Assembly (NCBI RefSeq): GCF_963678225.1
Contig: NZ_OY782764.1
Span: 1,679,001-1,743,000, forward strand
Direction: 5' to 3'
Length of the DNA stretch: 64,000 nt
DNA from: an uncultured Cohaesibacter sp.
Lineage (GTDB): Bacteria > Pseudomonadota > Alphaproteobacteria > Rhizobiales > Cohaesibacteraceae
Shown: positions 1-64,000 of the stretch, one piece after another
Layout: every line of letters begins with the position of its first letter
Numbering within the stretch: position 1 is the first letter of the stretch
Notes under the pieces: generated by a model
Seen by the model: only the letters and a program-made list of their open reading frames with translations
What the model was told of the DNA's origin: nothing
Databases searched by the model: none
Translations under genes and position numbers: made by a program

Positions 1-787
1 TCTGACCTTCAGGAGAAAGCACATAATCGACGAATTTCTTCGCATCATCCTGATTTTGGGAGGATTTGAGGATCATGATCGGGCGTGGCGCAACCACGGT
101 GCCGCTTTCAGGGAAGATGGCTTCAACGCTTTCGCCCTTGGCCGCAGCGCCCATGGTGATATAGTCAACGCCTGCAAAAACGGCGGCTTTTGCGCCCTGC
201 AGAACAGGGTTGAGCGCAGCCTTGTTGGCACCGGCAACGATCGCGCCATTGTCTTCGAGGCCTTCCAGCACATCAGTCATGCCATTGGCCGTAAAGGCTT
301 CAACCAGCGTGTAGGTGCCACCAGAAGCGGCTGGATCAGGCAGGGTGACCAGATCTTTATACTCGGGCTTGGTGAGGTCAGACCAGTCGGTTGGCTTTGG
401 AGTGCCGGATTTGGTGTTCCAGCCAATAACCAGACCGGCAACGCCCTGAGCGACAGCGGTATCGGTCTTCAGGAAGTCAGGAACCGTTTCGGCATTCGGG
501 CTGGTGTAAGGCAGGAGCAGGCCTTTTTCGGCAAAGCTGGTTGCGGTGCCCCAGCTGGCGGAGACGACGACATCGGCAACAGGGTTGGCGCTTTCCGCTT
601 CAAGGCGGGCCATCACCTTGCCGGTGGTTGCCTGAAACACATTGGCCTTGATGCCGGTTTTGGCGGTAAAGCCCTTGACGAGATTCTTAATCAGAGCGCC
701 CGGACCGGCAGAATAAACGGTCACGTCTGCATGGGCAGCAGTGGATGCCATGAGGCCAAGGGCCAAAGCAAGAGTAAGACGACGCAT
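1..787 (-). CDS. ABC transporter substrate-binding protein, ferric-iron type (3' end outside window)
   Basis: Periplasmic solute-binding protein of the family-1/ferric type (FbpA/AfuA-like). The reverse strand from ATG 785-787 reads without a stop to base 1, so about 262 residues are visible and the C-terminus is missing. It begins with a clear Sec signal peptide (MRRLTLALALGLMASTAAHA), followed by DVTVYSAG, the usual first strand of this fold. GGAG lies about 9 nt upstream of the ATG. It follows the ATPase gene at 815-1876 after 27 nt, so the two are co-transcribed; the permease is presumably further along, beyond base 1. Iron(III) is the commonest ligand of the family, but relatives bind thiamine, phosphonates or polyamines, so the substrate is open. 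Confidence 0.85.
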   Translation of the reverse strand, partial: MRRLTLALALGLMASTAAHADVTVYSAGPGALIKNLVKGFTAKTGIKANVFQATTGKVMARLEAESANPVADVVVSASWGTATSFAEKGLLLPYTSPNAETVPDFLKTDTAVAQGVAGLVIGWNTKSGTPKPTDWSDLTKPEYKDLVTLPDPAASGGTYTLVEAFTANGMTDVLEGLEDNGAIVAGANKAALNPVLQGAKAAVFAGVDYITMGAAAKGESVEAIFPESGTVVAPRPIMILKSSQNQDDAKKFVDYVLSPEGQ

Positions 788-814
788 GAAAATGCTCCAA
801 TAGTTTGGTCATGT

Positions 815-1876
815 CTACGCAGGAAACCAGCGCAGCTCTTCAGGTGAATAGGAAATATCGATTAAATCTCCGATCCTTGCGCGCTGGGCGCTGACAAGGC
901 GGATGAGGTGGTCAGTCCCTTCGATACCCAAAGTGAGGGCATGTCCGGTGCTTCTTGTCTGGGCGCGCAGCACACGCGCCTTGAATTGTGCCGGGCCTTC
1001 GCTCCCCAGCCGCATGGCCCGCTCGGGCAGCAACAGGGTGCTCTTATCAGAGGCTGCGGGACCATCGGGCAAATGCACCGATGTGCCTTCCACCTGCCAT
1101 CCATCGCCATTGCGACCAGCTGGCAGCAGGCAACCAAGTCTTAGGAAGTCAGCCACGGCCACTGTGGCAGGATTGCTGACCAGCTCATCAGGGCAGGCCA
1201 GCTGTTCTATCTTGCCGCCGCGCATGACAGCCACATGATCGGCCAGCGTTAGCGCTTCGCCATGGTCATGGGTCACATAAACCGCGCTGAGATTAAGGTC
1301 GGCAACGAGATCGCTGAGCTCTTCCACCATGCTTTCGCGCAATTCGCGATCAAGATTGGAAAGGGGTTCGTCAAACAGCACAAGCGGCGGTTCGGCAACG
1401 ATGGCCCGGGCAATCGCTACGCGCTGTTGCTGGCCGCCGGAGAGATCGGATGGGCGCCGCTCTGCCATGGCGCCAAGCCCGACCCGGTCGAGCGCCTTTG
1501 CGACGCGTTCCCTGCATTCAGCGCCGGGTCGACGCTGCATTTCCAGCGGGAAGGCGACATTTTTGGCAACGGACATGTGAGGCCACAGGGCGTAATCCTG
1601 AAACACCATGCCAAGGCCGCGCTGCTCGGGCGGAAGGGTGATGCCTTTGGCTGGCGCGGCAACCGCGCGCCCCGCTATTTCGATCGTGCCTTCGTCAGGC
1701 AAAAGCAGGCCTGAGACGAGACGCAACAGGGTTGTCTTGCCACAGCCAGAAGGGCCCAAAAGCCCAAGGACCTTGCCAGCTTCAAGGGAGACGTCAATCC
1801 CGTCGAGAACTTTGTTCGTTCCATAACTCATTGATATTGAATGGATGGAAAGAGCCGTCTGCGAGGAATCGGTCAT
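815..1876 (-). CDS. ABC transporter ATP-binding protein (FbpC/PotA-like)
   Basis: Cytoplasmic ATPase of an importer, 353 aa from ATG 1876. Walker A GPSGCGKTT is at residues 41-49, the Q-loop in MVFQDYALWP near 90-99, the signature LSGGQQQR at 145-152 and Walker B VLFDEP at 166-171. About 120 residues follow the catalytic core and fit a TOBE-type regulatory domain. The reading frame is open further upstream to a GTG at 1918, but ATG 1876 matches where family members begin. It is the first gene of an operon whose next member is the binding protein at 1-787. The FbpC/PotA group serves iron, spermidine, thiamine and phosphonate importers, so the substrate cannot be fixed here. Confidence 0.9.
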   Translation of the reverse strand: MTDSSQTALSIHSISMSYGTNKVLDGIDVSLEAGKVLGLLGPSGCGKTTLLRLVSGLLLPDEGTIEIAGRAVAAPAKGITLPPEQRGLGMVFQDYALWPHMSVAKNVAFPLEMQRRPGAECRERVAKALDRVGLGAMAERRPSDLSGGQQQRVAIARAIVAEPPLVLFDEPLSNLDRELRESMVEELSDLVADLNLSAVYVTHDHGEALTLADHVAVMRGGKIEQLACPDELVSNPATVAVADFLRLGCLLPAGRNGDGWQVEGTSVHLPDGPAASDKSTLLLPERAMRLGSEGPAQFKARVLRAQTRSTGHALTLGIEGTDHLIRLVSAQRARIGDLIDISYSPEELRWFPA

Positions 1877-2158
1877 AAAGGGAGCTTTGTAGAAATATGG
1901 GCGCACGGGACTAAACACAGGGCTGAAAATGGTTTGGTGTGTGGGGCGGTCTATAGGAGCTGTATATGACAGTCGTGTGAAGCTTTGATGTCAGCCGTCA
2001 CATTGGGCCCTGCCAAACAGGGCTTTTGTCCGTTCTGGCCAAAAGCCTTTACGCTGACAGTCTCAGAAGGCATAGTCAGGCTGGCGCACAGCAGTTTCTC
2101 GCCTTTGACACGGCGGCGCCACACGGATCGGTTCGAAAGGAAAGGACACCCATTGCCC

Positions 2159-2944
2159 ATGGCCGCATCGATACTCTCCAAAGCCCGAAACATCATGACA
2201 GATCCGCTTGCCCGGCCTCGGCTGGTGCTGGATGAGCAACCAAGAGATGTTTATGCGATCGGTGATATTCACGGCCGGCTTGATCTGCTCAAGCTGCTTG
2301 AGGGCATGATCTTTGCGGAAGCCAAAAGCCGGGCAACGCCGAGCCTCATTGTCTCGGTCGGCGATTTGGTGGACCGAGGGCCCGATTCCAAAGGCGTGAT
2401 CGAGCATTGCCTCTCATCTCCATTGCCGGAGAATGTGGAGCGGCTGGTGCTGTGCGGCAACCATGATCTGACCTTCTGCGAATTTCTCATGCAGCCCACC
2501 CTCTCCAGCCCGTGGATCGGATGGGGCGGCGTGGCAACACTTGCTTCCTACGGCATTGATTTGGATGATTTTGTTAAAACCGGCATGCCCGAGGGCGCGC
2601 TTTCGGGTTGGTTAGCCGAGCGGATACCGGCCACGCATAGCGCCTTTCTAGCCCAATTGCCAGCCGCGCTCACCATGCCCGATGCCCATATCGTGCATGC
2701 CGGTATGCGCCACCATGTGCCTATGCAAGAGCAGACTGTGCGGGACCTGATGTGGAGCCGCGAGCGGTTTCTGGTGGAAGAGCCGGCCTCTGATCGCCGG
2801 ATCATTCATGGTCACACGCCTTTTGAGGTGCCTGAAATCGGCCTTGGCCGGATTGGCATCGACACCGGCGCCGTCTATGGCAACGCCCTTACCGCGGTGC
2901 ATCTGCAAGGGGAACGCTATCGCTTCCTAAGCGTGCCTGCCTGA
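2159..2944 (+). CDS. Metallophosphoesterase, serine/threonine-phosphatase type
   Basis: Soluble calcineurin-like phosphatase (PrpA/PrpE/ApaH group). From ATG 2159 (261 aa) the dinuclear-metal motifs are GDIHGR at 35-40, GDLVDRGPDS at 68-77, GNHD at 100-103 and a late HGHTPF. The substrate is not readable from sequence; members act on phosphoproteins or dinucleoside polyphosphates. Start choice is uncertain: ATG 2159 has an AAGGA run about 12 nt upstream, an in-frame TTG lies at 2153, and ATG 2195 would leave a family-typical 14-20 residue lead before the first motif. It is monocistronic and ends in a hairpin terminator at 2953. Confidence 0.9.
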   Translation: MAASILSKARNIMTDPLARPRLVLDEQPRDVYAIGDIHGRLDLLKLLEGMIFAEAKSRATPSLIVSVGDLVDRGPDSKGVIEHCLSSPLPENVERLVLCGNHDLTFCEFLMQPTLSSPWIGWGGVATLASYGIDLDDFVKTGMPEGALSGWLAERIPATHSAFLAQLPAALTMPDAHIVHAGMRHHVPMQEQTVRDLMWSRERFLVEEPASDRRIIHGHTPFEVPEIGLGRIGIDTGAVYGNALTAVHLQGERYRFLSVPA

Positions 2945-2952
2945 CAGGTAGA

Positions 2953-2978
2953 CAAGGCCAAAAGGGGCCTTGTTCTTC
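2953..2978 (+). terminator. Terminator of the metallophosphoesterase gene
   Basis: CAAGGCC and GGCCTTG form a perfect 7-bp stem around the loop AAAAGG, followed by TTCTT. It starts 8 nt after the stop codon and lies in the gap between two converging genes. Confidence 0.65.
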
Positions 2979-3015
2979 CAGAGAGATGAGCTGCATGAAA
3001 GCAAAGAGAAGCGGA

Positions 3016-4353
3016 CTATTGCTTCTCCGCTTCGGTTTCCTCGTCAGCACGGTCAGGGGTGCTTTCCAAAGGGTCACTTGCCAGACTTTCGCCCTCATAG
3101 TCATCTGACAATTCTTCTTCTGCGATTTCGCCATCAGCCAAAAGAATAGTCTGCGGCGTACGGGTGCGCATTGGAGAAATAGGAACAAACTGTCCCTTGT
3201 CATCGACATCAACCGCGACACGCTGGGTCATACGCCAGATGGTAAACAGCAGGATGCCGATATGGGCCATCGTTGTTGAGACAAACAGACCATTGGGGCC
3301 CTGTACGGACATCAGCACACCACCCAGCAATGGCCCGATCATCGTTCCGCACCCCATCAGCAGCAGCAGGCCGCCACTGGTTTGCAGGCCCTCGGAAGGA
3401 TCTGCATGGTCGTTTGCATGCGCCACCAGCACTGGATAGAAGGAATAGACAGCAGCGCCGAAAATGGCTGAATAGATGACGGCGATCGTTGTTGTGGTCG
3501 GGGCATGGGTAACAAACATGCTGTCCGAAGCGATGGCAACCAGTGCAATTACAATCACGACCAGACGACGATCAATCATGTCTGACAGAAAGCCGATGGG
3601 GATTTGGGCGGCCGCCCCCGCAAGAATGGACGCACTGACGAAGAAGGCCACACCTGAGACCGACAGGCCGATATTGTGACCATATACGGCAACCAGAGTA
3701 CCGAAACTGCCGTTCGAGATCCCGGTCAGCAACACAGCGATCACAGCGACGGGCGAGTTTTTCCATAGGCGGGGTACGTTGAGTTTGGCCCGTGCCAACG
3801 GCACTGGCGCCTGAGATTTGGTGAGAGCTGTTGGCAGAAGCGCAATAACATAGAAGATGCAGGCGACGGTAAACAGCTGGAAAGTTTCCGGTGACCCGAT
3901 GGCGATGACCATCTGTCCTGCGGTGCTCGCAAACAGGTTGACCATGGTGTAAGTGCCAAAGATCATGCCCCGGCTTTCAGGTTCCGAGCGTTCCACCAGC
4001 CAGCCTTCAACGATCATGGCTGCACCTGCAAAGGCAAAGCCGGCCAGCGCGCGCAGAATGATCCAGGCGTAAGGCAAGACCAGCAGGGACGACATCAAGA
4101 CTGAAATACAGGCCATGGCAGCCATCACGCTGAAAGCGCGAATATGGCCTACTCTCGTTACAAGTTGAGGAACCAGCAGGCAACCAGACACATAGCCCAC
4201 GGCCCAGCCCGTACCCAGAAGACCGAGGTTAAAGCTCGAAAAACCCTCGATGCCGCCTCGAACAGGCAAGAGCATACCGGTTAGTCCACCAGCAAAAAAC
4301 AGGAAGGCAGAACCGAGCAGAAGCGAAGCGATGGAGAACAGGCTACGGGACAC
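3016..4353 (-). CDS. MFS transporter
   Basis: Inner-membrane carrier with about 12 hydrophobic segments and an acidic tail of about 60 residues rich in D and E. I place the start at GTG 4353 because AAAGGA lies about 7 nt upstream and the first membrane helix begins right after; a TTG start at 4389 would add 12 residues. The N-half RALAGFAFAGAAMIVEGWLVER resembles YcaD-type and sugar-efflux-type MFS proteins. It lies downstream of the RND pump operon but behind that operon's terminator (4484-4520), so it is probably a separate unit. Substrate unknown. Confidence 0.85.
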   Translation of the reverse strand: MSRSLFSIASLLLGSAFLFFAGGLTGMLLPVRGGIEGFSSFNLGLLGTGWAVGYVSGCLLVPQLVTRVGHIRAFSVMAAMACISVLMSSLLVLPYAWIILRALAGFAFAGAAMIVEGWLVERSEPESRGMIFGTYTMVNLFASTAGQMVIAIGSPETFQLFTVACIFYVIALLPTALTKSQAPVPLARAKLNVPRLWKNSPVAVIAVLLTGISNGSFGTLVAVYGHNIGLSVSGVAFFVSASILAGAAAQIPIGFLSDMIDRRLVVIVIALVAIASDSMFVTHAPTTTTIAVIYSAIFGAAVYSFYPVLVAHANDHADPSEGLQTSGGLLLLMGCGTMIGPLLGGVLMSVQGPNGLFVSTTMAHIGILLFTIWRMTQRVAVDVDDKGQFVPISPMRTRTPQTILLADGEIAEEELSDDYEGESLASDPLESTPDRADEETEAEKQ

Positions 4354-4483
4354 AGAAAAATCCTTTTTAAAAAAGCACTGGTTACTCAAACTGATAAAAG
4401 AAAACCACAGCTGATTCCTGCAATCAACATAACAATGATGAGGGTGTGATCAGACGTGGCGATATGTCCCTTATCCTCAGCAA

Positions 4484-4520
4484 GAAAAAGGGGCATCACT
4501 CGGATAATGAGCGACGCCCC
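4484..4520 (-). terminator. Rho-independent terminator of the RND pump operon
   Basis: Read on the minus strand, GGGGC/GCCCC plus inner TC/GA and CTC/GAG pairs (two C-A mismatches) form a hairpin over 4490-4520, and TTTTTCTT follows at 4489-4484. It sits 35 nt after the pump stop codon and separates the pump from the MFS gene. Confidence 0.8.
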
Positions 4521-4554
4521 CTCTTTGTTCCAAACAAATCGGCTTTATTGTGCC

Positions 4555-7500
4555 TTACGAAGCTGTCGCGGCATCATCCTTCTTTTTGCCTTTGAACAGG
4601 TTGGCAATGCCAACCACAAAGACGAAGAAGGCAGGCACGAACAAGAGGCCAAGGAATGTGGCCGTGATCATGCCGCCGAACACACCGGTGCCGATCGCAT
4701 GCTGGGTTTCTGCACTGGCACCACGGGAAAGCATCAGAGGCACAACACCGAGCGTGAAGGCAAGCGAGGTCATCAGGATAGGACGCATACGCAGGCGGGC
4801 GGCCTCCGTCACGGCATCCAACAGACTGTTCCCTTCGTCATAGAGCGCGCGCGCGAACTCGACGATCAGAATGGCGTTCTTTGCCGAGAGCCCGATGATG
4901 GTGATCAGACCGACCTTGAAGAACACGTCATTCTCAAGACCGCGTACATAAACCGACACAACGGCACCGATCACACCAAGCGGAATGACAAGCAACACCG
5001 AGAAGGGGATAGACCAACTCTCGTACAGCGCCGCCAACACGAGGAAGACAACGAGCATGGACAAGGCCAGCAGCATTGGCGTCTGCGCATTGGTGTTTTT
5101 CTCCTGCAAGGACTGTCCGGTCCACTCGATGCCAAAGCCTTCAGGCAGTTGGCTTGCAAGGCGTTCCATTTCAGCCATAGCTTCACCGGCCGAGACGCCC
5201 GGTGCGGCGCTGCCGCTGATGCGTTCTGCTGGCAGCCCGTTATAGCGAACAAGCTGCAGCGGGCTCTGCTCCCAAACCGGCTTAACGACCTCTGATAGCT
5301 CGACCATGGCTCCGGTGGAGCTTGGCAGGTTGAGCTTCAGCACATCCTCGATCTGCATGCGGTAGGGCGCATCGGCCTGCACGGTAACGCGGCGCAGCTG
5401 TCCCTGATAGCTATAGTCGTTGACATAGTTGGACCCCATGGCCGAAGACAGCGTCGAGGCGATGGAGGCAAACGGCACGCCAAGGAATTCGGCTTTCTGC
5501 CGGTCGATCTCAAGCCGGATGCTGGCCCCCTGCGGCAAGCCGTCCGGACGGACACCTGTTAGCAGATCGCTTTGTGCGGCCATGCCGAGCAACTGGTTTC
5601 GTGCGTTGACCAATGCTTCGTTACCAAGACCGGCACGGTCCTGAAGACGCATGGCAAAGCCCGAAGAGGTGCCCAACGATGGAATGGATGGCGGCAGAAT
5701 ACTGTAGATCTGCCCTTCCGGAGCTGCAAACATGGTGCGGTTGGCAACATTCGCCTCATCGGCTGCAGTTGACTCGCGGTCTGCCCAGTCTTCCAGCGTG
5801 GTGAAAGAAAGCGCGGTATTGGAGCCCATGCCGCTGAAGCTGAAGCCCACGACGGCAAACACATCCTTGGTCGCTTCGCGTGTATGAGCATGAGTCTCAT
5901 ACATGGCAACGATTTCCTTGGTCCGCTCTTGGGTTGCTTCTGATGGCAAGCTGTAAAGGGTAATGAAGGACCCTTGATCTTCCACCGGCAGGAACGAGGT
6001 TGGCAGCTTGATGAAGCTGTAGCCAAGTCCGGAGACAACGGCCAGATAAAGCACTGCCATGATCGCGATTTTGCGGGCAAACACGGCCACGATGCGAACA
6101 TAGACATTGGTGATGCCATCCAGCCCCCGGTTGAACCAGCCAAAGAATCCGCCCTTGGATGCGTGATGATCCGGGTCGATTGGTTTGAGCAAGGTCGCAC
6201 AGAGCGCTGGTGTCATAGATAGGGCAAGGAAGGCCGAGAACAGGATCGACACAGCCATGGACATGGTAAACTGTCGATAGATCTCACCCACGGCACCGGA
6301 CGACATGCCCATTGGAATGAACACAGCCGTCAGCACCAACGTGATGCCGATAACGGCGCTGGTAATCTGCTTCATGGCCTTTCGGGTTGCCTCTTTTGGA
6401 GGGAGCCCTTCGGTTGCCATGATACGCTCCACATTCTCCACCACCACGATGGCGTCATCCACGATGATGCCGATGGCGAGAACCATGCCGAACATGGTGA
6501 GCACATTGATCGAGAAGCCCGAGGCATACATGACGACGAGCGTACCTGCCAATGCGATGGGGGCAACGATCGCCGGAATGAGGGTGTAGCGGATCTTCTG
6601 CAAGAACAGCAGCATCACCAGGAACACAAGAACCATGGCCTCAATCAGGGTGTGGACCACCTTCTCGATGGAAATCGCAACGAATGGAGAGGTGTCATAG
6701 GGCACCGACCATTCCATTCCATCAGGCATTGCTGTTGCCAGATCGGCCATTCGGTCCTGCACGGCCTGAGACACGCGCATGGCGTTTGCCCCCGGAGCAA
6801 GCTGAATGGCCATTGCGGCCGAAGGAGACCCGTTAATGCGCGATACGAAGGCATAGGTTTGAGCCCCCACTTCCACGCGAGCAACATCACCCAGCGTCAG
6901 CTTGGAGCCATCCTGATTGGACTTCAACACGATATTGTTGAATTCTTCAGGTGTACTCAGCTGGCCTTCCACTGTGAGCGGAACACCAATTCTCTGCCCT
7001 TCCACCGTTGGTTCAGCACCAACACGGCCTGGCGAAATCTGCACGTTCTGAGCCGCAATCGCGCTTGTCACGTCAGAAACCGACAGCGAGTAGGAGAGCA
7101 GCTTGTGTGGATCGATCCAAACACGCATTGCCTTCTTTGAAACGAAGGACTGTACACGCCCGACGCCAGCCACGCGGTTCAGGGGCTGGACGAGGTTTCG
7201 CTCCATATAGTCACCCAGATCGAGGGCGGTCAGGGTGCCGTCAGGAGAGGTCAGGGCAACGACCATCAGGAAGCCTGAAGAGGAAGATTCAATGGTCAGG
7301 CCGGTTCGCTGTACCGCTTCGGGCAGGCGAGGCTCGATCGATTTGATCTTGTTCTGAACATCGACCTGCGCCAATTCGGGATCGGTGCCAGATTCAAAGG
7401 TTGCAGTGATGGTTGCCATGCCCGAAGAGTTGGCGGTGGATTCAAAATAAAGCAGATGCTTTACACCGGACAATTCGGGCTCGATGATACTGACGACACT

Positions 7501-7677
7501 GTCGTTGACCACTTCGGGAGATGCGCCGGGATAGGTTGCGCGAATGGATACGCTGGGAGGCGCAATATCCGGATAACGCGTGACCGGCAGCAATGACAGG
7601 GTCAACAGCCCGCCAAGCACGATAAATATCGCTATGACCCATGCAAAGACGGGTCTATCGATGAAAAAACTAGGCAT
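4555..7677 (-). CDS. RND efflux pump, inner-membrane transporter (AcrB/MexB, HAE1 family)
   Basis: Proton-driven multidrug exporter, 1040 aa, full length for the HAE1 family. The N-terminus MPSFFIDRPVFAWVIAI is typical, and the proton-relay pair D407-D408 falls in GIIVDDAIVVVENV, the same numbering as AcrB. It works as a trimer that captures drugs from the periplasm and outer leaflet and hands them to the adaptor encoded directly upstream (12-nt gap). No TolC-type outer-membrane channel gene lies in the window, so the pump must borrow one. The operon is headed by the adaptor gene and probably repressed by the divergent TetR protein at 9065-9649. Confidence 0.96.
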   Translation of the reverse strand: MPSFFIDRPVFAWVIAIFIVLGGLLTLSLLPVTRYPDIAPPSVSIRATYPGASPEVVNDSVVSIIEPELSGVKHLLYFESTANSSGMATITATFESGTDPELAQVDVQNKIKSIEPRLPEAVQRTGLTIESSSSGFLMVVALTSPDGTLTALDLGDYMERNLVQPLNRVAGVGRVQSFVSKKAMRVWIDPHKLLSYSLSVSDVTSAIAAQNVQISPGRVGAEPTVEGQRIGVPLTVEGQLSTPEEFNNIVLKSNQDGSKLTLGDVARVEVGAQTYAFVSRINGSPSAAMAIQLAPGANAMRVSQAVQDRMADLATAMPDGMEWSVPYDTSPFVAISIEKVVHTLIEAMVLVFLVMLLFLQKIRYTLIPAIVAPIALAGTLVVMYASGFSINVLTMFGMVLAIGIIVDDAIVVVENVERIMATEGLPPKEATRKAMKQITSAVIGITLVLTAVFIPMGMSSGAVGEIYRQFTMSMAVSILFSAFLALSMTPALCATLLKPIDPDHHASKGGFFGWFNRGLDGITNVYVRIVAVFARKIAIMAVLYLAVVSGLGYSFIKLPTSFLPVEDQGSFITLYSLPSEATQERTKEIVAMYETHAHTREATKDVFAVVGFSFSGMGSNTALSFTTLEDWADRESTAADEANVANRTMFAAPEGQIYSILPPSIPSLGTSSGFAMRLQDRAGLGNEALVNARNQLLGMAAQSDLLTGVRPDGLPQGASIRLEIDRQKAEFLGVPFASIASTLSSAMGSNYVNDYSYQGQLRRVTVQADAPYRMQIEDVLKLNLPSSTGAMVELSEVVKPVWEQSPLQLVRYNGLPAERISGSAAPGVSAGEAMAEMERLASQLPEGFGIEWTGQSLQEKNTNAQTPMLLALSMLVVFLVLAALYESWSIPFSVLLVIPLGVIGAVVSVYVRGLENDVFFKVGLITIIGLSAKNAILIVEFARALYDEGNSLLDAVTEAARLRMRPILMTSLAFTLGVVPLMLSRGASAETQHAIGTGVFGGMITATFLGLLFVPAFFVFVVGIANLFKGKKKDDAATAS

Positions 7678-7689
7678 CAGAAATTCCCG

Positions 7690-8826
7690 TTACTGTTTGG
7701 GCTGTTCTGCGGGGGTCGCATTTACTTGTGCGCCGTCCTGAGTAACCCGTGTCTGGCCACGAATGATAACAGTCTCATTCGGCTCAAGACCTTCGGTGAC
7801 GATGTAGCTTCTCTTGACCAGCTCGCCCAGAACCACATTCTTGAAATGCGCCTTGCCTTCGTCGTCAACCACAACGATGCGCGCATCTCCTGTCACACCG
7901 CGAATAATGGCCTGCTGAGGGATTAGCAAGGCATTCTCGACGATCTGACGCGGTACCAGAGCACGAACGAACATGCCGGGCAGCAGATCCTGATTGGGAT
8001 TTTCCACCAGCACGCGCATGGTCACATCGCCTGTGGCTTCATCCACCGTGACATCGGTAAAGATTGGCTGGCCTTTTTGCTCATAGGCCGTACCGTCGAC
8101 ACCAAGAATTTCGATGGAGGAGGAATCCGGCGCTAGATTGGCCATCTTCTGCATCTTGAGCAGATCAAGGGCCGACCGGCGCAAGTCGACATAGACCTTG
8201 TCAACTTGCTGTACAGTCGCCAATGCCTGAGCCTGGTTGGCCGAGACAAGCGCCCCCTCACTCACCAGCGCCGCACCGATGCGACCATTGATCGGGGAGC
8301 GAACCGTGGTGTGATCAAGATTGATCTGCTGGGCTTTCAAGGTGGCCTTGGCAGCCGCTACGCTCGCCTCGGCGCTCTTGGCCTCGGCCTGAGCGCTGTC
8401 ATAGGTCTGCTGACTGGCTGATTTTTTCTCGAAAAGCTGTCTGGCACGATCCAACTGGATATTGGCCAGATCGAGAGACGCTTCAGCGCTGGTCAATGCG
8501 GCTCGGGCATTGTCGACCTGCGCTTCATAGGTTTCCGAAGCGATCTTGAAAAGAGGTTGGTTTTCCTTGACGTCGGCCCCCTGTTCGAACAGGCGTTCTT
8601 CGAGAATGCCACCAACCTGAGGACGAATGGCCGCCGTGCGAAAGGCCGAGACGCGCCCGGGCAACTCTTCGCTGATGGTTACCGTCTCGGGCTTGATCTG
8701 CATGGTGGTGACCATAGCAGGCGGGCGCCCTGCGCCCTGTGCCGAGCTGGAGGTTGGTGCGAAGGCGAGACCAATAGCAAGGCCCATCGCAACGGTTAGA
8801 ATATGTTTTCTGGAAGAATGGGTCAT
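7690..8826 (-). CDS. RND efflux periplasmic adaptor (AcrA/MexA family)
   Basis: Membrane-fusion protein that links the RND transporter to an outer-membrane channel, 378 aa from ATG 8826, which has GGAAGG about 5 nt upstream. The N-terminus carries a signal peptide but no lipobox cysteine, so unlike E. coli AcrA it is probably not a lipoprotein. Beta-barrel and lipoyl segments flank a helical hairpin of about 100 residues (NARAALTSAEASLDLANIQL onward), and the conserved hairpin exit HTVRSPINGRIG is present. First gene of the pump operon. Confidence 0.94.
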   Translation of the reverse strand: MTHSSRKHILTVAMGLAIGLAFAPTSSSAQGAGRPPAMVTTMQIKPETVTISEELPGRVSAFRTAAIRPQVGGILEERLFEQGADVKENQPLFKIASETYEAQVDNARAALTSAEASLDLANIQLDRARQLFEKKSASQQTYDSAQAEAKSAEASVAAAKATLKAQQINLDHTTVRSPINGRIGAALVSEGALVSANQAQALATVQQVDKVYVDLRRSALDLLKMQKMANLAPDSSSIEILGVDGTAYEQKGQPIFTDVTVDEATGDVTMRVLVENPNQDLLPGMFVRALVPRQIVENALLIPQQAIIRGVTGDARIVVVDDEGKAHFKNVVLGELVKRSYIVTEGLEPNETVIIRGQTRVTQDGAQVNATPAEQPKQ

Positions 8827-8942
8827 ATTGCCTTCCACTACTTTCAAAAAAGAGATCATCATCTTGCACGAAAGGCTCCTGCAAGACAAAAGACTGTTGG
8901 TGACACACGAAGAGTGGTCATAAGAGGTGGACAGTTTAGCAC

Positions 8943-8975
8943 TTGTACATATGTCCAAATTGCACTGATGTCCAG
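8943..8975. promoter_or_regulatory. Two tandem TetR-type operator candidates
   Basis: TTGTACATATGTCCAA (8943-8958) is a near-perfect palindrome, 7 of 8 pairs matching. A related copy TTGCACTGATGTCCAG (8960-8975) follows with a 17-bp period. They lie in the divergent gap between the pump operon and the TetR gene, as expected for local autoregulating repressors of AcrR type. Confidence 0.6.
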
Positions 8976-9064
8976 TTTGATTTTATTTTTAAGGCGATTT
9001 ATTTAACAAATGCCTTGATTCTAAAATGTGACAGGATCAGGCACGTGTCGCTTTGGAAAATAAA

Positions 9065-9649
9065 ATGTCATATCTACCTAAAGAGCAAAGGCGCTCCGAG
9101 ATCATCGAAGCGGCCATTGATGTTATTCAGCATCAGGGGCTGGCTGCTGCAACGGTCAGGAATGTCGCGAAAGCCACAGACTCTTCGCCCGGCCAAATTC
9201 ATCATCACTTTGACTCCGCCGATGCATTGCGTGCAGAAGCGCTGCTGTGCCTGTGGCAACGTATGAAGATCGAGTTTCTTAGTCAAATCAAAACTACGTC
9301 ACCACTTGAAACGCTGATCGCCAATCTGGGCGGCTGCGCGCAGAAAGAAGTCAAGGAAACCTTTGCTCAGCTTTATAAGGATTTACTGGAAGCCTCGCGC
9401 ATGAGTGAGACCATGCATGCCGTTCTCATGCAGATCATGACTAATAGTAAGGGAAAATATTGTGAGTTGCTCAAAGCCGCGCAGGAAGAAGGCGAGCTTC
9501 ACAAAGATGCCGATATCGAAAAGCTTGCACTATCCATTCTGGCTCTGGCCTTCGGGTTTGGCTTCATGAAAGACATCGCTTTTACGAACTACGAGGTGCA
9601 TGACATCGTTCGCTTCCAGATTGATCTCGTTAACCGGGCCTTGCGCTAG
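9065..9649 (+). CDS. TetR family repressor, probable regulator of the RND pump
   Basis: DNA-binding regulator of 194 aa from ATG 9065; an in-frame TTG four codons upstream is a weaker choice. The N-terminal helix-turn-helix is around residues 8-55 (EIIEAAIDVIQHQGLAAATV, then SPGQIHHHFDSADALRAEAL), and the C-terminal ligand domain resembles the BetI/YcdC-type C-terminal group. It is transcribed away from the adaptor-transporter operon across a gap holding two related palindromes, the usual layout for a drug-responsive pump repressor. Confidence 0.9.
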   Translation: MSYLPKEQRRSEIIEAAIDVIQHQGLAAATVRNVAKATDSSPGQIHHHFDSADALRAEALLCLWQRMKIEFLSQIKTTSPLETLIANLGGCAQKEVKETFAQLYKDLLEASRMSETMHAVLMQIMTNSKGKYCELLKAAQEEGELHKDADIEKLALSILALAFGFGFMKDIAFTNYEVHDIVRFQIDLVNRALR

Positions 9650-9868
9650 CAGGGCCTGGCCTGACGGTCTTCAGTGGCCCTATGGGCTGCGATAATATGC
9701 CAGCATGAAAAGGGGTCCTCGCACCTGGCTCTGGCTGGACAAGCCTTGCAACGGGCGCTAAATCAGAGCCCGTTACAGCAAAAAAGTGTGAAAAGACAAT
9801 AAGGGTTGCCGAACCTCTTTTCCGCCCTTATCGCCCGGCAACCAAGAGCCAACCGAAAGCGATTTCCC

Positions 9869-10435
9869 ATGACATTTCCCCTTTTGCCCCAGCGCACCTT
9901 CTGCATGATCCGCCATGGCCAGACGACGGCCAACCGGGATGCCATCGTCGCCGGTGCGACCGATGTGCCCCTGTCTGATCTTGGCCGGGAACAGGCCAGC
10001 AAGCTTTCCAGCCTCCATTGGCTGCAGGAAACCCGCCTGTTTGTCAGCCCCAAGACACGGGCCAAGGATACCTGCCAGCTGGCCTTTCCAAATCGCACCT
10101 TCGAGATCCATGAGGACCTACGCGAGAGGAACTGGGGTGAATTTGAGGGCAAACTGGTCAGCGAGTTGCCCTCGCGCCATGCGGAACCGAAGGATGGCGA
10201 CACATGGGATGAGCTGCTAGCACGCGTGCACAAGGCAATATCGGAATGCTGTGCCAAGGCCGAAGACTGCCTGCCGGTCTTTGTGTGCCATGCTGGCGTC
10301 ATCCGTGCCGCAATGGTTCTGGCAAATGTCGGCAATGATGTGCCCACGGCCCCCAACGCAAAGCCGCTCTTCTTCCGCTGGACCGGTGAGGGGCACGAAA
10401 TGACGGATCAGCTTGCAGGTGTTCTTGAATTCTGA
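9869..10435 (+). CDS. Histidine phosphatase family protein (phosphoglycerate-mutase-like)
   Basis: Small soluble phosphatase, 188 aa. The phosphoacceptor motif RHGQTTANRD begins at residue 15, the acidic loop is RERNWGEFEG, and the second catalytic histidine is in FVCHAGVIRAAM. The start at ATG 9869 gives the normal short lead to RHG; an upstream in-frame ATG at 9806 would add 21 residues and is less likely. Members include alpha-ribazole phosphatase (CobC) and general sugar phosphatases; nothing nearby points to cobalamin synthesis, so the substrate is unknown. It converges on uxuB and shares the terminator at 10469. Confidence 0.85.
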   Translation: MTFPLLPQRTFCMIRHGQTTANRDAIVAGATDVPLSDLGREQASKLSSLHWLQETRLFVSPKTRAKDTCQLAFPNRTFEIHEDLRERNWGEFEGKLVSELPSRHAEPKDGDTWDELLARVHKAISECCAKAEDCLPVFVCHAGVIRAAMVLANVGNDVPTAPNAKPLFFRWTGEGHEMTDQLAGVLEF

Positions 10436-10468
10436 CACCCCTAAAACTGCACTGCTCACCACAGAGAA

Positions 10469-10495
10469 AATGGCCCGTCAAGACAACGGGCCATT
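10469..10495. terminator. Bidirectional terminator between histidine phosphatase and uxuB
   Basis: AATGGCCCGT and ACGGGCCATT form a perfect 10-bp stem around a 7-nt loop (CAAGACA). On the minus strand TTTTCTC follows the stem, so it best serves the uxuB operon; on the plus strand the tail is only GTTG. Confidence 0.75.
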
Positions 10496-10545
10496 GTTGC
10501 ATGGGGCAGTATTGATCGCTTTCAATCACGCTTTCGGGCCAGCAA

Positions 10546-12006
10546 TCAGGCGAGCGCAGCAACGGCCTCTTTGACGCCCTTCTCCTTGATGGCTCGATAG
10601 GCCTCTTCCAAGGACACCTTGAGCGCTGCACTCAAAGCCAACTCTGCGGGAAAGACGCCCGACTGCTGCATCAGATTGGAAACGATGACTTCAATGCAGT
10701 CCCCTTGAGCTAGCTCTTTGAGCTTGTCGGCGAGCGGATCACGCACATCGATCGGCTGTCCTTCCAGATCAACGCCGCTCACATAGATCATCCAGCCAGC
10801 CACCAGCAGCGCGAGCCGGGGGTAGGGGGTGCCAGCCTTAAGGTGATGGGCAATGGATTCCAGCGCGCGCTGGGGGAGCTTCTGGCTGCCATCCATGGCG
10901 ATTTGCCATGTGCGGTGACGAATATTCGGATTACAATAGCGCCCGATCAGGGCATCGGCATAGGCTCCAAGATCGACGCCTTGCGGCGCTTCCAGCGTCG
11001 GGGCCTGCTCTTCCATCATCAAGGCATGGGCCGCCGCCTTGTAGGCCTCATCGCCCATGGTATCGGCGATGGTCTCATACCCGCCCAGATAGCCAAGATA
11101 GGCAAGGAAGGAGTGGGAGCCGTTCAGCATCCGCAGTTTCATATTTTCATAAGGCAACACATTGCGGGTGAAAGTGGCTCCGGCCAGATCCCAGTCCGGA
11201 CGCCCCGAGACGAAATCATCCTCGATCACCCACTGACGGAAGGGCTCGCAGAGGATACCTGCCGGATCGGTATAACCGATACAATCGGCCAGTATCTGAT
11301 GGCTTTCTTCTGTCATGGCCGGGACGATGCGGTCGACCATGGTGGAGGGGAAGCGTGCTTCGGTTTCAATCCATGCTGCCAGATCCGCATCCACCGCGCG
11401 GGCAAAGTCCAGCACGGCGCGTTTGGTCATATGACCATTGGAAGGCAGGTTGTCGCATGAGAGAATGGTGAAAGGCGGCTTGCCCGCCTCGCGACGCTTG
11501 GCAAGACCGGCAACCAGCGTGCCGACCACCGTCTTGGGAGCGTGGGGGCTCTCCAGATCAGCCTTCACCATCGGATTGTCAAAATCCAGCCCGCCATTGG
11601 CCGCCAGCGTGTAGCCTTTTTCCGTCACGGTGATGGAAACCAGTTCGATGCCATCCTCGGAAATGGCCTCCACGATAGCTTCCGGTCCCACCTGTGCCAT
11701 GTGGCGATGGTCAATTACTGAGCCGACGATGCGGGCGTCCTGCTCTTCGGCGCCATTTTCAACCACAGTGTAGAGATAGCCGCGCTCGGCCAGACCATCC
11801 AGCAGGTCTGTCGGCCCCATAAGCTCGATTTCACGATAGGCCCAATCTGTTCCGCCTGCGCCGATCAATTGATCGGTATAAACGGCCTGATGGGCCCGAT
11901 GAAACGCCCCGAAGCCAATATGGCACATACGCACCTTGAGGGCATCGCGATCATAGGCAGGGCGCCTTACGGTTTCTTTTGCTGCGTCGAAAATGTCGGA
12001 AGTCAT
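10546..12006 (-). CDS. uxuB: Mannitol dehydrogenase family oxidoreductase, probable fructuronate reductase
   Basis: NAD-dependent polyol-specific long-chain dehydrogenase, 486 aa, the family's usual length. The dinucleotide-binding turn GFGAFHRAHQ is at 31-40, SCDNLPSNG at 183-191, and the catalytic-lysine motif KLRMLNGSH at 291-299. The reaction expected from context is D-fructuronate to D-mannonate, because uxuA (mannonate dehydratase) is encoded divergently at 16086. It is the last gene of the gntR-TRAP-uxuB unit, 147 nt after the TRAP large permease. Mannitol or arabinitol dehydrogenases share the fold, but the UxuA neighbour makes UxuB most likely. Confidence 0.88.
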   Translation of the reverse strand: MTSDIFDAAKETVRRPAYDRDALKVRMCHIGFGAFHRAHQAVYTDQLIGAGGTDWAYREIELMGPTDLLDGLAERGYLYTVVENGAEEQDARIVGSVIDHRHMAQVGPEAIVEAISEDGIELVSITVTEKGYTLAANGGLDFDNPMVKADLESPHAPKTVVGTLVAGLAKRREAGKPPFTILSCDNLPSNGHMTKRAVLDFARAVDADLAAWIETEARFPSTMVDRIVPAMTEESHQILADCIGYTDPAGILCEPFRQWVIEDDFVSGRPDWDLAGATFTRNVLPYENMKLRMLNGSHSFLAYLGYLGGYETIADTMGDEAYKAAAHALMMEEQAPTLEAPQGVDLGAYADALIGRYCNPNIRHRTWQIAMDGSQKLPQRALESIAHHLKAGTPYPRLALLVAGWMIYVSGVDLEGQPIDVRDPLADKLKELAQGDCIEVIVSNLMQQSGVFPAELALSAALKVSLEEAYRAIKEKGVKEAVAALA

Positions 12007-12153
12007 ATCAAAAACTCTTGCGTTGAGTGGCCCGGAGTAGAATGACGCGGGTCAGCATAAGTGGAATTATACGGGCAAAGAGGCGAGAGTCGCTGGCAAC
12101 GGCGCGGCGGCTCTCTGGCTTCTCTTTGCATGAGCGGAAAAAGGCAATATCCG

Positions 12154-13434
12154 CTAACCAAATGCCCAGTTGGGCAAGAAGAGCACCAGCTCTGGTACAA
12201 ACAGGAGTAACAGAACAAGGCACAGGATGGCCAGCATGAAAGGCAGACTTTCTTTGACATACTCTTCAATTGGCGTGTCCAGAAGGCTACAGACGGTGAA
12301 CATGGCCACTCCGACCGGCGGCGTCATGGAACCGAAGGTCACGATCGTCATCATCAGGATGCCGAAATGCACAGGGTCAACTCCGGCACTCTTGATAACC
12401 GGCACAAAGATCGGCGTGAGCAGCAACACCAGAATGGTGCTCTCGAAGAACAGCCCTGAGATCAGGAGGAAGATCAGGATGACCCCGACCACCAGATGGG
12501 GTTCACTGAGCGAATTGAGCAGGAAACCTGCCACGCTCTGGGGCACCTGCATGAAAATGATGGCAAAGCCGATCATGCCACTCATCAGGATGATCAGCAT
12601 GATCATGCCGATATCGGAAAGCGCATGGCCGAAAGCGCGCTTGATGGAATCGAATGTCATCACCCGATGAGCAAAGCTGCCGATCAGAATGGCATAGACC
12701 ACGGCGAAGGCACCAACTTCCGACGGGGTGAAGATACCGCCGCGGATGGAGATGATCAGGAGTACGGGGAATAGCAGCGCCCATTTGGCGTCCCATGCCG
12801 CCCGGCCCACTTCGCCAAGGGTTGGTTTCTCGGCAGATTCAATCACATAGTTGCGCCGCTTGGCGATGACGAAAGCGGCAACCATCAGGAACAGCATCAT
12901 CAAAAGCCCCGGAACCACCCCGGCAAGAAACAGCCGCCCGATGGAAACCTGCCCCACATAACCATAGAGAATGAGCCCGATGGAGGGCGGGATGGTTGCC
13001 GTGATCAGAGAGGAAAGCGCGATGACTGACGCCGTGTAGCCCTTGGAATAGCGGTTGGCCAGCATCTGCGGTCCAAGCACCCGCGCCTCCATGGCTGCAT
13101 CTGCCACAGCCGAGCCGGAAACGCCCCCCATCAGTGTCGACAGGAAGATGGATACCAGTGCCAAGCCTCCTGACATCCAGCCGAGCGTTGCCTTGGAGAA
13201 GCGGAACAGGCGATCTGTGATGTCGCTTTCATTCATCAGGTGTCCGGCCAGCACGAAGAAGGGAACGGCCAGAAGCGGGAAGCTCTGAGACACCGTGGCA
13301 ATCTTTTGCACGCCGATGGAAATCGGCATGATGTCCGATGTGAGGAAGAAGACGAAGCCGGAGATCCCGATGGCAAAGGCCACCGGAGCGCCCAGTATCA
13401 TGAGAATTGCGAAGATAAGTGCGATCATTCCCAT
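12154..13434 (-). CDS. TRAP transporter large permease (DctM family), hexuronate cluster
   Basis: Inner-membrane channel subunit of 426 aa with about 12 hydrophobic segments. Family motifs are VSGSAVADAA, ATIPPSIGLILYG and the late TFGSMTPPVGVAMF. It pairs with the small permease whose stop codon lies 3 nt upstream and with the binding protein at 14148, and lies between them and uxuB. The inferred cargo is a hexuronate or aldonate feeding the UxuA/UxuB route. A GTG or later ATG start is possible; ATG 13434 directly follows the dctQ stop. Confidence 0.93.
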   Translation of the reverse strand: MGMIALIFAILMILGAPVAFAIGISGFVFFLTSDIMPISIGVQKIATVSQSFPLLAVPFFVLAGHLMNESDITDRLFRFSKATLGWMSGGLALVSIFLSTLMGGVSGSAVADAAMEARVLGPQMLANRYSKGYTASVIALSSLITATIPPSIGLILYGYVGQVSIGRLFLAGVVPGLLMMLFLMVAAFVIAKRRNYVIESAEKPTLGEVGRAAWDAKWALLFPVLLIISIRGGIFTPSEVGAFAVVYAILIGSFAHRVMTFDSIKRAFGHALSDIGMIMLIILMSGMIGFAIIFMQVPQSVAGFLLNSLSEPHLVVGVILIFLLISGLFFESTILVLLLTPIFVPVIKSAGVDPVHFGILMMTIVTFGSMTPPVGVAMFTVCSLLDTPIEEYVKESLPFMLAILCLVLLLLFVPELVLFLPNWAFG

Positions 13435-13437
13435 GGG

Positions 13438-13968
13438 TCAGCCCTCCACGGCTTCTGTCTGGTTTGCTGTGTCATCGGCGCTCTTGGGGCGGGTGAAGAC
13501 AAGCCGTTCCGCAGCTTTATCCGAACGCCACGAAAGAACCGTGTTGGAAAGAATGGAGATGGTGAGCAGGATCGAACCTGCTGGCACCGAAATGGTAACC
13601 CATGCATAGGAGAGACCAGAATCGCCGAATACGCGCTGCCAGTTGAGCATCGTCAGCTTGTAGCCCTCATAGGCCAGCACCAGAAGAAAAGCGATGAAAA
13701 GGACAGCCAGCGCTGTTTCGATCAGGCGGCGTGCTGCGAAGGGAAACAGGCGGACCAGAAAGTCGACGCCCAAATGCACCCGCTCGCGCATGGCCCGGGT
13801 TGCCCCCACAAAGCAGAGCCAGATGAACAGCAACTGCGCCAGATCCACCGACCAGATCAGCGGATGACCAAAAAAACGCATCACTGCCGCGATAAAGACC
13901 AGAAATGTGATCACGGCCAGCAGCACTGCGCCAACAAAAAATTCGATTTTTCCAAGAAACCCCGGCAT
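13438..13968 (-). CDS. TRAP transporter small permease (DctQ family), hexuronate cluster
   Basis: Four-helix membrane subunit, 176 aa. It contains RFFGHPLIWSVDLAQLLFIW and GATRAMRERVHLGVDFLV, the conserved loop and amphipathic stretch of DctQ proteins. GAGG lies about 6 nt before ATG 13968. The gap of about 180 nt from the binding-protein gene contains an mRNA hairpin (14101-14131), while the large permease follows after only 3 nt. Confidence 0.92.
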   Translation of the reverse strand: MPGFLGKIEFFVGAVLLAVITFLVFIAAVMRFFGHPLIWSVDLAQLLFIWLCFVGATRAMRERVHLGVDFLVRLFPFAARRLIETALAVLFIAFLLVLAYEGYKLTMLNWQRVFGDSGLSYAWVTISVPAGSILLTISILSNTVLSWRSDKAAERLVFTRPKSADDTANQTEAVEG

Positions 13969-14100
13969 GACAGCCTCACTTTTTGTTCATTCCTTCAAGA
14001 CGGGGGACGAAAGAATGATGCGGTTTATCGTTGAAGTGCGCAAGCCTTGGTGACCATCTTGCAGGTGAAAGAGTGCGCTTGAGATTGGGCCGCGTTGGGC

Positions 14101-14131
14101 GGACTGCCGCAAGGGGGGCTTGCGACAGTCC
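14101..14131 (-). other. Intercistronic hairpin behind the TRAP binding-protein gene
   Basis: GGACTG-C-CGCAAG and CTTGCG-A-CAGTCC pair over 13 positions with a single C-A mismatch around a GGGGG loop. No T-run follows on the minus strand, so this looks like an mRNA-stabilising or partial-attenuation element rather than a full terminator. It begins 17 nt after the binding-protein gene. Confidence 0.65.
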
Positions 14132-14147
14132 TGATGCATGCTCTTGA

Positions 14148-15128
14148 TTATTCGGCAGCCATGGCGCGCAGTTTGTCGCGCAGGTCGCCATAGCCCAGAT
14201 CGTCATACACCTTGGCGGTTGCTTCCTTGAAAGGCGTGATATCGACTTCGCGCACTTCGACGCCTTTTTCTTTCAGCTCTTTTTCGATCCCCTCGAAGGA
14301 TTTGAGCGTACCATAAGAGGCAATGTCACCTGCCTTGAGGGCTTCTTCGCGCAGAACGGTCTGCAAATCTGCAGGCAGGCTGTCGAACCACATGGCCGAG
14401 GTGACCATACCGGTGATCAGGTTGATATGACCGGTCTTGGTGACATATTTGATGACCTCATCCAGCTTTGCACCAACAATGGCTGGCAACTGGGCTTCTG
14501 CAGCATCAATCACGTTGGACGACAAGGCCGAATAGACTTCACCCCATGGCATCGGGGTTGGCGTTGCGCCCATGGCGGCAATGGTGCCGGTCCAGACGGG
14601 GGCGCCTGGCGTCCGCATACGGATGCCGTTGAGGTCTGCGGGTACGTTGATTTCCTTGTTGGTCAGCAGATGGCGTTCGCCCTGCCACCAGTTGAAGGAA
14701 AGGATCTGATGACCAGACGCGTCATGCAGTTTCTTGACCCATTCTTCAAACAGATCAGAGGTGACAACCTTGCGGATGCCTTCATAGCCAGACGCCAGGA
14801 AAGGAGCGCCAAGCACACCAAGTTCCTTCTGGAAAACGGCGAGACGACCGCCGTCGACAATCACGGCGACAGGCGCACCGGCGCGGGCCTGCTCCAGTAC
14901 GTCTTCGTCAGGGCCGAGCTGAGAATTGGGAAACAGTTTGACTTCGATGCGGCCATCGGATGCGTCCAGAACACTGGCCTGGAAGGCTTCAAGGCCCTTA
15001 TAAAGCGGATCGCTAGTGGCCAGAGCGGTATTGATGCTCAGGGTATAGTCGGCAGCCATGGCTGCAGAGCCGAGAAGGCTGGCAACCGCACCAGCCAGAA
15101 TGGTTTTGCTAATAGCCGAAAATGACAT
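14148..15128 (-). CDS. TRAP transporter substrate-binding protein (DctP family), hexuronate cluster
   Basis: Periplasmic receptor, 326 aa from ATG 15128, which has GGGAGGA 5 nt upstream; the longer frame to 15161 overlaps the upstream gntR gene. A signal peptide ends at AAMAADYTL. Family landmarks are LGPDEDVLEQARAG, the binding-arginine region NGIRMRTPGAP, and MPWGEVYSALSSNVIDAAE. It is encoded between gntR and the permease genes. By context it binds a hexuronate or related sugar acid. Confidence 0.93.
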   Translation of the reverse strand: MSFSAISKTILAGAVASLLGSAAMAADYTLSINTALATSDPLYKGLEAFQASVLDASDGRIEVKLFPNSQLGPDEDVLEQARAGAPVAVIVDGGRLAVFQKELGVLGAPFLASGYEGIRKVVTSDLFEEWVKKLHDASGHQILSFNWWQGERHLLTNKEINVPADLNGIRMRTPGAPVWTGTIAAMGATPTPMPWGEVYSALSSNVIDAAEAQLPAIVGAKLDEVIKYVTKTGHINLITGMVTSAMWFDSLPADLQTVLREEALKAGDIASYGTLKSFEGIEKELKEKGVEVREVDITPFKEATAKVYDDLGYGDLRDKLRAMAAE

Positions 15129-15157
15129 TTGTTCCTCCCAGTCATTGTCGATGGGGA

Positions 15158-15862
15158 TCAACCGTCCCCGGGTTCAAATAGTTCAGGTTTTTCTTGAGCG
15201 ATCTGCGGCAGATCTTTCAGGATGCGCCGCAAGTGGGACCGCATGGCGGCCTCCGCCGCTGCGGCGTCGTGGACAGCAATTGCCGCAACGATGGCATTGT
15301 GCTGTTCCAGCAATTTCGCGGTATTATGCTCAACCAGCGAGAGATAGCGGACACGGTCCATCTGCGCCTTCTGACTTTGAACAACAGCCCAGGCGCCCAT
15401 TTTGTGGGCCACCTCGGCCAAGGTCTGATGAAACAGTTCATCCAGCGCAATGAAAGCATCCGGATCATCCGTTTCCACGGCCCGTTTCTGATGTTCGATC
15501 TGGTTTGCCAGCTCGCGGTCCACCGCCGCATCATGGGTTTCAGCCACAAGGCGCACAATGTCGGCTTCGATTGCCTCGCGCACAAAGCGCGCATCCATGA
15601 CGGCGTTTGGGGAGATCTTTTTCACAAAGCTGCCTCGGTTGGGCAGGATATCGAGCAGACCGTCATTGGCCAGCTTGATAAAGGCCTCCCTCACCGGCTG
15701 GCGCGAAACAGCAAAGGCCGAGGCCCATTCTGCCTCTGACATGCGGCTTCCCGGCGTCAGTTGGTTGCGGATGATCTGTTGGCGCAAAATCCCGTGGATC
15801 TGCGGTGCCACCGGCAAACGCAAATCAATTTCCTGTTGCTCCAACCCATCAAGCAGCGACAT
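15158..15862 (-). CDS. GntR family transcriptional regulator (FadR/FCD subfamily)
   Basis: Winged-helix repressor, 234 aa. The N-terminal DNA-binding domain (LRQQIIRNQLTPGSRMSEAE, then VSRQPVREAFIKLANDGLLD) is followed by an all-helical FCD effector domain with metal-ligand-like histidines in DELFHQTLAE and MRSHLRRIL. ATG 15862 is preceded by GGAGGA at 8 nt. First gene of the TRAP-uxuB unit and divergent from uxuA, so it probably controls both, like UxuR/ExuR with a hexuronate or 2-keto-3-deoxygluconate effector (inference). Confidence 0.9.
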   Translation of the reverse strand: MSLLDGLEQQEIDLRLPVAPQIHGILRQQIIRNQLTPGSRMSEAEWASAFAVSRQPVREAFIKLANDGLLDILPNRGSFVKKISPNAVMDARFVREAIEADIVRLVAETHDAAVDRELANQIEHQKRAVETDDPDAFIALDELFHQTLAEVAHKMGAWAVVQSQKAQMDRVRYLSLVEHNTAKLLEQHNAIVAAIAVHDAAAAEAAMRSHLRRILKDLPQIAQEKPELFEPGDG

Positions 15863-15882
15863 AAGCTATCCTCCAATTGCTA

Positions 15883-15908
15883 ACCACCATACCGGCATAC
15901 CACCATAC
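15883..15908. promoter_or_regulatory. Direct-repeat operator candidate between gntR and uxuA
   Basis: ACCACCATAC occurs at 15883-15892 and again at 15899-15908, a 16-bp period, separated by CGGCAT. On the minus strand this gives repeated GGTATG units. It lies 20-46 bp upstream of the gntR start and within the divergent gap, so it is a candidate site for the GntR protein. Confidence 0.45.
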
Positions 15909-16085
15909 TTGTCAACCGGCTTTGGCTGTGATAAAGATTGATATAACGCGGCAACAGAGCGCAGAGGCATTGGACCATATGCGCATTGCGGCCGGATAAA
16001 ATGCGCCGGAGGAACCGGTCATGCGCTCCTTGTCCTTGCGAATCTGGGCAGTTGGGCGCCAAGAACAACATACGGGAGACGGCAA

Positions 16086-17285
16086 ATGCGTCAGACGTGG
16101 CGGTGGTTCGGTCCTCAGGATCGAGTTGGGATTGAGGACATGCTTCAGGCCGGTGTGGAAGGGGTCGTCAGCGCCCTGCATCACATTCCAACCGGCGACA
16201 TCTGGAGCCCGGAAGAAATTGCGGCGCGCCAGCAGCTCATTGCTCGTAAGAGGGATGGCACGCCTTCCGGTCTGGCTTGGGAAGTCGTCGAAAGCCTGCC
16301 GGTTTCTGAAGATATCAAGCAGCAGAAGGGCAACTGGCGCACCCATATCGAGAATTACAAGCAAAGCATGCAGCATCTGGCAGACGCCGGTATCAAGGTC
16401 ATTTGCTACAATTTCATGCCCGTATTGGACTGGACGCGGACCGATCTGACCTACTGCCTCTCGAGCGGTGCCACCTGCATGCGGTTCGATCTGATCGATT
16501 TTGCAGCCTTTGATCTGTTCATTCTCGAACGGGCCGGGGCGCACGGGGATTTCCCCGACGATGTGATCGAAGAAGCCAAGGGTCGCTTCGAGCGCCTTGA
16601 TGATGCCGGTCGCGAGTTGTTGGCGGGCTCGATCATCTACGGCCTGCCCGGAGATGCCGAGGCACCTTCCATGGCAAATGTGCGGGCCAACCTTGCTCAG
16701 TATGACAATATCTCCCAGGAGCAACTACGCAGCCATTTTGTTGCCTTTCTGGAAGAAGTGGCTCCAGTGGCCCAAACCCTTGGCATGCGCCTTTGCTGCC
16801 ACCCGGATGATCCTCCGTTCGGACTCCTGGGCCTGCCACGCATCATGTCCACTGAGGCGGACTACCAATATATGATGGATGCCGTCGATATTCCTGCCAA
16901 TGGCATCACGCTTTGCTCCGGCTCACTGGGCGCGCGCCCGGATAATGATTTGCCCGGCATGATGAAACGCCTTGGCGATCGGGTTCATTTTCTGCATTTG
17001 CGCAACGTGGCTCTGGAAAGTGACGCGATCATGGGCTCCTTTTATGAATCGGAACATCTGGGCGGACATGTGAACATGGTTGCCCTCATGCAGGCGGCTC
17101 TGGATGAAGAGGCAAGACGCAAGGTGGAAGGTCGCGATGACTGGTCGATACCCATGCGGCCCGACCATGGCCTCGATATTCTTGATGACCAGAAGCGCAA
17201 GGCCCAGCCGGGCTATCCTGCCATTGGGCGCCTGAAAGGGTTGGCAGAACTGCGTGGTATCATGGCGGCTCTTTCGTCACGTTGA
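16086..17285 (+). CDS. uxuA: D-mannonate dehydratase
   Basis: Dehydrates D-mannonate to 2-keto-3-deoxy-D-gluconate in hexuronate catabolism; soluble TIM-barrel enzyme, 399 aa, full length. Characteristic segments are MRQTWRWFGPQDRV at the N-terminus, HPDDPPFGLLGLPRI from 239, FLHLRN at 302-307, RPDHG at 358-362 and GYPAIGRLKG near the end. GGGAGA precedes the start. It is transcribed away from the gntR-TRAP-uxuB unit and ends in a terminator at 17334. No uronate isomerase (uxaC) or kdgK/eda is in the window, so those steps are encoded elsewhere. Confidence 0.97.
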   Translation: MRQTWRWFGPQDRVGIEDMLQAGVEGVVSALHHIPTGDIWSPEEIAARQQLIARKRDGTPSGLAWEVVESLPVSEDIKQQKGNWRTHIENYKQSMQHLADAGIKVICYNFMPVLDWTRTDLTYCLSSGATCMRFDLIDFAAFDLFILERAGAHGDFPDDVIEEAKGRFERLDDAGRELLAGSIIYGLPGDAEAPSMANVRANLAQYDNISQEQLRSHFVAFLEEVAPVAQTLGMRLCCHPDDPPFGLLGLPRIMSTEADYQYMMDAVDIPANGITLCSGSLGARPDNDLPGMMKRLGDRVHFLHLRNVALESDAIMGSFYESEHLGGHVNMVALMQAALDEEARRKVEGRDDWSIPMRPDHGLDILDDQKRKAQPGYPAIGRLKGLAELRGIMAALSSR

Positions 17286-17333
17286 TGGCAAAAGAGTAAG
17301 ATTTATCATAAAGATCAAATTGGAAAGCAAACT

Positions 17334-17362
17334 GGGTCGGTAAACTGCCGGCCCTTCTTTTT
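17334..17362 (+). terminator. Rho-independent terminator of uxuA
   Basis: GGGTCGG and CCGGCCC (one G-T pair) form a 7-bp stem around TAAACTG, directly followed by TTCTTTTT. It lies about 50 nt after the uxuA stop. Confidence 0.75.
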
Positions 17363-17487
17363 CCATTGCTTGGGGGAACTCTTCCTGAGATGGGCAACAT
17401 CCGTACTAGCCCTGTTGACTCCACCTTGCCACCTGAGGTCTGTTGCTTGTAAAAACAATAAGCCAACCAGCCAGAAGGAACAGTGTG

Positions 17488-18666
17488 GTGACACCCGTCG
17501 AAAATATTGAGCATCTCGAGATCGAGCATTTAGAGGTCGGATTTGATATCCCAGCCCGCCCGGGCATGAAGGAAGCCGATATTCAGACCCCGTGTCTTGT
17601 TCTTGATCTTGATGCATTGGAACGGAACATTGCCAAGATGGGAGCCTATATCAAGGCCCATGGCATGCGCCACCGCTTGCATGGCAAGATGCATAAATCG
17701 GTCGATATCGCTCTGCTGCAAATGGAAATGGGCGGCGCCTGTGGCGTCTGTTGCCAGAAGGTTTCCGAGGCGGAAGTCTTTGCTCGTGGCGGCATTTCCG
17801 ATGTTCTCATCTCCAATCAGGTGCGAGATCCACACAAGATAGACCGCCTTGCTTGCTTGCCCAAGCTGGGGGCACGTACCATCGTGTGCGTTGATGCTCT
17901 GGAAAATGTGGACGAACTTTCCGAAGCCGCACGCGCCCATGAAACAGAAATCGAATGTCTGGTCGAGGTGGATTGCGGGGCAGGACGCTGTGGTGTCTCA
18001 ACCCCTCAGGACGTTCTGATATTGGCCAAAGCCATCAATAAGGCCTATGGGCTCAAATTCTCCGGTCTGCAGGCCTATCAGGGCTCCATGCAGCATCTGC
18101 CAGCCTATGCGGATCGTAAGGCCAAGATTGATGCGGCCGTTCTTCTGGTCAAAGACTGTCTGTCGCTGCTGGACGAAGAAGGGCTGGCCTGTGATATCGT
18201 CGGCGGTGGTGGAACTGGCTCCTACTATTTCGAATCCACCTCGGGCGTCTACAACGAGCTGCAATGCGGTTCCTACGCCTTCATGGATGCGGACTACGGG
18301 CGCATTCTCGATGAGGATGGCAAGCGTATTGATGAGGACGAATGGGAGAATGCCCTGTTCCTGCTCACCTCCGTGATGAGCCATGTGAAGACAGATCGAG
18401 CCATCGTGGATGCGGGCCTCAAGGTACAGTCTGTCGATAGCGGCCTACCGGTCGTTTATGGCCGGGATGATGTAACCTATCTGGAATGCTCCGATGAACA
18501 TGGAACCATCGCCGACCCTAACGCAGTTTTGAAGATCAACGAAAAGCTGCGCCTTGTGCCGGGCCACTGCGATCCGACCTGCAATATCCATGACTATTAT
18601 GTGGGTGTGCGCAAAGGGGTGGTTGAATGCCTCTGGCCGGTGTCTGCCCGTGGCAAGGCCTATTAG
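17488..18666 (+). CDS. PLP-dependent D-threonine/3-hydroxy-D-aspartate aldolase family protein
   Basis: Fold-type III (alanine-racemase N-domain) aldolase, 392 aa. Such enzymes split D-3-hydroxyaspartate or D-threonine into glycine plus glyoxylate or acetaldehyde. The PLP lysine should be K67 in RLHGKMHKS, and the divalent-metal pair is in PGHCDPTCN (H360, D362). GTG starts at 17485 and 17488 both follow AAGGA; I use 17488. The lead EVGFDIPARPGM-EADIQTP closely resembles BhcC of the beta-hydroxyaspartate cycle, but no bhcA, bhcB or bhcD gene is here. It converges on the sigma-54 activator gene, so it may or may not belong to that regulon. Oddity: the N-terminus repeats IEHLE twice. Confidence 0.85.
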   Translation: MTPVENIEHLEIEHLEVGFDIPARPGMKEADIQTPCLVLDLDALERNIAKMGAYIKAHGMRHRLHGKMHKSVDIALLQMEMGGACGVCCQKVSEAEVFARGGISDVLISNQVRDPHKIDRLACLPKLGARTIVCVDALENVDELSEAARAHETEIECLVEVDCGAGRCGVSTPQDVLILAKAINKAYGLKFSGLQAYQGSMQHLPAYADRKAKIDAAVLLVKDCLSLLDEEGLACDIVGGGGTGSYYFESTSGVYNELQCGSYAFMDADYGRILDEDGKRIDEDEWENALFLLTSVMSHVKTDRAIVDAGLKVQSVDSGLPVVYGRDDVTYLECSDEHGTIADPNAVLKINEKLRLVPGHCDPTCNIHDYYVGVRKGVVECLWPVSARGKAY

Positions 18667-18715
18667 GCGAGACGAACCGGACTGCAAAATAGCAAACGGG
18701 CGAGTGGCCCCATGT

Positions 18716-20629
18716 TTAATGAGGCACGATGCCCTGCGGTTTGCTGTCCTTGCCAAGCCAGCGTTTGACGGTGTTGCGGTCAATCGATAGCCGCTGTGCC
18801 GTCTTGCTGATATTGCAGTTTTCCTGCTTGAAAATCTGGTTTACCTTTGCGGCAATCATCTCGTCAAGGGTTGCCCCCTCCAGCAGACTTTCAGATGCCG
18901 CGCCATCGCTCGATATCCGCCCCATATGATGGGTTTCCGAGGAGAGGAGCGGCGTGTCGAAATCATGCAGGCTTTGCAGCGTGGCAAACTTCTCGGCGCA
19001 ATTCTCAAGCTCGCGCACATTGCCCGGCCAGCTATGGTGTCGCAATTCCTTGAGCAATTTGCCAGACAGCGGCGGCACTGGAATAGATTGCAAATGGCAG
19101 GCCTTTTCAAGAAAACGGGTGAATAGCAGTTCCGGGTCTCCCTTGCGGTCGCGAAGAGGGGGGATCTTAAGATCCAGCACATTGAGACGATAGAACAAAT
19201 CGGCCCGCATCCGGCCCGCCTTGATGGCTTCAAGGGGGTTCTTGTTGGTCGCTGCAATGATGCGCACCTTGATCGGGATGACCTTGTTGTCGCCAATCCG
19301 CATGATTTCGCCCGTTTGTAAGGCACGGAGCATTTTGGCCTGAAGGAAGACATCCATTTCTGTCAATTCATCAAGAAACAGCGTGCCTTCATGGGCCAAT
19401 TCGAACAGGCCGATCTTGCCCGCTCGGGACGCTCCGGTGAAGGCCCCCGGCGCATAGCCAAACAACTCGCTTTCCAAAAGATTACCGGGCAGTGCGGCGC
19501 AGTTCACGGCCACAAAAGGGCCGTTTGACAGCGCTCCAGCATTATGGATCGACTGGGCAAACAGCTCCTTGCCGGTTCCCGTTTCACCCACAATCATGAT
19601 GTTGCTGGCCGTGCGGCTATAAAGCTGGGCCATCTCCACCAAACGCTTCATCTCCTGACAATGATAGATGATATGCTCGAAGGTATATTTGGCGTAAAAG
19701 CCGCTTTCGCTCAATTTTTTGCGGATCAGATTGCCTGCATCCTGAATTTTCTGCACCGGCTGGAAGAGAATGACCGAGGCATTGTCGGAAAGCTTCTCCG
19801 ATGAGACGGGGATATGATCCAGCGCCAGCTTGTCGTCATGGCAGGTGACGATCATGTTTCGGGCATGGGCTTTCTTGCGGAAGGCCTTGCTGAGTTCGGG
19901 CGTATTGAAGAAACCGGCAATATTGGCTCCAAGCAGATCATCGCGCTCCTGTCCCAATATCGTGCAGCCCTGTCTGTTGATCTCGTCGATCAGGCCTTCA
20001 CTATTGACAAGAACGGCGCCGTCCCGCGTGCAGTCGAGTACGGCCTCGAGCTTCTTTTCGGCTAGAAAATAGCGGTTCAGATTTTTATAGACCAGCATGG
20101 CGCGTTCAAACGCATCAACGATGGTTTCCATGCTGGATTCGATCAGATAGGCGTTAAGCCCCTTGGACTTGGCCCACTGGAAGGCAACGGCGTCGCCGAT
20201 CACCACATCCGGCTTCCAGTGCACCAGCGTGTCCATCCGCTCCTGAAAGCTCTCCTTCTCGCGCAATTCGAACGAACGATAATTGCGCGATAGAATGGTG
20301 CAAATGGGGGAAACAAGATTGATGAGGGGGGCAAAGCCGACAATGCCCACCCGGCTTGTTTCTGTCGTCTCCTTATAGACGAAGGCAAGCGTGCGCTGCA
20401 CAGAGGCCTCCACCTCGATCACCTCGACATCGAGCGAACGGCGGATAAGACGTGCGGTTCCTCCGCGGCTGATGATGATCTTGGCTCCGTCATCAAGCGC
20501 GCGCTTGGCTGCCTTCACGCCCTGATGCAAATCGCCCAGATAGGCTTTGGCCGGGTAATTGGATGTATCGATGATGCTCTGCGCCTTGATGCGGATCTGC
20601 TCAAAAGGCGCGATAAACGCAATAACCAT
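18716..20629 (-). CDS. Sigma-54-dependent activator, PrpR type
   Basis: Enhancer-binding protein of 637 aa from ATG 20629. A PrpR N-terminal sensor domain spans about residues 1-180, a PAS-like segment 190-290, and the AAA+ sigma-54 interaction domain starts near 315 with Walker A GETGTGKE at 348-355, GAFTGA at 395-400 and LFLDE at 417-421. A Fis-type HTH closes the protein ([20 protein letters not shown]). An in-frame GTG-type extension to 20716 is unlikely. It is divergent from a transporter operon that carries a consensus -24/-12 promoter at 20800 and an inverted repeat at 20696. The effector is unknown; PrpR itself senses 2-methylcitrate. Confidence 0.95.
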
Positions 20630-20681
20630 GACCTGATCTCCCCCTCTGGTCGCAAGCAAGTATGCGGGGGGAGGGGCGAAA

Positions 20682-20725
20682 TTGCAACGAACTGCTGATG
20701 CGATATGCATCAACAATTAGTGCAA
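20682..20725. promoter_or_regulatory. Candidate enhancer (upstream activating sequence) for the PrpR-type activator
   Basis: TGATGC-GATAT-GCATCA (20696-20712) is a 6+6 inverted repeat, and an outer pair TTGCA (20682) and TGCAA (20721) is nearly concentric with it. Its centre is about 100 bp upstream of the -24/-12 element at 20800, the usual distance for sigma-54 enhancers, and it is close to the activator's own start. Confidence 0.6.
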
Positions 20726-20799
20726 ACCGCCACAGCTGCGCATTAGGCTATCTTCTTACTTTCAGAAAAAAGAAACTTATTTTCAATCGGTTAGGCGAG

Positions 20800-20815
20800 T
20801 GGCACGCGAATTGCA
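20800..20815 (+). promoter_or_regulatory. Sigma-54 (-24/-12) promoter of the ABC/kinase/aldolase operon
   Basis: TGGCACGCGAATTGCA fits the consensus TGGCACG-N4-TTGCA at every fixed position with correct spacing. It points at the binding-protein gene (start 20884), giving a predicted 5' leader of about 55-60 nt, and faces away from the gene of the sigma-54 activator. Confidence 0.92.
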
Positions 20816-20883
20816 AAAATTTCGTTAAGGCGCACCAAGAACGTCATTGCTTTTACGAAGTTGAAATGAGAGGAGACAACTAC

Positions 20884-22503
20884 ATGAAAAAGGATCTTTT
20901 CAAAGTCCTTTTGCTCGGGCTTACAGTGCTCGGGCTGACACCGCTGCAAAGCGGCCAGGCATCGGCCGAAGATGGTCAGGTGCTCAATATTGCCCACCCC
21001 GTTTTACAGCAGAACTGGTCGCCCCTTCAGGGAGGAGGACACGCGGCACGCTGGCAATCTCTTAGCTGGGCTGCCCCAATGTATTTCGACAAGGACGGCA
21101 AGCTGACCCCTTACGTTCTTTCAAGCGTCGAGTCCGATGACAGCTATGTCAACTGGACCCTGCACGTCAATCCCGATGCAGTCTGGTCTGACGGCTCCAA
21201 GATCACGGCCGAAGATGTGGTCGGCACATGGAATCTGTCCGCCCGCCCGGCAACCAAGCACGCCCGCGTCAACCTGTTCCTAGGTGGCGTTGAGGGCTTT
21301 AACGACGTGGTCGTCGGCAAAGCAAAAGACATGACCGGCCTGTCGGTCACCGATGACGCAACGGTGAGCGTCAAGCTTGCAAGCGCCGACCCGATCTTTG
21401 ACCAGAAAATCGCAACGGCGCTGATCGCACCGGTGAAGATCTCACAGGCTGAAGATGAAAATGGCAATGAAAAGTCCGATTGGTGGATGCCGCAGAATGG
21501 CGTCGTTGTCTCCGGTCCTTTCATGCCGGAAACCATGGACCTTGACCAAGGTGTTCTGACACTCGTACCGAACCCGAACTTCTTTGGCCCGAAACCAAAA
21601 CTTGAAAAGATCGTCCTGACCACTGTGGCTGATGCTAGCACAGCAACCCTGATGCTTAAACGCGGCACGATGGATGCCCACACCGAGCTCATCACCCCGA
21701 CGATCATTCAGGACCTTGGACCAGACTTCCTTGGTGGCCCGGCGCTCGCCAAAGGCCAGCAATTCTGGATCAACGCCAAGAAACCTCCGATGGACGACAT
21801 CAATGTGCGCAAGGCATTGATCATGTCTGTCAATCCTGAAGAGCTTGCTCTTGCCGCCTTCCCGGATGGTCCATTCACTGCAGCATCCCAGATCCTCAAC
21901 AAGGTTCCTGGTGTGGACCCGGACTTCAAGAAATATCCATATGATCCGGAAGCTGCCAAGGCTGCTCTTGCTGCATCCAAATATAAGGATGCCAACCGCC
22001 TGCCAAAAATCATGTTTGTCGGCATTTCCACCCCGACCCATGAAGCCGCTGCCCAGTATATTGCCGAACAATGGCGCAAGATTCTTGGCATTCAGGGCAT
22101 TGAAATGAAACCTGCCATCGAAACCTACTCCGGCCCGGATCAGAAGAGCGTCCAGATCTTCCGCGACGATGTCGGCACACGCGTTCCCGATGCGGTTTCC
22201 TACCTGATGGGCTCGATCTATTCGAAGTCCGGTAACGCCCGTAACAAGCTGGGTGGTTACAAAAATGACGAGATTGATGCCAAGCTCGAAGAAGCATCCG
22301 TCAAGGGTGTAAAAGATCCGGACCGCATCAAACTTGCTCAGGAAGCACAGCGTCTCTTCCGTGAAGACTGGACCTACATTCCTTACTACTACGACGTGAT
22401 GTCGAAATGGGCCATGCCATGGGTCATGAATTTCGACAAGAACGATGACTGGCAGGTCATCGAACCCTGGAATGTAACCATCGACGAAGCAAAACGTCCG
22501 TAA
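20884..22503 (+). CDS. ABC transporter substrate-binding protein, family 5 (peptide/opine type)
   Basis: Periplasmic receptor, 539 aa from ATG 20884 with GAGAGGAGA 8 nt upstream. A signal peptide ends near SGQASAEDG. Family-5 landmarks are DNWTLHVNPDAVWSDG-like wording (here NWTLHVNPDAVWSDGSKITA), the domain hinge VKKAL-type segment NVRKALIMSVNPEELA, and EDWTYIPYYYDV near the C-terminus. It heads the sigma-54-driven operon and is followed by a terminator-like hairpin before the permeases, which should favour its overproduction. Family-5 proteins bind peptides but also oligosaccharides, opines and glycosylated compounds, so a sugar or amino-sugar derivative is as plausible as a peptide given the downstream enzymes. 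Confidence 0.92.
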   Translation: MKKDLFKVLLLGLTVLGLTPLQSGQASAEDGQVLNIAHPVLQQNWSPLQGGGHAARWQSLSWAAPMYFDKDGKLTPYVLSSVESDDSYVNWTLHVNPDAVWSDGSKITAEDVVGTWNLSARPATKHARVNLFLGGVEGFNDVVVGKAKDMTGLSVTDDATVSVKLASADPIFDQKIATALIAPVKISQAEDENGNEKSDWWMPQNGVVVSGPFMPETMDLDQGVLTLVPNPNFFGPKPKLEKIVLTTVADASTATLMLKRGTMDAHTELITPTIIQDLGPDFLGGPALAKGQQFWINAKKPPMDDINVRKALIMSVNPEELALAAFPDGPFTAASQILNKVPGVDPDFKKYPYDPEAAKAALAASKYKDANRLPKIMFVGISTPTHEAAAQYIAEQWRKILGIQGIEMKPAIETYSGPDQKSVQIFRDDVGTRVPDAVSYLMGSIYSKSGNARNKLGGYKNDEIDAKLEEASVKGVKDPDRIKLAQEAQRLFREDWTYIPYYYDVMSKWAMPWVMNFDKNDDWQVIEPWNVTIDEAKRP

Positions 22504-22516
22504 GGACGGCGAACCT

Positions 22517-22553
22517 GGACGGGTCGTGGTGGTCTCACTTCCCGTCCTTTTTT
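22517..22553 (+). terminator. Intra-operon terminator-like hairpin between binding protein and permease
   Basis: GGACGGG and CCCGTCC form a 7-bp GC-rich stem with a 17-nt loop, followed by six T. It lies 14 nt after the binding-protein stop and 26 nt before the permease start. Partial read-through is expected because no new promoter is evident. Confidence 0.7.
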
Positions 22554-22578
22554 CCCGAATTCGCAAGGATGACTTGAT

Positions 22579-23535
22579 ATGGGACGCTACATCTTATTCC
22601 GACTTCTGAAGTGGATTCCCTCGGTTTTTATTCTTCTTCTGTTAATCTACGCTCTCGTGTTCTTTGGAGCAGGCGACCCGATCAAGCTTATCTTCCTGCA
22701 GGCTCCGGGTGATGTGGCGTATGATCCGGACAGGGTTGAAGCCATAAGGGATGCCGCAGGCTTGAACCGGCCGTTTCTGGTTCAGTTCATGGACTATCTA
22801 GGCAACATTGCGCACGGCAACTTCGGCAATTCGCTGGTTTCCGGTCGCTCGGTCAACTCAATGATCAGTGCAGCGCTTCCGGTGACCCTCAAGATCGGGC
22901 TCACCGCGATTTTCCTGCTCTCCATCGTTGGCATCATTCTGGGCGTGATAGCCGCGCTCAATCAGAACAAGCTTCTTGATAACCTGATCGTGGGCTTTGC
23001 TCTCATCGTTTGGGGCATTCCGGTGTTCGTTGCCGGTCCGCTGATCATCGTCTTTCTCGTGCTGGTCATGGATATGGACGTGCCCTATGGCTGGTCTGGC
23101 CTGTTCAGTTTCAAGGTGATTGTCCCCCTTCTGGTCCTCGGGCTCAACCCCATGGCGCTGATCATTCGACAGGCGCGCGCCGGTGTGCTTGAGGTGCTCA
23201 GCGAAGACTATGTGCGCACCGCCCGCGCCAAGGGCATCCCGAATTATCAGGTCGTGGTCAAACACATCATGCGCCCCGTACTGACGCCTGTTGTCAGCCA
23301 GATCGGCCTTCTGGTGATTGCCACGCTCAACAACTCCATTCTCATCGAAAAGGTTTTCGGGCTGCCCGGCCTTGGGCGCCTTACCGAAACCGCAATCAAG
23401 ACCTCGGACTATCCGGTCATTCTCGCGATCGTGTTGATCTTCTCGACGGTGGTCATGGCCTCCAACCTGCTGGTTGATATTTCCTATCCGCTGCTTGACC
23501 CCCGCGCGGCAGCCAAAAAGACAGGAGACGAATAA
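22579..23535 (+). CDS. ABC transporter permease, DppB/OppB type
   Basis: First membrane subunit of the importer, 318 aa with six hydrophobic segments. The inner-membrane assembly motif EDYVRTARAKGIPNYQVVVKH and the C-terminal VFGLPGLGRLTETAI are typical. AAGGATG lies 8 nt before ATG 22579. Its stop codon overlaps the next start by one base, so the two permeases are translationally coupled. Confidence 0.95.
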   Translation: MGRYILFRLLKWIPSVFILLLLIYALVFFGAGDPIKLIFLQAPGDVAYDPDRVEAIRDAAGLNRPFLVQFMDYLGNIAHGNFGNSLVSGRSVNSMISAALPVTLKIGLTAIFLLSIVGIILGVIAALNQNKLLDNLIVGFALIVWGIPVFVAGPLIIVFLVLVMDMDVPYGWSGLFSFKVIVPLLVLGLNPMALIIRQARAGVLEVLSEDYVRTARAKGIPNYQVVVKHIMRPVLTPVVSQIGLLVIATLNNSILIEKVFGLPGLGRLTETAIKTSDYPVILAIVLIFSTVVMASNLLVDISYPLLDPRAAAKKTGDE

Positions 23536-24488
23536 TGACGGACAATACGCTTGAGCTGCAACAGGAAGAGAAGCAGTTCAGTCTGGCCAAGGACGCCTTT
23601 GACCGGCTGATCGCCAACAAGCTCGCCGTGATCGGCATGCTGCTGGTCGTGTTCCTGTTCTTCATCGCCATTTTCGGCCCCTATATTACGCCTTACGACT
23701 TCCTGTCGCAGGATCTGCAGGCCCGCAATCAGGCGCCAAGCTGGGCTCATTGGTTTGGCACCGACGATCTGGGGCGCGACATCATGAGCCGCGTGATCTA
23801 TGGCGCAAGAACTGCCGTTATCGTGGCCTTCTCGACCACCTTTCTCAGTCTGATCATCGGCATTTTCATGGGCTCGCTTGGCGGATATTTCGGCGGCAAG
23901 GTGGATGCTTTCATCGTCTGGCTCATCGACATCACCATGTCGGTGCCCTCTCTGCTGCTGGTGATCGTCATCAACGTTTCGATGAAGCCACGGCTGGTTA
24001 ACTGGATGGATGAGCAATTCCTGCTCACGGGCAACTCTTTCTATCGCAATACCATTCTGGTGGACTTCGTGTTGGTGTTCGGCTCGCTGGCCCTTATCAA
24101 ATGGCCAAAGGCGGCCCGCATCATTCGCGGTCAGATCATGTCGGTGCGCAACAAGAACTATGTTCTCGCCGCCGAGGCCATCGGTGTGCCAACGCCCAAG
24201 ATCGTCTGGAAATATGTCATTCCGAACTCAATCGGTCCGATCATCGTCTATATCAGTGCTGCCCTTGGGGAAGCCATGGTGTTTGAATCGTCCTTCTCCT
24301 TCCTAGGGGTTGGCGTGCGTCCTCCAATCCCCAGTTGGGGCAACATGATTTCGGATGGATTACGCGTTTGGCAGCTCTATCCGCACATTCTCGCAGCGCC
24401 TGCCGCAGTGCTTGCGTTGGTCACCATCGCCTTCAGTTTCCTTGGCGACGGTCTCAACGATGCGCTTAACCCACGGCAATGGAAATAG
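23535..24488 (+). CDS. ABC transporter permease, DppC/OppC type
   Basis: Second membrane subunit, 317 aa. GTDDLGRDIMSRVIYGARTA and the EAA loop RNKNYVLAAEAIGVPTPKIV mark the OppC family. Between TM segments it has an extra stretch of about 40 residues (SMKPRLVNWMDEQFLLTGNS onward), longer than in E. coli DppC; this could extend the periplasmic surface contacting the receptor. AGGAGA precedes the start inside the dppB-like gene. Confidence 0.94.
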   Translation: MTDNTLELQQEEKQFSLAKDAFDRLIANKLAVIGMLLVVFLFFIAIFGPYITPYDFLSQDLQARNQAPSWAHWFGTDDLGRDIMSRVIYGARTAVIVAFSTTFLSLIIGIFMGSLGGYFGGKVDAFIVWLIDITMSVPSLLLVIVINVSMKPRLVNWMDEQFLLTGNSFYRNTILVDFVLVFGSLALIKWPKAARIIRGQIMSVRNKNYVLAAEAIGVPTPKIVWKYVIPNSIGPIIVYISAALGEAMVFESSFSFLGVGVRPPIPSWGNMISDGLRVWQLYPHILAAPAAVLALVTIAFSFLGDGLNDALNPRQWK

Positions 24489-24519
24489 AGACACAACGAA
24501 CAGCTAAAGGGAGGGCGCT

Positions 24520-25539
24520 TTGACCAAACTTTTGGAAGTGAACAATCTGCATACGCGCTTCAAGGTGCGCAATGGCTATCTTTACGCAGTGAACGGTGTT
24601 TCCTTCACGCTCGACAAGGGGGAAATGCTCGGTGTGGTCGGTGAATCCGGGTGCGGCAAGAGCGTATCCATGATGAGCCTGATCAGGCTGTTGCCGCCTG
24701 CGGCCCAGATCACCCAAGGCGAAGTTTTGCTGGAAGGCAAGGATCTGGCCAAGGCCAGTGCTGGCGAAATCAACATGGTGCGCGGCTCCAAGGTCGGCAT
24801 GATCTTTCAGGATCCGATGACCTCGCTTAATCCGTTCATGAAGATCGGCGCGCAGCTCTGCGAAGGCATCATCTATCACAAGAAGATGAGCCGGGCAGAC
24901 GCGATGAAACAGGCGGCCAAATATCTCGATCTGGTGGGTATTTCCAACAGCGAGCATCGCCTGCATGAATATCCCCATCAGCTCTCGGGCGGCATGCGTC
25001 AGCGCGTGATGATCGCCATGGCGCTGCTGGGCGAGCCCGAGCTGGTGATTGCCGACGAGCCGACCACGGCCCTTGATGTGACCATTCAGGCCCAGATCGT
25101 GGAACTGGTCAAGGAACTGCGCGAAAAGCTCAACATGTCGATCATCTGGATCACCCATGACCTTAGCCTGCTGGCTGGCATGGTGGATCGCATCATGGTC
25201 ATGTATGGCGGCAGCGTGGTGGAAGAAGCGCCACTGGATGAAATCTACAAGAGCCCGCGTCACCCCTACACCATCGGGCTGCTCAAATCGATTCCGAGCA
25301 TCAAGACCGAGGCTGGCAGTCGGCTCCCTTCCATTGCGGGGGCTCCGCCAAATCTGTTTGTGGAGCCGCAAAGCTGCCCCTTCGCCGCGCGCTGCGCCTA
25401 TCGCAAGGAGCGTTGCACCAAGGAGATACCACCACTGGAGCCGGTCTCCGGCGAAGGCGCCAACCCGCACCATCGCATCGCCTGCTGGGTGGATGTAACC
25501 AAAGAGACTGCTGAGCCCAAAGAGGGGGGGATGCTATGA
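24520..25539 (+). CDS. ABC transporter ATP-binding protein, DppD/OppD type
   Basis: Cytoplasmic ATPase, 339 aa, starting at TTG 24520 with AAGGGAGGG about 8 nt upstream; no ATG offers a better start. Walker A is GESGCGKS, signature LSGGMRQR, Walker B VIADEPTTALDV. The C-terminal oligopeptide-transporter domain has the conserved cysteines CPFAARC and CTKEIPPL. Its last codons overlap the next gene (ATGA), so the two ATPases are coupled. Confidence 0.95.
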   Translation: MTKLLEVNNLHTRFKVRNGYLYAVNGVSFTLDKGEMLGVVGESGCGKSVSMMSLIRLLPPAAQITQGEVLLEGKDLAKASAGEINMVRGSKVGMIFQDPMTSLNPFMKIGAQLCEGIIYHKKMSRADAMKQAAKYLDLVGISNSEHRLHEYPHQLSGGMRQRVMIAMALLGEPELVIADEPTTALDVTIQAQIVELVKELREKLNMSIIWITHDLSLLAGMVDRIMVMYGGSVVEEAPLDEIYKSPRHPYTIGLLKSIPSIKTEAGSRLPSIAGAPPNLFVEPQSCPFAARCAYRKERCTKEIPPLEPVSGEGANPHHRIACWVDVTKETAEPKEGGML

Positions 25540-26561
25540 CGCGTGCAGCCAAGCAGCCACTGGTCAAGGTGAAAAACCTTGTCAAATATTTCCCCATCAA
25601 GATCGGCGCTTTCGGAAGTGAGAAAGCGGTCGTGCATGCCATCGATGACGTCAGTTTCGATATATTCAAGGGCGAGACCCTGGGGCTCGTAGGCGAGTCA
25701 GGATGCGGCAAATCGACAACTGGTTTCACGATCCTGCAGATCTATCGCTCCACGTCCGGAAGCGTCGAATTTGAAGGGGTTGATCTGGCCTCCCTGTCCA
25801 AGCAGGAGTTGCGCGCCATGCGCAAGCGGGCCCAGATTGTCTTTCAGGATCCCTATTCAACGCTCAATCCGCGCATGACCATCGGTGAAGCGCTCGCGGA
25901 GCCGATGAAGGTTCATAAAATCTGCCCTGAAAATGAGATACAAGGCCGGATTGCCCAGCTCATTCGCGATGTCGGGCTCAATCCCAATGTGTCCAATCGC
26001 TACCCGCATGAATTTTCCGGGGGGCAGCGACAGAGGATCTGCATTGCCCGTGCTCTTGCGTGTGATCCGGAATTCATCGTCTGCGACGAGCCGATTTCCG
26101 CGCTTGATGTGTCCATTCAGGCCCAGATCATCAACCTGTTGATGGATATTCAAGAGAAATACAATCTCACCTATCTCTTCATCGCCCACGATCTGGCCGT
26201 TGTGCGCCATATCAGCGACAGGATTGCGGTGATGTATCTGGGCAAGATCATGGAGATCGCCGAGAAGAAGGATCTGTTCAAGCGGCCGTTGCATCCCTAC
26301 ACCAAGGCGCTGCTCTCGGCTGTACCGGAAGCTGATCCGGATATCGAGCGCCAACGCCAACGGATTATCCTCAAGGGGGATGTTTCCAACGCCATTGATC
26401 CGCCAAGCGGCTGCCGGTTCCATCCGCGCTGTGCCTACGCAACAGATGCCTGTGCGCAATCCGTGCCGGAACTTGAGGACTATGGCGATGGACATCAGGT
26501 CGCCTGCCTGCGTCTGGACGAGATTGCCATGGAAGAAAAACTGGAAACTGAAGACGCCTGA
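25536..26561 (+). CDS. ABC transporter ATP-binding protein, DppF/OppF type
   Basis: Second ATPase, 341 aa. Walker A GESGCGKST, signature FSGGQRQR, Walker B FIVCDEPISALDVS, and the C-terminal GCRFHPRC / DACAQSVPEL cysteine motif. It completes a five-gene peptide-type importer. A 180-nt gap with a GC-rich hairpin (26615-26646) follows before the sialidase-fold gene. Confidence 0.95.
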   Translation: MTRAAKQPLVKVKNLVKYFPIKIGAFGSEKAVVHAIDDVSFDIFKGETLGLVGESGCGKSTTGFTILQIYRSTSGSVEFEGVDLASLSKQELRAMRKRAQIVFQDPYSTLNPRMTIGEALAEPMKVHKICPENEIQGRIAQLIRDVGLNPNVSNRYPHEFSGGQRQRICIARALACDPEFIVCDEPISALDVSIQAQIINLLMDIQEKYNLTYLFIAHDLAVVRHISDRIAVMYLGKIMEIAEKKDLFKRPLHPYTKALLSAVPEADPDIERQRQRIILKGDVSNAIDPPSGCRFHPRCAYATDACAQSVPELEDYGDGHQVACLRLDEIAMEEKLETEDA

Positions 26562-26743
26562 CTTTGGCTCTTGAGCGATCCCGATGGTCTCATTTCGCAG
26601 GACCAAACTGACAACGCGGGCGGTAGACCAACCGCTTTCGCCCGCGCGTACTACCCGTTTATGCCTTTTCGCCTCCAATTATGCCGAGCATCTTGCCTGG
26701 CTTCTTGTGTGGCGCCGATCAGATAGCAAAGTCAGGTAAAGCC

Positions 26744-27817
26744 ATGAAAATAGTTGAGAGCAGAGCCATTCCGACCCCATGCCTGAGCAACCATGCATCC
26801 AACCTTCTGGAGCTGGAGAGTGGTGATCTTCTTTGCACCTGGTTCGGTGGCAGCATGGAGGGGTCGTCCGATATCTCCATCTATCTTTCGCGCTTTGATC
26901 ATGCTGCAAAGACATGGAGCGATGCGGTCAAGATGAGCGATGATGCCAACCGCTCCGAGCAGAACCCTGCCCTGTTCCGCCATCCTTCCGGACAGATCTG
27001 GTTGCTTTATACGGCTCAGCTCAAGACGGATCAGGGAACCGCCATCATACGCCTGCGCCGCTCGGATGATGAAGGGCAGAGCTGGGCCCCGATTGAAACA
27101 CTGTTTGCGCAGGAAGGCACCTTCATTCGCCATCCGCCAGTGGTCAACCCCGATGGCAAGCTGTTGCTGCCGATCTGGTTTTCCAGCATGAAAAACGCCT
27201 TTGGCGATGATCGTTCACTGGTGCAGATTTCCGATGATGGTGGGGTCAGTTGGCGCCTCCAGGACGTGCCCCATAGTGAGGGCTGCGTGCATATGAATAT
27301 CCAGCCCAGCTGCAAGGTGGCTTTCTATCGCAGCCGCAGGGCGGACAATATCTTCCGGTCCGTTTCTGACGACGGCGGCCTGACATGGTCTGCGCCGGAG
27401 CCAACGCCTCTACCCAACAATAATTCGTCCATTCAGGCTGCCGAGTTGTCCGATGGCCGGTTGCTTATCATCTACAACCATATCAGTGCTGCCGGTCGCG
27501 ACTGTGAAAGTGCGGTGCCGCCTTGGGTGCAGGATAAGGAAGCCTTTCTGGCCGAATGTGACATGACCGAAAATAGCGCCATCTGGGGTGTGCCGCGCAA
27601 TCCGCTCATCATTGCCAGCTCGTCCGATCTGGGAAAAAGCTGGAAAGAGGAGCTGGTCGTCGAAGAAGACGCTCACCTTCTGTCGGCTCATGACAAGAAG
27701 GGTGCCTTCCGGGGGGATTATTCCTACCCCTCTATCATCGAGACATCCGATGGGCGCCTCCAGATCAGCTATTCCTACCTGCGCGACTATATCAAACACG
27801 TCACGCTGAGCATGTGA
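26744..27817 (+). CDS. Sialidase-fold (BNR/Asp-box) protein, cytoplasmic
   Basis: Six-bladed propeller protein of the BNR_2/neuraminidase-like group, 357 aa. Four Asp-boxes (SxDxGxxW) are visible at residues 107-114, 163-170, 208-215 and 293-300. There is no signal peptide, so it should act in the cytosol on an imported compound. The N-terminus has an R-x-I-P-like RAIPTP where sialidases carry their arginine-triad FRIP motif, and SYPSIIETSDGRLQISYSYL near the end is typical of the family. It lies between the importer genes and the kinase, suggesting it opens or hydrolyses the transported substrate. True sialidase activity is unproven. Confidence 0.82.
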   Translation: MKIVESRAIPTPCLSNHASNLLELESGDLLCTWFGGSMEGSSDISIYLSRFDHAAKTWSDAVKMSDDANRSEQNPALFRHPSGQIWLLYTAQLKTDQGTAIIRLRRSDDEGQSWAPIETLFAQEGTFIRHPPVVNPDGKLLLPIWFSSMKNAFGDDRSLVQISDDGGVSWRLQDVPHSEGCVHMNIQPSCKVAFYRSRRADNIFRSVSDDGGLTWSAPEPTPLPNNNSSIQAAELSDGRLLIIYNHISAAGRDCESAVPPWVQDKEAFLAECDMTENSAIWGVPRNPLIIASSSDLGKSWKEELVVEEDAHLLSAHDKKGAFRGDYSYPSIIETSDGRLQISYSYLRDYIKHVTLSM

Positions 27818-27848
27818 GTGTGGCTGAAAAAGGGGAATGGCAGCATAG

Positions 27849-27879
27849 CTGAAGAAGGCCTGAAGAAGAGCTGAAGAAG
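27849..27879 (+). repeat. Three 11-bp-spaced CTGAAGAAG direct repeats
   Basis: CTGAAGAAG occurs at 27849, 27860 and 27871, one helical turn apart, with spacers GC and AG. A degenerate copy CTGAAAAAG is at 27824. They lie in the 97-nt gap just upstream of the kinase start. Confidence 0.8.
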
Positions 27880-27914
27880 ACAAGAACGGGCTTGGAACAT
27901 TGTGGGGGGAAAGG

Positions 27915-29186
27915 GTGAAACAGGATCAGAAACTGGCGATCATCGCAGATGATTTCACCGGCGCAGGGGATTCCGGGGTGCATTTCTCGCGGCTTGGCAA
28001 GCAGATCAAGTTGCTCCTTCATTTCCCGTCCCTGCATGACGAAGGACTGCTTGAAGGGAATGTCTCCATCAATTCCGAAACCCGTTTTCTGGCTCCGGAT
28101 GCGGCAGCGGCCACAGTGGCCCATATGATCGGCATTTGCCGCCAGAAGGGATATGAGCGCTTTTACAAGAAGATCGACTCCACCATGCGCGGCAATCCCG
28201 GCGCCGAAATCGAGGCCGCCCTTGATGCAACCGGCAAAGCCGCCGCGCTCATCTGCACCGCCATGCCCGAAACCGGACGCACCTGCCGCGAGGGAACCAT
28301 CTATTTGTCTGGCGTGCCTCTGCATGAGACAGATATTGGCAAAGACCCTTTCCACCCGCTCTCGACCTCTAACATTGCCAGCATGCTCGGCGAGCAGTCG
28401 CGCCTTGTCACCGCAGGGCTGACGATTGCCGATTGCGAAGCCGGAGTGGACGCGCTGGTCTCTTTCATCAAGGGGCATGTTAAAGCCGGAGCCCGGCTGA
28501 TCATTGCCGATGCGGTCAATGAAACCCATTTGGCAACGCTGGCCAGAGCGGCAGTGCAGGCCGACTGCCTGCCCGTGGGAGCAGGGGGCTTTGCCAGAGC
28601 GCTGGCGGCTTGCGAGGGAACACCACAAAGCAAATCCACCAGACGGCAGGGCGCTATCCTGGATGGGCCGCTGTTGGCCATCGTCGCCAGCCTTGCCAAA
28701 CCATCGCTGCGACAGGCGGACGCCGCTGAAAAGCTGGGAGACTACCAATCCATTATTGTTCCTCCCGATGCCAAGCCGCAGGACGTCGCCGGTCTCTGCC
28801 GCACACAGCTTGAGATGAAAGGGGGCAGATCTGGCGACATCCTGCTGCGTATGGATAACAGCAGCGTCGCCGCGCGGGTAAGCAAAGAAGAAGGTGCTCG
28901 CATCGCCGCTCTCGTCGGACAGGTTGCGCTATACCTCTGTAAGACCCAAAATTTCAAAACCGTATTCAGCACAGGGGGCGAAACAGCGATTGCCGTTGCC
29001 TCCGCGCTTGGCATTGACGCCATTGATCTTGCCGACGAGCTGCTGCCGGGCGTCGTGCTCGGGGCCTGCCGGTCCGACAAGGTGGATGTGACATGGTTCA
29101 TCTCCAAGGCTGGTAGCTTTGGCGATGATGCCGTGCTGCTCGATATTCAGGCCCAAACGCGCAACCCCATCAGAAAAGCTCAATGA
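27915..29186 (+). CDS. Four-carbon acid sugar kinase family protein (DUF1537)
   Basis: ATP-dependent kinase of the family containing D-threonate, D-erythronate and 3-oxo-tetronate kinases, 423 aa from GTG 27915, which follows a GGGGGGAAAGG run. The N-terminal substrate domain opens with IIADDFTGAGDSGVHF and has KKIDSTMRGNPGAEI; the C-terminal nucleotide domain has FSTGGETAIAVASALG. In the family these correspond to the acid-sugar pocket and the ATP site. It is followed immediately by the DHDPS-family gene (stop and next start 1 nt apart), so a phosphorylated or parallel acid-sugar step is expected. The specific substrate cannot be read from sequence. Confidence 0.9.
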   Translation: MKQDQKLAIIADDFTGAGDSGVHFSRLGKQIKLLLHFPSLHDEGLLEGNVSINSETRFLAPDAAAATVAHMIGICRQKGYERFYKKIDSTMRGNPGAEIEAALDATGKAAALICTAMPETGRTCREGTIYLSGVPLHETDIGKDPFHPLSTSNIASMLGEQSRLVTAGLTIADCEAGVDALVSFIKGHVKAGARLIIADAVNETHLATLARAAVQADCLPVGAGGFARALAACEGTPQSKSTRRQGAILDGPLLAIVASLAKPSLRQADAAEKLGDYQSIIVPPDAKPQDVAGLCRTQLEMKGGRSGDILLRMDNSSVAARVSKEEGARIAALVGQVALYLCKTQNFKTVFSTGGETAIAVASALGIDAIDLADELLPGVVLGACRSDKVDVTWFISKAGSFGDDAVLLDIQAQTRNPIRKAQ

Positions 29187-29187
29187 G

Positions 29188-30135
29188 ATGGAAGACCTTC
29201 GCATAGTAAAGCAGGACATGCCGCATGTGGCACCAGAGACAACCGGCCAGCCCCATAAGGCCGAGGCTTATGTTGCCATTATCACCTGTTTCAACCGAGA
29301 TGACACGATCAACTATTCAGCGGTGAGAAATCAGGTCCGGCGGCAGATCAGCTTCGGCAACAATATTCTCGTGGGGGACACACAAGGGGATTTCACCTGC
29401 TTGACCCATGCGGAGAAAGTGCGCCTTTGCGCCGAAATCGTTGAAGAAGCAGACGGGCGTGTCAAGGTCCTGGCCAATATCGGCATGCCCTCCACCTATC
29501 AGTCCATTTTGGTGGGTAAAGATATTTCAGGGCTCGGAGTGGATGGGGCAACCGTGCTCGCCCCCTATTTTGCCGATTGCCCGGATGAGGATGTTTTCCT
29601 GCATTATAGTAAGGTCGCCGACAGCTTGCAGATACCGATTTATCTTTACAATGCGCCTGCCATCACCATGCGGCCTCTTTCGGCAGAGGTGGTTGGGCAA
29701 CTGGCGTCCCACGGCAACATCAAGGGCATCAAGGATAATAGCTCCGACGGAGCCCGAATGCAGGCCTATCTGGATATCGCAGCGGACAAGGCGGATTTTG
29801 TGCATTATGTGGGCACGGATTCCCTCATCTGTGAGGCGCTTTCCCATGGGGCTGCAGGCTGCATGTCTGATCTGGGGAATATCCTGCCCCGAACGCTCAA
29901 TAATCTCTGCCTCACCTTTGCCAATGGCAGCAGCAAGGAGGCGCTGAAATGGCAATCCCTGCTTTCGGAACTGCGCGCCGACCTGCTGGCATTGGGGCCC
30001 ATGGCCCTCTGGGTCAAACAGCTTCTCTATTTGATGGATAACAGTGTTGGTCTCGGGCGTCAGCCCTTTCCTCGTCCCAACAGCGCACAGGAAGAAGCCC
30101 TGTGCGCCATCGTCGAGAAATACCTGATCGTGTGA
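29188..30135 (+). CDS. Dihydrodipicolinate synthase / N-acetylneuraminate lyase family aldolase
   Basis: Class I TIM-barrel aldolase, 315 aa from ATG 29188. The catalytic tyrosine is in YLYNAPA (Y154) and the Schiff-base lysine in KGIKDNSSD (K182). The usual GTTGE substrate loop is replaced by GDTQGDF, so it is not a housekeeping DapA; catabolic members cleave or dehydrate 2-keto-3-deoxy acids, hydroxyproline derivatives or sialic acids. Last gene of the sigma-54-driven run. With a sialidase-fold protein upstream, a nonulosonate lyase role is possible, but no NanE or NanK homologue is present. Confidence 0.88.
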   Translation: MEDLRIVKQDMPHVAPETTGQPHKAEAYVAIITCFNRDDTINYSAVRNQVRRQISFGNNILVGDTQGDFTCLTHAEKVRLCAEIVEEADGRVKVLANIGMPSTYQSILVGKDISGLGVDGATVLAPYFADCPDEDVFLHYSKVADSLQIPIYLYNAPAITMRPLSAEVVGQLASHGNIKGIKDNSSDGARMQAYLDIAADKADFVHYVGTDSLICEALSHGAAGCMSDLGNILPRTLNNLCLTFANGSSKEALKWQSLLSELRADLLALGPMALWVKQLLYLMDNSVGLGRQPFPRPNSAQEEALCAIVEKYLIV

Positions 30136-30167
30136 GGCATACTTCCCTGCCTCTCCTCCGGGGCGCC

Positions 30168-32114
30168 TTAAACGCGTCCCCGGCCAATGCGGCTGACCAG
30201 CACAGCCATCAGGCGTTGATAGAGATCCGCCCCCAGCACATCATCCTCAATGCCATAATCAACGGACGGGTTGTCGTTGATCTCGATAATGCACGGCCCT
30301 TTCGGTGTTTCCTTGATATCCACTCCGTAAAAGCCGTTGCCGATCAATCGGGTGCCGCGAATGGCCGTTTCGACCACGTCAACAGGCACGGCTGAGATGG
30401 GCATCGTCTCCGAGTCGCCTGACTGGATGGTGCCGTCCTTTTCATATTCGTAGATCTTCCAGTTGCCGCTCACCATGTAATATTTGCAGGCATAGAGCGC
30501 TTCCCCGTCCAGCACCCCGATCCTCCAGTCAAAATCCGTCGGCATGAATTCCTGAATCATCAGAAGATCCGTTTTGCGGAACAGCGATTTGCTGAGATCG
30601 TTCAGTTCATCGCGGCTCGACACCTTGTGTACGCCCTTGGAGAAACAACCATCGGGAATTTTCAGTATACCGGGAAATTCGAACTCGTCGACAAGCGCCT
30701 TCAGGCGTGGGCGGTCAAAGATCGTTGTCTTGGGCGTCAGGATCCTGTTCGATTTCAAAAGTTCCGCCAGATAGATCTTGTTCGTGCAACACAGGATCGA
30801 ATGTGGGTCATCGATAACGGGCATCCCTTCACGCTGTGCGCGCTTGGCGAAGCGATAGGTGTGATGGTTGAGAGCCGTTGTTTCACGAATGAACAGGGCA
30901 TCAAATTCGAGCAGGCGACCGAAATCCTTCGCGGTGATGAATTCAGCGCGTGCGTCTACGGTTTCTGCGGCAGCTGCGAATGCCTCCAGCGCCTTGGCAT
31001 CGCTCGGAGGGCTCTCTTCTTCCGGATTGGCAAGAATGGCCACGACGGCAGAAGGCAACTTGCGGATGGACGGTTTGGGCAGACTGCCTTTGAGAAAGGC
31101 GCTAAGGGCCGACAGGAAGCGTGGCTTTTCCTCTTCGCCCAGCTTGTGAATGGCAACCGCTTCGATTTCCTTGATCCTGAATTTCGCGTCTTCTTGCAAG
31201 GTGATGCGAAGTGCAGGGCAGCGGAACAGGTCGAAAGCCGTTTTGCCAATGTCTCGAAAGCGCCGCTCGGTGGTGCGGCCGAAATAGATGTCTATGGCAG
31301 CAGGGAAGTTCTCGTCCTGCATGCTGCCTAGCATTTGATCCAGACGCAGGAGGGCTTGCCGATGGATGCGCTTCCAGTTGATGTCGAGCAGTGCATCGGC
31401 TTCTGGCAGGCAGCGTTCCTTGCGGGCTTCGGCCAGCAGGCTGCAATAATAGCCAAGTGACAATGGCTCATAGGAACGCGACAGGTTGATGATGCGTCGC
31501 CCCGGCACTCCATGTTCCAGCGCCAGATATTGTCGCACGGTCATGACCAGAGAACCGCTTGGCGGTGTTTCCAGATCCCTGAGCTGATCCACCAGAATGA
31601 TCGGCAGGCGGGTGCGGTTGGCCGGTTTGGAGCCATGGGGCAGATGCTCAAGCACGCGCAAAAGGCGAAGCCCGTCTGCGCCATCCTCATAATAGCCCGG
31701 CAAGGCCTCTTCCGGCACGAAGCCGTAGCGCTGGTAAAGACTGATCGCCTTGCTGTTATCGGCGCGAACCTCCAGCGATAGCCGGTCGCACTCAAGTTCT
31801 TTGGCAATAGCCTCGGCACCACCCAGAAGCTGGGACCCAATGCCAAGCCCGCGAGCTTCCGGCTCCACGGCAATCGAATAGAGACGCGCGACAGATGTGC
31901 CCTGTCGAGTGAGGATCAAGGCATAGCCAAACAGCCTGTCCTGCTCGCCAATAGCAACGAGAAGGCGGGCTGTGTCTGTTTTCATGAAAGAAGAAAAGGA
32001 GCGGCGACTGATCTGGTCGCTATCAAAACAGCGGTCTTCAAGCGCCACAAGAGCGGAAAGGTCGTCCATATTGGCCGGACGAATGAGAATTTGGGAAAGA
32101 GGATGCGATGGCAT
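30168..32114 (-). CDS. GNAT acetyltransferase / RimK-like ATP-grasp ligase fusion
   Basis: Three-part protein, 648 aa from ATG 32114 (a GTG at 32123 is also possible). Residues about 7-160 form a RimI-like GNAT domain with the acetyl-CoA loop RGLGIG. The middle (about 170-390) matches the RimK-like ATP-grasp N-terminal (RLAN) region. The C-terminal 250 residues are an ATP-grasp ligase, with FPGILKIPDG, DWRIGVLDGEAL and the metal-binding end CIIEINDNPS. Such ligases join an amino acid to a peptide or protein carboxylate; the fused GNAT could acetylate the product's N-terminus. Product unknown. It stands alone, convergent with the aldolase gene and 33 nt from it. Confidence 0.85.
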   Translation of the reverse strand: MPSHPLSQILIRPANMDDLSALVALEDRCFDSDQISRRSFSSFMKTDTARLLVAIGEQDRLFGYALILTRQGTSVARLYSIAVEPEARGLGIGSQLLGGAEAIAKELECDRLSLEVRADNSKAISLYQRYGFVPEEALPGYYEDGADGLRLLRVLEHLPHGSKPANRTRLPIILVDQLRDLETPPSGSLVMTVRQYLALEHGVPGRRIINLSRSYEPLSLGYYCSLLAEARKERCLPEADALLDINWKRIHRQALLRLDQMLGSMQDENFPAAIDIYFGRTTERRFRDIGKTAFDLFRCPALRITLQEDAKFRIKEIEAVAIHKLGEEEKPRFLSALSAFLKGSLPKPSIRKLPSAVVAILANPEEESPPSDAKALEAFAAAAETVDARAEFITAKDFGRLLEFDALFIRETTALNHHTYRFAKRAQREGMPVIDDPHSILCCTNKIYLAELLKSNRILTPKTTIFDRPRLKALVDEFEFPGILKIPDGCFSKGVHKVSSRDELNDLSKSLFRKTDLLMIQEFMPTDFDWRIGVLDGEALYACKYYMVSGNWKIYEYEKDGTIQSGDSETMPISAVPVDVVETAIRGTRLIGNGFYGVDIKETPKGPCIIEINDNPSVDYGIEDDVLGADLYQRLMAVLVSRIGRGRV

Positions 32115-32443
32115 GGGATGCACTCACGATCACGGTTGAGACAGGCTCCCATTTCCGCAAGAGTCCCAGATAGAGAGCGATGGTCCTATATACTGTTGCT
32201 TGAGGTTTGAATATCGAAAAATGCACGGGTAGAACGAAAATCTGAAGGGCCCAAAGTGTCCAAAATAAGGGTCATTCTGGCTGGAATAGTTTCAAATTTT
32301 TGAGAATAACCATGTTTGCTGGCAAAATTTCTCGGAAAAAGTTATTCAGTATGTGAATTTTTGCGCATATCAATCCCGGTATAAGGGGCAGAACAGGCCT
32401 GTCAGCCCATAGATCTTGGCCGAAAGGATAGGCATAAAGCCTG
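32115..32443. other. Intergenic region, AT-rich, no gene seen
   Basis: 329 bp between two minus-strand genes. It is clearly AT-richer than its surroundings (for example 32280-32370) and should hold the promoter of the GNAT/ATP-grasp gene. I see no convincing ORF, terminator or structured RNA. The decamer GCCTGTCAGC occurs at 32397 and 32439, the second overlapping the end of the TetR gene. Confidence 0.6.
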
Positions 32444-33106
32444 TCAGCTATCCGCCTTGACTGAGGACGTGACACAACCCACGATATGGTTGCGCAAAGC
32501 GATTTGCCCTTTTTCCGTGAAAAGATCATCTCCGAAAATGATCGAAAATGTCGCCCTGTTGGACACATTGAAAAAGGACAGCGCGCTGATTTCCCAGTGC
32601 AGCTCAAGTGGTGAAATACCCTTTTTGAAGACGCCCTCTTTTTCACCGGCTTCACAGATTCTGGCGAGCTGATTGATAACCTTGGTATTGGTCATATGCA
32701 GCGATTCGCTCTGACTCATATATTGGCCATTGAGGATGTTTTCCGTCATTACTAGTCGGATGAAATCCTCATTGCGTCTGTGGTGGTCGAAGGTGAATTC
32801 TACAAGCTTTACAAGGGCTTTTAGCGGCGGAAGACCGTCCAGGTTGAGCTCCTCCTCAGCCTCGCGAATGCTTCGGTAAGCCTCTTCCAGAACCGCGCGA
32901 TAAAGTCCTTCCTTATCGCCAAAATAATAGAAAATCATGCGGCGGGATGTCTGGATTCGATCGGCTATATCCTTCACCCGCGTGCCTGCCAGACCATTCT
33001 TGGCAAACTCGGAAGTGGCCTCCCGCAGGATGTCAGCGCGGACGGCTTCGGGGTCCTGTTTCCAGGTACGAATGCGCTTTTGCAAGGGGGGAATTTTGTC
33101 TGCCAT
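32444..33106 (-). CDS. TetR family regulator, probable repressor of shikimate/quinate genes
   Basis: 220 aa from ATG 33106. Helix-turn-helix at about residues 20-70 (ILREATSEFAKNGLAGTRVK, then IQTSRRMIFYYFGDKEGLYR); the C-terminal half resembles the TetR_C group found in RutR-like and catabolic repressors. It is divergent from the shikimate-dehydrogenase-like gene, and the gap carries GTAC-N6-GTAC (33249), which recurs upstream of quiC (43363). That makes this protein the likely common regulator, with shikimate, dehydroshikimate or quinate as inducer (inference). Confidence 0.9.
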   Translation of the reverse strand: MADKIPPLQKRIRTWKQDPEAVRADILREATSEFAKNGLAGTRVKDIADRIQTSRRMIFYYFGDKEGLYRAVLEEAYRSIREAEEELNLDGLPPLKALVKLVEFTFDHHRRNEDFIRLVMTENILNGQYMSQSESLHMTNTKVINQLARICEAGEKEGVFKKGISPLELHWEISALSFFNVSNRATFSIIFGDDLFTEKGQIALRNHIVGCVTSSVKADS

Positions 33107-33248
33107 GATTTTTACGCTTTGGCTTTCCAATTTTGGGCACTCACTATTATCGATCCGAAATCAAATGTCCACCCGTCGAGCTGTCAACTAAAGGGGGGTT
33201 GACGAAATTATCCGCTTGGAACAAAGTGCGGTAATAATTAACCGAATG

Positions 33249-33262
33249 GTACAATGCAGTAC
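33249..33262. promoter_or_regulatory. GTAC-N6-GTAC operator candidate, copy 1
   Basis: GTACAATGCAGTAC lies 38 bp before the shikimate-dehydrogenase-like start, in the divergent gap with the TetR gene. The same spacing of two GTAC half-sites recurs at 43363-43376 in front of quiC. Confidence 0.6.
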
Positions 33263-33300
33263 TGCCCTCAATCTGGGGGTGGTGAAGGAGGAACTGCACA

Positions 33301-34179
33301 ATGCAAGGCGCACACGCAGCGGTCATTCCGGACCATATCAATATCGGGTTGATCGGTTGTGGCATTGGCAAGTCACGCACGCCGGCCATGCATATGGCAG
33401 AAGCGAAAGCCCAAGGCTTTTTATGCGATTACAATCTGCTTGATATGGATGACGAAAGCCGTGCGGATCTGTCTCTTTCAGACATGCTCGACACTGTCGA
33501 AAAGGACGGCTATGCCGGGGTGAATGTCACCTATCCGTATAAAATGAAGGTTATATCTTTGCTCGATGACCTCTCCGACAACGCCAGAATGGTAGGCGCG
33601 GTCAACACGGTGGTTTTCAAGGACGGAAAGAGGATCGGGCATAACACAGATCTCTGGGGCTTCGCAGAAAGCTTCCGTAGAGGCTTGATTGGTGCAAAAT
33701 GGGATGACACACTTCTGATTGGTGCTGGCGGCGCGGGCGTTGCGGTTGCTCATGCGCTGGTGCAGTGCGGTGTCAAACAATTGTCCATTCATGACATGGA
33801 TCTCGAAAGAGCTGACAATTTGGTCGACCACTTGAAAAAAACATGGCCGGATATGGCTGTTCGGGCTGTAGGAGATCTGGGTCAGGTCTTCGCGAGCCAT
33901 CGCCCCGACGGAGTGGTCAATGCCACGCCGATGGGCATGGCAAAGCTGCCCGGATCAGCCCTTCCGACCGACTATCTCAATGAGAAGATGTGGGTCGCCG
34001 ACATTGTCTATTTTCCGCTGGAAACCCAGCTTCTCAAGGATGCGCGTGCTTGTGGGTGCCGCACATTGCCGGGCTCCGGCATGGCCGTTTTCCAAGCGGT
34101 TCGCGCATTTGAACTGTTCACGGGCCTGCCCGCGGACCCCAATCGAATGAAGGAGACTTTCGATACGTTTGATCTTTAA
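33301..34179 (+). CDS. Shikimate/quinate dehydrogenase family protein (AroE-like)
   Basis: Oxidises shikimate or quinate to the 3-dehydro compound with NAD(P); soluble, 292 aa. The substrate-binding catalytic lysine is K81 in NVTYPYK, with N102 in GAVNT and D117 in HNTD; the nucleotide loop is GAGGAG at 141-146. GGAGG lies 10 nt before ATG 33301. It heads an operon with a TRAP transporter and has a TetR gene and operator upstream, so a catabolic rather than biosynthetic role is likely; QuiC at 43414 would take the next step. Confidence 0.93.
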   Translation: MQGAHAAVIPDHINIGLIGCGIGKSRTPAMHMAEAKAQGFLCDYNLLDMDDESRADLSLSDMLDTVEKDGYAGVNVTYPYKMKVISLLDDLSDNARMVGAVNTVVFKDGKRIGHNTDLWGFAESFRRGLIGAKWDDTLLIGAGGAGVAVAHALVQCGVKQLSIHDMDLERADNLVDHLKKTWPDMAVRAVGDLGQVFASHRPDGVVNATPMGMAKLPGSALPTDYLNEKMWVADIVYFPLETQLLKDARACGCRTLPGSGMAVFQAVRAFELFTGLPADPNRMKETFDTFDL

Positions 34180-34222
34180 CCAAGTCACTGAAATCTGAAC
34201 GCTTATTAGGGAGGAGAATGAT

Positions 34223-35233
34223 ATGACGTTCAAAATTGGAAGGCAGTTTGCTGTTGCCGCCGCCATTACACTGGGGTTGGCATCCTATGCAAGCGCTCAA
34301 ACCATCCGTGTAGCTCACGTTGATCCTGATGAATGGACTGCATCGAAAAAAGGCGCAGCCGCTCATATTTTCAAAAATATCGTCGAAGGCGAATCAGATC
34401 TGACGGTTGAGTTGTTCCCGGCTGGATCTCTTGGCAACGAGACCGAACTGGTCGGTCAGGCACAGGAAGGACTCACTCAGGTGGTTCTTGTCTCCGGTGC
34501 CATGTCCAAAATCTGCCCGGCTGCCGGTGTTCTTGATATTCCTTACACCTTCTCGTCAGCAACCATAGCATGGTCCGTGCTGGATGGAGAATTCGGTAAG
34601 GCCCTCGGCGAACACTGCCTTGAGCAGACCGGCCTTCGCACGCTCGCTTATGGTGAAACCGGCTTCCGTAACTTCACCAATGGCACTCGCGAAATTCGCA
34701 AGCCAGAAGATATGAAGGGCCTGAAATTCCGCGTGCAGCCCATTCCGCTCTATGTGGAAATGGTCAAGGGCCTTGGCGGTGAACCAACGCCAATTGCCTG
34801 GACGGAATTGCCAAACGCCCTGTCGACCGGTGTGGTCGATGGCCAGGAAAACCCTGTTGGCGTGATTTATAATAACGGTCTGCACAAACTGCAAAAATAC
34901 ATGACCCTTGACGGGCACGTATATGGCGCAGACTTCATTCTGATCTCTGATGAATTCTATCAGGGCCTGACCGACGCCCAGAAACAGGTCGTCACCAAGG
35001 CTGCCAAGGTTGCCGGCACCATGGGCCGCGCCATTCAGCAGTGGGGTACCGCTGAAGGTGTGAACAAGGTTCAGGAAGAAGGCATGCAGGTCTATTCGCC
35101 AACCGCTGAAGAAATCGCAGCTTTCGCAGAAAAAGCTCAGCCAGCCGTTGTAGAATATCTTCGCAAGGAACTTGGCGACGACGCCGAGTGGATTGATCGC
35201 CTTCAGAAGGCGGTTGAAGACGCGTCCAAATAG
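34223..35233 (+). CDS. TRAP substrate-binding protein (DctP family), shikimate/quinate cluster
   Basis: Periplasmic receptor, 336 aa, signal peptide ending at SYASAQTIRV. Landmarks: LGNETELVGQAQEGLTQ, MKGLKFRVQPIPLY with the conserved binding arginine, and AWTELPNALSTGVVDGQENP. GGGAGGAGA precedes the start. Context (shikimate-dehydrogenase-like gene upstream, same operon) suggests shikimate, quinate or dehydroshikimate as ligand. A strong hairpin follows the stop. Confidence 0.93.
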   Translation: MTFKIGRQFAVAAAITLGLASYASAQTIRVAHVDPDEWTASKKGAAAHIFKNIVEGESDLTVELFPAGSLGNETELVGQAQEGLTQVVLVSGAMSKICPAAGVLDIPYTFSSATIAWSVLDGEFGKALGEHCLEQTGLRTLAYGETGFRNFTNGTREIRKPEDMKGLKFRVQPIPLYVEMVKGLGGEPTPIAWTELPNALSTGVVDGQENPVGVIYNNGLHKLQKYMTLDGHVYGADFILISDEFYQGLTDAQKQVVTKAAKVAGTMGRAIQQWGTAEGVNKVQEEGMQVYSPTAEEIAAFAEKAQPAVVEYLRKELGDDAEWIDRLQKAVEDASK

Positions 35234-35248
35234 GTAACTTCCGAGACC

Positions 35249-35282
35249 GCCGGAGGTGGGCACCGACTTGCCTCCGGCTTTT
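35249..35282 (+). terminator. Attenuating hairpin between TRAP binding protein and small permease
   Basis: GCCGGAGG and CCTCCGGC form a perfect 8-bp stem with a 14-nt loop, followed by TTTT. It lies 15 nt after the dctP-type stop and 29 nt before the next start, so it probably limits permease expression. Confidence 0.7.
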
Positions 35283-35311
35283 GTATCAATGCAAACAGGG
35301 AACTGCCTATT

Positions 35312-35875
35312 ATGGAAAAAATAAGCCGTTTCGCGCGCCGCTTTTTTGCTTTTGGCGCGGGAAGTTCTATGGCGCTCGTGTTTCTGGTAATCTTTGTCAA
35401 CTCCGTCCGACGCTACGCAATTGGCAAATCCATCGCCTGGGGAGAAGAACTCCCGATCTATCTGACAATCTATGGTGTAATGTTTGGCATCGCATATGCC
35501 TATATGACGGACAGCCACATCAAATTCGCCATCTTCATCGATATGCTGGAAGAAAAGACCAAGAAGCTGGTGCTGGCTTTTTGCGATCTGCTGACTTGCG
35601 CTACTGGCTTTACGTTGATTTTCGCGGGCCATGCCTTTGCGATGCGACGCGGCCATGTGGCCAGTTCCGGCCTTAAGTCAACCGGAGACTGGTTGGCCAA
35701 TGTAACCGGCATTCAGGCGCTTGAATGGGTTGGCAAGGTTGGCACCTGGCAATATGCGATCGTCTTCGGCGGCGCCATGCTGGCCATTGCGGCTGCGCTC
35801 CGGCTCTCGGATCGCTTTACAGCCTCGTCGCATGAGCCCTCTAAAGAGCTCGCCAAGGGAAAGGCCACACAATGA
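35312..35875 (+). CDS. TRAP small permease (DctQ family), shikimate/quinate cluster
   Basis: Four-helix membrane subunit, 187 aa. AIGKSIAWGEELPIYLTIY and YMTDSHIKFAIFIDML are the conserved DctQ loop and helix. It overlaps the large-permease gene by 4 bp (ATGA), which couples their translation. Confidence 0.92.
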   Translation: MEKISRFARRFFAFGAGSSMALVFLVIFVNSVRRYAIGKSIAWGEELPIYLTIYGVMFGIAYAYMTDSHIKFAIFIDMLEEKTKKLVLAFCDLLTCATGFTLIFAGHAFAMRRGHVASSGLKSTGDWLANVTGIQALEWVGKVGTWQYAIVFGGAMLAIAAALRLSDRFTASSHEPSKELAKGKATQ

Positions 35876-37146
35876 TCTACGCCATTTTTGTTGCCGGGCT
35901 GGTTATCGGTCTTCCTATCGCTATTACCATTCTGGGCACCTTGCTCGCCTTCATGGCGATGAATGATGCGCCCTTCACCATCCGCATTGTTGCGACCGAA
36001 ATGTTCCGCGGTATCAACTCGTTCCCACTGCTTGCCATTCCGCTCTTCGTACTGGCAGGTGAGGTTATGAATGAAAGCGGCATCACCGGGCGCATCATCG
36101 CCTTTGCCAACGTTCTGGTCGGACGTATGCGGGCCGGGCTCGCGCTGGTCAATATCTGGGCGTCGGTCATTTTCGCTGGATTGTCCGGCTCGGCGGTTGC
36201 CGATACTTCTGCAATTGGGCGTGTCTTTATTCCCGAGATGGAAAAGCATGGCTATAGCAGACAGTTCGCTGCTGCCATAACGGCGGCTTCCTCGGTGATT
36301 GGTCCGATTATTCCCCCCTCGATTCCCGTCATTATTTATGCCCTTATTGTTTCGGGCGTTTCCGTGCCTGCACTGTTTCTGGGCGGCATTGTTCCGGGCG
36401 TTCTGCTCGCCATTTTCCTGTCGATCTATGTTATGGCGACGGTCAAGAACGACACGGGCACCAAGTCGCTTGATCTCGTGGAGATTTCTCCGGTCAAGGC
36501 ATTGCTTGGCGGTATCCTGCCATTGTTCATGCCGATTTTTGTTGTCGGTTCAATCTTGCTCGGCGTTGTAACGCCTACGGAAGCTGCGTCCTTCGCGGTG
36601 GCTTATGCCCTGTTTCTTGGCGTCTTCGTCTATCGCAATATCCCAGTAGCGGCTCTGCCGCGCATCTTCACGCGGGCGATGAAGGACAGCTCTGTCATTC
36701 TCGTCATTATCGCCGCCGTGAGTGCTGCGAACTGGCTGTTGACCTATAACAGGGTCCCCAACATGCTCACTGACTGGGTGCTCTCCAATGTCGATGGCAA
36801 GGTTGCTTTCCTCATCGCCATTAACTTCCTGTTCCTGTTCGTCGGCCTGTTTCTGGAGGGAACGGCTGCCATGCTGGTGCTGGTGCCGATCGTTCATCCC
36901 ATTGCGGTGTCGCTCGGTGTCGATCCGACCCATTTCGGTATCGTTGTCATCTTCAACCTGATGATTGGCCTGATCACCCCCCCACTTGGTCTTTGCCTTT
37001 TCGTCGCCGAAGCTGTCGCGAAAGTTGGAATGGTCAAGATAACGCGGGCCATCCTGCCACTCTTCTTTGTGGAGGTGGTCGTCTTGTTTATCATCACTTT
37101 CGTGCCGCAAACTGTAACCACGCTGCCAAGATTGCTTGGTTTCTAG
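35872..37146 (+). CDS. TRAP large permease (DctM family), shikimate/quinate cluster
   Basis: Channel subunit, 424 aa, about 12 hydrophobic segments. LSGSAVADTSAIGRVFIPEM, GPIIPPSIPVIIYAL and the late LITPPLGLCLFVAEAVAK are family motifs. It ends the operon; the terminator lies inside the 3' end of the opposing lysR gene (37182-37211). Confidence 0.94.
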   Translation: MIYAIFVAGLVIGLPIAITILGTLLAFMAMNDAPFTIRIVATEMFRGINSFPLLAIPLFVLAGEVMNESGITGRIIAFANVLVGRMRAGLALVNIWASVIFAGLSGSAVADTSAIGRVFIPEMEKHGYSRQFAAAITAASSVIGPIIPPSIPVIIYALIVSGVSVPALFLGGIVPGVLLAIFLSIYVMATVKNDTGTKSLDLVEISPVKALLGGILPLFMPIFVVGSILLGVVTPTEAASFAVAYALFLGVFVYRNIPVAALPRIFTRAMKDSSVILVIIAAVSAANWLLTYNRVPNMLTDWVLSNVDGKVAFLIAINFLFLFVGLFLEGTAAMLVLVPIVHPIAVSLGVDPTHFGIVVIFNLMIGLITPPLGLCLFVAEAVAKVGMVKITRAILPLFFVEVVVLFIITFVPQTVTTLPRLLGF

Positions 37147-37169
37147 CAGTAGCCCCCTAAATGGGTGCA

Positions 37170-38090
37170 TCAATTGGGAGAAAGCCGCTTGCGTTCTGCA
37201 GCGGCTTTTTTCATTTCCGCAATCAGACACTTCACCATGGCATCGGTGAAAATCGAACGCGGATGGTCTGCGCCAAAGACAGCATAGGTTCTGAAACTGG
37301 TCGGCTCTGCCAAGCGGCGCACGACGATGCTCGGATGCTGCTGCGGGCCTGCAAGAGAAAGTTCATCCATGATCGCAACTCCGAGCCCTTGCGCCACAAG
37401 GGTGGAAACCGTCTGCCCGGTGCGGGCAACCACCGAATAGGACACATCCAGCCCGGCTTCGGCGAAAGGGGCCATAAGCAATTGCCCATATGGATCTGTT
37501 TGCTCGATGCCCACCAACCGCTCTTTGGCAAGGTCACGCACCGATAGCATCTCTTTTTGTACCAGAGGATGATCTGCGGGCAGAATGGCAAATAGCTGGC
37601 CGCTATAAAGAGGCTGGACGGTGAGACCCGGATGGTCCAGGCGGTAGCTCATGGCCACCAATTCCCCCTTTTGCAGCAATAGATAATCGATGGCCTCCTC
37701 AATCTTGATCGTGTTGAGATGTAGCTCAAGGCCGGGAAACTGGTCATGCAGCGCCCTGACGGCACTGGGCAGCACATGGTGAGCAATAGATGGAACAGCG
37801 CCAAAGGAAACACGTCTGTTTTCTCCCTGCTTCAATCCATCAATGGCCTGATGCAGATTTTCGACAGAATGAAAAACCGAAGCAATCTGCTCAAAGATGT
37901 CGCGAGCTTCCTCGGTGGGCGAATAGCGCCCGTGAATGCGCGAGAACAGCCGAATGCCGAGCTGATCCTCGGTATATTTCATCACGCGGCTGATGCCCGG
38001 CGCCGATACATTCAGCAACTCGGCAGCCCCCTTTACCGTTCCGGCCACCATGATGGCGCGTATGACTTCAATCTGTCGCAAGGTCAGCAT
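37170..38090 (-). CDS. LysR family regulator of the HMGL-like operon
   Basis: 306 aa from ATG 38090. The N-terminal winged HTH (LTLRQIEVIRAIMVAGTVKG, then VSAPGISRVMKYTEDQLGIR) is followed by a type-2 periplasmic-binding-fold effector domain. It resembles CbbR/OccR-like regulators in which the DNA-binding domain carries PGISR. It is divergent from the HMG-CoA-lyase-like gene and has a T-N11-A site in the gap. The last codons (KKAAAERKR) encode, on the other strand, the terminator of the upstream TRAP operon. Confidence 0.9.
   Translation of the reverse strand: MLTLRQIEVIRAIMVAGTVKGAAELLNVSAPGISRVMKYTEDQLGIRLFSRIHGRYSPTEEARDIFEQIASVFHSVENLHQAIDGLKQGENRRVSFGAVPSIAHHVLPSAVRALHDQFPGLELHLNTIKIEEAIDYLLLQKGELVAMSYRLDHPGLTVQPLYSGQLFAILPADHPLVQKEMLSVRDLAKERLVGIEQTDPYGQLLMAPFAEAGLDVSYSVVARTGQTVSTLVAQGLGVAIMDELSLAGPQQHPSIVVRRLAEPTSFRTYAVFGADHPRSIFTDAMVKCLIAEMKKAAAERKRLSPN
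37182..37211 (+). terminator. Terminator of the TRAP operon, inside the lysR coding end
   Basis: AAGCCGCT and AGCGGCTT form a perfect 8-bp stem with a 10-nt loop, running into six T. It is 36 nt after the large-permease stop and lies wholly within the final codons of the convergent LysR gene. Confidence 0.85.
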
Positions 38091-38116
38091 GGGTAACTCC
38101 GCTCGCAAAAATTAAC

Positions 38117-38131
38117 ATCATGTTTGCTGAT
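38117..38131. promoter_or_regulatory. LysR-box candidate (T-N11-A)
   Basis: ATCATGTTTGCTGAT has ATCA and TGAT arms and fits T-N11-A exactly. It is in the AT-rich gap between the divergent lysR gene and the HMGL-like gene, 26 bp from the lysR start. Confidence 0.45.
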
Positions 38132-38226
38132 ATAACAAAATAGATATTTTTATTTAATTACCCAAACGGTTAAATTTGAAAGACAGGGCCAGAGTCTCTG
38201 GCCAGATGCCAACGGGGAGGGAAGGC

Positions 38227-39156
38227 ATGTTTGCGTTCGACGGATGCGTTCTGATCGAAGACGAATTCTTGCGCGATGGCTTGCAGAATGAAAAGCGCAC
38301 ATTTTCGGTAGAAGAAAAACTCGGCTTCATCACCCAGTTGGAAGACGCTGGCGTTAGCCGCATCCAGATCGGCTCCTTCGTTCACCCCAAGTGGGTGCCA
38401 CAGATGGCAAATACCGATGAACTGTTTACGCGCTTAAAGCCCAGGGAAGGCGTAACCTACACCGCGCTCGTGCTCAACGGTGCCGGTCTTGATCGGGCTC
38501 TTGCTGTCGGGGTGAAGCATCTTTCCATTTCTGTATCGGCATCAGAGACCCATTCGCAGAAAAATACCAACCGCTCTGTTGACGAGGGCCGCGCCAAAAT
38601 CAAGCCGGTCATCGAGAAGGCGCTTGGTGAAGGCATCATGGTCCGGGCCGGTATTCAGTCGGCGCTCGGGTGTGGTTTTGAAGGCCATATCGATCCGGAT
38701 CGTGTGTGCGAAATCGCCCGCGACTTTGCCGCTATGGGCGTACAGGAAATCAACATCGCTGATACCGCAGGATTGTCCAACCCACGGGCCGTCTATGAGC
38801 TGTGCTGTCGCTTGCATGATGAGATCCGGGCTGATGTCAACCTGTCTTTGCATCTGCATGACACCCGCGGCCTTGGCATCGCCAATTTCGTTGCCGGTTT
38901 GCATGCTGGTGTCCGTGTTTTTGATGCGGCGGCGGGAGGTCTTGGCGGATGTCCCTTCGTACCCAAGGCAACCGGCAACATAGCAACAGAAGATGTAGCT
39001 TTTGCCTGCGAGGAAATGGGCATCGAAACCGGAATCAACTGGCAGATGCTCAAGGCGCCGGTTGAACAGGCAGAAGCCTTACTGGAGCGGACGCTCCCGG
39101 GCCGCATGGCCCACATGCCACCACCACCCTGGGCGCAACTCTCGGAGGAAAAGTGA
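38227..39156 (+). CDS. HMG-CoA lyase-like enzyme (DRE-TIM family)
   Basis: TIM-barrel carbon-carbon lyase, 309 aa from ATG 38227 (GGGGAGGG about 8 nt upstream). Catalytic features of hydroxymethylglutaryl-CoA lyases are present: R16-D17 in LRDGLQNE, the metal histidines H209 and H211 in LHLHDTRG, the GGLGGCPF cysteine loop (C242) and N251. It first serves a four-gene operon with a TIM-barrel isomerase, an acylating aldehyde dehydrogenase and a ThDP enzyme; no leucine-catabolism genes are present. HMG-CoA cleavage is therefore not assured; a related 3-hydroxy-3-alkyl acyl-CoA is possible. Confidence 0.88.
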   Translation: MFAFDGCVLIEDEFLRDGLQNEKRTFSVEEKLGFITQLEDAGVSRIQIGSFVHPKWVPQMANTDELFTRLKPREGVTYTALVLNGAGLDRALAVGVKHLSISVSASETHSQKNTNRSVDEGRAKIKPVIEKALGEGIMVRAGIQSALGCGFEGHIDPDRVCEIARDFAAMGVQEINIADTAGLSNPRAVYELCCRLHDEIRADVNLSLHLHDTRGLGIANFVAGLHAGVRVFDAAAGGLGGCPFVPKATGNIATEDVAFACEEMGIETGINWQMLKAPVEQAEALLERTLPGRMAHMPPPPWAQLSEEK

Positions 39157-40001
39157 TGCGTGACTATTCTTTAGCTTATTTGACAGTGCCGGGCGTAACG
39201 CCGCCCGAGCAGGTCGAAATCGCCGCGAAAGCGGGCTTCAGCCATGCCAGTTTCCGCCTTATCCATCTGGGTGTCGCCGGAGAGCCGGAGATCAACCCGA
39301 CCGATCCCGCCATTATCAGCGCAACCAAGAAGGCGATGCAGGACACGGGCATCAAATGCATCGATGTGGAACTGGCCAAGATTCATCGCGATATTGAGCC
39401 GGAGAGCTTTGTGCCAGCCTTTGAGGCAGGGGCAGAGCTGGGGGCTACACAGGTTATCTGCTCGGCCTGGACCGATGTGCGCAACGATCGCGGCTATATT
39501 GTCGAGCAATTTGCTCACATCTGCTCACTGGCCGAACCGTTTGGCTTGACGATCAATCTAGAATTTCCCGCCTTTTCGCGTTTGGCAACACTGGATGAAT
39601 GCGTGGAAATTCTGGAGCTTGCGGGCTGTCCCAATCAGGGGCTGCTGGTTGATACGCTCTATATGCATTTCAACAAATGCCCGCTATTTGCGCTTGAACG
39701 GGTGCCCAGCGAATGGATCAATTTCCTGCATGTCTGCGACGCCGACGACGTTGCTTATACCAAGGATGAAATGATCCACATCGCCCGTGATGCCCGGCTT
39801 TATCCCGGCGAAGGGGCGATTGATTTTTCCGTCATCAACTATCTGTTCCCAAACCTGCCGCTGTCCATTGAGCTCCCCAATGCGGAACGCTCGGCCAGCC
39901 TGGGTCACGAACAGCATGCACGCAACTGCCTCGAGGCTGCCAAGGCGGTCTTCGAGGGTGGGTCGCAATTTGCCGATCAACAAAATGGATTGGCAGGCTG
40001 A
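39156..40001 (+). CDS. Sugar phosphate isomerase/epimerase family protein (AP-endonuclease-2 TIM barrel)
   Basis: Soluble TIM barrel, 281 aa. The start ATG 39156 overlaps the previous stop (TGATG) and has CGGAGGAA upstream. Metal-ligand-like residues lie in INLEFPAFSR, LLVDTLYMHFN, FLHVCDADDV and LSIELPNAER, spaced as in this superfamily. Members isomerise or dehydrate sugars, inositols and hydroxypyruvate; the exact reaction is unknown. Tight coupling to the HMGL-like gene says it belongs to the same pathway. Confidence 0.82.
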   Translation: MRDYSLAYLTVPGVTPPEQVEIAAKAGFSHASFRLIHLGVAGEPEINPTDPAIISATKKAMQDTGIKCIDVELAKIHRDIEPESFVPAFEAGAELGATQVICSAWTDVRNDRGYIVEQFAHICSLAEPFGLTINLEFPAFSRLATLDECVEILELAGCPNQGLLVDTLYMHFNKCPLFALERVPSEWINFLHVCDADDVAYTKDEMIHIARDARLYPGEGAIDFSVINYLFPNLPLSIELPNAERSASLGHEQHARNCLEAAKAVFEGGSQFADQQNGLAG

Positions 40002-40037
40002 GCGCCGCCAGAGAATTGATTTTTAGGGAGAGGACTT

Positions 40038-41444
40038 ATGGCACGAGAAATAACCGAACAGGAAAAACAAACGGTCGCTGAAATGATTGAGCGCGCCCGT
40101 GCGGCCATGGAAGAAATCAAGGATTATGATCAGGCACAGGTGGATCGTCTGGCACAGGCCCTTGGCTGGAACTGCGGCAATGAGAAGACTTTTGTCCGCA
40201 TCGCCCAAATGGGCGTGGATGAAAGCGGCATCGGCGACCGCGCCGGACGCGCAGGCAAACGCTTCAAGATTCTCGGCGTTCTGCGCGATGCTCTGCGTCA
40301 GAAGTCCGTTGGTGTGATCGAGGTGGATGAAGCCAAAGGGCTGACCAAGATTGCCAAACCGGCTGGCGTCATCGCTTCGCTGATTCCGACTACCAACCCC
40401 GAGCTGACCCCGCCGGTCACTGGTATCTATGCCATCAAGTGCAAGAATGCCGTTATCTTCTCGCCGCATCCACGCGCCAAGAAAACCACGGCTGAAATGG
40501 TTCGCGTGATGCGTGAAACCTGCAAGAAACTGGGCGCTCCGGAAGATTTGTTCCAGTGTGTGGCTGAGCCTTCCATTCCCATGACCAACGAGTTGATGGC
40601 CGAATGTGACGTCACTTTCGCAACCGGTGGCAAGCCGATGGTGCAGGCCGCCTATTCCTCAGGTAAACCCGCCTATGGCGTGGGCGCTGGCAACTCCACC
40701 ATGGTGATCGACGAAACCGCCGATGTGGAAATCGCAGCCATGAACAGCCGTATTTCAAAAACCTCGGACTTCGGCTCCGGCTGCTCGGCAGACGGCAACC
40801 TTGTTATCTCCGAACAGATCTATGATGACATGAAGGCGGCCCTCATCAAGGAAGGTGGCTATCTCTGCAATGCCGAGGAAAAGGAAAAGATCAAGAAAGC
40901 CCTCTGGAAGGATGATGGGGGACGGCGCGTAGAAACCGTTGCCATTTCTGCTCAGCGCATTGCCGAATTTGCTGGCTTTGAAATTCCTGAAGACCGCAAA
41001 TTCATCATGGTCGAGCAGAATGAAATCGGTAAGGAGCATAAATTCTCCGGTGAGAAGCTCTGTGTCGTCATGGCGCTATACAAGTTCAAGGATTTCGACG
41101 ACGCCATGGCCAAGATCCGTGCCATCTATGAAGTCGGCGGCAAGGGCCATTCCTGTGGCATCTATTCCAACGATGACGACCGCATCCTGCGACACGCCAT
41201 GAATGCTCCGGTCAGCCGTGTGATGGTGCGCCAGCCACAATCCAAGGCCAATGCTGGCAGCTTCGAAAATGGCATGCCAATGACCAGCTCGCTGGGCTGC
41301 GGCATCTGGGGTGGCAACATCACCAACGAGAATGTGTCGCTCAAGCATTACATGAATGTCACTTGGGTTGCCCGTCCAATTCCTGCGGATCGCCCCTCTG
41401 ATGAAGAGCTGTTTGGTGAATTCTACAACACGGAGACCATGTGA
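40038..41444 (+). CDS. Acylating aldehyde dehydrogenase family protein (SauS/EutE-like)
   Basis: CoA-dependent aldehyde dehydrogenase, 468 aa, the length of acylating acetaldehyde or sulfoacetaldehyde dehydrogenases. The catalytic cysteine is C249 in DFGSGCSADGN; the dinucleotide site includes VIASLIPTTNP and FATGGKPMVQAA. These enzymes interconvert an aldehyde, CoA and NAD(P)+ with an acyl-CoA. The ThDP enzyme overlapping its stop codon could supply the aldehyde by decarboxylating a 2-oxo acid. The sequence style recalls SauS (sulfoacetaldehyde), but no other sulfonate gene is nearby. Confidence 0.87.
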   Translation: MAREITEQEKQTVAEMIERARAAMEEIKDYDQAQVDRLAQALGWNCGNEKTFVRIAQMGVDESGIGDRAGRAGKRFKILGVLRDALRQKSVGVIEVDEAKGLTKIAKPAGVIASLIPTTNPELTPPVTGIYAIKCKNAVIFSPHPRAKKTTAEMVRVMRETCKKLGAPEDLFQCVAEPSIPMTNELMAECDVTFATGGKPMVQAAYSSGKPAYGVGAGNSTMVIDETADVEIAAMNSRISKTSDFGSGCSADGNLVISEQIYDDMKAALIKEGGYLCNAEEKEKIKKALWKDDGGRRVETVAISAQRIAEFAGFEIPEDRKFIMVEQNEIGKEHKFSGEKLCVVMALYKFKDFDDAMAKIRAIYEVGGKGHSCGIYSNDDDRILRHAMNAPVSRVMVRQPQSKANAGSFENGMPMTSSLGCGIWGGNITNENVSLKHYMNVTWVARPIPADRPSDEELFGEFYNTETM

Positions 41445-43240
41445 TGAACGACCAGAGCATTCCCAACAAGGAAAAGACAGTCGCCAGTCACCTCGTGAAA
41501 TATCTCGAGGCGCGTGGTGTCGAGCATATCTTTGGCCTGTGTGGCCATACCAACATTGCAGTCCTCGCAGCTTTGGCTGATTCCGACATAGAGTTCGTGA
41601 CCGTGCGTCACGAACAGATCAGTGCGCATGCGGCTGATGGGTATGCCCGTGTTACGGGCAAGGCCTCCGTCGTTCTGTCACACCTGTCCCCCGGCCTGAC
41701 CAATGCGACGACCGGTGTCGCCAACGCGGCGCTGGACTGCACCCCGATGGTGGTGATTGCCGGTGACATCCCCAGTTACTATTACGGCAAACACCCCCAT
41801 CAGGAGGTCAACCTGCACGCTGATGGTGCGCAATATGAAATCTATCGTCCTTTCGTGAAACGGGCCTGGCGTGTTGATACGCCGGAGCTGTTCCCCGAAA
41901 TCATGGAAAAGGCCTTTGCTCTGGCAGAAAGTGGCCAACCCGGCCCTGTTCTGGTCAATGTGCCGATGGATTTCTTCTCCGTTGAAATCGATCCGGCCCT
42001 GTGGCAACGGCAGATGGCCAATGCAAAGACGCTGATCAAGCCTTCCATTGATGACGAAACGGCACGCGCTATTGTCGAACGTCTCATCAATGCCAAGAAC
42101 CCGGTCATTTATGCCGGCGGTGGCGTCATGTTGTCTCGTGCGTTCGATGAGTTGCGCGAACTGGTCGATCATCTTGATCTGCCGGTTGCCTATTCTCTCA
42201 TGGGCAAGGGGGCCGTCCCGGATACGCATCCGCTGGTGCTGGGAATGACCGGCTTCTGGGGTACTCCGCTCACTAACCAGACCACGCTCAATGCGGACTG
42301 GATTCTGGGCCTCGGGACACGCTTCAAGGAAGCGGACTGTTCGTCCTGGTATCCCGACTATACCTTCAATATCGGTGAAGGGGCTTCAAAGCTCATTCAC
42401 ATCGATATCGAGCCGCAGGAAATCGGCCGCAACTATCCGGTCGAGATCGGTGCTGTGGCAGACCTCAAGTCCGCCTTGAAGGTGCTCGTGCGGGTGGCAA
42501 AGGAAATGAAGCCCGAGGGCATCAACCGGCCCGAGCTGCGCAAGGTTATCGATGATTTCCGCAAGGATTTCGCCAAATCCAATCTGGAGATGCAGCAGTC
42601 CGACGCCTTCCCGATGATGCCGGAACGCATTCTGGCTGATTTGCGGGATGTCATGCCGGACGATGCCATCCTGACCTCCGATGTGGGCTGGAACAAGAAC
42701 GGTGTTGCCCAGCAGTTTGATATCCGCACACCGGGCACAGCCCTTATTCCGGGCGGTTTTGCAACCATGGGCTTTGGCCCTCCGGCAGCCGTTGGCGCCA
42801 AGATTGCCGCGCCGGACAAGGTGGTCATCAGCCTCGTCGGTGATGGTGGCTTCGGGCAGAACCCGGCTGTTCTTGCAACCGCTGCGGAAATGCAGCTGCC
42901 GGTGATCTGGGTGGTCATGAACAACAACGCGTTCGGCACCATCGCAGGCTTGCAGCTGGCCCACTATGGTCTCAACTATGGCACCCTGTTCCCCAAAGCA
43001 GATACGCCCGTTGAGCAGTTGCCTGACTATGCCGCCGTTGCTCGCGCTTACGGCTGCGAAGGCGTGCGCGTCAAATCTGCCGCTGAGTTCAAACCGGCTC
43101 TTGAAGCGGCCATCGCCAGCGGGCGCCCGACGGTGCTCGATGTGGCCATGATCAACAACCCGACCCCAACCTCGGGCCACTGGAATATCCTCGACATCTA
43201 CTCACCGCAAGGTGGCGTAGGGCACGTGGCAACCAATTAA
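41444..43240 (+). CDS. Thiamine-diphosphate-dependent enzyme, acetolactate synthase/2-oxo acid decarboxylase type
   Basis: 598 aa from ATG 41444, which overlaps the aldehyde dehydrogenase stop (TGATG). The cofactor-activating glutamate is E57 in VRHEQ; the ThDP-magnesium motif runs from GDGG (466-469) to NNN (493-495). There is no ilvN-type regulatory subunit gene, so it is not the biosynthetic acetolactate synthase. Candidates are a catabolic decarboxylase, a carboligase such as glyoxylate carboligase, or an Xsc-like enzyme. The operon ends in the very strong terminator at 43257. Confidence 0.9.
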   Translation: MNDQSIPNKEKTVASHLVKYLEARGVEHIFGLCGHTNIAVLAALADSDIEFVTVRHEQISAHAADGYARVTGKASVVLSHLSPGLTNATTGVANAALDCTPMVVIAGDIPSYYYGKHPHQEVNLHADGAQYEIYRPFVKRAWRVDTPELFPEIMEKAFALAESGQPGPVLVNVPMDFFSVEIDPALWQRQMANAKTLIKPSIDDETARAIVERLINAKNPVIYAGGGVMLSRAFDELRELVDHLDLPVAYSLMGKGAVPDTHPLVLGMTGFWGTPLTNQTTLNADWILGLGTRFKEADCSSWYPDYTFNIGEGASKLIHIDIEPQEIGRNYPVEIGAVADLKSALKVLVRVAKEMKPEGINRPELRKVIDDFRKDFAKSNLEMQQSDAFPMMPERILADLRDVMPDDAILTSDVGWNKNGVAQQFDIRTPGTALIPGGFATMGFGPPAAVGAKIAAPDKVVISLVGDGGFGQNPAVLATAAEMQLPVIWVVMNNNAFGTIAGLQLAHYGLNYGTLFPKADTPVEQLPDYAAVARAYGCEGVRVKSAAEFKPALEAAIASGRPTVLDVAMINNPTPTSGHWNILDIYSPQGGVGHVATN

Positions 43241-43256
43241 ACCTATCCACCCACTG

Positions 43257-43299
43257 GAGTGTTTTGCGTTGGACTTTCAACGTAAAACACTCTTTTTTT
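43257..43299 (+). terminator. Strong rho-independent terminator of the HMGL-like operon
   Basis: GAGTGTTTT-CGTTG and CAACG-AAAACACTC pair over 14 bp with one internal G-T position and a 6-nt loop, followed by seven T. It separates the ThDP gene from quiC. Confidence 0.92.
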
Positions 43300-43362
43300 A
43301 GTCCATTAGGCTGGTGCACGGATTTAGACTGTGCATCGGGCCGATGGCATGCTAGTTTCAAT

Positions 43363-43376
43363 GTACTAGCCGGTAC
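43363..43376. promoter_or_regulatory. GTAC-N6-GTAC operator candidate, copy 2
   Basis: GTACTAGCCGGTAC, extended to ATGTAC/GTACAT, lies 37 bp before the quiC start. It shares half-sites and spacing with the site at 33249-33262, and its distance to the start codon is nearly identical (38 and 37 bp). Confidence 0.65.
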
Positions 43377-43413
43377 ATTTATAATATGAATGCAACAGCT
43401 TGGGAGGGCTGCC

Positions 43414-45306
43414 ATGAAAACATCGATTTCGACCGTCTCCATTGCAGGGGATCTCAGCGAGAAGCTGACGGCTATTGCAGCAGCCGGTTTTAACGGGATC
43501 GAAATTTTCGAGCAGGATTTCATAACCTTTGACGGGTCTCCTGAAACTGTTGGCAAATTGGTCCGTGATCATGGTCTGACCATCGATCTTCTACAGCCCA
43601 TGCGCGATTTTGAAGGCTTCTCCGGTGCCGCGCGTACCCGCGCGTTTGATCGCGCTGAACGCAAGTTCGATCTAATGGAACAACTGGGCACGGACCTGCT
43701 TCTGGTGAGCTCGTCTGATCATCCCGAAGCGTTGGGCGGTATCGAGCAGATTGCTGAGGATTTCCGCGAACTGGGCGAACGCGCAGCCAAGCGCGGCTTG
43801 CGTATTGGCTATGAAGCCCGCGCCTGGGGACGGGTCATCTCTGACTATCGCGACGCTTGGGAAGTGGTCCGCATGGCCGATCATGATTCTGTCGGCCTCA
43901 TTCTCGATAGCTTCCATATTCTGGCGCGCAACAACCCACTCAATGCCATCCGTTCCATTCCCGGTCAGCGGATTTTCCATGTGCAACTGGCCGATGCACC
44001 CAAGATCGAAATGAATCTGGAATATTGGTCCCGCCACTTCCGCACCATGCCGGGAGAGGGGGAACTGGATCTGCTCTCCTTCATGTCATCGGTTGCGGCC
44101 ACGGGCTATAAAGGGCCAATCGCCCTTGAGATCCTCAACGATCAGTTCCGCAGCGGCAGGCCGCGCGCCATTGCCGTTGACGGTCAGCGCTCGCTGCTCA
44201 ACCTGATGGACAAGGTGCGTCAGGCCGAACCTCATCTGGCGCTCAATGTGCCCAAGATGCCGGTGCGCGAACCGATCCGCGGCGTGGAATTCGTGGAATT
44301 TGCTGCCAGCGACAAGGATGCTGGCAATCTGGCCCAGATGCTTTCGGCTCTGGGCTTTGTCGCCACGGCCAAGCATATCGCCCGCGAGGTGACCCTCTGG
44401 CAACAGGGTGACATCAAACTGGTGGTCAACACCTCAAAAGAGGGCTTCGCTCATTCAGCCTATGTCATGCATGGGCTTTCGGTGTGTGACATCGGGCTGT
44501 TGGTAGATGATGCCTCGGCGGCGGCAGAACGCGCCCGTATTCTTGGCGCCAGCCCCTTTATGCAGAAGCGTCTCGTCGGGGAGCTTAATATTCCCGCAGT
44601 GCGTGGCGTGAGCGGCTCGGTCCTGCATTTGCTGGATCGTTCAAGCCCACTGGCCAAGGTCTGGTCAGTGGAGTTCGAACCGATTGAGGAGGAGATCAAC
44701 ACCAGTGGCGTGGGGTTGACGACCATCGACCATGTGGCACAAGTCGTCAATGACGAGGACATGCAGACATGGACGCTTTTCTACGAGTCGATCTTTGCCC
44801 TTGATAAAACCCCTCTGGTTGACGTGTCCGACCCAAGCGGCTTTGTACATAGCCGTGCGATCCAGAGCTCGGATGGAGCCTTCCGATTAACGCTCAATGG
44901 CGTGCAGACCCACCGAACCTTCGCTGGGCGCTTTGTTGCCGACAGCTCGGGTTCCTCAGTTCAGCACCTTGCCTTCAGAACGGACAATCTGTTGGAAACC
45001 GCCACCAAGCTGAAAGAGCGCGGCTTCGAACCCCTGCCGATTTCGGAAAATTATTATGCAGATTTGGCCACCCGCTTCGATCTGGATGACGATTTCCTCA
45101 AGCAACTGAGCGAGGCCAACATCTTCTATGATGAAGATGAAAACGGCGCCTATCTCCAGCTTTATAGTCGCCCCTATGGGGATGGTTTCTTCTTCGAGAT
45201 CGTCGAAAGGCGGGCCAATTACCATAAATATGGCGCTCCCAATGCTGCCTATCGCACTGCTGCGCTCAAACGGCTTTCGCGGCCATCGGGCATACCCCGA
45301 AAATAG
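43414..45306 (+). CDS. quiC: 3-dehydroshikimate dehydratase fused to an HPPD-like VOC domain
   Basis: Converts 3-dehydroshikimate to protocatechuate; 630 aa from ATG 43414 with GGGAGGG upstream. The N-terminal TIM barrel (1-270) has the metal residues expected for QuiC1-type enzymes: E134 in YEARAWG, D165, Q191 and E239. The C-terminal half (about 285-615) is a 4-hydroxyphenylpyruvate-dioxygenase-like vicinal-oxygen-chelate module with an apparent iron triad H440, H518 and E595; its role in QuiC proteins is unknown. It stands as its own unit behind a copy of the TetR-type operator and before a terminator. No protocatechuate ring-cleavage genes are in the window. Confidence 0.93.
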   Translation: MKTSISTVSIAGDLSEKLTAIAAAGFNGIEIFEQDFITFDGSPETVGKLVRDHGLTIDLLQPMRDFEGFSGAARTRAFDRAERKFDLMEQLGTDLLLVSSSDHPEALGGIEQIAEDFRELGERAAKRGLRIGYEARAWGRVISDYRDAWEVVRMADHDSVGLILDSFHILARNNPLNAIRSIPGQRIFHVQLADAPKIEMNLEYWSRHFRTMPGEGELDLLSFMSSVAATGYKGPIALEILNDQFRSGRPRAIAVDGQRSLLNLMDKVRQAEPHLALNVPKMPVREPIRGVEFVEFAASDKDAGNLAQMLSALGFVATAKHIAREVTLWQQGDIKLVVNTSKEGFAHSAYVMHGLSVCDIGLLVDDASAAAERARILGASPFMQKRLVGELNIPAVRGVSGSVLHLLDRSSPLAKVWSVEFEPIEEEINTSGVGLTTIDHVAQVVNDEDMQTWTLFYESIFALDKTPLVDVSDPSGFVHSRAIQSSDGAFRLTLNGVQTHRTFAGRFVADSSGSSVQHLAFRTDNLLETATKLKERGFEPLPISENYYADLATRFDLDDDFLKQLSEANIFYDEDENGAYLQLYSRPYGDGFFFEIVERRANYHKYGAPNAAYRTAALKRLSRPSGIPRK

Positions 45307-45339
45307 CACCCTCAATCAGCAAGTGCGCCCTGCATTCTG

Positions 45340-45381
45340 AAAAAGCCCTCTGTTCCAAAGCGGATCAGGGGGCTTTTTGTT
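45340..45381 (+). terminator. Terminator of quiC
   Basis: AAAAAGCCC and GGGCTTTTT form a 9-bp stem with a loop of about 20 nt, followed by GTTT. It lies 34 nt after the quiC stop. Confidence 0.7.
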
Positions 45382-45509
45382 TCGGCAGCCTTCGAAGGCT
45401 TTTAAGAATTTCGTTTTGCCTGAGTCGTACCTTAATTCTAGCGGGCACGGGTGCTATGCAGAAAATGCAAGCTCTTCTGCATTGACTCAAGGGAAATCCA
45501 CAACATATA

Positions 45510-45528
45510 TGCACTTATTATAAGTACA
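45510..45528. promoter_or_regulatory. MarR-type operator candidate
   Basis: TGCACTTATTATAAGTACA is a palindrome with one mismatched pair (core ACTTA-TTA-TAAGT), 28 bp before the MarR gene and embedded in AT-rich promoter-like sequence. This is where an autorepressing MarR protein would bind. Confidence 0.6.
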
Positions 45529-45555
45529 CATATAATCTGATCCCTAGAGGTTTGC

Positions 45556-46020
45556 ATGGATATGAAGGAAGCCGAACAGCATGTGGGCTACCTCCTTTTC
45601 GAAGTGTCCCGCCTGTTTCGCCGTCGCTATGAAGAGCGGTCCAAGTCCTGTGGTCTGACCTTACAGCAGGCCCGCGTCATTGGGTATCTGTCACATCATC
45701 CTGACGGTTTGTCTCAGGCAACACTGGCGCATGCCATCGATAGCGATCCGATGACCATCAGCGGCATATTGGACCGGTTGGAGAAACGCGAACTGGTGAA
45801 ACGCGTTCAGGATCCCGCCGATAGCCGCGCCAAGCTGGTAACGATTACGCCGGAAGGCAGCGAGCTGTTCATCCATGCGCGCAGCATCAGCCGCGAACTT
45901 TTTGATCAGATACTCGGCAACCTGAAGGATGGCCACAGGGAAATCCTGATGGAAAGCCTGAAAAGCATCCGCCACCAGCTAATAGATATGTCTCCCGAAA
46001 ACAAGGAAACACAGAAATGA
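45556..46020 (+). CDS. MarR family regulator of the EmrAB-type pump
   Basis: Winged-helix repressor, 154 aa. The DNA-binding region is LTLQQARVIGYLSHHPDGLS, then SDPMTISGILDRLEKRELVK, with the wing DPADSRAKLVTITPEG. AGAGG is 6 nt before ATG 45556. Its stop overlaps the next gene (ATGA), and a palindrome sits just upstream, so it probably represses its own efflux operon and responds to a phenolic or drug ligand, as EmrR does. Confidence 0.92.
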   Translation: MDMKEAEQHVGYLLFEVSRLFRRRYEERSKSCGLTLQQARVIGYLSHHPDGLSQATLAHAIDSDPMTISGILDRLEKRELVKRVQDPADSRAKLVTITPEGSELFIHARSISRELFDQILGNLKDGHREILMESLKSIRHQLIDMSPENKETQK

Positions 46021-47186
46021 GTGCTCGCACCTCAAGGGTTGCTGAGAATGTGACCGAATTGGAGATTGAAAGCGATGCGTCCACTCCCGAGAGTGAGGCC
46101 CAGATTCCCGCTTCTGCTCCGATGCCACAATCTGAAGAAGATACTGCAGCCACGGGCAAAAAAAGGCCTGGCCGGCTGCTCCTCATGGTGTCAGTTCCAT
46201 TGCTCATCGTGCTGGGCGGCCTTTGGGTCTGGTTGACCGGAGGACGGTTTGAGGAAACCGACAATGCTTATGCGCATCAGACGAAGGTGGCCATCTCGGC
46301 GGATATTTCGGGCCGGATCGCCTCTGTGGGCGTGAAGGACAACCAGCATGTTTTAGCTGGCGATGTCTTGTTTAAGCTCGACCCTGAGCCCTTCCAGATC
46401 GCCGTGGATGAGGAAAAGGCGGCGCTTGCCAAGGCGCGTCTGGATGTCGAGCAGCTGAAAGTGAGCTTCCACACAGCTGAGGCTTCTCTGGCGTCGGCCC
46501 GGGATACCCTTGCCGTTCAGCAGGAACTCTATGATCGCCGCGCCATTCTGGCAGAAAAGGGCATTGCTTCCAGCTCCACGCTGGATGAACTCAAGCTTTC
46601 CCTTCTGGCGGCCAAGAATGCCGTTACCACAGCGGAAAAGCGGGTGGATAGCGCAAGAGCTGCGCTGGGTGGAGATCCCTCCATTCAAACAGACGAGCAT
46701 CCAACGGTTCGCAGCGAGCTTGCCAAGCTGGAGCTGGCTGAACGTAATCTGAGAAAGACCACGATCAAGGCTCCGAGCGCCGGTGTTATTGCGCAGGTGG
46801 ATGACATGAATGTTGGCCAGTTTGTTACCGCAGGTAGTGCCATGGCCAGCCTGTTCGAAGCAGATGACACATGGGTGGAAGCCAATTTCAAGGAAACCCA
46901 GTTGGAAGGTATCAAGGTTGGCATGCCGGTGGACATTACTTTTGACGCTTATCCGAGCACGCATTTCGATGGCAAAGTAAGCAGCATCAGTGCCGGAACC
47001 GGTGCAGAATTTGCCCTGATCCCCGCTCAGAATGCAACCGGCAACTGGGTGAAGGTCGTGCAGCGCGTACCAGTGCGCATCGAACTGGAACAGGCCCCCG
47101 AAACAGCCAACTTACGCTCGGGCATGAGTGCAGTCGTTAGCGTCGACAAAGGCCAGTCCACTCTGGATAAACTCAAGGGCATTTAA
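46017..47186 (+). CDS. HlyD/EmrA family membrane-fusion protein
   Basis: Adaptor of an MFS-type tripartite pump, 389 aa. A cytoplasmic lead of about 55 residues precedes a single membrane helix (LLLMVSVPLLIVLGGLWVWL), then the periplasmic lipoyl and hairpin regions; FEETDNAYAHQTKVAISADI and TTIKAPSAGVIAQVD are EmrA signatures. Coupled to marR by ATGA and followed by the MFS gene. No outer-membrane channel gene is present nearby. Confidence 0.93.
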   Translation: MSARTSRVAENVTELEIESDASTPESEAQIPASAPMPQSEEDTAATGKKRPGRLLLMVSVPLLIVLGGLWVWLTGGRFEETDNAYAHQTKVAISADISGRIASVGVKDNQHVLAGDVLFKLDPEPFQIAVDEEKAALAKARLDVEQLKVSFHTAEASLASARDTLAVQQELYDRRAILAEKGIASSSTLDELKLSLLAAKNAVTTAEKRVDSARAALGGDPSIQTDEHPTVRSELAKLELAERNLRKTTIKAPSAGVIAQVDDMNVGQFVTAGSAMASLFEADDTWVEANFKETQLEGIKVGMPVDITFDAYPSTHFDGKVSSISAGTGAEFALIPAQNATGNWVKVVQRVPVRIELEQAPETANLRSGMSAVVSVDKGQSTLDKLKGI

Positions 47187-47239
47187 GGACATTATGCATC
47201 GGGCACCTTCAAGGGGCCCGGTCTGCAAGGGAAACAGGC

Positions 47240-48766
47240 ATGTCTCACTCCGTATCCGACTCGCAACCTGCTGTGGTTGTCGCCAATAGGGCGCTGCTGA
47301 CTTTCGGGCTGATGCTGGCCACGATCATGCAGGTGCTCGATACGACCATCGCTAACGTTGCCCTGCCGCATATGTCTGCATCGCTTGGGGCCGCTCAGCA
47401 TGAGATCAACTGGGTTCTGACCTCATATATCGTGGCGGCCGCCATCGCCACCCCCATCACGGGCTGGCTCAGCGACAGGATCGGTCAAAAGCCGTTGTTC
47501 CTCTTTGCTGTAACGGGCTTCACGGTGGCCTCGGCCCTGTGTGGTATCGCCACAAGCCTTGGCGAGATGGTTGCCTTCCGTATCCTTCAGGGACTGTGCG
47601 GCGCGATGATTGCGCCGCTGGCGCAGACCGTGATCATGAATATCAACCCCAAGGAACGCCTGGCGCAAGCCATGGCGATCTACGGCATGGGGATCATGGT
47701 GGCCCCGATCATCGGGCCAACCCTTGGCGGCTGGCTGACCGAGAGTGTCAACTGGCGTTGGGTGTTTTTGGTGAATGTGCCGGTTGGTATCCTCTGTATC
47801 GTCATGCTGCTTGTCTATATGCCGAACTCGGATGTTCGGAAGCGGAATTTTGACTTTTTCGGCTTTGCCATGCTTGCGCTCGGTGTCGGCTCGCTGCAGT
47901 TGATGCTGGACCGTGGATCCGACAACAACTGGTTCGAAAGCATTGAAACCTGGATCGAGCTCGGGCTCGTGGTATCTGGCCTCTGGGTCTATGTGGTCCA
48001 CTCGGTGACCGCAAAGAACCCCTTTGTTGATCTGCGGATTTTCAAGGACGCAAACTTTGCTCTGGCCTCTGTTGTTATGTTTCTTATCGGGCTGTCCCTG
48101 TTCTCCGGTTTGGCGCTTCTGCCACCGCTGCTACAGAATTTCCTCGGCTATTCCGTGCTTTCCTCTGGCGAGCTCATGGCGCCAAGAGGCGTCGCCTCCA
48201 TGGTTGCCATGATGATTGTCGGGCGGGTGAGTCATAGAGTTGATTTGCGCCTGATGATGGTCTTCGGGGCACTGGTCATGACGGTTTCTCTATGGATGAT
48301 GACCGGCTTCAACCTGCAAATGGGATCTTGGCCGATTATTCTGACTGGCGCTCTGCAAGGTTTTGGCATGGGCTTCATCTTTGTTCCGCTCTCCACGATG
48401 GCCTTCATGACGCTCTCGCCAAAGCTGCGTGGGGACGGCACGGCTATGTATGCACTGGTGCGTAATATGGGGCAGGGGATAGGGGTCTCAGTGGTTTCGG
48501 CTGTGCTCACCCACATGATGCAGGTAAATCATGCAGAATTGGCCAGCCGCATCACAATCACGTCTGACGCCGTGCATCAGCATGTTCCCGGGCTTCTCTC
48601 CGGCGTACTGACGTCCATTTACAGGGTCAATGCGCTGGTAACCCAGCAATCGGCGATGCTGAGCTATATCGATGACTTCTGGCTGATGGCGGTTCTAAGT
48701 CTGGTTTCCATTCCGCTTCTGGTTCTGCTGCGCAAACCCAAGAAGCAGCCTGTCAAGGAATCCTGA
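47240..48766 (+). CDS. EmrB/QacA (DHA2) family MFS drug exporter
   Basis: Proton-antiport carrier with 14 predicted helices, 508 aa. Motif A-like GWLSDRIGQKPLF and the DHA2 motif LDTTIANVALPHM are clear. With the EmrA-type protein upstream it forms an envelope-spanning exporter. The position directly after quiC makes export of aromatic acids a reasonable guess, but nothing in the sequence fixes the substrate. Confidence 0.94.
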   Translation: MSHSVSDSQPAVVVANRALLTFGLMLATIMQVLDTTIANVALPHMSASLGAAQHEINWVLTSYIVAAAIATPITGWLSDRIGQKPLFLFAVTGFTVASALCGIATSLGEMVAFRILQGLCGAMIAPLAQTVIMNINPKERLAQAMAIYGMGIMVAPIIGPTLGGWLTESVNWRWVFLVNVPVGILCIVMLLVYMPNSDVRKRNFDFFGFAMLALGVGSLQLMLDRGSDNNWFESIETWIELGLVVSGLWVYVVHSVTAKNPFVDLRIFKDANFALASVVMFLIGLSLFSGLALLPPLLQNFLGYSVLSSGELMAPRGVASMVAMMIVGRVSHRVDLRLMMVFGALVMTVSLWMMTGFNLQMGSWPIILTGALQGFGMGFIFVPLSTMAFMTLSPKLRGDGTAMYALVRNMGQGIGVSVVSAVLTHMMQVNHAELASRITITSDAVHQHVPGLLSGVLTSIYRVNALVTQQSAMLSYIDDFWLMAVLSLVSIPLLVLLRKPKKQPVKES

Positions 48767-48786
48767 AGCGGAGCTGGTGCGGATCT

Positions 48787-49674
48787 TTATTCGCGCCAGA
48801 CACCATATTCGCCGCAAAGGTCGGCGAGCAAAGCGTGCAGCCGCTCGATCACTTCTCCACGTGGGGCATTGATTCGCTCGACGATGCCGATGCGCCGCGT
48901 GATATGCGGATTGCCAAAGGGCAGTTTGACAACCCTGTCTGCGTCAGGAGACTGAACCGCAGAATGTGGCACCACCGAGATGCCCAGCCCTTGCCGTACG
49001 CAGGTGACAATTGCGCCTATCGTATCGATTTCTGCGACATCGAGCGTCACGACACCCAATCTGGAAATTTCTGTATCGATCAGATTCGACAGGGGAACAT
49101 TGGTGGCAAATCTGACAAAGGGATAGCTGCCAAGCAGGTGAATCGGATCCCGTTCCGTGACGGTCTCGGGTGCAATTATCCAAAGGGGCTCGTGCAAAAA
49201 GGGACTCCACCTTAGTTGGGGGGGCAAACTTACATGCTCCGCAACAACTGCGGCGTCGAGGCGCCCGGAAGCGACATCCGAGATCATGGAAGAGGAAAAT
49301 CCGACCCTCAAGTTGATTTTCAAGGCGGGATATTTGTCGTGCATTGCAACCACAGCTTGAGGAAGCAAGTTGAGGGCACTGGTTCGGACAGTGCCAAGCC
49401 GGATGGTCCCTGACATCTTCCGACCCTTCAGGCCAGCAATCGTATTTTCTTCGAGATGCAAAATTTCTTTTGCTAATTCAAGAACTTGTCTTCCCTCTGT
49501 TGTCAGGCTTGGCGGGCGGGATGCACGCTCGAATATCTTCACATTAAGCTCGGACTCCAGCGCCTGGATCTGCTGACTGACAGCCGAAGGTGTCAGCCCC
49601 ACAATATCAGCTGCTTTGCTGAAAGTACGGTAAGTTGTAATTGCGACTAAAGTTTTAAGCTGTCGGGTGTCCAT
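48787..49674 (-). CDS. LysR family regulator of the acid/lactone operon
   Basis: 295 aa. N-terminal HTH MDTRQLKTLVAITTYRTFSK and GLTPSAVSQQIQALESELNV, then the effector domain. It is divergent from the long operon starting at 49904, and no other regulator lies in that operon, so it is the likely controller. The gene ends 20 nt from the convergent efflux gene. Confidence 0.9.
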   Translation of the reverse strand: MDTRQLKTLVAITTYRTFSKAADIVGLTPSAVSQQIQALESELNVKIFERASRPPSLTTEGRQVLELAKEILHLEENTIAGLKGRKMSGTIRLGTVRTSALNLLPQAVVAMHDKYPALKINLRVGFSSSMISDVASGRLDAAVVAEHVSLPPQLRWSPFLHEPLWIIAPETVTERDPIHLLGSYPFVRFATNVPLSNLIDTEISRLGVVTLDVAEIDTIGAIVTCVRQGLGISVVPHSAVQSPDADRVVKLPFGNPHITRRIGIVERINAPRGEVIERLHALLADLCGEYGVWRE

Positions 49675-49722
49675 TGCTTCATCCAGTTTTTCTTAATCTA
49701 ACAACCAGAATTTTTCGCTTCC

Positions 49723-49736
49723 ATAAAGATATTTAT
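49723..49736. promoter_or_regulatory. AT-rich inverted repeat between the divergent lysR gene and operon
   Basis: ATAAAGATATTTAT has 5-bp arms (ATAAA and TTTAT) and lies about 50 bp before the LysR start. It is only a weak candidate for a regulator site; nothing else in 49675-49903 stood out. Confidence 0.25.
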
Positions 49737-49903
49737 TCTTACAACATTTTTAACAGGAGGGAACTGCTCATTTGTTTGGAGGCAAAGGGCAGGGCCAAAA
49801 AGGGAGGGACTCCGCGCAAGCTGTTTGGAGGCAGCGCGCGGTATCCAGCAAAAATTAAGATTACGTCGCTTTCCGCCAAGCGGGAAGACGGGAGGAATGT
49901 ATC

Positions 49904-50896
49904 ATGTCAAAGACGATCCTCGTCACGGGGCCGGATCTGGCTCCGGCTGCGCAGGAGCTTGTGCAAACGCATGGTTTCGAGACGGTTCATACACCGGCTT
50001 ATGCAGCCAGCGAGGTTATTGCCGATTTTCTCGTAAAGACAGACGCCGTTGCCGTAGTGTCTCGCATGGGGCGGATTGATGCCAATGTGATTGCGAGGGC
50101 TCCGTCCCTGAAAGTGATTTCCAAGCATGGAGTTGGCGTCGACAATATCGATGTGGCAGCCGCAGCGCAAAAGGGTATTCCGGTGCTCAAGGCGACCGGA
50201 GCCAACGCGATATCCGTTGCAGAGCATGCCATCACGCTGATGCTGACCACGGTCAAGCGCATTTTGCCGCTGGACTCTGGCTTGCGTGCGGGAAAATGGG
50301 AAAAGCCGGGCTTCAAGGGCGTAGAACTGGCTGGCTCGACCCTTGCTCTGATGGGCTTGGGCGCGATTGCGCAGGAAACCGGAAAGATCGCCAAGGGCCT
50401 CGGGCTCAAGCTGGTCGGCTACGACCCCTTTGCCAGCCAGGACTGTTTTGATGAACTGGGTGTCGAGCGCGTAGACAGCCTGACTGCCCTGCTTGCACAG
50501 GCAGACATTCTTAGCCTGCACTGCCCCCTGAACGATCAGACACGCCAGATGATCAACGAAGACAGCATCCGTCTGATGCCGGAAGGAAGCTACATCGTCA
50601 ACACCGCCCGTGGCGGTCTGATCGACGAAGACGCGCTTCTGGCGGCGGTCCAGTCAGGCCATTTGGCCGGTGCCGGTCTGGACACCTTCGCCACGGAACC
50701 CCCCGCTGCGGATCATCCCTTCTGGCAAGAACCACGAATTGTTTCAACGCCCCATATCGGCGGTGTGACCCATCAGGCCAATGCCCGTGTGGGCTGCGAG
50801 GCCGTGCGGGGCATTTTCCAGATTCTGGACGGCGAAGCCGTCGCCAAGGATCGCTATGCCAACTGGGCTTTGTTGGTTGAAGCCGGGCATCGTTAA
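49904..50896 (+). CDS. D-isomer-specific 2-hydroxyacid dehydrogenase
   Basis: NAD(P)-dependent oxidoreductase, 330 aa. Nucleotide loop GLGAIA at 151-156; catalytic R236 in NTARGGL, E265 in ATEPPA and H284 in STPHIGG. GGGAGGA precedes ATG 49904. It resembles phosphoglycerate or hydroxypyruvate dehydrogenases, but no ACT regulatory domain is present, and it heads a catabolic operon with an RraA-family aldolase, so oxidation of a carboxylated 2-hydroxyacid or reduction of the matching 2-oxo acid is expected. Confidence 0.93.
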   Translation: MSKTILVTGPDLAPAAQELVQTHGFETVHTPAYAASEVIADFLVKTDAVAVVSRMGRIDANVIARAPSLKVISKHGVGVDNIDVAAAAQKGIPVLKATGANAISVAEHAITLMLTTVKRILPLDSGLRAGKWEKPGFKGVELAGSTLALMGLGAIAQETGKIAKGLGLKLVGYDPFASQDCFDELGVERVDSLTALLAQADILSLHCPLNDQTRQMINEDSIRLMPEGSYIVNTARGGLIDEDALLAAVQSGHLAGAGLDTFATEPPAADHPFWQEPRIVSTPHIGGVTHQANARVGCEAVRGIFQILDGEAVAKDRYANWALLVEAGHR

Positions 50897-50916
50897 ACAA
50901 AGTTGGAGTTAGAACC

Positions 50917-51591
50917 ATGGATATCGGATTTCGGATTTGCAAACGTGAGCGCGTTGCGCCGAAGGAACTCGTAGAGGCTTACAAACAGGTGCCGGTGGCC
51001 AATGTCTCGGACAGCATGTTCCGTATGACAGCCGCAGGCTCCAAGCTGCGTCCCATGCATGCCAGCGGCAGCATGGCTGGTCCGGCACTGACCGTCAAGG
51101 CGCGCCCCGGCGACAATCTCATGTTCCAGAAAGCAATCGATCTGGCCGAACCGGGCGACATCATTGTGGTCGACGCCGGCGGCGATGTCACCAACGCCCT
51201 GATGGGCGAGTTGATGCTGGCCTGGGCGATCCAGCGCGGAGTGGCAGGCTTTGTCATCAACGGTGCAATCCGCGATGTGGACGCCTTTGTTGAAACCAAC
51301 CTGCCAACATTTGCCGCAGGCATATCTCACCGTGGACCATACAAGGATGGACCGGGCGAGATTAACGTTCCCATCAGCATCAACGGCATGGTTATCCAGC
51401 CGGGCGATATCGTTATCGGCGATTCCGATGGCGTATTGGCTGTTCCTTTGGATGCCGCTGAAGAGATTCTCAAAAAGGCGCAAGCGAAGCACAGCGCAGA
51501 AACCCGCCAACTTCAGAATATTTCTGAAGGCAAGAATGACCGCAGCTGGGTGGATGCTGCCTTGAAGGCGCGGGGCTGCACTTTACCATAA
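50917..51591 (+). CDS. RraA family protein, probable 4-hydroxy-2-oxo acid aldolase
   Basis: 224 aa. The family core is intact: DAGGDVTNALMGELMLAWAI, GFVINGAIRDVD (R119-D120) and GDIVIGDSDGVLAVP. Catabolic members (4-carboxy-4-hydroxy-2-oxoadipate or 4-hydroxy-4-methyl-2-oxoglutarate aldolases) split to pyruvate plus an oxo acid using a metal; the name-giving RraA instead inhibits RNase E. The setting, between a hydroxyacid dehydrogenase and a tricarboxylate-type importer, supports the aldolase role. Confidence 0.87.
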   Translation: MDIGFRICKRERVAPKELVEAYKQVPVANVSDSMFRMTAAGSKLRPMHASGSMAGPALTVKARPGDNLMFQKAIDLAEPGDIIVVDAGGDVTNALMGELMLAWAIQRGVAGFVINGAIRDVDAFVETNLPTFAAGISHRGPYKDGPGEINVPISINGMVIQPGDIVIGDSDGVLAVPLDAAEEILKKAQAKHSAETRQLQNISEGKNDRSWVDAALKARGCTLP

Positions 51592-51621
51592 GACAAACGC
51601 AAAGCATGAGGGAGGAGAAAC

Positions 51622-52575
51622 ATGCAAAAGATCTTTAAAACAATCGCATTGGCGAGCGCGTTCCTGACAATGGCAGGAACAGCTTTTGCTCAATATCCGG
51701 AAAAGCCGATCAAGGTGATCGTGGGCTATTCCGCAGGTGGTGGCACCGACGTCATGGCTCGCACGGTCGCCCCATTTCTTGAAAAATATCTTGGCGACGG
51801 AGCAAGCATCGTCGTCAAGAATATGCCGGGCGCCAGTGGGCAGATCGGTGTAACCGAAGTCGCAAATGCTGACAAGGACGGTTACACACTGGGCACCTAC
51901 AACCTGCCAGGCATGATGGCACGCACATTGGACCGCAAGGCCGATTACGATGCCTCCAGCTTTACCTATCTGGCCAACGTCGTGAATGACCCCAATGTGA
52001 TCGTTACCTCCAAGAGTAGCGGTCTGGATACGGTCGAAAAATTGCTCGCAGAGGCAAAAGCCAACCCGGGGGCCATCACTGTAGGCATGTCCAGCCTTGG
52101 TGGCGATGACCACTTCCTGCTGCGCAAACTTCAGCAGATGACGGAAACGGAATTCACAATCGTTCCGTTCCGCGGCTCGGCACCTGCCCGTACCGCGCTG
52201 ATGGGTGGACATGTGGCCATGGGCATTCTCAACATTTCCGAAGTGTCTGCCTTCAAGGACGAAATCAATGTTCTTGGCGTAGCTCTTGAAGATCGCTCCG
52301 AGTTCGCACCAAATGTGCCGACCTTCAAGGAACAGGGCGTTGACCTGATCAACGGTTCCATGCGCGGCTTTGTTGCGCCAGCCGGCCTTCCCGATGATGT
52401 GCGCGACACCTTGCTTGCCGCATTTGAGAAACTGAAAACCGACAAGGAATTTGCCGCCGCCATGAAAGCAACGGCAAACCCGGTTCAGGTCGTCACCGGC
52501 GATGCGTTTGAGAAGCTGAATGCCGATTTGCTCGACTTTGCCAAATCCGTTTGGGAAGAGAGCCCCTGGCGTTGA
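51622..52575 (+). CDS. Tripartite tricarboxylate transporter binding protein (TctC/Bug), first copy
   Basis: Periplasmic receptor, 317 aa, signal peptide ending at AGTAFAQYPE. YPEKPIKVIVGYSAGGGTDV is the Bug-family N-terminus, with the usual carboxylate-binding loops. GAGGGAGGAG precedes ATG 51622. A second, very similar copy is encoded at 55655 in the same operon. A hairpin (52583) follows the stop. Confidence 0.94.
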   Translation: MQKIFKTIALASAFLTMAGTAFAQYPEKPIKVIVGYSAGGGTDVMARTVAPFLEKYLGDGASIVVKNMPGASGQIGVTEVANADKDGYTLGTYNLPGMMARTLDRKADYDASSFTYLANVVNDPNVIVTSKSSGLDTVEKLLAEAKANPGAITVGMSSLGGDDHFLLRKLQQMTETEFTIVPFRGSAPARTALMGGHVAMGILNISEVSAFKDEINVLGVALEDRSEFAPNVPTFKEQGVDLINGSMRGFVAPAGLPDDVRDTLLAAFEKLKTDKEFAAAMKATANPVQVVTGDAFEKLNADLLDFAKSVWEESPWR

Positions 52576-52582
52576 TCTGAGT

Positions 52583-52604
52583 GGTGCGGGGCTCCCCCCG
52601 CACC
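52583..52604 (+). other. Hairpin between TctC and TctB genes
   Basis: GGTGCGGGG and CCCCGCACC form a perfect 9-bp stem with a CTCC loop. The tail CTTCCCGTTTT is only weakly T-rich, so an mRNA-stabilising or partial-termination role is likelier than full termination. Confidence 0.65.
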
Positions 52605-52634
52605 CTTCCCGTTTTCCCCATTGGAGCCTCTCAA

Positions 52635-53096
52635 ATGCATAATAAACCAACCCATCGGTTCCTACGTGCAGAATCGATCACAGCATTTTGCATTATCGTG
52701 GTCGCGGCTGCCTTTCTGATTCCGACAACTGACCTGGCCCCGCTGTCTGCGCTTCTGCCAGCCGCTATGCTCGTTGGCCTCATTCTGCTGGCACTCGTGA
52801 TGCTGATTACCGATCAACGCAAAGCAGCCGCCGGAGAAGAAGCCGAAGCTGTCGTGAAATCTCCAAAGCGTGTCTTTGGCGCGTTTGGGCTTATTATCCT
52901 TTACGCCATCTGCGTCGACCTGATCGGCTTTTATATCAGCACCGCTCTGTCGCTGCCGCTGGTCGCCTATATTTTCGGTTATCGCAGTCCTGTTGGTCTT
53001 GCCATTGCCACTGCCATCGTTCTTTTAGCCATCTATCTGATCTTTGGTGTCTCAATGTCTCAGGAATTCCCAACCGGTCTTCTGTGGGCGAAGTGA
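52635..53096 (+). CDS. Tripartite tricarboxylate transporter small subunit (TctB)
   Basis: Membrane protein of 153 aa with four hydrophobic segments; start ATG 52635 has GGAG about 9 nt upstream, and the longer frame to 52581 would run through the hairpin. It lies between tctC and tctA as usual for this transporter family. Confidence 0.85.
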   Translation: MHNKPTHRFLRAESITAFCIIVVAAAFLIPTTDLAPLSALLPAAMLVGLILLALVMLITDQRKAAAGEEAEAVVKSPKRVFGAFGLIILYAICVDLIGFYISTALSLPLVAYIFGYRSPVGLAIATAIVLLAIYLIFGVSMSQEFPTGLLWAK

Positions 53097-53102
53097 GGTA
53101 TC

Positions 53103-54611
53103 ATGTATTCTGATCTTATCCAGTCCCTGCCAAACGTTATCGCCTGGGCCAATATCGCCGCGCTGATTATCGGTGTTCTTGCCGGTATCGTCGTCGGTGC
53201 GATGCCGGGCCTTAGCGCCACCATGGCAATCTCCGTTCTTGTCCCCTTCACATTCGGTCTTGAGCCGCTGGTCGCGCTCGGCCTGATGGCTGGCATCTAT
53301 AACGGCGCCATGTATGGCGGTGCCATCCCCGCAGTTTTGCTGCGCATTCCCGGAACGCCGGCAGCCGTCGCCACGACCTTTGATGGCTACCCCATGGCGC
53401 AACAGGGGAAGGGCGGGTATGCCCTGCAGGTTGCTGTCGTCTCGTCCGCTTTTGGCGGCATGGCCAGTGCCATCGCTCTGATGCTGCTCGCTCCGCCGCT
53501 CTCGCGCGTTACCCTGCTTTTCGGTCCTGCTGAAGTCTTCTGGGTTGCCGTCTTTGGCCTCTGCAGCATCATCTTTCTGCTGGGCGGCAATGTGGCCAAG
53601 GGGCTCATCAGCGCCTGCTTCGGTGTGTTCGTTTCCGTTGTCGGCTCCGACCCGATATTCGGCAATGACCGCTACACCTTCGGCCAGCTTGAACTGCTGG
53701 ACGGCATTCACATCGTCATTCTGCTGGTTGGCCTCTATGCCTTGCCGCCGGTTATCGATCTGCTCGAAAGCCCGCTGAAGACTGAGAATTCCGCCGGAGA
53801 TCGCCTTGGCACAGAGCCAATCTGGCGTACTTTCCCGCAGATGCTCCGCTTCTGGAAAACATGGATTCGATCAGCCCTGATAGGCATCTGGATCGGTATT
53901 CTGCCCGGAGCCGGTGGCTCCATGGCTGCCTTCATGTCCTATAACGAAGCCCGTCGCTCCAGTAAAACACCGGAGACCTGGGGCAATGGGGAACCCGAAG
54001 GCGTGGCAGCCTCGGAAACGGCCAACAATGCCGATACCGCCGCTGCGCTCATTCCAGCCCTGACGCTGGGTATTCCGGGCACTGCTGTAGCAGCCATCAT
54101 GCTTGGTGGTCTCCTGATCCACGGGCTGCAGCCCGGACCGATGCTCTTCCGCAACAATCCGGACATCGTGTTCGGCTTCATGTGGCAGTTCCTGTTCGGG
54201 GCTATCTTGTTGGTTTTCCTTGGAGGGTCTCTGGCTACCAACAGCTTTGCCAAGCTGCTTAAGCTGCCTCGTCCGCTATTGGGCTCGGTGATCATCATTC
54301 TCATGCTGATCGGTGTCTATTCAATCCATGGGCGCATGTTCGATGTCTATCTGATGCTCGGATTTGGAGCGATAGGCTATGTCATGGACAAGCTGAGATT
54401 CCCGCTTCCGCCGGTTGTTCTCGGCCTCATCCTGGGAGGCTTTGCTGAAGAAAACCTGCGCCTTGCCCTACGCATTGGCCGTGGGAACTGGATGGTGCTG
54501 TTCCAGAATGTCACTAGCCTCATTCTGGTTGCCCTGACTGTTGCCGTGGTTGTCGGTCCCATGCTGAAGCATCGCCTTATCGACAAGAAAAAGGCCGAAA
54601 GCAAAGGATAG
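53103..54611 (+). CDS. Tripartite tricarboxylate transporter large subunit (TctA)
   Basis: Twelve-helix permease, 502 aa. GAMPGLSATMAISVLVPFTF, MYGGAIPAVLLRIPGTPAAV and a later LGIPGTAVAAIMLGG are TctA signatures. It is the only TctA in the operon and must serve both TctC-like receptors. Its stop is followed at once by the hydrolase start (3 nt). Confidence 0.95.
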   Translation: MYSDLIQSLPNVIAWANIAALIIGVLAGIVVGAMPGLSATMAISVLVPFTFGLEPLVALGLMAGIYNGAMYGGAIPAVLLRIPGTPAAVATTFDGYPMAQQGKGGYALQVAVVSSAFGGMASAIALMLLAPPLSRVTLLFGPAEVFWVAVFGLCSIIFLLGGNVAKGLISACFGVFVSVVGSDPIFGNDRYTFGQLELLDGIHIVILLVGLYALPPVIDLLESPLKTENSAGDRLGTEPIWRTFPQMLRFWKTWIRSALIGIWIGILPGAGGSMAAFMSYNEARRSSKTPETWGNGEPEGVAASETANNADTAAALIPALTLGIPGTAVAAIMLGGLLIHGLQPGPMLFRNNPDIVFGFMWQFLFGAILLVFLGGSLATNSFAKLLKLPRPLLGSVIIILMLIGVYSIHGRMFDVYLMLGFGAIGYVMDKLRFPLPPVVLGLILGGFAEENLRLALRIGRGNWMVLFQNVTSLILVALTVAVVVGPMLKHRLIDKKKAESKG

Positions 54612-54614
54612 GTG

Positions 54615-55658
54615 ATGAAAGCAGCAAGTCCACATTTCAAAGTTCGTGATGCGTGGCTAAAGCTTGTCCGCGAAGAGGTGATTGATGCTGAGCAACCGAT
54701 TTTCGATTGTCATCATCACCTCTGGGACAGGCCCGAGGGCCTCTATGGTGCTGATGAACTGGCCGCAGATGTAGGGGATGGGCACGATGTGCGTGCCAGC
54801 CTCTATGTTCAGTGCAGGACAGGCTATGTGGCGCACGGACCTGAAGAAATGCGGCCTGTAGGCGAGGTGGAGACGATCCTTGACTGGAGCAAGGATCAGC
54901 CTCATTTACCGGTGGGGCTTGTCGCCTTCGCAGATCTGCAACTGGGCGCAGCCGTGCGCCCGGTGCTCAAGGCGCTCAAGGCCGCCGGCAAAGGGCGGGT
55001 TCTTGGCGTTCGCAATACGACTGCGTGGCATGCAGACCCGGCAGTCCGCTCTAACCCCAATCCTCCCCCGGATGGCCTTTTGCGCACTGACGCATTTCTT
55101 GCTGGTGCCCGCGAAGTGGCTAAAGAAGGCTTGTGCCTTGACGTCTGGGCCTATCAAAGCCAGTTGGCCGAAGTGGCTCATCTCGCTCGGGCCTTGCCCG
55201 AATTGACCATCATTGTGGACCATTGCGGCGGTCCGCTTGGCGTGGGGCCTTACCGCATTGATGATAAGACGAGCTTTGTAGCATGGCGCTCGGCTCTGGC
55301 AGAGGTTGCCGCGCTTCCCAACACCCGCATCAAGATCGGAGGCTTCGGGCTGACCGTCATCGGATATCGCTATGCTGATGAAGAGCGCCCGCCGCAATCT
55401 GAAAGGCTGGCGGCTGACTGGCGTCCGCATGTTGAGGACTGCCTGGCACTGTTTGGCTCGGAGCGCGCCATGTTTGAAAGCAATTTTCCGGTCGACAAGG
55501 GACAATTCGGTTACCGCACGCTCTGGAACGCTTTCAAGCGGCTTTCGGACGATCTCGACAGCAAAGCGAGGGACGATTTGTTCTGGCGCACCGCTGCACG
55601 ATGCTATGGCATCGACGAACGCATTTTCACGACACATACTGGGAGGAACCTGTCATGA
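54615..55658 (+). CDS. Amidohydrolase-2 family lactone hydrolase (COG3618-like)
   Basis: TIM-barrel metal hydrolase, 347 aa from ATG 54615 (AAGGA 8 nt upstream). The metal motif is FDCHHHLWD (30-38), with H203 in IVDHCGGPLG and a conserved late ESNFPVD (288-294). This group includes 2-pyrone-4,6-dicarboxylate lactonase and sugar lactonases. An RraA-family aldolase in the same operon would fit a PDC-like route (lactone, then 4-hydroxy-2-oxo acid, then pyruvate), but no hydratase is present. The stop overlaps the second TctC start (ATGA). Confidence 0.85.
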   Translation: MKAASPHFKVRDAWLKLVREEVIDAEQPIFDCHHHLWDRPEGLYGADELAADVGDGHDVRASLYVQCRTGYVAHGPEEMRPVGEVETILDWSKDQPHLPVGLVAFADLQLGAAVRPVLKALKAAGKGRVLGVRNTTAWHADPAVRSNPNPPPDGLLRTDAFLAGAREVAKEGLCLDVWAYQSQLAEVAHLARALPELTIIVDHCGGPLGVGPYRIDDKTSFVAWRSALAEVAALPNTRIKIGGFGLTVIGYRYADEERPPQSERLAADWRPHVEDCLALFGSERAMFESNFPVDKGQFGYRTLWNAFKRLSDDLDSKARDDLFWRTAARCYGIDERIFTTHTGRNLS

Positions 55659-56602
55659 AAAAGACCTTTATTGCCGCGCTCGTCGCTGCATCCACCTTTG
55701 CCTTGCCCGCGTTTGCTGAATATCCGGACAAGCCCATCCGCATTGTCGTGGGGTATTCCGCAGGAGGAGGCACCGATGTGATGGCACGCGCCGTTGCGCA
55801 ATTTTTTGAAAAGGCCCTTGGCAATGGCGCGTCGGTCGTGGTGAAAAACATGCCCGGCGCTGGTGGCCAGATCGGCTTTACCGAAGTTGCCAGTGCCGAC
55901 CCCGATGGTTACACGCTGGGAACCTTCAACCTGCCGGCAGCCCTAGCGCTCACCTATGATCGCAAAGCCGATTATGATGCTTCCAGCTTCACCTATCTGG
56001 CCAATTTCGTTAAAGACCCCAATACGGTGGTTGTTAGCAAGGAGTCTGAATTCGAGACGCTGGAGCAACTGGTCGAAGCGGCCAAAGCACAGCCCGGCTC
56101 CGTAACCATGGGGCTTTCGGCGCTGGGAGGCAACGATCATTTCTCGGCGAACATGATCGCGGATGCCACGGGCGCGGAATTTACCCTTGTGCCCTTCAAG
56201 GGCGCATCCATGGCCCGTACGGCACTGATGGGACAGCATGTGGCTGCAGGGACCATGACCCTCAGCCAGACGGTGTCTTTCCAGGATGAGCTGCGCGTTC
56301 TGGCCGTACTCTCGGATGAGCGCTCGACCTTCCGACCCGATGTGCCGACGGCCAGGGAACTTGGCTATGATGTTCAGATGTCATCCCTGCGTGGCATTGT
56401 TGCTCCCGCCGGGCTTCCTGTCGAAATCGAAGAAAAGCTGCGCAAGGCCCTGATCGATGTAAACGCCATGGAGGATTTCCAGTCCATGATGGCCAAGCAA
56501 GGCAACCCGATTTCTTTCATCGCGGGAGAGGATTTTGAAGCAACAGCCAAGCAGCAGGATGGCGTTGCACGGAGCATTTGGGAAAAAACCCCTTGGAAAT
56601 AA
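55655..56602 (+). CDS. Tripartite tricarboxylate transporter binding protein (TctC/Bug), second copy
   Basis: 315 aa from ATG 55655, which overlaps the hydrolase stop. It has a signal peptide ending at ALPAFAEYPD and is plainly a paralogue of the copy at 51622: GYSAGGGTDVMAR, KNMPGA-GQIG, DRKADYDASSFTYLAN and the WEKTPWK/WEESPWR end are shared. It lacks its own TctB or TctA, so it either shares the permease or acts as a sensor receptor. Confidence 0.93.
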   Translation: MKKTFIAALVAASTFALPAFAEYPDKPIRIVVGYSAGGGTDVMARAVAQFFEKALGNGASVVVKNMPGAGGQIGFTEVASADPDGYTLGTFNLPAALALTYDRKADYDASSFTYLANFVKDPNTVVVSKESEFETLEQLVEAAKAQPGSVTMGLSALGGNDHFSANMIADATGAEFTLVPFKGASMARTALMGQHVAAGTMTLSQTVSFQDELRVLAVLSDERSTFRPDVPTARELGYDVQMSSLRGIVAPAGLPVEIEEKLRKALIDVNAMEDFQSMMAKQGNPISFIAGEDFEATAKQQDGVARSIWEKTPWK

Positions 56603-56611
56603 TAAGCTTTT

Positions 56612-56635
56612 GGCGCACTGGTCATCTGGTGCGCC
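56612..56635 (+). other. Hairpin behind the second TctC gene
   Basis: GGCGCAC and GTGCGCC form a 7-bp stem, extended by inner pairs, 9 nt after the stop. No T-run follows, so it may stabilise the upstream mRNA rather than end it. Confidence 0.5.
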
Positions 56636-56687
56636 GTTCGCCATTGTCGGAGGAGGAGAACTTCGGCGTCACTAGGAGGAGAAAAAC

Positions 56688-57662
56688 ATGTTAAAGAAAA
56701 CAATCAGTGCGGCCGCGATATTGCTGGCGGCAACCAGTCTTGGCCAAGCGCGCGAACTGACCGGATATACCTATTCAGCCGTATCAACAACCGCTGCCGT
56801 CAAGGGCATGACCCGGATCAGCGAACGGATTGCGGAAGAAACCGGTGGCGATCTGACAATCAAGGTGCATCTGGGCAAGACCCTGCAGATTGCGTCCTCT
56901 GACATCACGCAGGCTGTGGGCGACGGCATTGTGGATTTCGCTGCGGACTATTTCTTTTCGGGCAATGTGCCCATTGCGCGCGTGCTCAACCTGCCTATGC
57001 TGATCGAAAATGACGATGAATGGAACAAGGCCTACGCGGCGATGGAACCCATTCTTGAGGAATCCTTTGCGCAGCAGGGCGTCAAGCTACTCGGAGGGTA
57101 TCGCTATCCACAGCAGATCATTTTCGCAACGTTTGAAATCAACAGCCTAGCCGATCTAAGTGGCCACAAAATTCGCGTAACATCGCCTGAGCAGGGCAAG
57201 TTCATCGAAGAATTCGACGGTGCTCCGATTACGCTGTCCGGTAGCGAAGTGCCGACGTCTCTGGAACGTGGTGTTATCGAAGGCGTGCTCACAGCAAGCG
57301 CCGGTGGCGCCAAGAAATGGCACGAATTCCTGCCATACAACTATCGCTTCCCGGTGAACTACGGCAACTCCATGATCATCGCCAATAGCGATATTTTTGC
57401 CGATCTTGAAGAAGACCAGCAGAAGGCTCTGGCTGCAATCGTCAAGGAAGAAGGCAAAAAGATCACGGCCGAATTCCTGCAGGATGAGGAAAAGCAGAAA
57501 GCTTCCCAACAGGAAGCGGGCATGACCATTGTGCCTGCCAAGGATAGCGACGCAGCGATGGCGCGCGAAAAGCTTGCCCCCTTCTGGGCCGAATGGGCAG
57601 AACAGAATGGCCCTGACTATGTAGAGGCTCTGAAGCTCGTTCGCGAAGCAATCGGTAAATAG
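56688..57662 (+). CDS. TRAP substrate-binding protein (DctP family), acid/lactone operon
   Basis: Periplasmic receptor, 324 aa, signal peptide ending near LGQARELTG. GHKIRVTSPEQGKFIEEF carries the conserved ligand arginine; GVIEGVLTASAGGAKKW follows. Strong ribosome site GGAGGAG. The permease genes follow after 2 nt, with no hairpin, unlike the other binding-protein genes in this window. Confidence 0.92.
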   Translation: MLKKTISAAAILLAATSLGQARELTGYTYSAVSTTAAVKGMTRISERIAEETGGDLTIKVHLGKTLQIASSDITQAVGDGIVDFAADYFFSGNVPIARVLNLPMLIENDDEWNKAYAAMEPILEESFAQQGVKLLGGYRYPQQIIFATFEINSLADLSGHKIRVTSPEQGKFIEEFDGAPITLSGSEVPTSLERGVIEGVLTASAGGAKKWHEFLPYNYRFPVNYGNSMIIANSDIFADLEEDQQKALAAIVKEEGKKITAEFLQDEEKQKASQQEAGMTIVPAKDSDAAMAREKLAPFWAEWAEQNGPDYVEALKLVREAIGK

Positions 57663-57664
57663 CC

Positions 57665-58183
57665 ATGGCAGGAAACAATTCCACAGGGCCGGCCTCGGCT
57701 GGCCCTGTTTTCGACTTCATCGCCAGCCTGACAAAATGGGCAACCGGTCTCGTCCTGTGTGCTATGGTTCTGCTTGTCTTCAGTGAAACCGTCTTGCGCG
57801 GACTGGCCAATTACTCTTTGGGCTTTGTGGAAGAGGTGACCGGTTATTTTGTTGTGACGCTCACCTTCCTTGGGGCCGCTCTGGCTTTGCGGGCCGAGGC
57901 GCTGTTTCAGGTGCACTTCCTGTTTGATGCAGTCCCCGACCATGTGCAGGTCTGGCTGAAACGCCTGTTCGTTGTTGCCTCCCTGATCGTCTGCGTCATT
58001 CTGGCGCTCAAGACCCATGATCTGGTGCTCAGCTCCTTTGGCCGTGGCAAGTTTGCGCCAACCGTTTTGCGCACGCCGCTCTGGATTCCTCAGATGATCA
58101 TGCCGATCGGTTTTTCGCTGATTGGGATCTTCCTGCTTGAGAAACTGCTCCTGTGCGGGCGCAAGAAAGAGGAGCAGAGCTGA
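57665..58183 (+). CDS. TRAP small permease (DctQ family), acid/lactone operon
   Basis: Four-helix membrane subunit, 172 aa. LANYSLGFVEEVTGYFVVTL is the DctQ core. It sits between the receptor gene (2-nt gap) and the large permease, whose start overlaps its stop (TGATG). Confidence 0.9.
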   Translation: MAGNNSTGPASAGPVFDFIASLTKWATGLVLCAMVLLVFSETVLRGLANYSLGFVEEVTGYFVVTLTFLGAALALRAEALFQVHFLFDAVPDHVQVWLKRLFVVASLIVCVILALKTHDLVLSSFGRGKFAPTVLRTPLWIPQMIMPIGFSLIGIFLLEKLLLCGRKKEEQS

Positions 58184-59475
58184 TGGAAGCCATTCTCGCA
58201 TTCGGATTGTTGATCGGTCTCATTCTCGGCGGCATGTGGGTTCAGTTTGCCGTTGCCGGTGCCGGTCTCTTCTATATCTGGCTCCTCAAGGGCTTCTGGG
58301 GGTGGAAGGCCCTCGGCATCGTCAGTTGGGGCGCAGCAAACAGCTTCACAATTGCGGCTATTCCCCTCTTTGTCCTGATGGCTGAAATTCTGCTTTGCTC
58401 CGGCCTCAGCACACGCCTGTATAATGGGGTAGCCCCTTTCATGCGGCGTTTGCCCGGTGGGCTGCTGCATACAAATATTGCCGGAAGTGGCATCTTTGCG
58501 GCCATCTCGGGCGGCAGTGCGCCCACGGCTGCTGCCATGTCTACGGTTGCTCTGCCCGAGTTGTCGGCAAGAGGCTATGACAAGCGACTGGTTGCCGGAT
58601 CGCTTGCCGCAGGCGGTACGCTGGGCATTCTGATCCCGCCCTCGATTACGATGATCATCTATTCGACTTTTACCGACACGTCGATTGCTCGCCTGTTTGC
58701 TGCGGGGCTGATCCCCGGCATTGTGCTTGCGGCACTCTATATGAGCTTTATCATCGCGCGCGTTCTGATCAATCCCAAGCTCGCCCCCAAGGTAACCGAA
58801 AAAGCGTCTACGGCAGAGATTTTCCGTTCGCTGCTGGATATTTTCCCCTTCCTGCTGCTTATCTTTATCGTGCTTGGCAGCATTTATGGCGGACTGGCCA
58901 CGCCAACTGAAGCCGGGGCTGTCGGGGTTATCGGAGCGACATTGATTGCGGCAATCTATGGCAAGCTCAGCCGCGCCTTGCTGGCCACGGCAATCAAGCG
59001 CACGGTGACGATGAGTGGCAACATCCTGTTCATCGTCTTCTGCTCCATGATCTTTGCCTATGCCACGGCGCTGTCCGGCATTGGCGAGCATCTCGTAGCT
59101 GTGCTGGAAGATGCCAACGTATCCCGCTTTGCCTTCCTGTTGATCATCATGGTTCTGTTTGCGGTTCTGGGCTGCTTCATGGAAGGCCTTGGCATGATCG
59201 CAATCATTGTACCGGTCATCTATCCCGCGCTTCAGGCTCTGGGCATCGACCCGATCTGGTTTGGTGTGTTCGTGGTTATCCTCGTTGAGCTTGGCCAGAT
59301 AACGCCGCCTCTGGGGGTTATCCTGTTTGTGGTGGCCAGTTCGTCCAAGAATGTGAAGGTTGAAGATGTGATCCTTGGAACGATCCCCTTCTTCAGCATC
59401 ATTCTGGCGTTTCTCATCTTGCTGATCGCCTTCCCGCAGATCGTGCTCTATCTTCCTTCTCTGACATTGGGATGA
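58183..59475 (+). CDS. TRAP large permease (DctM family), acid/lactone operon
   Basis: Channel subunit, 430 aa from ATG 58183 (the frame is open 10 codons further upstream, but the overlap start fits the family). ISGGSAPTAAAMSTVALPEL, GILIPPSITMIIYSTF and the late ITPPLGVILFVVASSS are DctM landmarks. It overlaps the next gene by 4 bp (ATGA). Confidence 0.93.
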   Translation: MEAILAFGLLIGLILGGMWVQFAVAGAGLFYIWLLKGFWGWKALGIVSWGAANSFTIAAIPLFVLMAEILLCSGLSTRLYNGVAPFMRRLPGGLLHTNIAGSGIFAAISGGSAPTAAAMSTVALPELSARGYDKRLVAGSLAAGGTLGILIPPSITMIIYSTFTDTSIARLFAAGLIPGIVLAALYMSFIIARVLINPKLAPKVTEKASTAEIFRSLLDIFPFLLLIFIVLGSIYGGLATPTEAGAVGVIGATLIAAIYGKLSRALLATAIKRTVTMSGNILFIVFCSMIFAYATALSGIGEHLVAVLEDANVSRFAFLLIIMVLFAVLGCFMEGLGMIAIIVPVIYPALQALGIDPIWFGVFVVILVELGQITPPLGVILFVVASSSKNVKVEDVILGTIPFFSIILAFLILLIAFPQIVLYLPSLTLG

Positions 59476-60428
59476 GTGAAATGAACTCTATTTTTCCCGA
59501 ACCGGTGGTCGTTGAGGCCGAGATTTTTACAGAACTCCCCGCAGACCTCCGCCGCCCCGGCGTTCCCTCCTACTGGGCATCCCGCAACAAGCGCGGCGCC
59601 ACGGTGGACAGCTTTATCGAAGGGCCGTCCTTTGATCGCGACGGCAATCTCTGGTTCGTCGATATTCCGTTTGGTCGGATTTTTCGTGCCGATCCTTCGG
59701 GGGCAATCACCCAGATGGCCGAATTTGATGGCCAGCCCAACGGATTGAAGATCCACAAGGATGGCCGGATCTTTATCGCCGACTATCAGAATGGCATCCT
59801 CAATCTCGATCCCGCAACGGGCGCCGTGACGTCTGCTTTGAAGGATTGTGATACCGAAGGCTTCAAGGGGTGCAATGACTTGCATTTTGGCCGTGATGGA
59901 GCCCTCTATTTCACCGACCAGGGACAGACCGGTCTGCAAGATCCGACAGGCAAGGTCTATCGCTGGATGCCTGATACCGACTTCCTTACCTGCCTTATTG
60001 ACAAAGTCCCCAGCCCCAACGGTTTGGTGCTCGATCAGAATGAGCACACGCTCTATCTGGCGGTGACCCGTGCCAATGCCGTCTGGCGATTGCCACTTTC
60101 TCCTAGCGGCCGCGTCAATAAGGCAGGACTTTTCCTTCAGTTTTCTGGTGGGCGTGCCGGGCCTGACGGTTTGGCTTTGACAGCGCAGAATGGTGTCGTT
60201 GTTTGCCAAACGGGGCTCGGCCTTGTCTGGGTACATGATGCGCTCGGGCGCCCGATTGCAGTGGTGCGCTCACCGCGCGGTCTAGGCACGACCAATTGCG
60301 CCTTCGGAGGAGAAGGAAACCGGACGCTCTATATGACGGAATCCGATTCCGGCACCATCCTAAAAGCCGAATTCCCTGAGGAACTGGGCATCTCCGGCGA
60401 ACCCATGTTCGCCCATGCCGCGCTCTGA
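59472..60428 (+). CDS. SMP-30/gluconolactonase family lactonase
   Basis: Six-bladed propeller lactonase, 318 aa. The single-metal ligands are in place: E50 in EGP, N135 in CNDLHF, N183 in SPNGL and D232 in GPDGLAL. No signal peptide, so it acts in the cytosol on a lactone made or imported by this operon. It is the second lactone hydrolase in the unit besides the gene at 54615. Last gene of the operon, with a long hairpin just downstream. Confidence 0.92.
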   Translation: MSEMNSIFPEPVVVEAEIFTELPADLRRPGVPSYWASRNKRGATVDSFIEGPSFDRDGNLWFVDIPFGRIFRADPSGAITQMAEFDGQPNGLKIHKDGRIFIADYQNGILNLDPATGAVTSALKDCDTEGFKGCNDLHFGRDGALYFTDQGQTGLQDPTGKVYRWMPDTDFLTCLIDKVPSPNGLVLDQNEHTLYLAVTRANAVWRLPLSPSGRVNKAGLFLQFSGGRAGPDGLALTAQNGVVVCQTGLGLVWVHDALGRPIAVVRSPRGLGTTNCAFGGEGNRTLYMTESDSGTILKAEFPEELGISGEPMFAHAAL

Positions 60429-60435
60429 ATTCATG

Positions 60436-60476
60436 GCAAACACCTGCGCACGGGGCCTCGCGCAGGTGTTTGCTTT
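60436..60476 (+). terminator. Terminator of the acid/lactone operon
   Basis: GCAAACACCTGCGC and GCGCAGGTGTTTGC form a perfect 14-bp stem with a 10-nt loop, then TTT. It fills most of the 46-nt gap between two converging genes; the T-tail is short, but the stem is the longest uninterrupted one in the window. Confidence 0.8.
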
Positions 60477-61467
60477 ACCAATAGGGGCGCGAAATGCGGA
60501 CCTTTTCATAAACAGGAAAAATCGCCCGATCCTGCAGCTTTATCCTGGCCAGCTGGTTGCGCTGCATGGGCTTGAAACTATTCTGGAATTCTTTCGGTAA
60601 CGCATCGGACAACGGCAAGATGGAATCGATCACTCCGGACACATTGCTGCGCCCGTTTGATACGTCCACCTCCATGCCAGGCTCAATGGAAAACAGATAG
60701 CGGCGTGGCAAATACATCAGAATATAGGCCTCACCCGCATAGATCGATAGCATCGGGTCTCCCGTGCGATAGACGGCTCCCGGGGAGGGCACTTCCGTGC
60801 CAATCGTGCCCGATACGGACGCCGTGATCATGCCATCGGAATAATGGGCCTTTAGCTTTTCCAGAGCCACGGCCGCATCCTTGCGGGCTGCTTCCAACAT
60901 CCCTATCTGCCCGGAGAGCATATCCAGATCCACGGTGAGCTGAACCAGATGGGAGCTTGCGTCAAAGCTGGATTTGAGAATTTCCTCGTATCGGGATGTC
61001 GTCAGGTTTCCTTTGCGTTGCAGGTCATCGACCACGCCGAGCAGCTTTGTGGTCTGGGCTTCCCTCTGCTTGGCAAGCGGCAACAGACGATTGGCAATCT
61101 GCATGCGCAACTTGAACTCCGCCGCCCGCTGCGTCAGGTCTGCCTGCTGGGTGGAAAGATCCGCAAGGCGCTCGAGCTGCTCGGAGGATTCGATATGCAT
61201 CAGCACATCACCCTTGTTGACCGTCTGACCTTCCTCAACGAATATTTCCTCTACCCGCGAGGTGTGGCTGGCTGCCAGAATTGCCTTGTCCCGCAACACA
61301 AGACCATCGCCCCGCAACATGATCAGGTCACCCCACATGTAGTTTGCCAGGCTGGCTGCCAGGACGATGAGAATAGACAGATAGATATAGCGGCCATAGG
61401 AGGTTGAATGGCTTCTTTTCTGATTGGCCAGATTGTCTGACCGGGGGCGCTTTTTAAGGCTGCGCAT
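60475..61467 (-). CDS. HlyD-like periplasmic adaptor (envelope/exopolysaccharide cluster)
   Basis: 330 aa with one N-terminal membrane helix (about residues 26-46), a lipoyl half-motif VEEIFVEEGQTVNKGDVLMH, a coiled-coil hairpin (about 95-215) and the return ASVSGTIGTEVPSPGAVYRTG. GGGAGG lies 8 nt before ATG 61467. It is the last gene of a minus-strand run with a membrane glycosyltransferase, an arrangement seen for Alg44-like or other polysaccharide-export adaptors. No PilZ domain is visible. Confidence 0.85.
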   Translation of the reverse strand: MRSLKKRPRSDNLANQKRSHSTSYGRYIYLSILIVLAASLANYMWGDLIMLRGDGLVLRDKAILAASHTSRVEEIFVEEGQTVNKGDVLMHIESSEQLERLADLSTQQADLTQRAAEFKLRMQIANRLLPLAKQREAQTTKLLGVVDDLQRKGNLTTSRYEEILKSSFDASSHLVQLTVDLDMLSGQIGMLEAARKDAAVALEKLKAHYSDGMITASVSGTIGTEVPSPGAVYRTGDPMLSIYAGEAYILMYLPRRYLFSIEPGMEVDVSNGRSNVSGVIDSILPLSDALPKEFQNSFKPMQRNQLARIKLQDRAIFPVYEKVRISRPYW

Positions 61468-61533
61468 GGGGGACGCCTCCCTTCTTGGAATTTGTGCCCT
61501 TGTGCTGGGGTGTCATACAAAGATGCGGGGTCA

Positions 61534-62799
61534 TCATTCCCTCACCTTGTGCACCTTATCGGGCACGTAATTGTCTTGATAGGAGCTGCGAAAGACCCAC
61601 TCTTGGCCATAGGCCAGAAGCCGGACAAAGCGCAGGAAGTTGTTAAAGAACAGACTGTATCCCAACAGATAGGGAACCAGTGGCAAAGCCTGAGCCTTGG
61701 GGGTGGCCCAAGCCGCTAACAGGAACAGAACAAAGTCGATCAGCATCAAACCACATTGCGCCCCCAGCAGAATGGGAACCGCCAGATCGCCATAAGAGGC
61801 AAACAGCCAGAGAAAATAGAAAGGCAGTGCGAGGGCTGCGACCACGTTGAGTAGCAGAAATTCCATTTCGTGGAACAATTCCAGTGGCTTGAAGCTTCGT
61901 GAGAAGGGATTCATCAATGCCCCGTGCTTGCGATAGCGCAGGCGAATGGCGTCGCGTTCCCAGCGGAAGCGCTGCTTGACGAGAGCCCGTGCCGAATTGG
62001 GTGGGTCCGTGTAGCAAATGGCTTCATGGGCAAAGCCGATGGCCCATTCTGCCTTGCGCAGGCGCAGGGTCACATCCAGATCTTCCCCGCCGCCGGCATC
62101 CAACCCGCCAACGGATCCGATGGCACTTTTGCGAAAGGCACTGAAGGCTCCGGACGCGCAGGAAACCAGTCCAACCATATCCTGAGCACGCTTGCCCAGC
62201 GAGATGCTGACCAGATATTCAATCGCCTGAAAGCTCGTCCACAAACTGCGCTCCTGATGGCGAATAAGAATATTTCCCGCTACGGCGCCTATATCGGGGG
62301 AAGAGAAGGGGGATACAATTTCCTTGAGGGCGTGGCGATCAAAGGAGCAATCACAATCGACATTGACCACGACATCGCCGGAGCTGAGCTGCTCGGCCAG
62401 ATTGACCGCCGCTGCCTTGCCCGCACGCAAGTCGGTGCTATGCACCTTCTGAACCAGCCCTTCCCGCTGCAAAGTGCGCAACACCCGCACCATGCCATCG
62501 GTTGAGCCGTCGCTGACAACGACGATTTCATCGGGTTTTCTACTCTGCTCCCAAAGACTGCGCACGCAGCGTTCAACCGCTTTCTCTTCATTGTGCCCCG
62601 CGATGATAACGGAGAGGCGTCCCTTCCATGTGAGCGGGCCGCTGGAGCGGATGCGGCCACGAATGAAGAGAGCAGCCACCAGAAAGGCGACCCCGTAGCG
62701 AGGTATTTCAAACAGCAGGACAAACCAGTAGAGCGTGATAAGCCCTGCCGGTGACTGTGCCGTAAGGAAATCAAAGCCCTCAACCAGATGACTGATCAT
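61534..62799 (-). CDS. Processive family-2 glycosyltransferase, membrane-bound
   Basis: 421 aa: N-terminal membrane helices (15-45), a cytosolic GT-A domain and C-terminal helices (about 310-400). The D, D, D, QxxRW pattern of polysaccharide synthases is complete: SDGSTD (D97), VDCD (148-150), GGGEDLD (ED at 239-240) and QRFRW (276-280). It likely polymerises a sugar and passes it across the inner membrane; the sugar is unknown. The start overlaps the stop of the upstream zinc-ribbon gene (ATGA). Confidence 0.93.
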   Translation of the reverse strand: MISHLVEGFDFLTAQSPAGLITLYWFVLLFEIPRYGVAFLVAALFIRGRIRSSGPLTWKGRLSVIIAGHNEEKAVERCVRSLWEQSRKPDEIVVVSDGSTDGMVRVLRTLQREGLVQKVHSTDLRAGKAAAVNLAEQLSSGDVVVNVDCDCSFDRHALKEIVSPFSSPDIGAVAGNILIRHQERSLWTSFQAIEYLVSISLGKRAQDMVGLVSCASGAFSAFRKSAIGSVGGLDAGGGEDLDVTLRLRKAEWAIGFAHEAICYTDPPNSARALVKQRFRWERDAIRLRYRKHGALMNPFSRSFKPLELFHEMEFLLLNVVAALALPFYFLWLFASYGDLAVPILLGAQCGLMLIDFVLFLLAAWATPKAQALPLVPYLLGYSLFFNNFLRFVRLLAYGQEWVFRSSYQDNYVPDKVHKVRE

Positions 62800-64000
62800 G
62801 CAAACAGGTCTCCTGGCCCGAACGCCGTGATCTGGACACCCGGATCAAGCCGCAAGGGTTGCCTGGCCTGTTCTGTGATCCCGGCAAGCGCAGAGCGAAT
62901 CTCCTCAGGCGCCGTCTTCTTCAGAATGGCAAAGTCCGACCTGTGACCCTTGACGATCCTGTGACCCTCGGGGCCGAGAACGGAGGAGAAGATGCCGCGC
63001 AGCGTTTCAATAAACAGCTCTCTGGTTTGTATGAACTGGCGGGGGCCTGCGTCCTGTTCCAGCTCGCGCGCCTTTTGATAACGTATTTCCAGAAGAGCAA
63101 AGGACTCGCCAAGCTCGTTGAATCGCTTGGCCTGTTCGTTGAGTGCGACGATAATGTCGAGCGGCAGATCGGAGAAGCTTAGAATATTCTGGGTTACGCC
63201 CATAAAGCTGGGGCCGATGCGCAAATAGTCACGCGCTTTTTCCTGCAGGTCATAGTGATATACATCCCGTGTTTCAACGGCGTCTCCGCTGAAGCGGCTG
63301 TGACAGTCAAGGCACACAAAGCCCACATCGGGTTCTGAAGTTGTGTGTCCGCAGCTTTGACAGCTTACTACAATACCGGGCTTGTCATAATCGCTGCCGA
63401 AATGCAGAAGGCGCTGTCGGCATTTGGGGCAGATCAGCTCATCCCCTTGAATGAAGTCGTCTTCCGGCGCTTGGTGAGCGCATTTGAAGTGATGGATATA
63501 GGCGCTCTCTGTCAGGTTGGAGGAATGACAAGACGGGCATTCCTCTCGGATATTGAAATGGGCGCTGCCACAGTTGTTGCAGACATGAAAGCGATCAAAG
63601 AAGCGAGCATGCAAAAAGCCGCTTTGCTGCAGCGTGGTCGCCTCTTGGAGAACGGTTTCGCTGTCCAGCGGAATGTTGAATGCAACGCCGCTGCGCGATT
63701 GGCTTGCATAGTGCGGTTGGAGTGATCGGTCAGCGATAAAGAGGCGCGTCAATAATTTGTCAGACAAGAGGTCGCTTTTGAGGATCTCGCGATGGATCAG
63801 GGCACGCCGCGTGTGGAAGCCATCGATTATGCGCGCCAAGCTACCATCTGCCTGCTGAGCCAAGGAGGCAGCATTGATGTCAGCTATGGCGCCAAGCCCG
63901 CCTGTCGTGTCGATCAGGGGAAGCAGATGCAGCCCTCGCATCTGCCACAGAAACATCAGGGCACGGCTCTCGATGGTCTGGCTTATGATGATGGCGTCAA
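62796..64000 (-). CDS. Zinc-ribbon protein, TackOD1-like (5' end outside window)
   Basis: The frame is open from the right edge (no stop in 63957-64000), so the N-terminus is missing; about 400 residues are visible. Counting from the methionine at 63956, cysteine pairs C126/C129, C140/C143, C176/C179, C199/C202 and C215/C218 describe several zinc ribbons. The order and the flanking helices recall the TackOD1 output domain described in thaumarchaeal and bacterial signalling proteins; I hold that name loosely. Coupling to the glycosyltransferase suggests it regulates polysaccharide synthesis. Confidence 0.65.
   Translation of the reverse strand, partial: DAIIISQTIESRALMFLWQMRGLHLLPLIDTTGGLGAIADINAASLAQQADGSLARIIDGFHTRRALIHREILKSDLLSDKLLTRLFIADRSLQPHYASQSRSGVAFNIPLDSETVLQEATTLQQSGFLHARFFDRFHVCNNCGSAHFNIREECPSCHSSNLTESAYIHHFKCAHQAPEDDFIQGDELICPKCRQRLLHFGSDYDKPGIVVSCQSCGHTTSEPDVGFVCLDCHSRFSGDAVETRDVYHYDLQEKARDYLRIGPSFMGVTQNILSFSDLPLDIIVALNEQAKRFNELGESFALLEIRYQKARELEQDAGPRQFIQTRELFIETLRGIFSSVLGPEGHRIVKGHRSDFAILKKTAPEEIRSALAGITEQARQPLRLDPGVQITAFGPGDLFA

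Follow-up and report, generated by a model that had tools for sequence, protein, structure and literature searches.

What compound is degraded by an operon that joins a peptide-type importer to a sialidase-fold protein, a DUF1537 kinase and an aldolase of the DHDPS/NAL superfamily? The operon lies in a stretch of 64,000 nucleotides from an uncultured Cohaesibacter sp., which was analysed as a whole and is called the window here. An earlier note, made from the letters alone, had described these components and a PrpR-type activator divergent from a -24/-12 operon. Pfam and NCBIfam identified importer, propeller, kinase, aldolase and activator domains, and the promoter was found as an exact match:

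18716..20716, minus strand: PrpR-type sigma-54-dependent activator with PrpR_N, PAS and AAA+ domains (Pfam/NCBIfam; kept in relatives)
20800..20815, plus strand: -24/-12 promoter TGGCACGCGAATTGCA, the sole exact match within the window
20884..22503, plus strand: family-5 substrate-binding protein (SBP_bac_5, PF00496; Pfam), start ATG 20884
22579..23535, plus strand: ABC permease, DppB/OppB type (profile match)
23535..24488, plus strand: ABC permease, DppC/OppC type (profile match)
24520..25539, plus strand: ABC ATPase with oligo_HPY, DppD type (Pfam)
25536..26561, plus strand: ABC ATPase with oligo_HPY, DppF type (Pfam)
26744..27817, plus strand: BNR_2 sialidase-fold propeller (Pfam E 9.8e-67)
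27900..29186, plus strand: DUF1537 kinase with SBD_N/NBD_C, start TTG 27900 or GTG 27915 (Pfam, NCBIfam)
29188..30135, plus strand: DHDPS/NAL-superfamily class I pyruvate aldolase (Pfam DHDPS E 5.1e-46)

The cluster had been drawn from 17488 to 30135, which holds from 18716 on. The frame at the left end (17443/17488-18666) encodes a BhcC-type 3-hydroxy-D-aspartate aldolase (NCBIfam, 728.6 bits against a cut-off of 690). We rejected it as an operon member and regard it as a mere neighbour because it lies away from the activator in L040, L041 and L043 (the L042 stretch is too short to tell). The true start of the activator may fall inside the listed reading frame. For the propeller, alignment with relatives led us to prefer ATG 26744 over 26681. 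It is 89% identical to a C. haloalkalitolerans protein, and such relatives place the window in Cohaesibacter or close to it. The aldolase ATG at 29188 directly follows the kinase stop. By eye, the N-terminus of the binding protein resembles a signal peptide. Scanning the window for Rfam families and tRNAs gave no matches.

The promoter lies 84 bases before the binding protein gene. Sites with one mismatch occur in the window at about chance level (5 against 3.7 expected), so the promoter call rests on the exact match, its position and its conservation. All six Cohaesibacter loci that were read (L035-L040) have a like site in the same place, TGGCA[C/T]GCGAATTGCA in L035-L039 and TGGCACGGCCATTGCT in L040. 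The distance from promoter to dppB is 1,779-1,781 bases in all six and 1,779 in the window. The Pleomorphomonas-type loci L041, L042 and L043 carry similar sites at less constant distances. The activator, despite its PrpR_N domain, scores below the cut-off for the PrpR propionate activator (307.8 versus 499.2; NCBIfam TIGR02329).

Do these genes belong together? We fetched 110 propeller loci. Of these, 30 came from the 31 other genomes hit in the gene-order search (the 4.6-kb contig of G282 was excluded), and the remaining 80 were the best among at least 587 relatives in a collection scan. Removal of two duplicates with identical propeller sequence left 108, which are not independent because many are close relatives, and some of which are short contig ends. 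Labels came from profiles built on these same loci rather than from Pfam for each gene, and the label "DHDPS" takes in two sub-types or more. DHDPS proteins were near 85 of the propellers, DUF1537 kinases near 84, iron-containing alcohol dehydrogenases (Fe-ADH) near 82 and PdxA near 79. All four enzyme families accompany the propeller in 63 of 108 loci. In 20 control stretches at a fixed offset, one in each of 20 genomes out of the 30 from the order search and none from the 80 collection loci, DHDPS appeared once and the other three not at all. The earlier note would have fallen if its three enzyme genes did not co-occur; kinase and aldolase are both near the propeller in 74 of 108 loci, a genuine co-occurring set. 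Eight reading frames are DUF1537-PdxA fusions, and YhcH-like proteins occur in 23 of the 108. In 16 loci, 13 of them in stretches of at least 19 kb, none or one of the four families is nearby; Pantoea and one Bradyrhizobium have only SSS-propeller-(YhcH)-SDR. SDR genes are common in propeller loci and have no role in the scheme proposed below. L083, L089 and L127 lack a propeller label since an over-long propeller frame overlapped another and was dropped by the filter. Alpha-, beta- and gammaproteobacteria as well as Bacillota carry the cluster, and a related operon is found in many plant-associated bacteria. The E. coli version, with an extra YhcH and an SLC13 permease, is present in 1,042 of 5,426 complete genomes (about a fifth).

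The Cohaesibacter operon has neither Fe-ADH nor PdxA. In the window's genome, a second locus (contig 1, about 25.8-35.3 kb), conserved in relatives, carries Fe-ADH, TctBCA, DHDPS, PdxA and DUF1537. Among 18 same-genus genomes, the second-locus Fe-ADH is present in 11 of 11 with the propeller and in 3 of 7 without it; one of the four lacking both is only 64% complete. These three propeller-negative genomes have the core enzymes. We infer that operon and second locus work together.

In some relatives, profile scores for the kinase and PdxA point to D-threonate. The window kinase belongs to the DUF1537 superfamily (PF07005 + PF17042), and its best NCBIfam model is D-threonate kinase NF047819, at 221.6 bits below the cut-off of 450. 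The Pectobacterium proteins (L073) pass both curated models, with 617 bits for the kinase and 685 bits for PdxA against a cut-off of 583 (NF002891, D-threonate 4-phosphate dehydrogenase). In Gilliamella, the kinase passes (468) and PdxA falls below (556). Pectobacterium is the only one among the sampled PdxA proteins to pass; the second-locus PdxA reaches 292 bits, and for it and those of L054, L097 and L110 general PdxA models outscore the D-threonate model. The second-locus kinase matched no NCBIfam model at 1e-40. In E. coli MS 69-1, RefSeq annotates dtnK and D-threonate 4-phosphate dehydrogenase, and their neighbours are Fe-ADH, DHDPS, YhcH, SLC13 and sialidase-family genes.

We tentatively propose, with the case for and against almost in balance, that the substrate is a C7 2-keto-3-deoxy-aldarate, most likely Dha, a rare seven-carbon analogue of sialic acid, degraded to pyruvate and DHAP via D-threonate. 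The importer would take up the substrate, its induction depending on sigma-54 together with the PrpR-type activator. The sialidase-fold protein would release the acid from a glycoside, or open or interconvert its ring form. The aldolase would then cleave the C7 acid to pyruvate and 2,3-dihydroxy-4-oxobutanoate, a C4 semialdehyde, which the second-locus Fe-ADH would reduce to D-threonate. The DUF1537 kinase would form D-threonate 4-phosphate, and the second-locus PdxA would oxidise and decarboxylate it to dihydroxyacetone phosphate. We infer the substrate, every reaction direction and the propeller chemistry from gene content, co-occurrence, the predicted sialidase fold, the conserved Schiff-base Lys and Tyr, and the D-threonate profiles of some relatives.

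Phosphorylation had earlier been placed before cleavage. This order is probably reversed, as curated profiles assign the kinase and PdxA to D-threonate in the best-matching relatives, and such enzymes fit after the aldol cleavage. For Dha, removal of pyruvate leaves C4-C7, and reduction of the C4 aldehyde gives D-threonate rather than any of the other three possible stereoisomers, as derived by hand from the names. The Dha scheme fits in carbon number, redox and stereochemistry. In its favour, too, the YhcH-like proteins are related to an "openase" that passes ulosonic acids in cyclic form on to an aldolase of the DHDPS family (PMC8141875, in the part seen). Kdo and Neu5Ac were rejected as their aldol products are C5/C6 sugars and no C4 acid; DAH-type C7 ulosonic acids were set aside too, since they would yield erythrose, which has neither the stereochemistry nor the oxidation state needed for D-threonate. 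Dha is a constituent of rhamnogalacturonan-II (RG-II), according to the text seen of PMC12168206, and occurs in prasinophyte scales, according to that of PMC10762512; this ecological fit is post hoc.

The importer is of peptide type, as first described, in the sense of its family alone; relatives pair the same enzymes with SSS, TTT or SLC13 permeases. SSS permeases adjoin the enzymes in 49 and TTT permeases in 15 of the 108 loci, and an SLC13/CitMHS permease does so in E. coli. These families are typical of acids, and we count them for an acid substrate.

The aldolase belongs to the DHDPS/NAL class I superfamily (PF00701), with Lys184 (Schiff base) and the catalytic Tyr156 invariant across 23 aligned sequences (frames of doubtful extent in L047, L053, L059, L060 and L117 were left out). 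It lies below the NCBIfam equivalog cut-offs for dapA (150.7/206), nanA (87.7/382) and NanA PRK04147 (113.2/281). The alteration noticed in its GTTGE loop is real, the loop reading GDTQGD. Among the 85 DHDPS-positive loci, 53 have GTNG[ED], 25 GTTG[ED] (including Rhizobium L115, L120 and L124) and 7 neither, Cohaesibacter among them. The aldolases of L050, L081 and L118 are just 22-24% identical to that of the window. By sequence, the aldolase slot is filled by two or more DHDPS sub-types and not by a single orthologous family.

The propeller is the predicted entry enzyme, freeing or opening the ulosaric acid. As the earlier note had said, no signal peptide is evident by eye, and the protein is presumably cytosolic. 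Its AlphaFold model (pLDDT 90.9) has a GH33-like propeller fold, and nearly all of the 50 best Foldseek matches listed are sialidases, e.g., 1eus with TM 0.72 at 15% identity. Alignments covered 27 sequences (A1; L007, L010 and L028 left out) and 31 chosen ones (A3). In a HMMER alignment, an invariant His184 occupies the position of the NanB/NanC Glu, the catalytic partner of the Tyr nucleophile, a departure from GH33. The FRIP arginine motif is an N-terminal feature of sialidases; no FRIP-type Arg was found in the propeller, which has N17-H18 there instead. From the Arg triad, Arg197 aligns, and Arg130/Arg286 are candidates only. Opening of an ulosonate-type substrate by the propeller, as first suggested, remains a sensible reading, with hydrolysis not assured because His184 aligns in place of Glu and no FRIP-type Arg is seen.

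The propeller might instead act as an anomerase, a lactonase or a lyase, with the free ulosaric acid as its substrate and all else unchanged. This is a sub-case of our main reading and overlaps with it in probability; on its own, we consider it unlikely. NanM is a propeller protein. It is also a sialate anomerase (PMC8141875, in the part seen), a precedent that adds to the His at the Glu position and to the permeases typical of small acids. Against it, a set of 31 diverse propellers shares Asp44, Arg197, Arg286 and Tyr329 without exception, in sialidase-like order, and 23 loci already have a YhcH-like protein. In addition, absence of the propeller beside the core enzymes in the three same-genus genomes is as expected for a role on conjugates only.

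Alternatively, the propeller could split a D-threonate conjugate (ester, ether or glycoside), with the same D-threonate arm and with aldolase and Fe-ADH processing the other half. The kinase and dehydrogenase assignments require D-threonate alone, at least two DHDPS sub-types fill the aldolase slot, and some genomes have the propeller with a transporter and SDR alone. Yet we know of no common natural D-threonate conjugate, two catabolic arms would be needed where one C7 acid covers aldolase, reductase, kinase and PdxA linearly, and the YhcH-like protein is left over. We hold this to be improbable.

Vitamin B6 salvage, in which DUF1537 and PdxA return 4-hydroxythreonine to pyridoxal phosphate synthesis, has been discussed for the pairs of a cluster-bearing E. 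coli strain (PMC12928451, citing Thiaville 2016; seen in part), and several PdxA proteins from the clusters pass the general PdxA model TIGR00557 and fall short of the D-threonate one. It is very improbable here, leaving aldolase, Fe-ADH, propeller, YhcH-like protein and dedicated importer unaccounted for, and the Pectobacterium and E. coli pairs are assigned D-threonate functions. Least credible is the nonulosonate or other sialic-acid route with phosphorylation first, favoured in the earlier note: sialidase fold, aldolase superfamily and YhcH-like protein suit it, but a C9 acid minus pyruvate leaves C6, an unexpected substrate for D-threonate kinase and PdxA, whereas a C7 ulosaric acid yields the C4 acid.

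We searched the literature, with most subscription journals outside the search and prior publication possible, and found no bacterial route for Dha carbon and no paper naming both heptulosar- compounds and threonate. It is possible, if somewhat doubtful, that the Dha pathway is new, that the His-for-Glu cytosolic propeller is a new type of ulosarate glycosidase and that D-threonate gains a natural metabolic source. Dha is found in the most complex polysaccharide of plants as well as in algal scales. If true, the scheme gives a function to genes whose only labels in the E. coli record examined are "sialidase family," "dihydrodipicolinate synthase family" and "iron-containing alcohol dehydrogenase." It would also give a reason why bacteria keep D-threonate enzymes. 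An orphan gene set would become a reconstitution of a few enzymes, open to test.

The same gene set (COG4692, DapA, Fe-ADH, OtnK/DtnK, PdxA, NanQ-like) is described for "GR 6" of E. coli BEN2908 and for a Sinorhizobium meliloti cluster; the part of that paper seen links DUF1537/PdxA to B6 and proposes no substrate or pathway (PMC12928451). D-Threonate catabolism by DtnK and PdxA2 is known from Salmonella (Q8ZRS5 / P58718; same source, same limit). The Pectobacterium pair passes the corresponding NCBIfam models, and the E. coli cluster is annotated likewise; here, importer, propeller, aldolase and Fe-ADH join the pair, and the members in the window's genome lie below the cut-offs. DUF1537 proteins were reportedly studied by Zhang et al. 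in 2016. With sialic acid catabolism (NanT/SiaT, NanH, YhcH, NanA), the system shares the sialidase fold, the YhcH-like protein of the 23 relatives and the DHDPS/NAL superfamily. It differs in the altered propeller active site, the lack of an evident signal peptide and products apparently handled as a C4 acid rather than ManNAc. The GH143 Dha hydrolase of Bacteroides thetaiotaomicron is BT1020. GH143 is a sialidase-related hydrolase family for Dha, the substrate proposed here (PMC6811678, as far as seen). Both proteins are sialidase-related propellers; GH143 is an RG-II enzyme with a five-fold propeller, and our propeller matches entry 5mqr weakly and locally by profile (E 0.0025 and 0.02). 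The glucarate route GarL-GarR-GarK consists of an aldolase, a tartronate semialdehyde reductase and a glycerate kinase. That route handles C6 and not C7, its reductase and kinase families differ, and DHAP would here arise via PdxA. The logical order, aldol cleavage, semialdehyde reduction and then a kinase, is the same, and the proposed scheme would be its C7 counterpart.

The gene set is a real and widely conserved catabolic set. The genome carrying the window comprises two contigs (4.94 Mb), and the gene classes read from the sequence in the earlier note (the activator, SBP_bac_5, two Dpp/Opp permeases, two oligo_HPY ATPases, BNR_2, DUF1537, and DHDPS) were all confirmed with Pfam and NCBIfam. 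The features of the operon and its flank are as follows.

10546-17285: hexuronate-type cluster (fructuronate reductase-like, TRAP transporter genes, GntR-like regulator, UxuA mannonate dehydratase)
17443/17488-18666: BhcC, 3-hydroxy-D-aspartate aldolase (NCBIfam, 728.6 bits against a cut-off of 690)
18716-20716, minus strand: PrpR_N/PAS/AAA+ activator (Pfam and NCBIfam)
20800-20815: -24/-12 site TGGCACGCGAATTGCA, the sole exact match within the window
ATG 26744: likely start of the propeller gene
ATG 29188: likely start of the aldolase gene, directly 3' of the kinase stop

When one mismatch was allowed, the number of -24/-12 sites in the window was not above chance. Five Cohaesibacter loci have TGGCA[C/T]GCGAATTGCA in the same position, and the sixth has a related site; the site lies 1,779-1,781 bases upstream of dppB in these loci. 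Loci L041-L043 have similar sites with less constant spacing.

The propeller is 89% identical to its C. haloalkalitolerans counterpart, which places the genome in Cohaesibacter or a near relative. Counting the window's own genome, 32 of the 297 genomes searched in the order carry it (E 1e-30). A scan of a wider collection gave at least 587 relatives, of which the best 80 were used; they include Rhizobium, Bradyrhizobium, Azospirillum, Burkholderia, Ralstonia, Pectobacterium, Dickeya, Pantoea, Klebsiella, Gilliamella, Pseudomonas, Bacillus, and others. Together with 30 of the 31 other order genomes, this gave the surroundings of 110 loci, or 108 after two duplicates were dropped. With family labels from profiles made from those same loci, DHDPS was found near the propeller in 85, DUF1537 in 84, Fe-ADH in 82, and PdxA in 79. 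All four families were seen in 63 loci, three in 14, two in 15, one in 6, and none in 10. Among 20 control stretches, one each from 20 genomes of the order search, DHDPS was found once and DUF1537, Fe-ADH, and PdxA not at all. Of the 16 loci with one family or none, 13 lie in stretches of at least 19 kb. Permease labels varied (SSS 49, SBP5 32, TTT 15; none of the three in 16). DUF1537 and PdxA are fused into one ORF in eight loci (L079, L083, L089, L102, L123, L125, L127, and L137), hosted by Ralstonia, Burkholderia, Paraburkholderia, Cupriavidus, Trinickia, Herbaspirillum, and Caballeronia. On a contig labelled Candidatus Competibacteraceae (L066), the propeller is 71% identical to the query and lies alongside Fe-ADH, DHDPS, PdxA, and DUF1537.

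Four loci (L088, L094, L099, and L141; Pantoea and one Bradyrhizobium) show the order SSS-propeller-(YhcH)-SDR, with the aldolase set absent nearby. The remaining enzymes may lie elsewhere in these genomes, or the substrate may have another fate.

The window's own genome (G000) carries a second locus that is conserved in the genus.

Contig 1, ~25.8-35.3 kb (L154/L155): Fe-ADH, TctB-TctC-TctA, DHDPS, PdxA, and DUF1537, without a propeller

Of 18 genomes sampled from the genus, among them the window's own, 11 have the propeller and 14 the Fe-ADH of this second locus. The latter is present in all 11 propeller-positive and in 3 of the 7 propeller-negative genomes, a nesting with a chance of 0.011 if genomes are taken as independent, which they are not. 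TctBCA stands with DHDPS and PdxA in 13 of the 14 Fe-ADH surroundings (13 genomes); among these, no DUF1537 was seen in L199, and the gene order is altered in L205 and L206. The fourteenth, around a second Fe-ADH in genome G297 (L207, 50% identical), has DHDPS, DUF1537, and PdxA but no Tct genes. Hence, in this sample, the core enzymes can occur without the propeller, and the propeller never occurs without the core.

BhcC does not adjoin the activator in L040, L041, or L043. The fructuronate reductase-like protein reaches 567 bits, under its cut-off of 603; together with the nearby TRAP and UxuA genes, it suggests a neighbourhood of uronate catabolism. Further along the window (40038-41444) lies an acylating aldehyde dehydrogenase closest to the sulfoacetaldehyde dehydrogenase SauS, at 480 bits against a cut-off of 600.

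The AlphaFold model of the propeller has a pLDDT of 90.9, and its closest PDB structures are GH33 sialidases (1eus, TM 0.72). H18, D44, E73, R130, H184, R197, R286, and Y329 are invariant in 31 chosen members. In an alignment with NanB and NanC, restricted to the middle blades, H184 and R197 stand opposite the catalytic Glu and the second Arg. From order and motif, D44 is the likely acid/base, R286 the third Arg, and Y329 the nucleophile. The propeller is therefore a divergent relative that this test places outside GH33. A putative glycosidase is our first choice; an anomerase, lactonase, or lyase is the main rival.

The window aldolase retains Lys and Tyr and has the loop GDTQGD. With the second-locus copy it shares 44% identity, and the substrate range of the two may therefore differ. 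In the 85 DHDPS-positive loci, the loop is GTNG[ED] in 53, GTTG[ED] in 25 (L050, L054, L115, L118, and 21 others), and neither in 7. Three GTTG-type aldolases share 22-24% identity with the window copy. The aldolase slot thus holds at least two sub-types; either one enzyme has been replaced by another with equal activity, or the substrates may differ.

Both D-threonate profiles are passed in Pectobacterium (L073), where the kinase scores 617 bits as D-threonate kinase (cut-off 450) and PdxA 685 bits as D-threonate 4-phosphate dehydrogenase (cut-off 583). In Gilliamella, the kinase is above the cut-off (468) and PdxA narrowly under (556). The kinases of L041, L054, L092, L097, L110, and L122 are under the cut-off, with D-threonate kinase still the best model; the window kinase reaches 221.6 bits with it. 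PdxA of L054, L097, L110, and the second locus scores highest with general PdxA models, and the second-locus PdxA fails the D-threonate-specific cut-off.

For the successive action of a pyruvate aldolase and an aldehyde reductase to give a C4 aldonate, the substrate must be a C7 2-keto-3-deoxy-aldarate. Dha is such a compound. Loss of C1-C3 as pyruvate and reduction of C4 would yield D-threonate (from C7: OH left, then right). This match is informative but short of proof because D-threonate is one of four stereoisomers. The route from the C7-ulosarate (Dha) through D-threonate to DHAP is the simplest explanation of the set, and we rate it just short of an even chance. Several findings count against it: two of the pathway enzymes are missing from the window operon, the window kinase and second-locus PdxA fall short of the specific cut-offs, the aldolases belong to different sub-types, an SDR common in relatives has no step in the scheme, and in 16 loci no more than one of the four enzyme families lies nearby. 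An undescribed Dha catabolic pathway with the propeller as a new kind of ulosarate glycosidase is a tentative proposal. The presence of two aldolase sub-types, together with the scores of several PdxA proteins against general models, slightly lowered our estimate for both, and slightly raised it for the same D-threonate arm acting on a D-threonate conjugate and for 4-hydroxythreonine salvage by DUF1537 and PdxA.

Dha occurs in RG-II (PMC12168206) and in the scales and thecae of prasinophytes and their relatives, most of them marine (PMC10762512), and GH143 is a sialidase-related family that hydrolyses it (PMC6811678). Prasinophyte Dha would suit a marine bacterium. The YhcH-like protein fits Dha as the substrate: E. 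coli YhcH provides NanA, the aldolase, with sialic acids in open-chain form and is no help for a largely open substrate (PMC8141875). The clusters of E. coli and S. meliloti were noted earlier, with no pathway in the accessible part of that source (PMC12928451). E. coli MS 69-1 has the same set between glnS and nagE (L178, record 3605390-3614369): dtnK, D-threonate 4-phosphate dehydrogenase, Fe-ADH, DHDPS family, TerC, sialidase family, YhcH, and an SLC13 permease, annotated at family level save for the first two. Among 5,426 complete E. coli genomes, 1,042 contain at least 80% of the stretch from Fe-ADH to permease; with the propeller gene from Klebsiella as query and the same 80% limit, the number is again 1,042.
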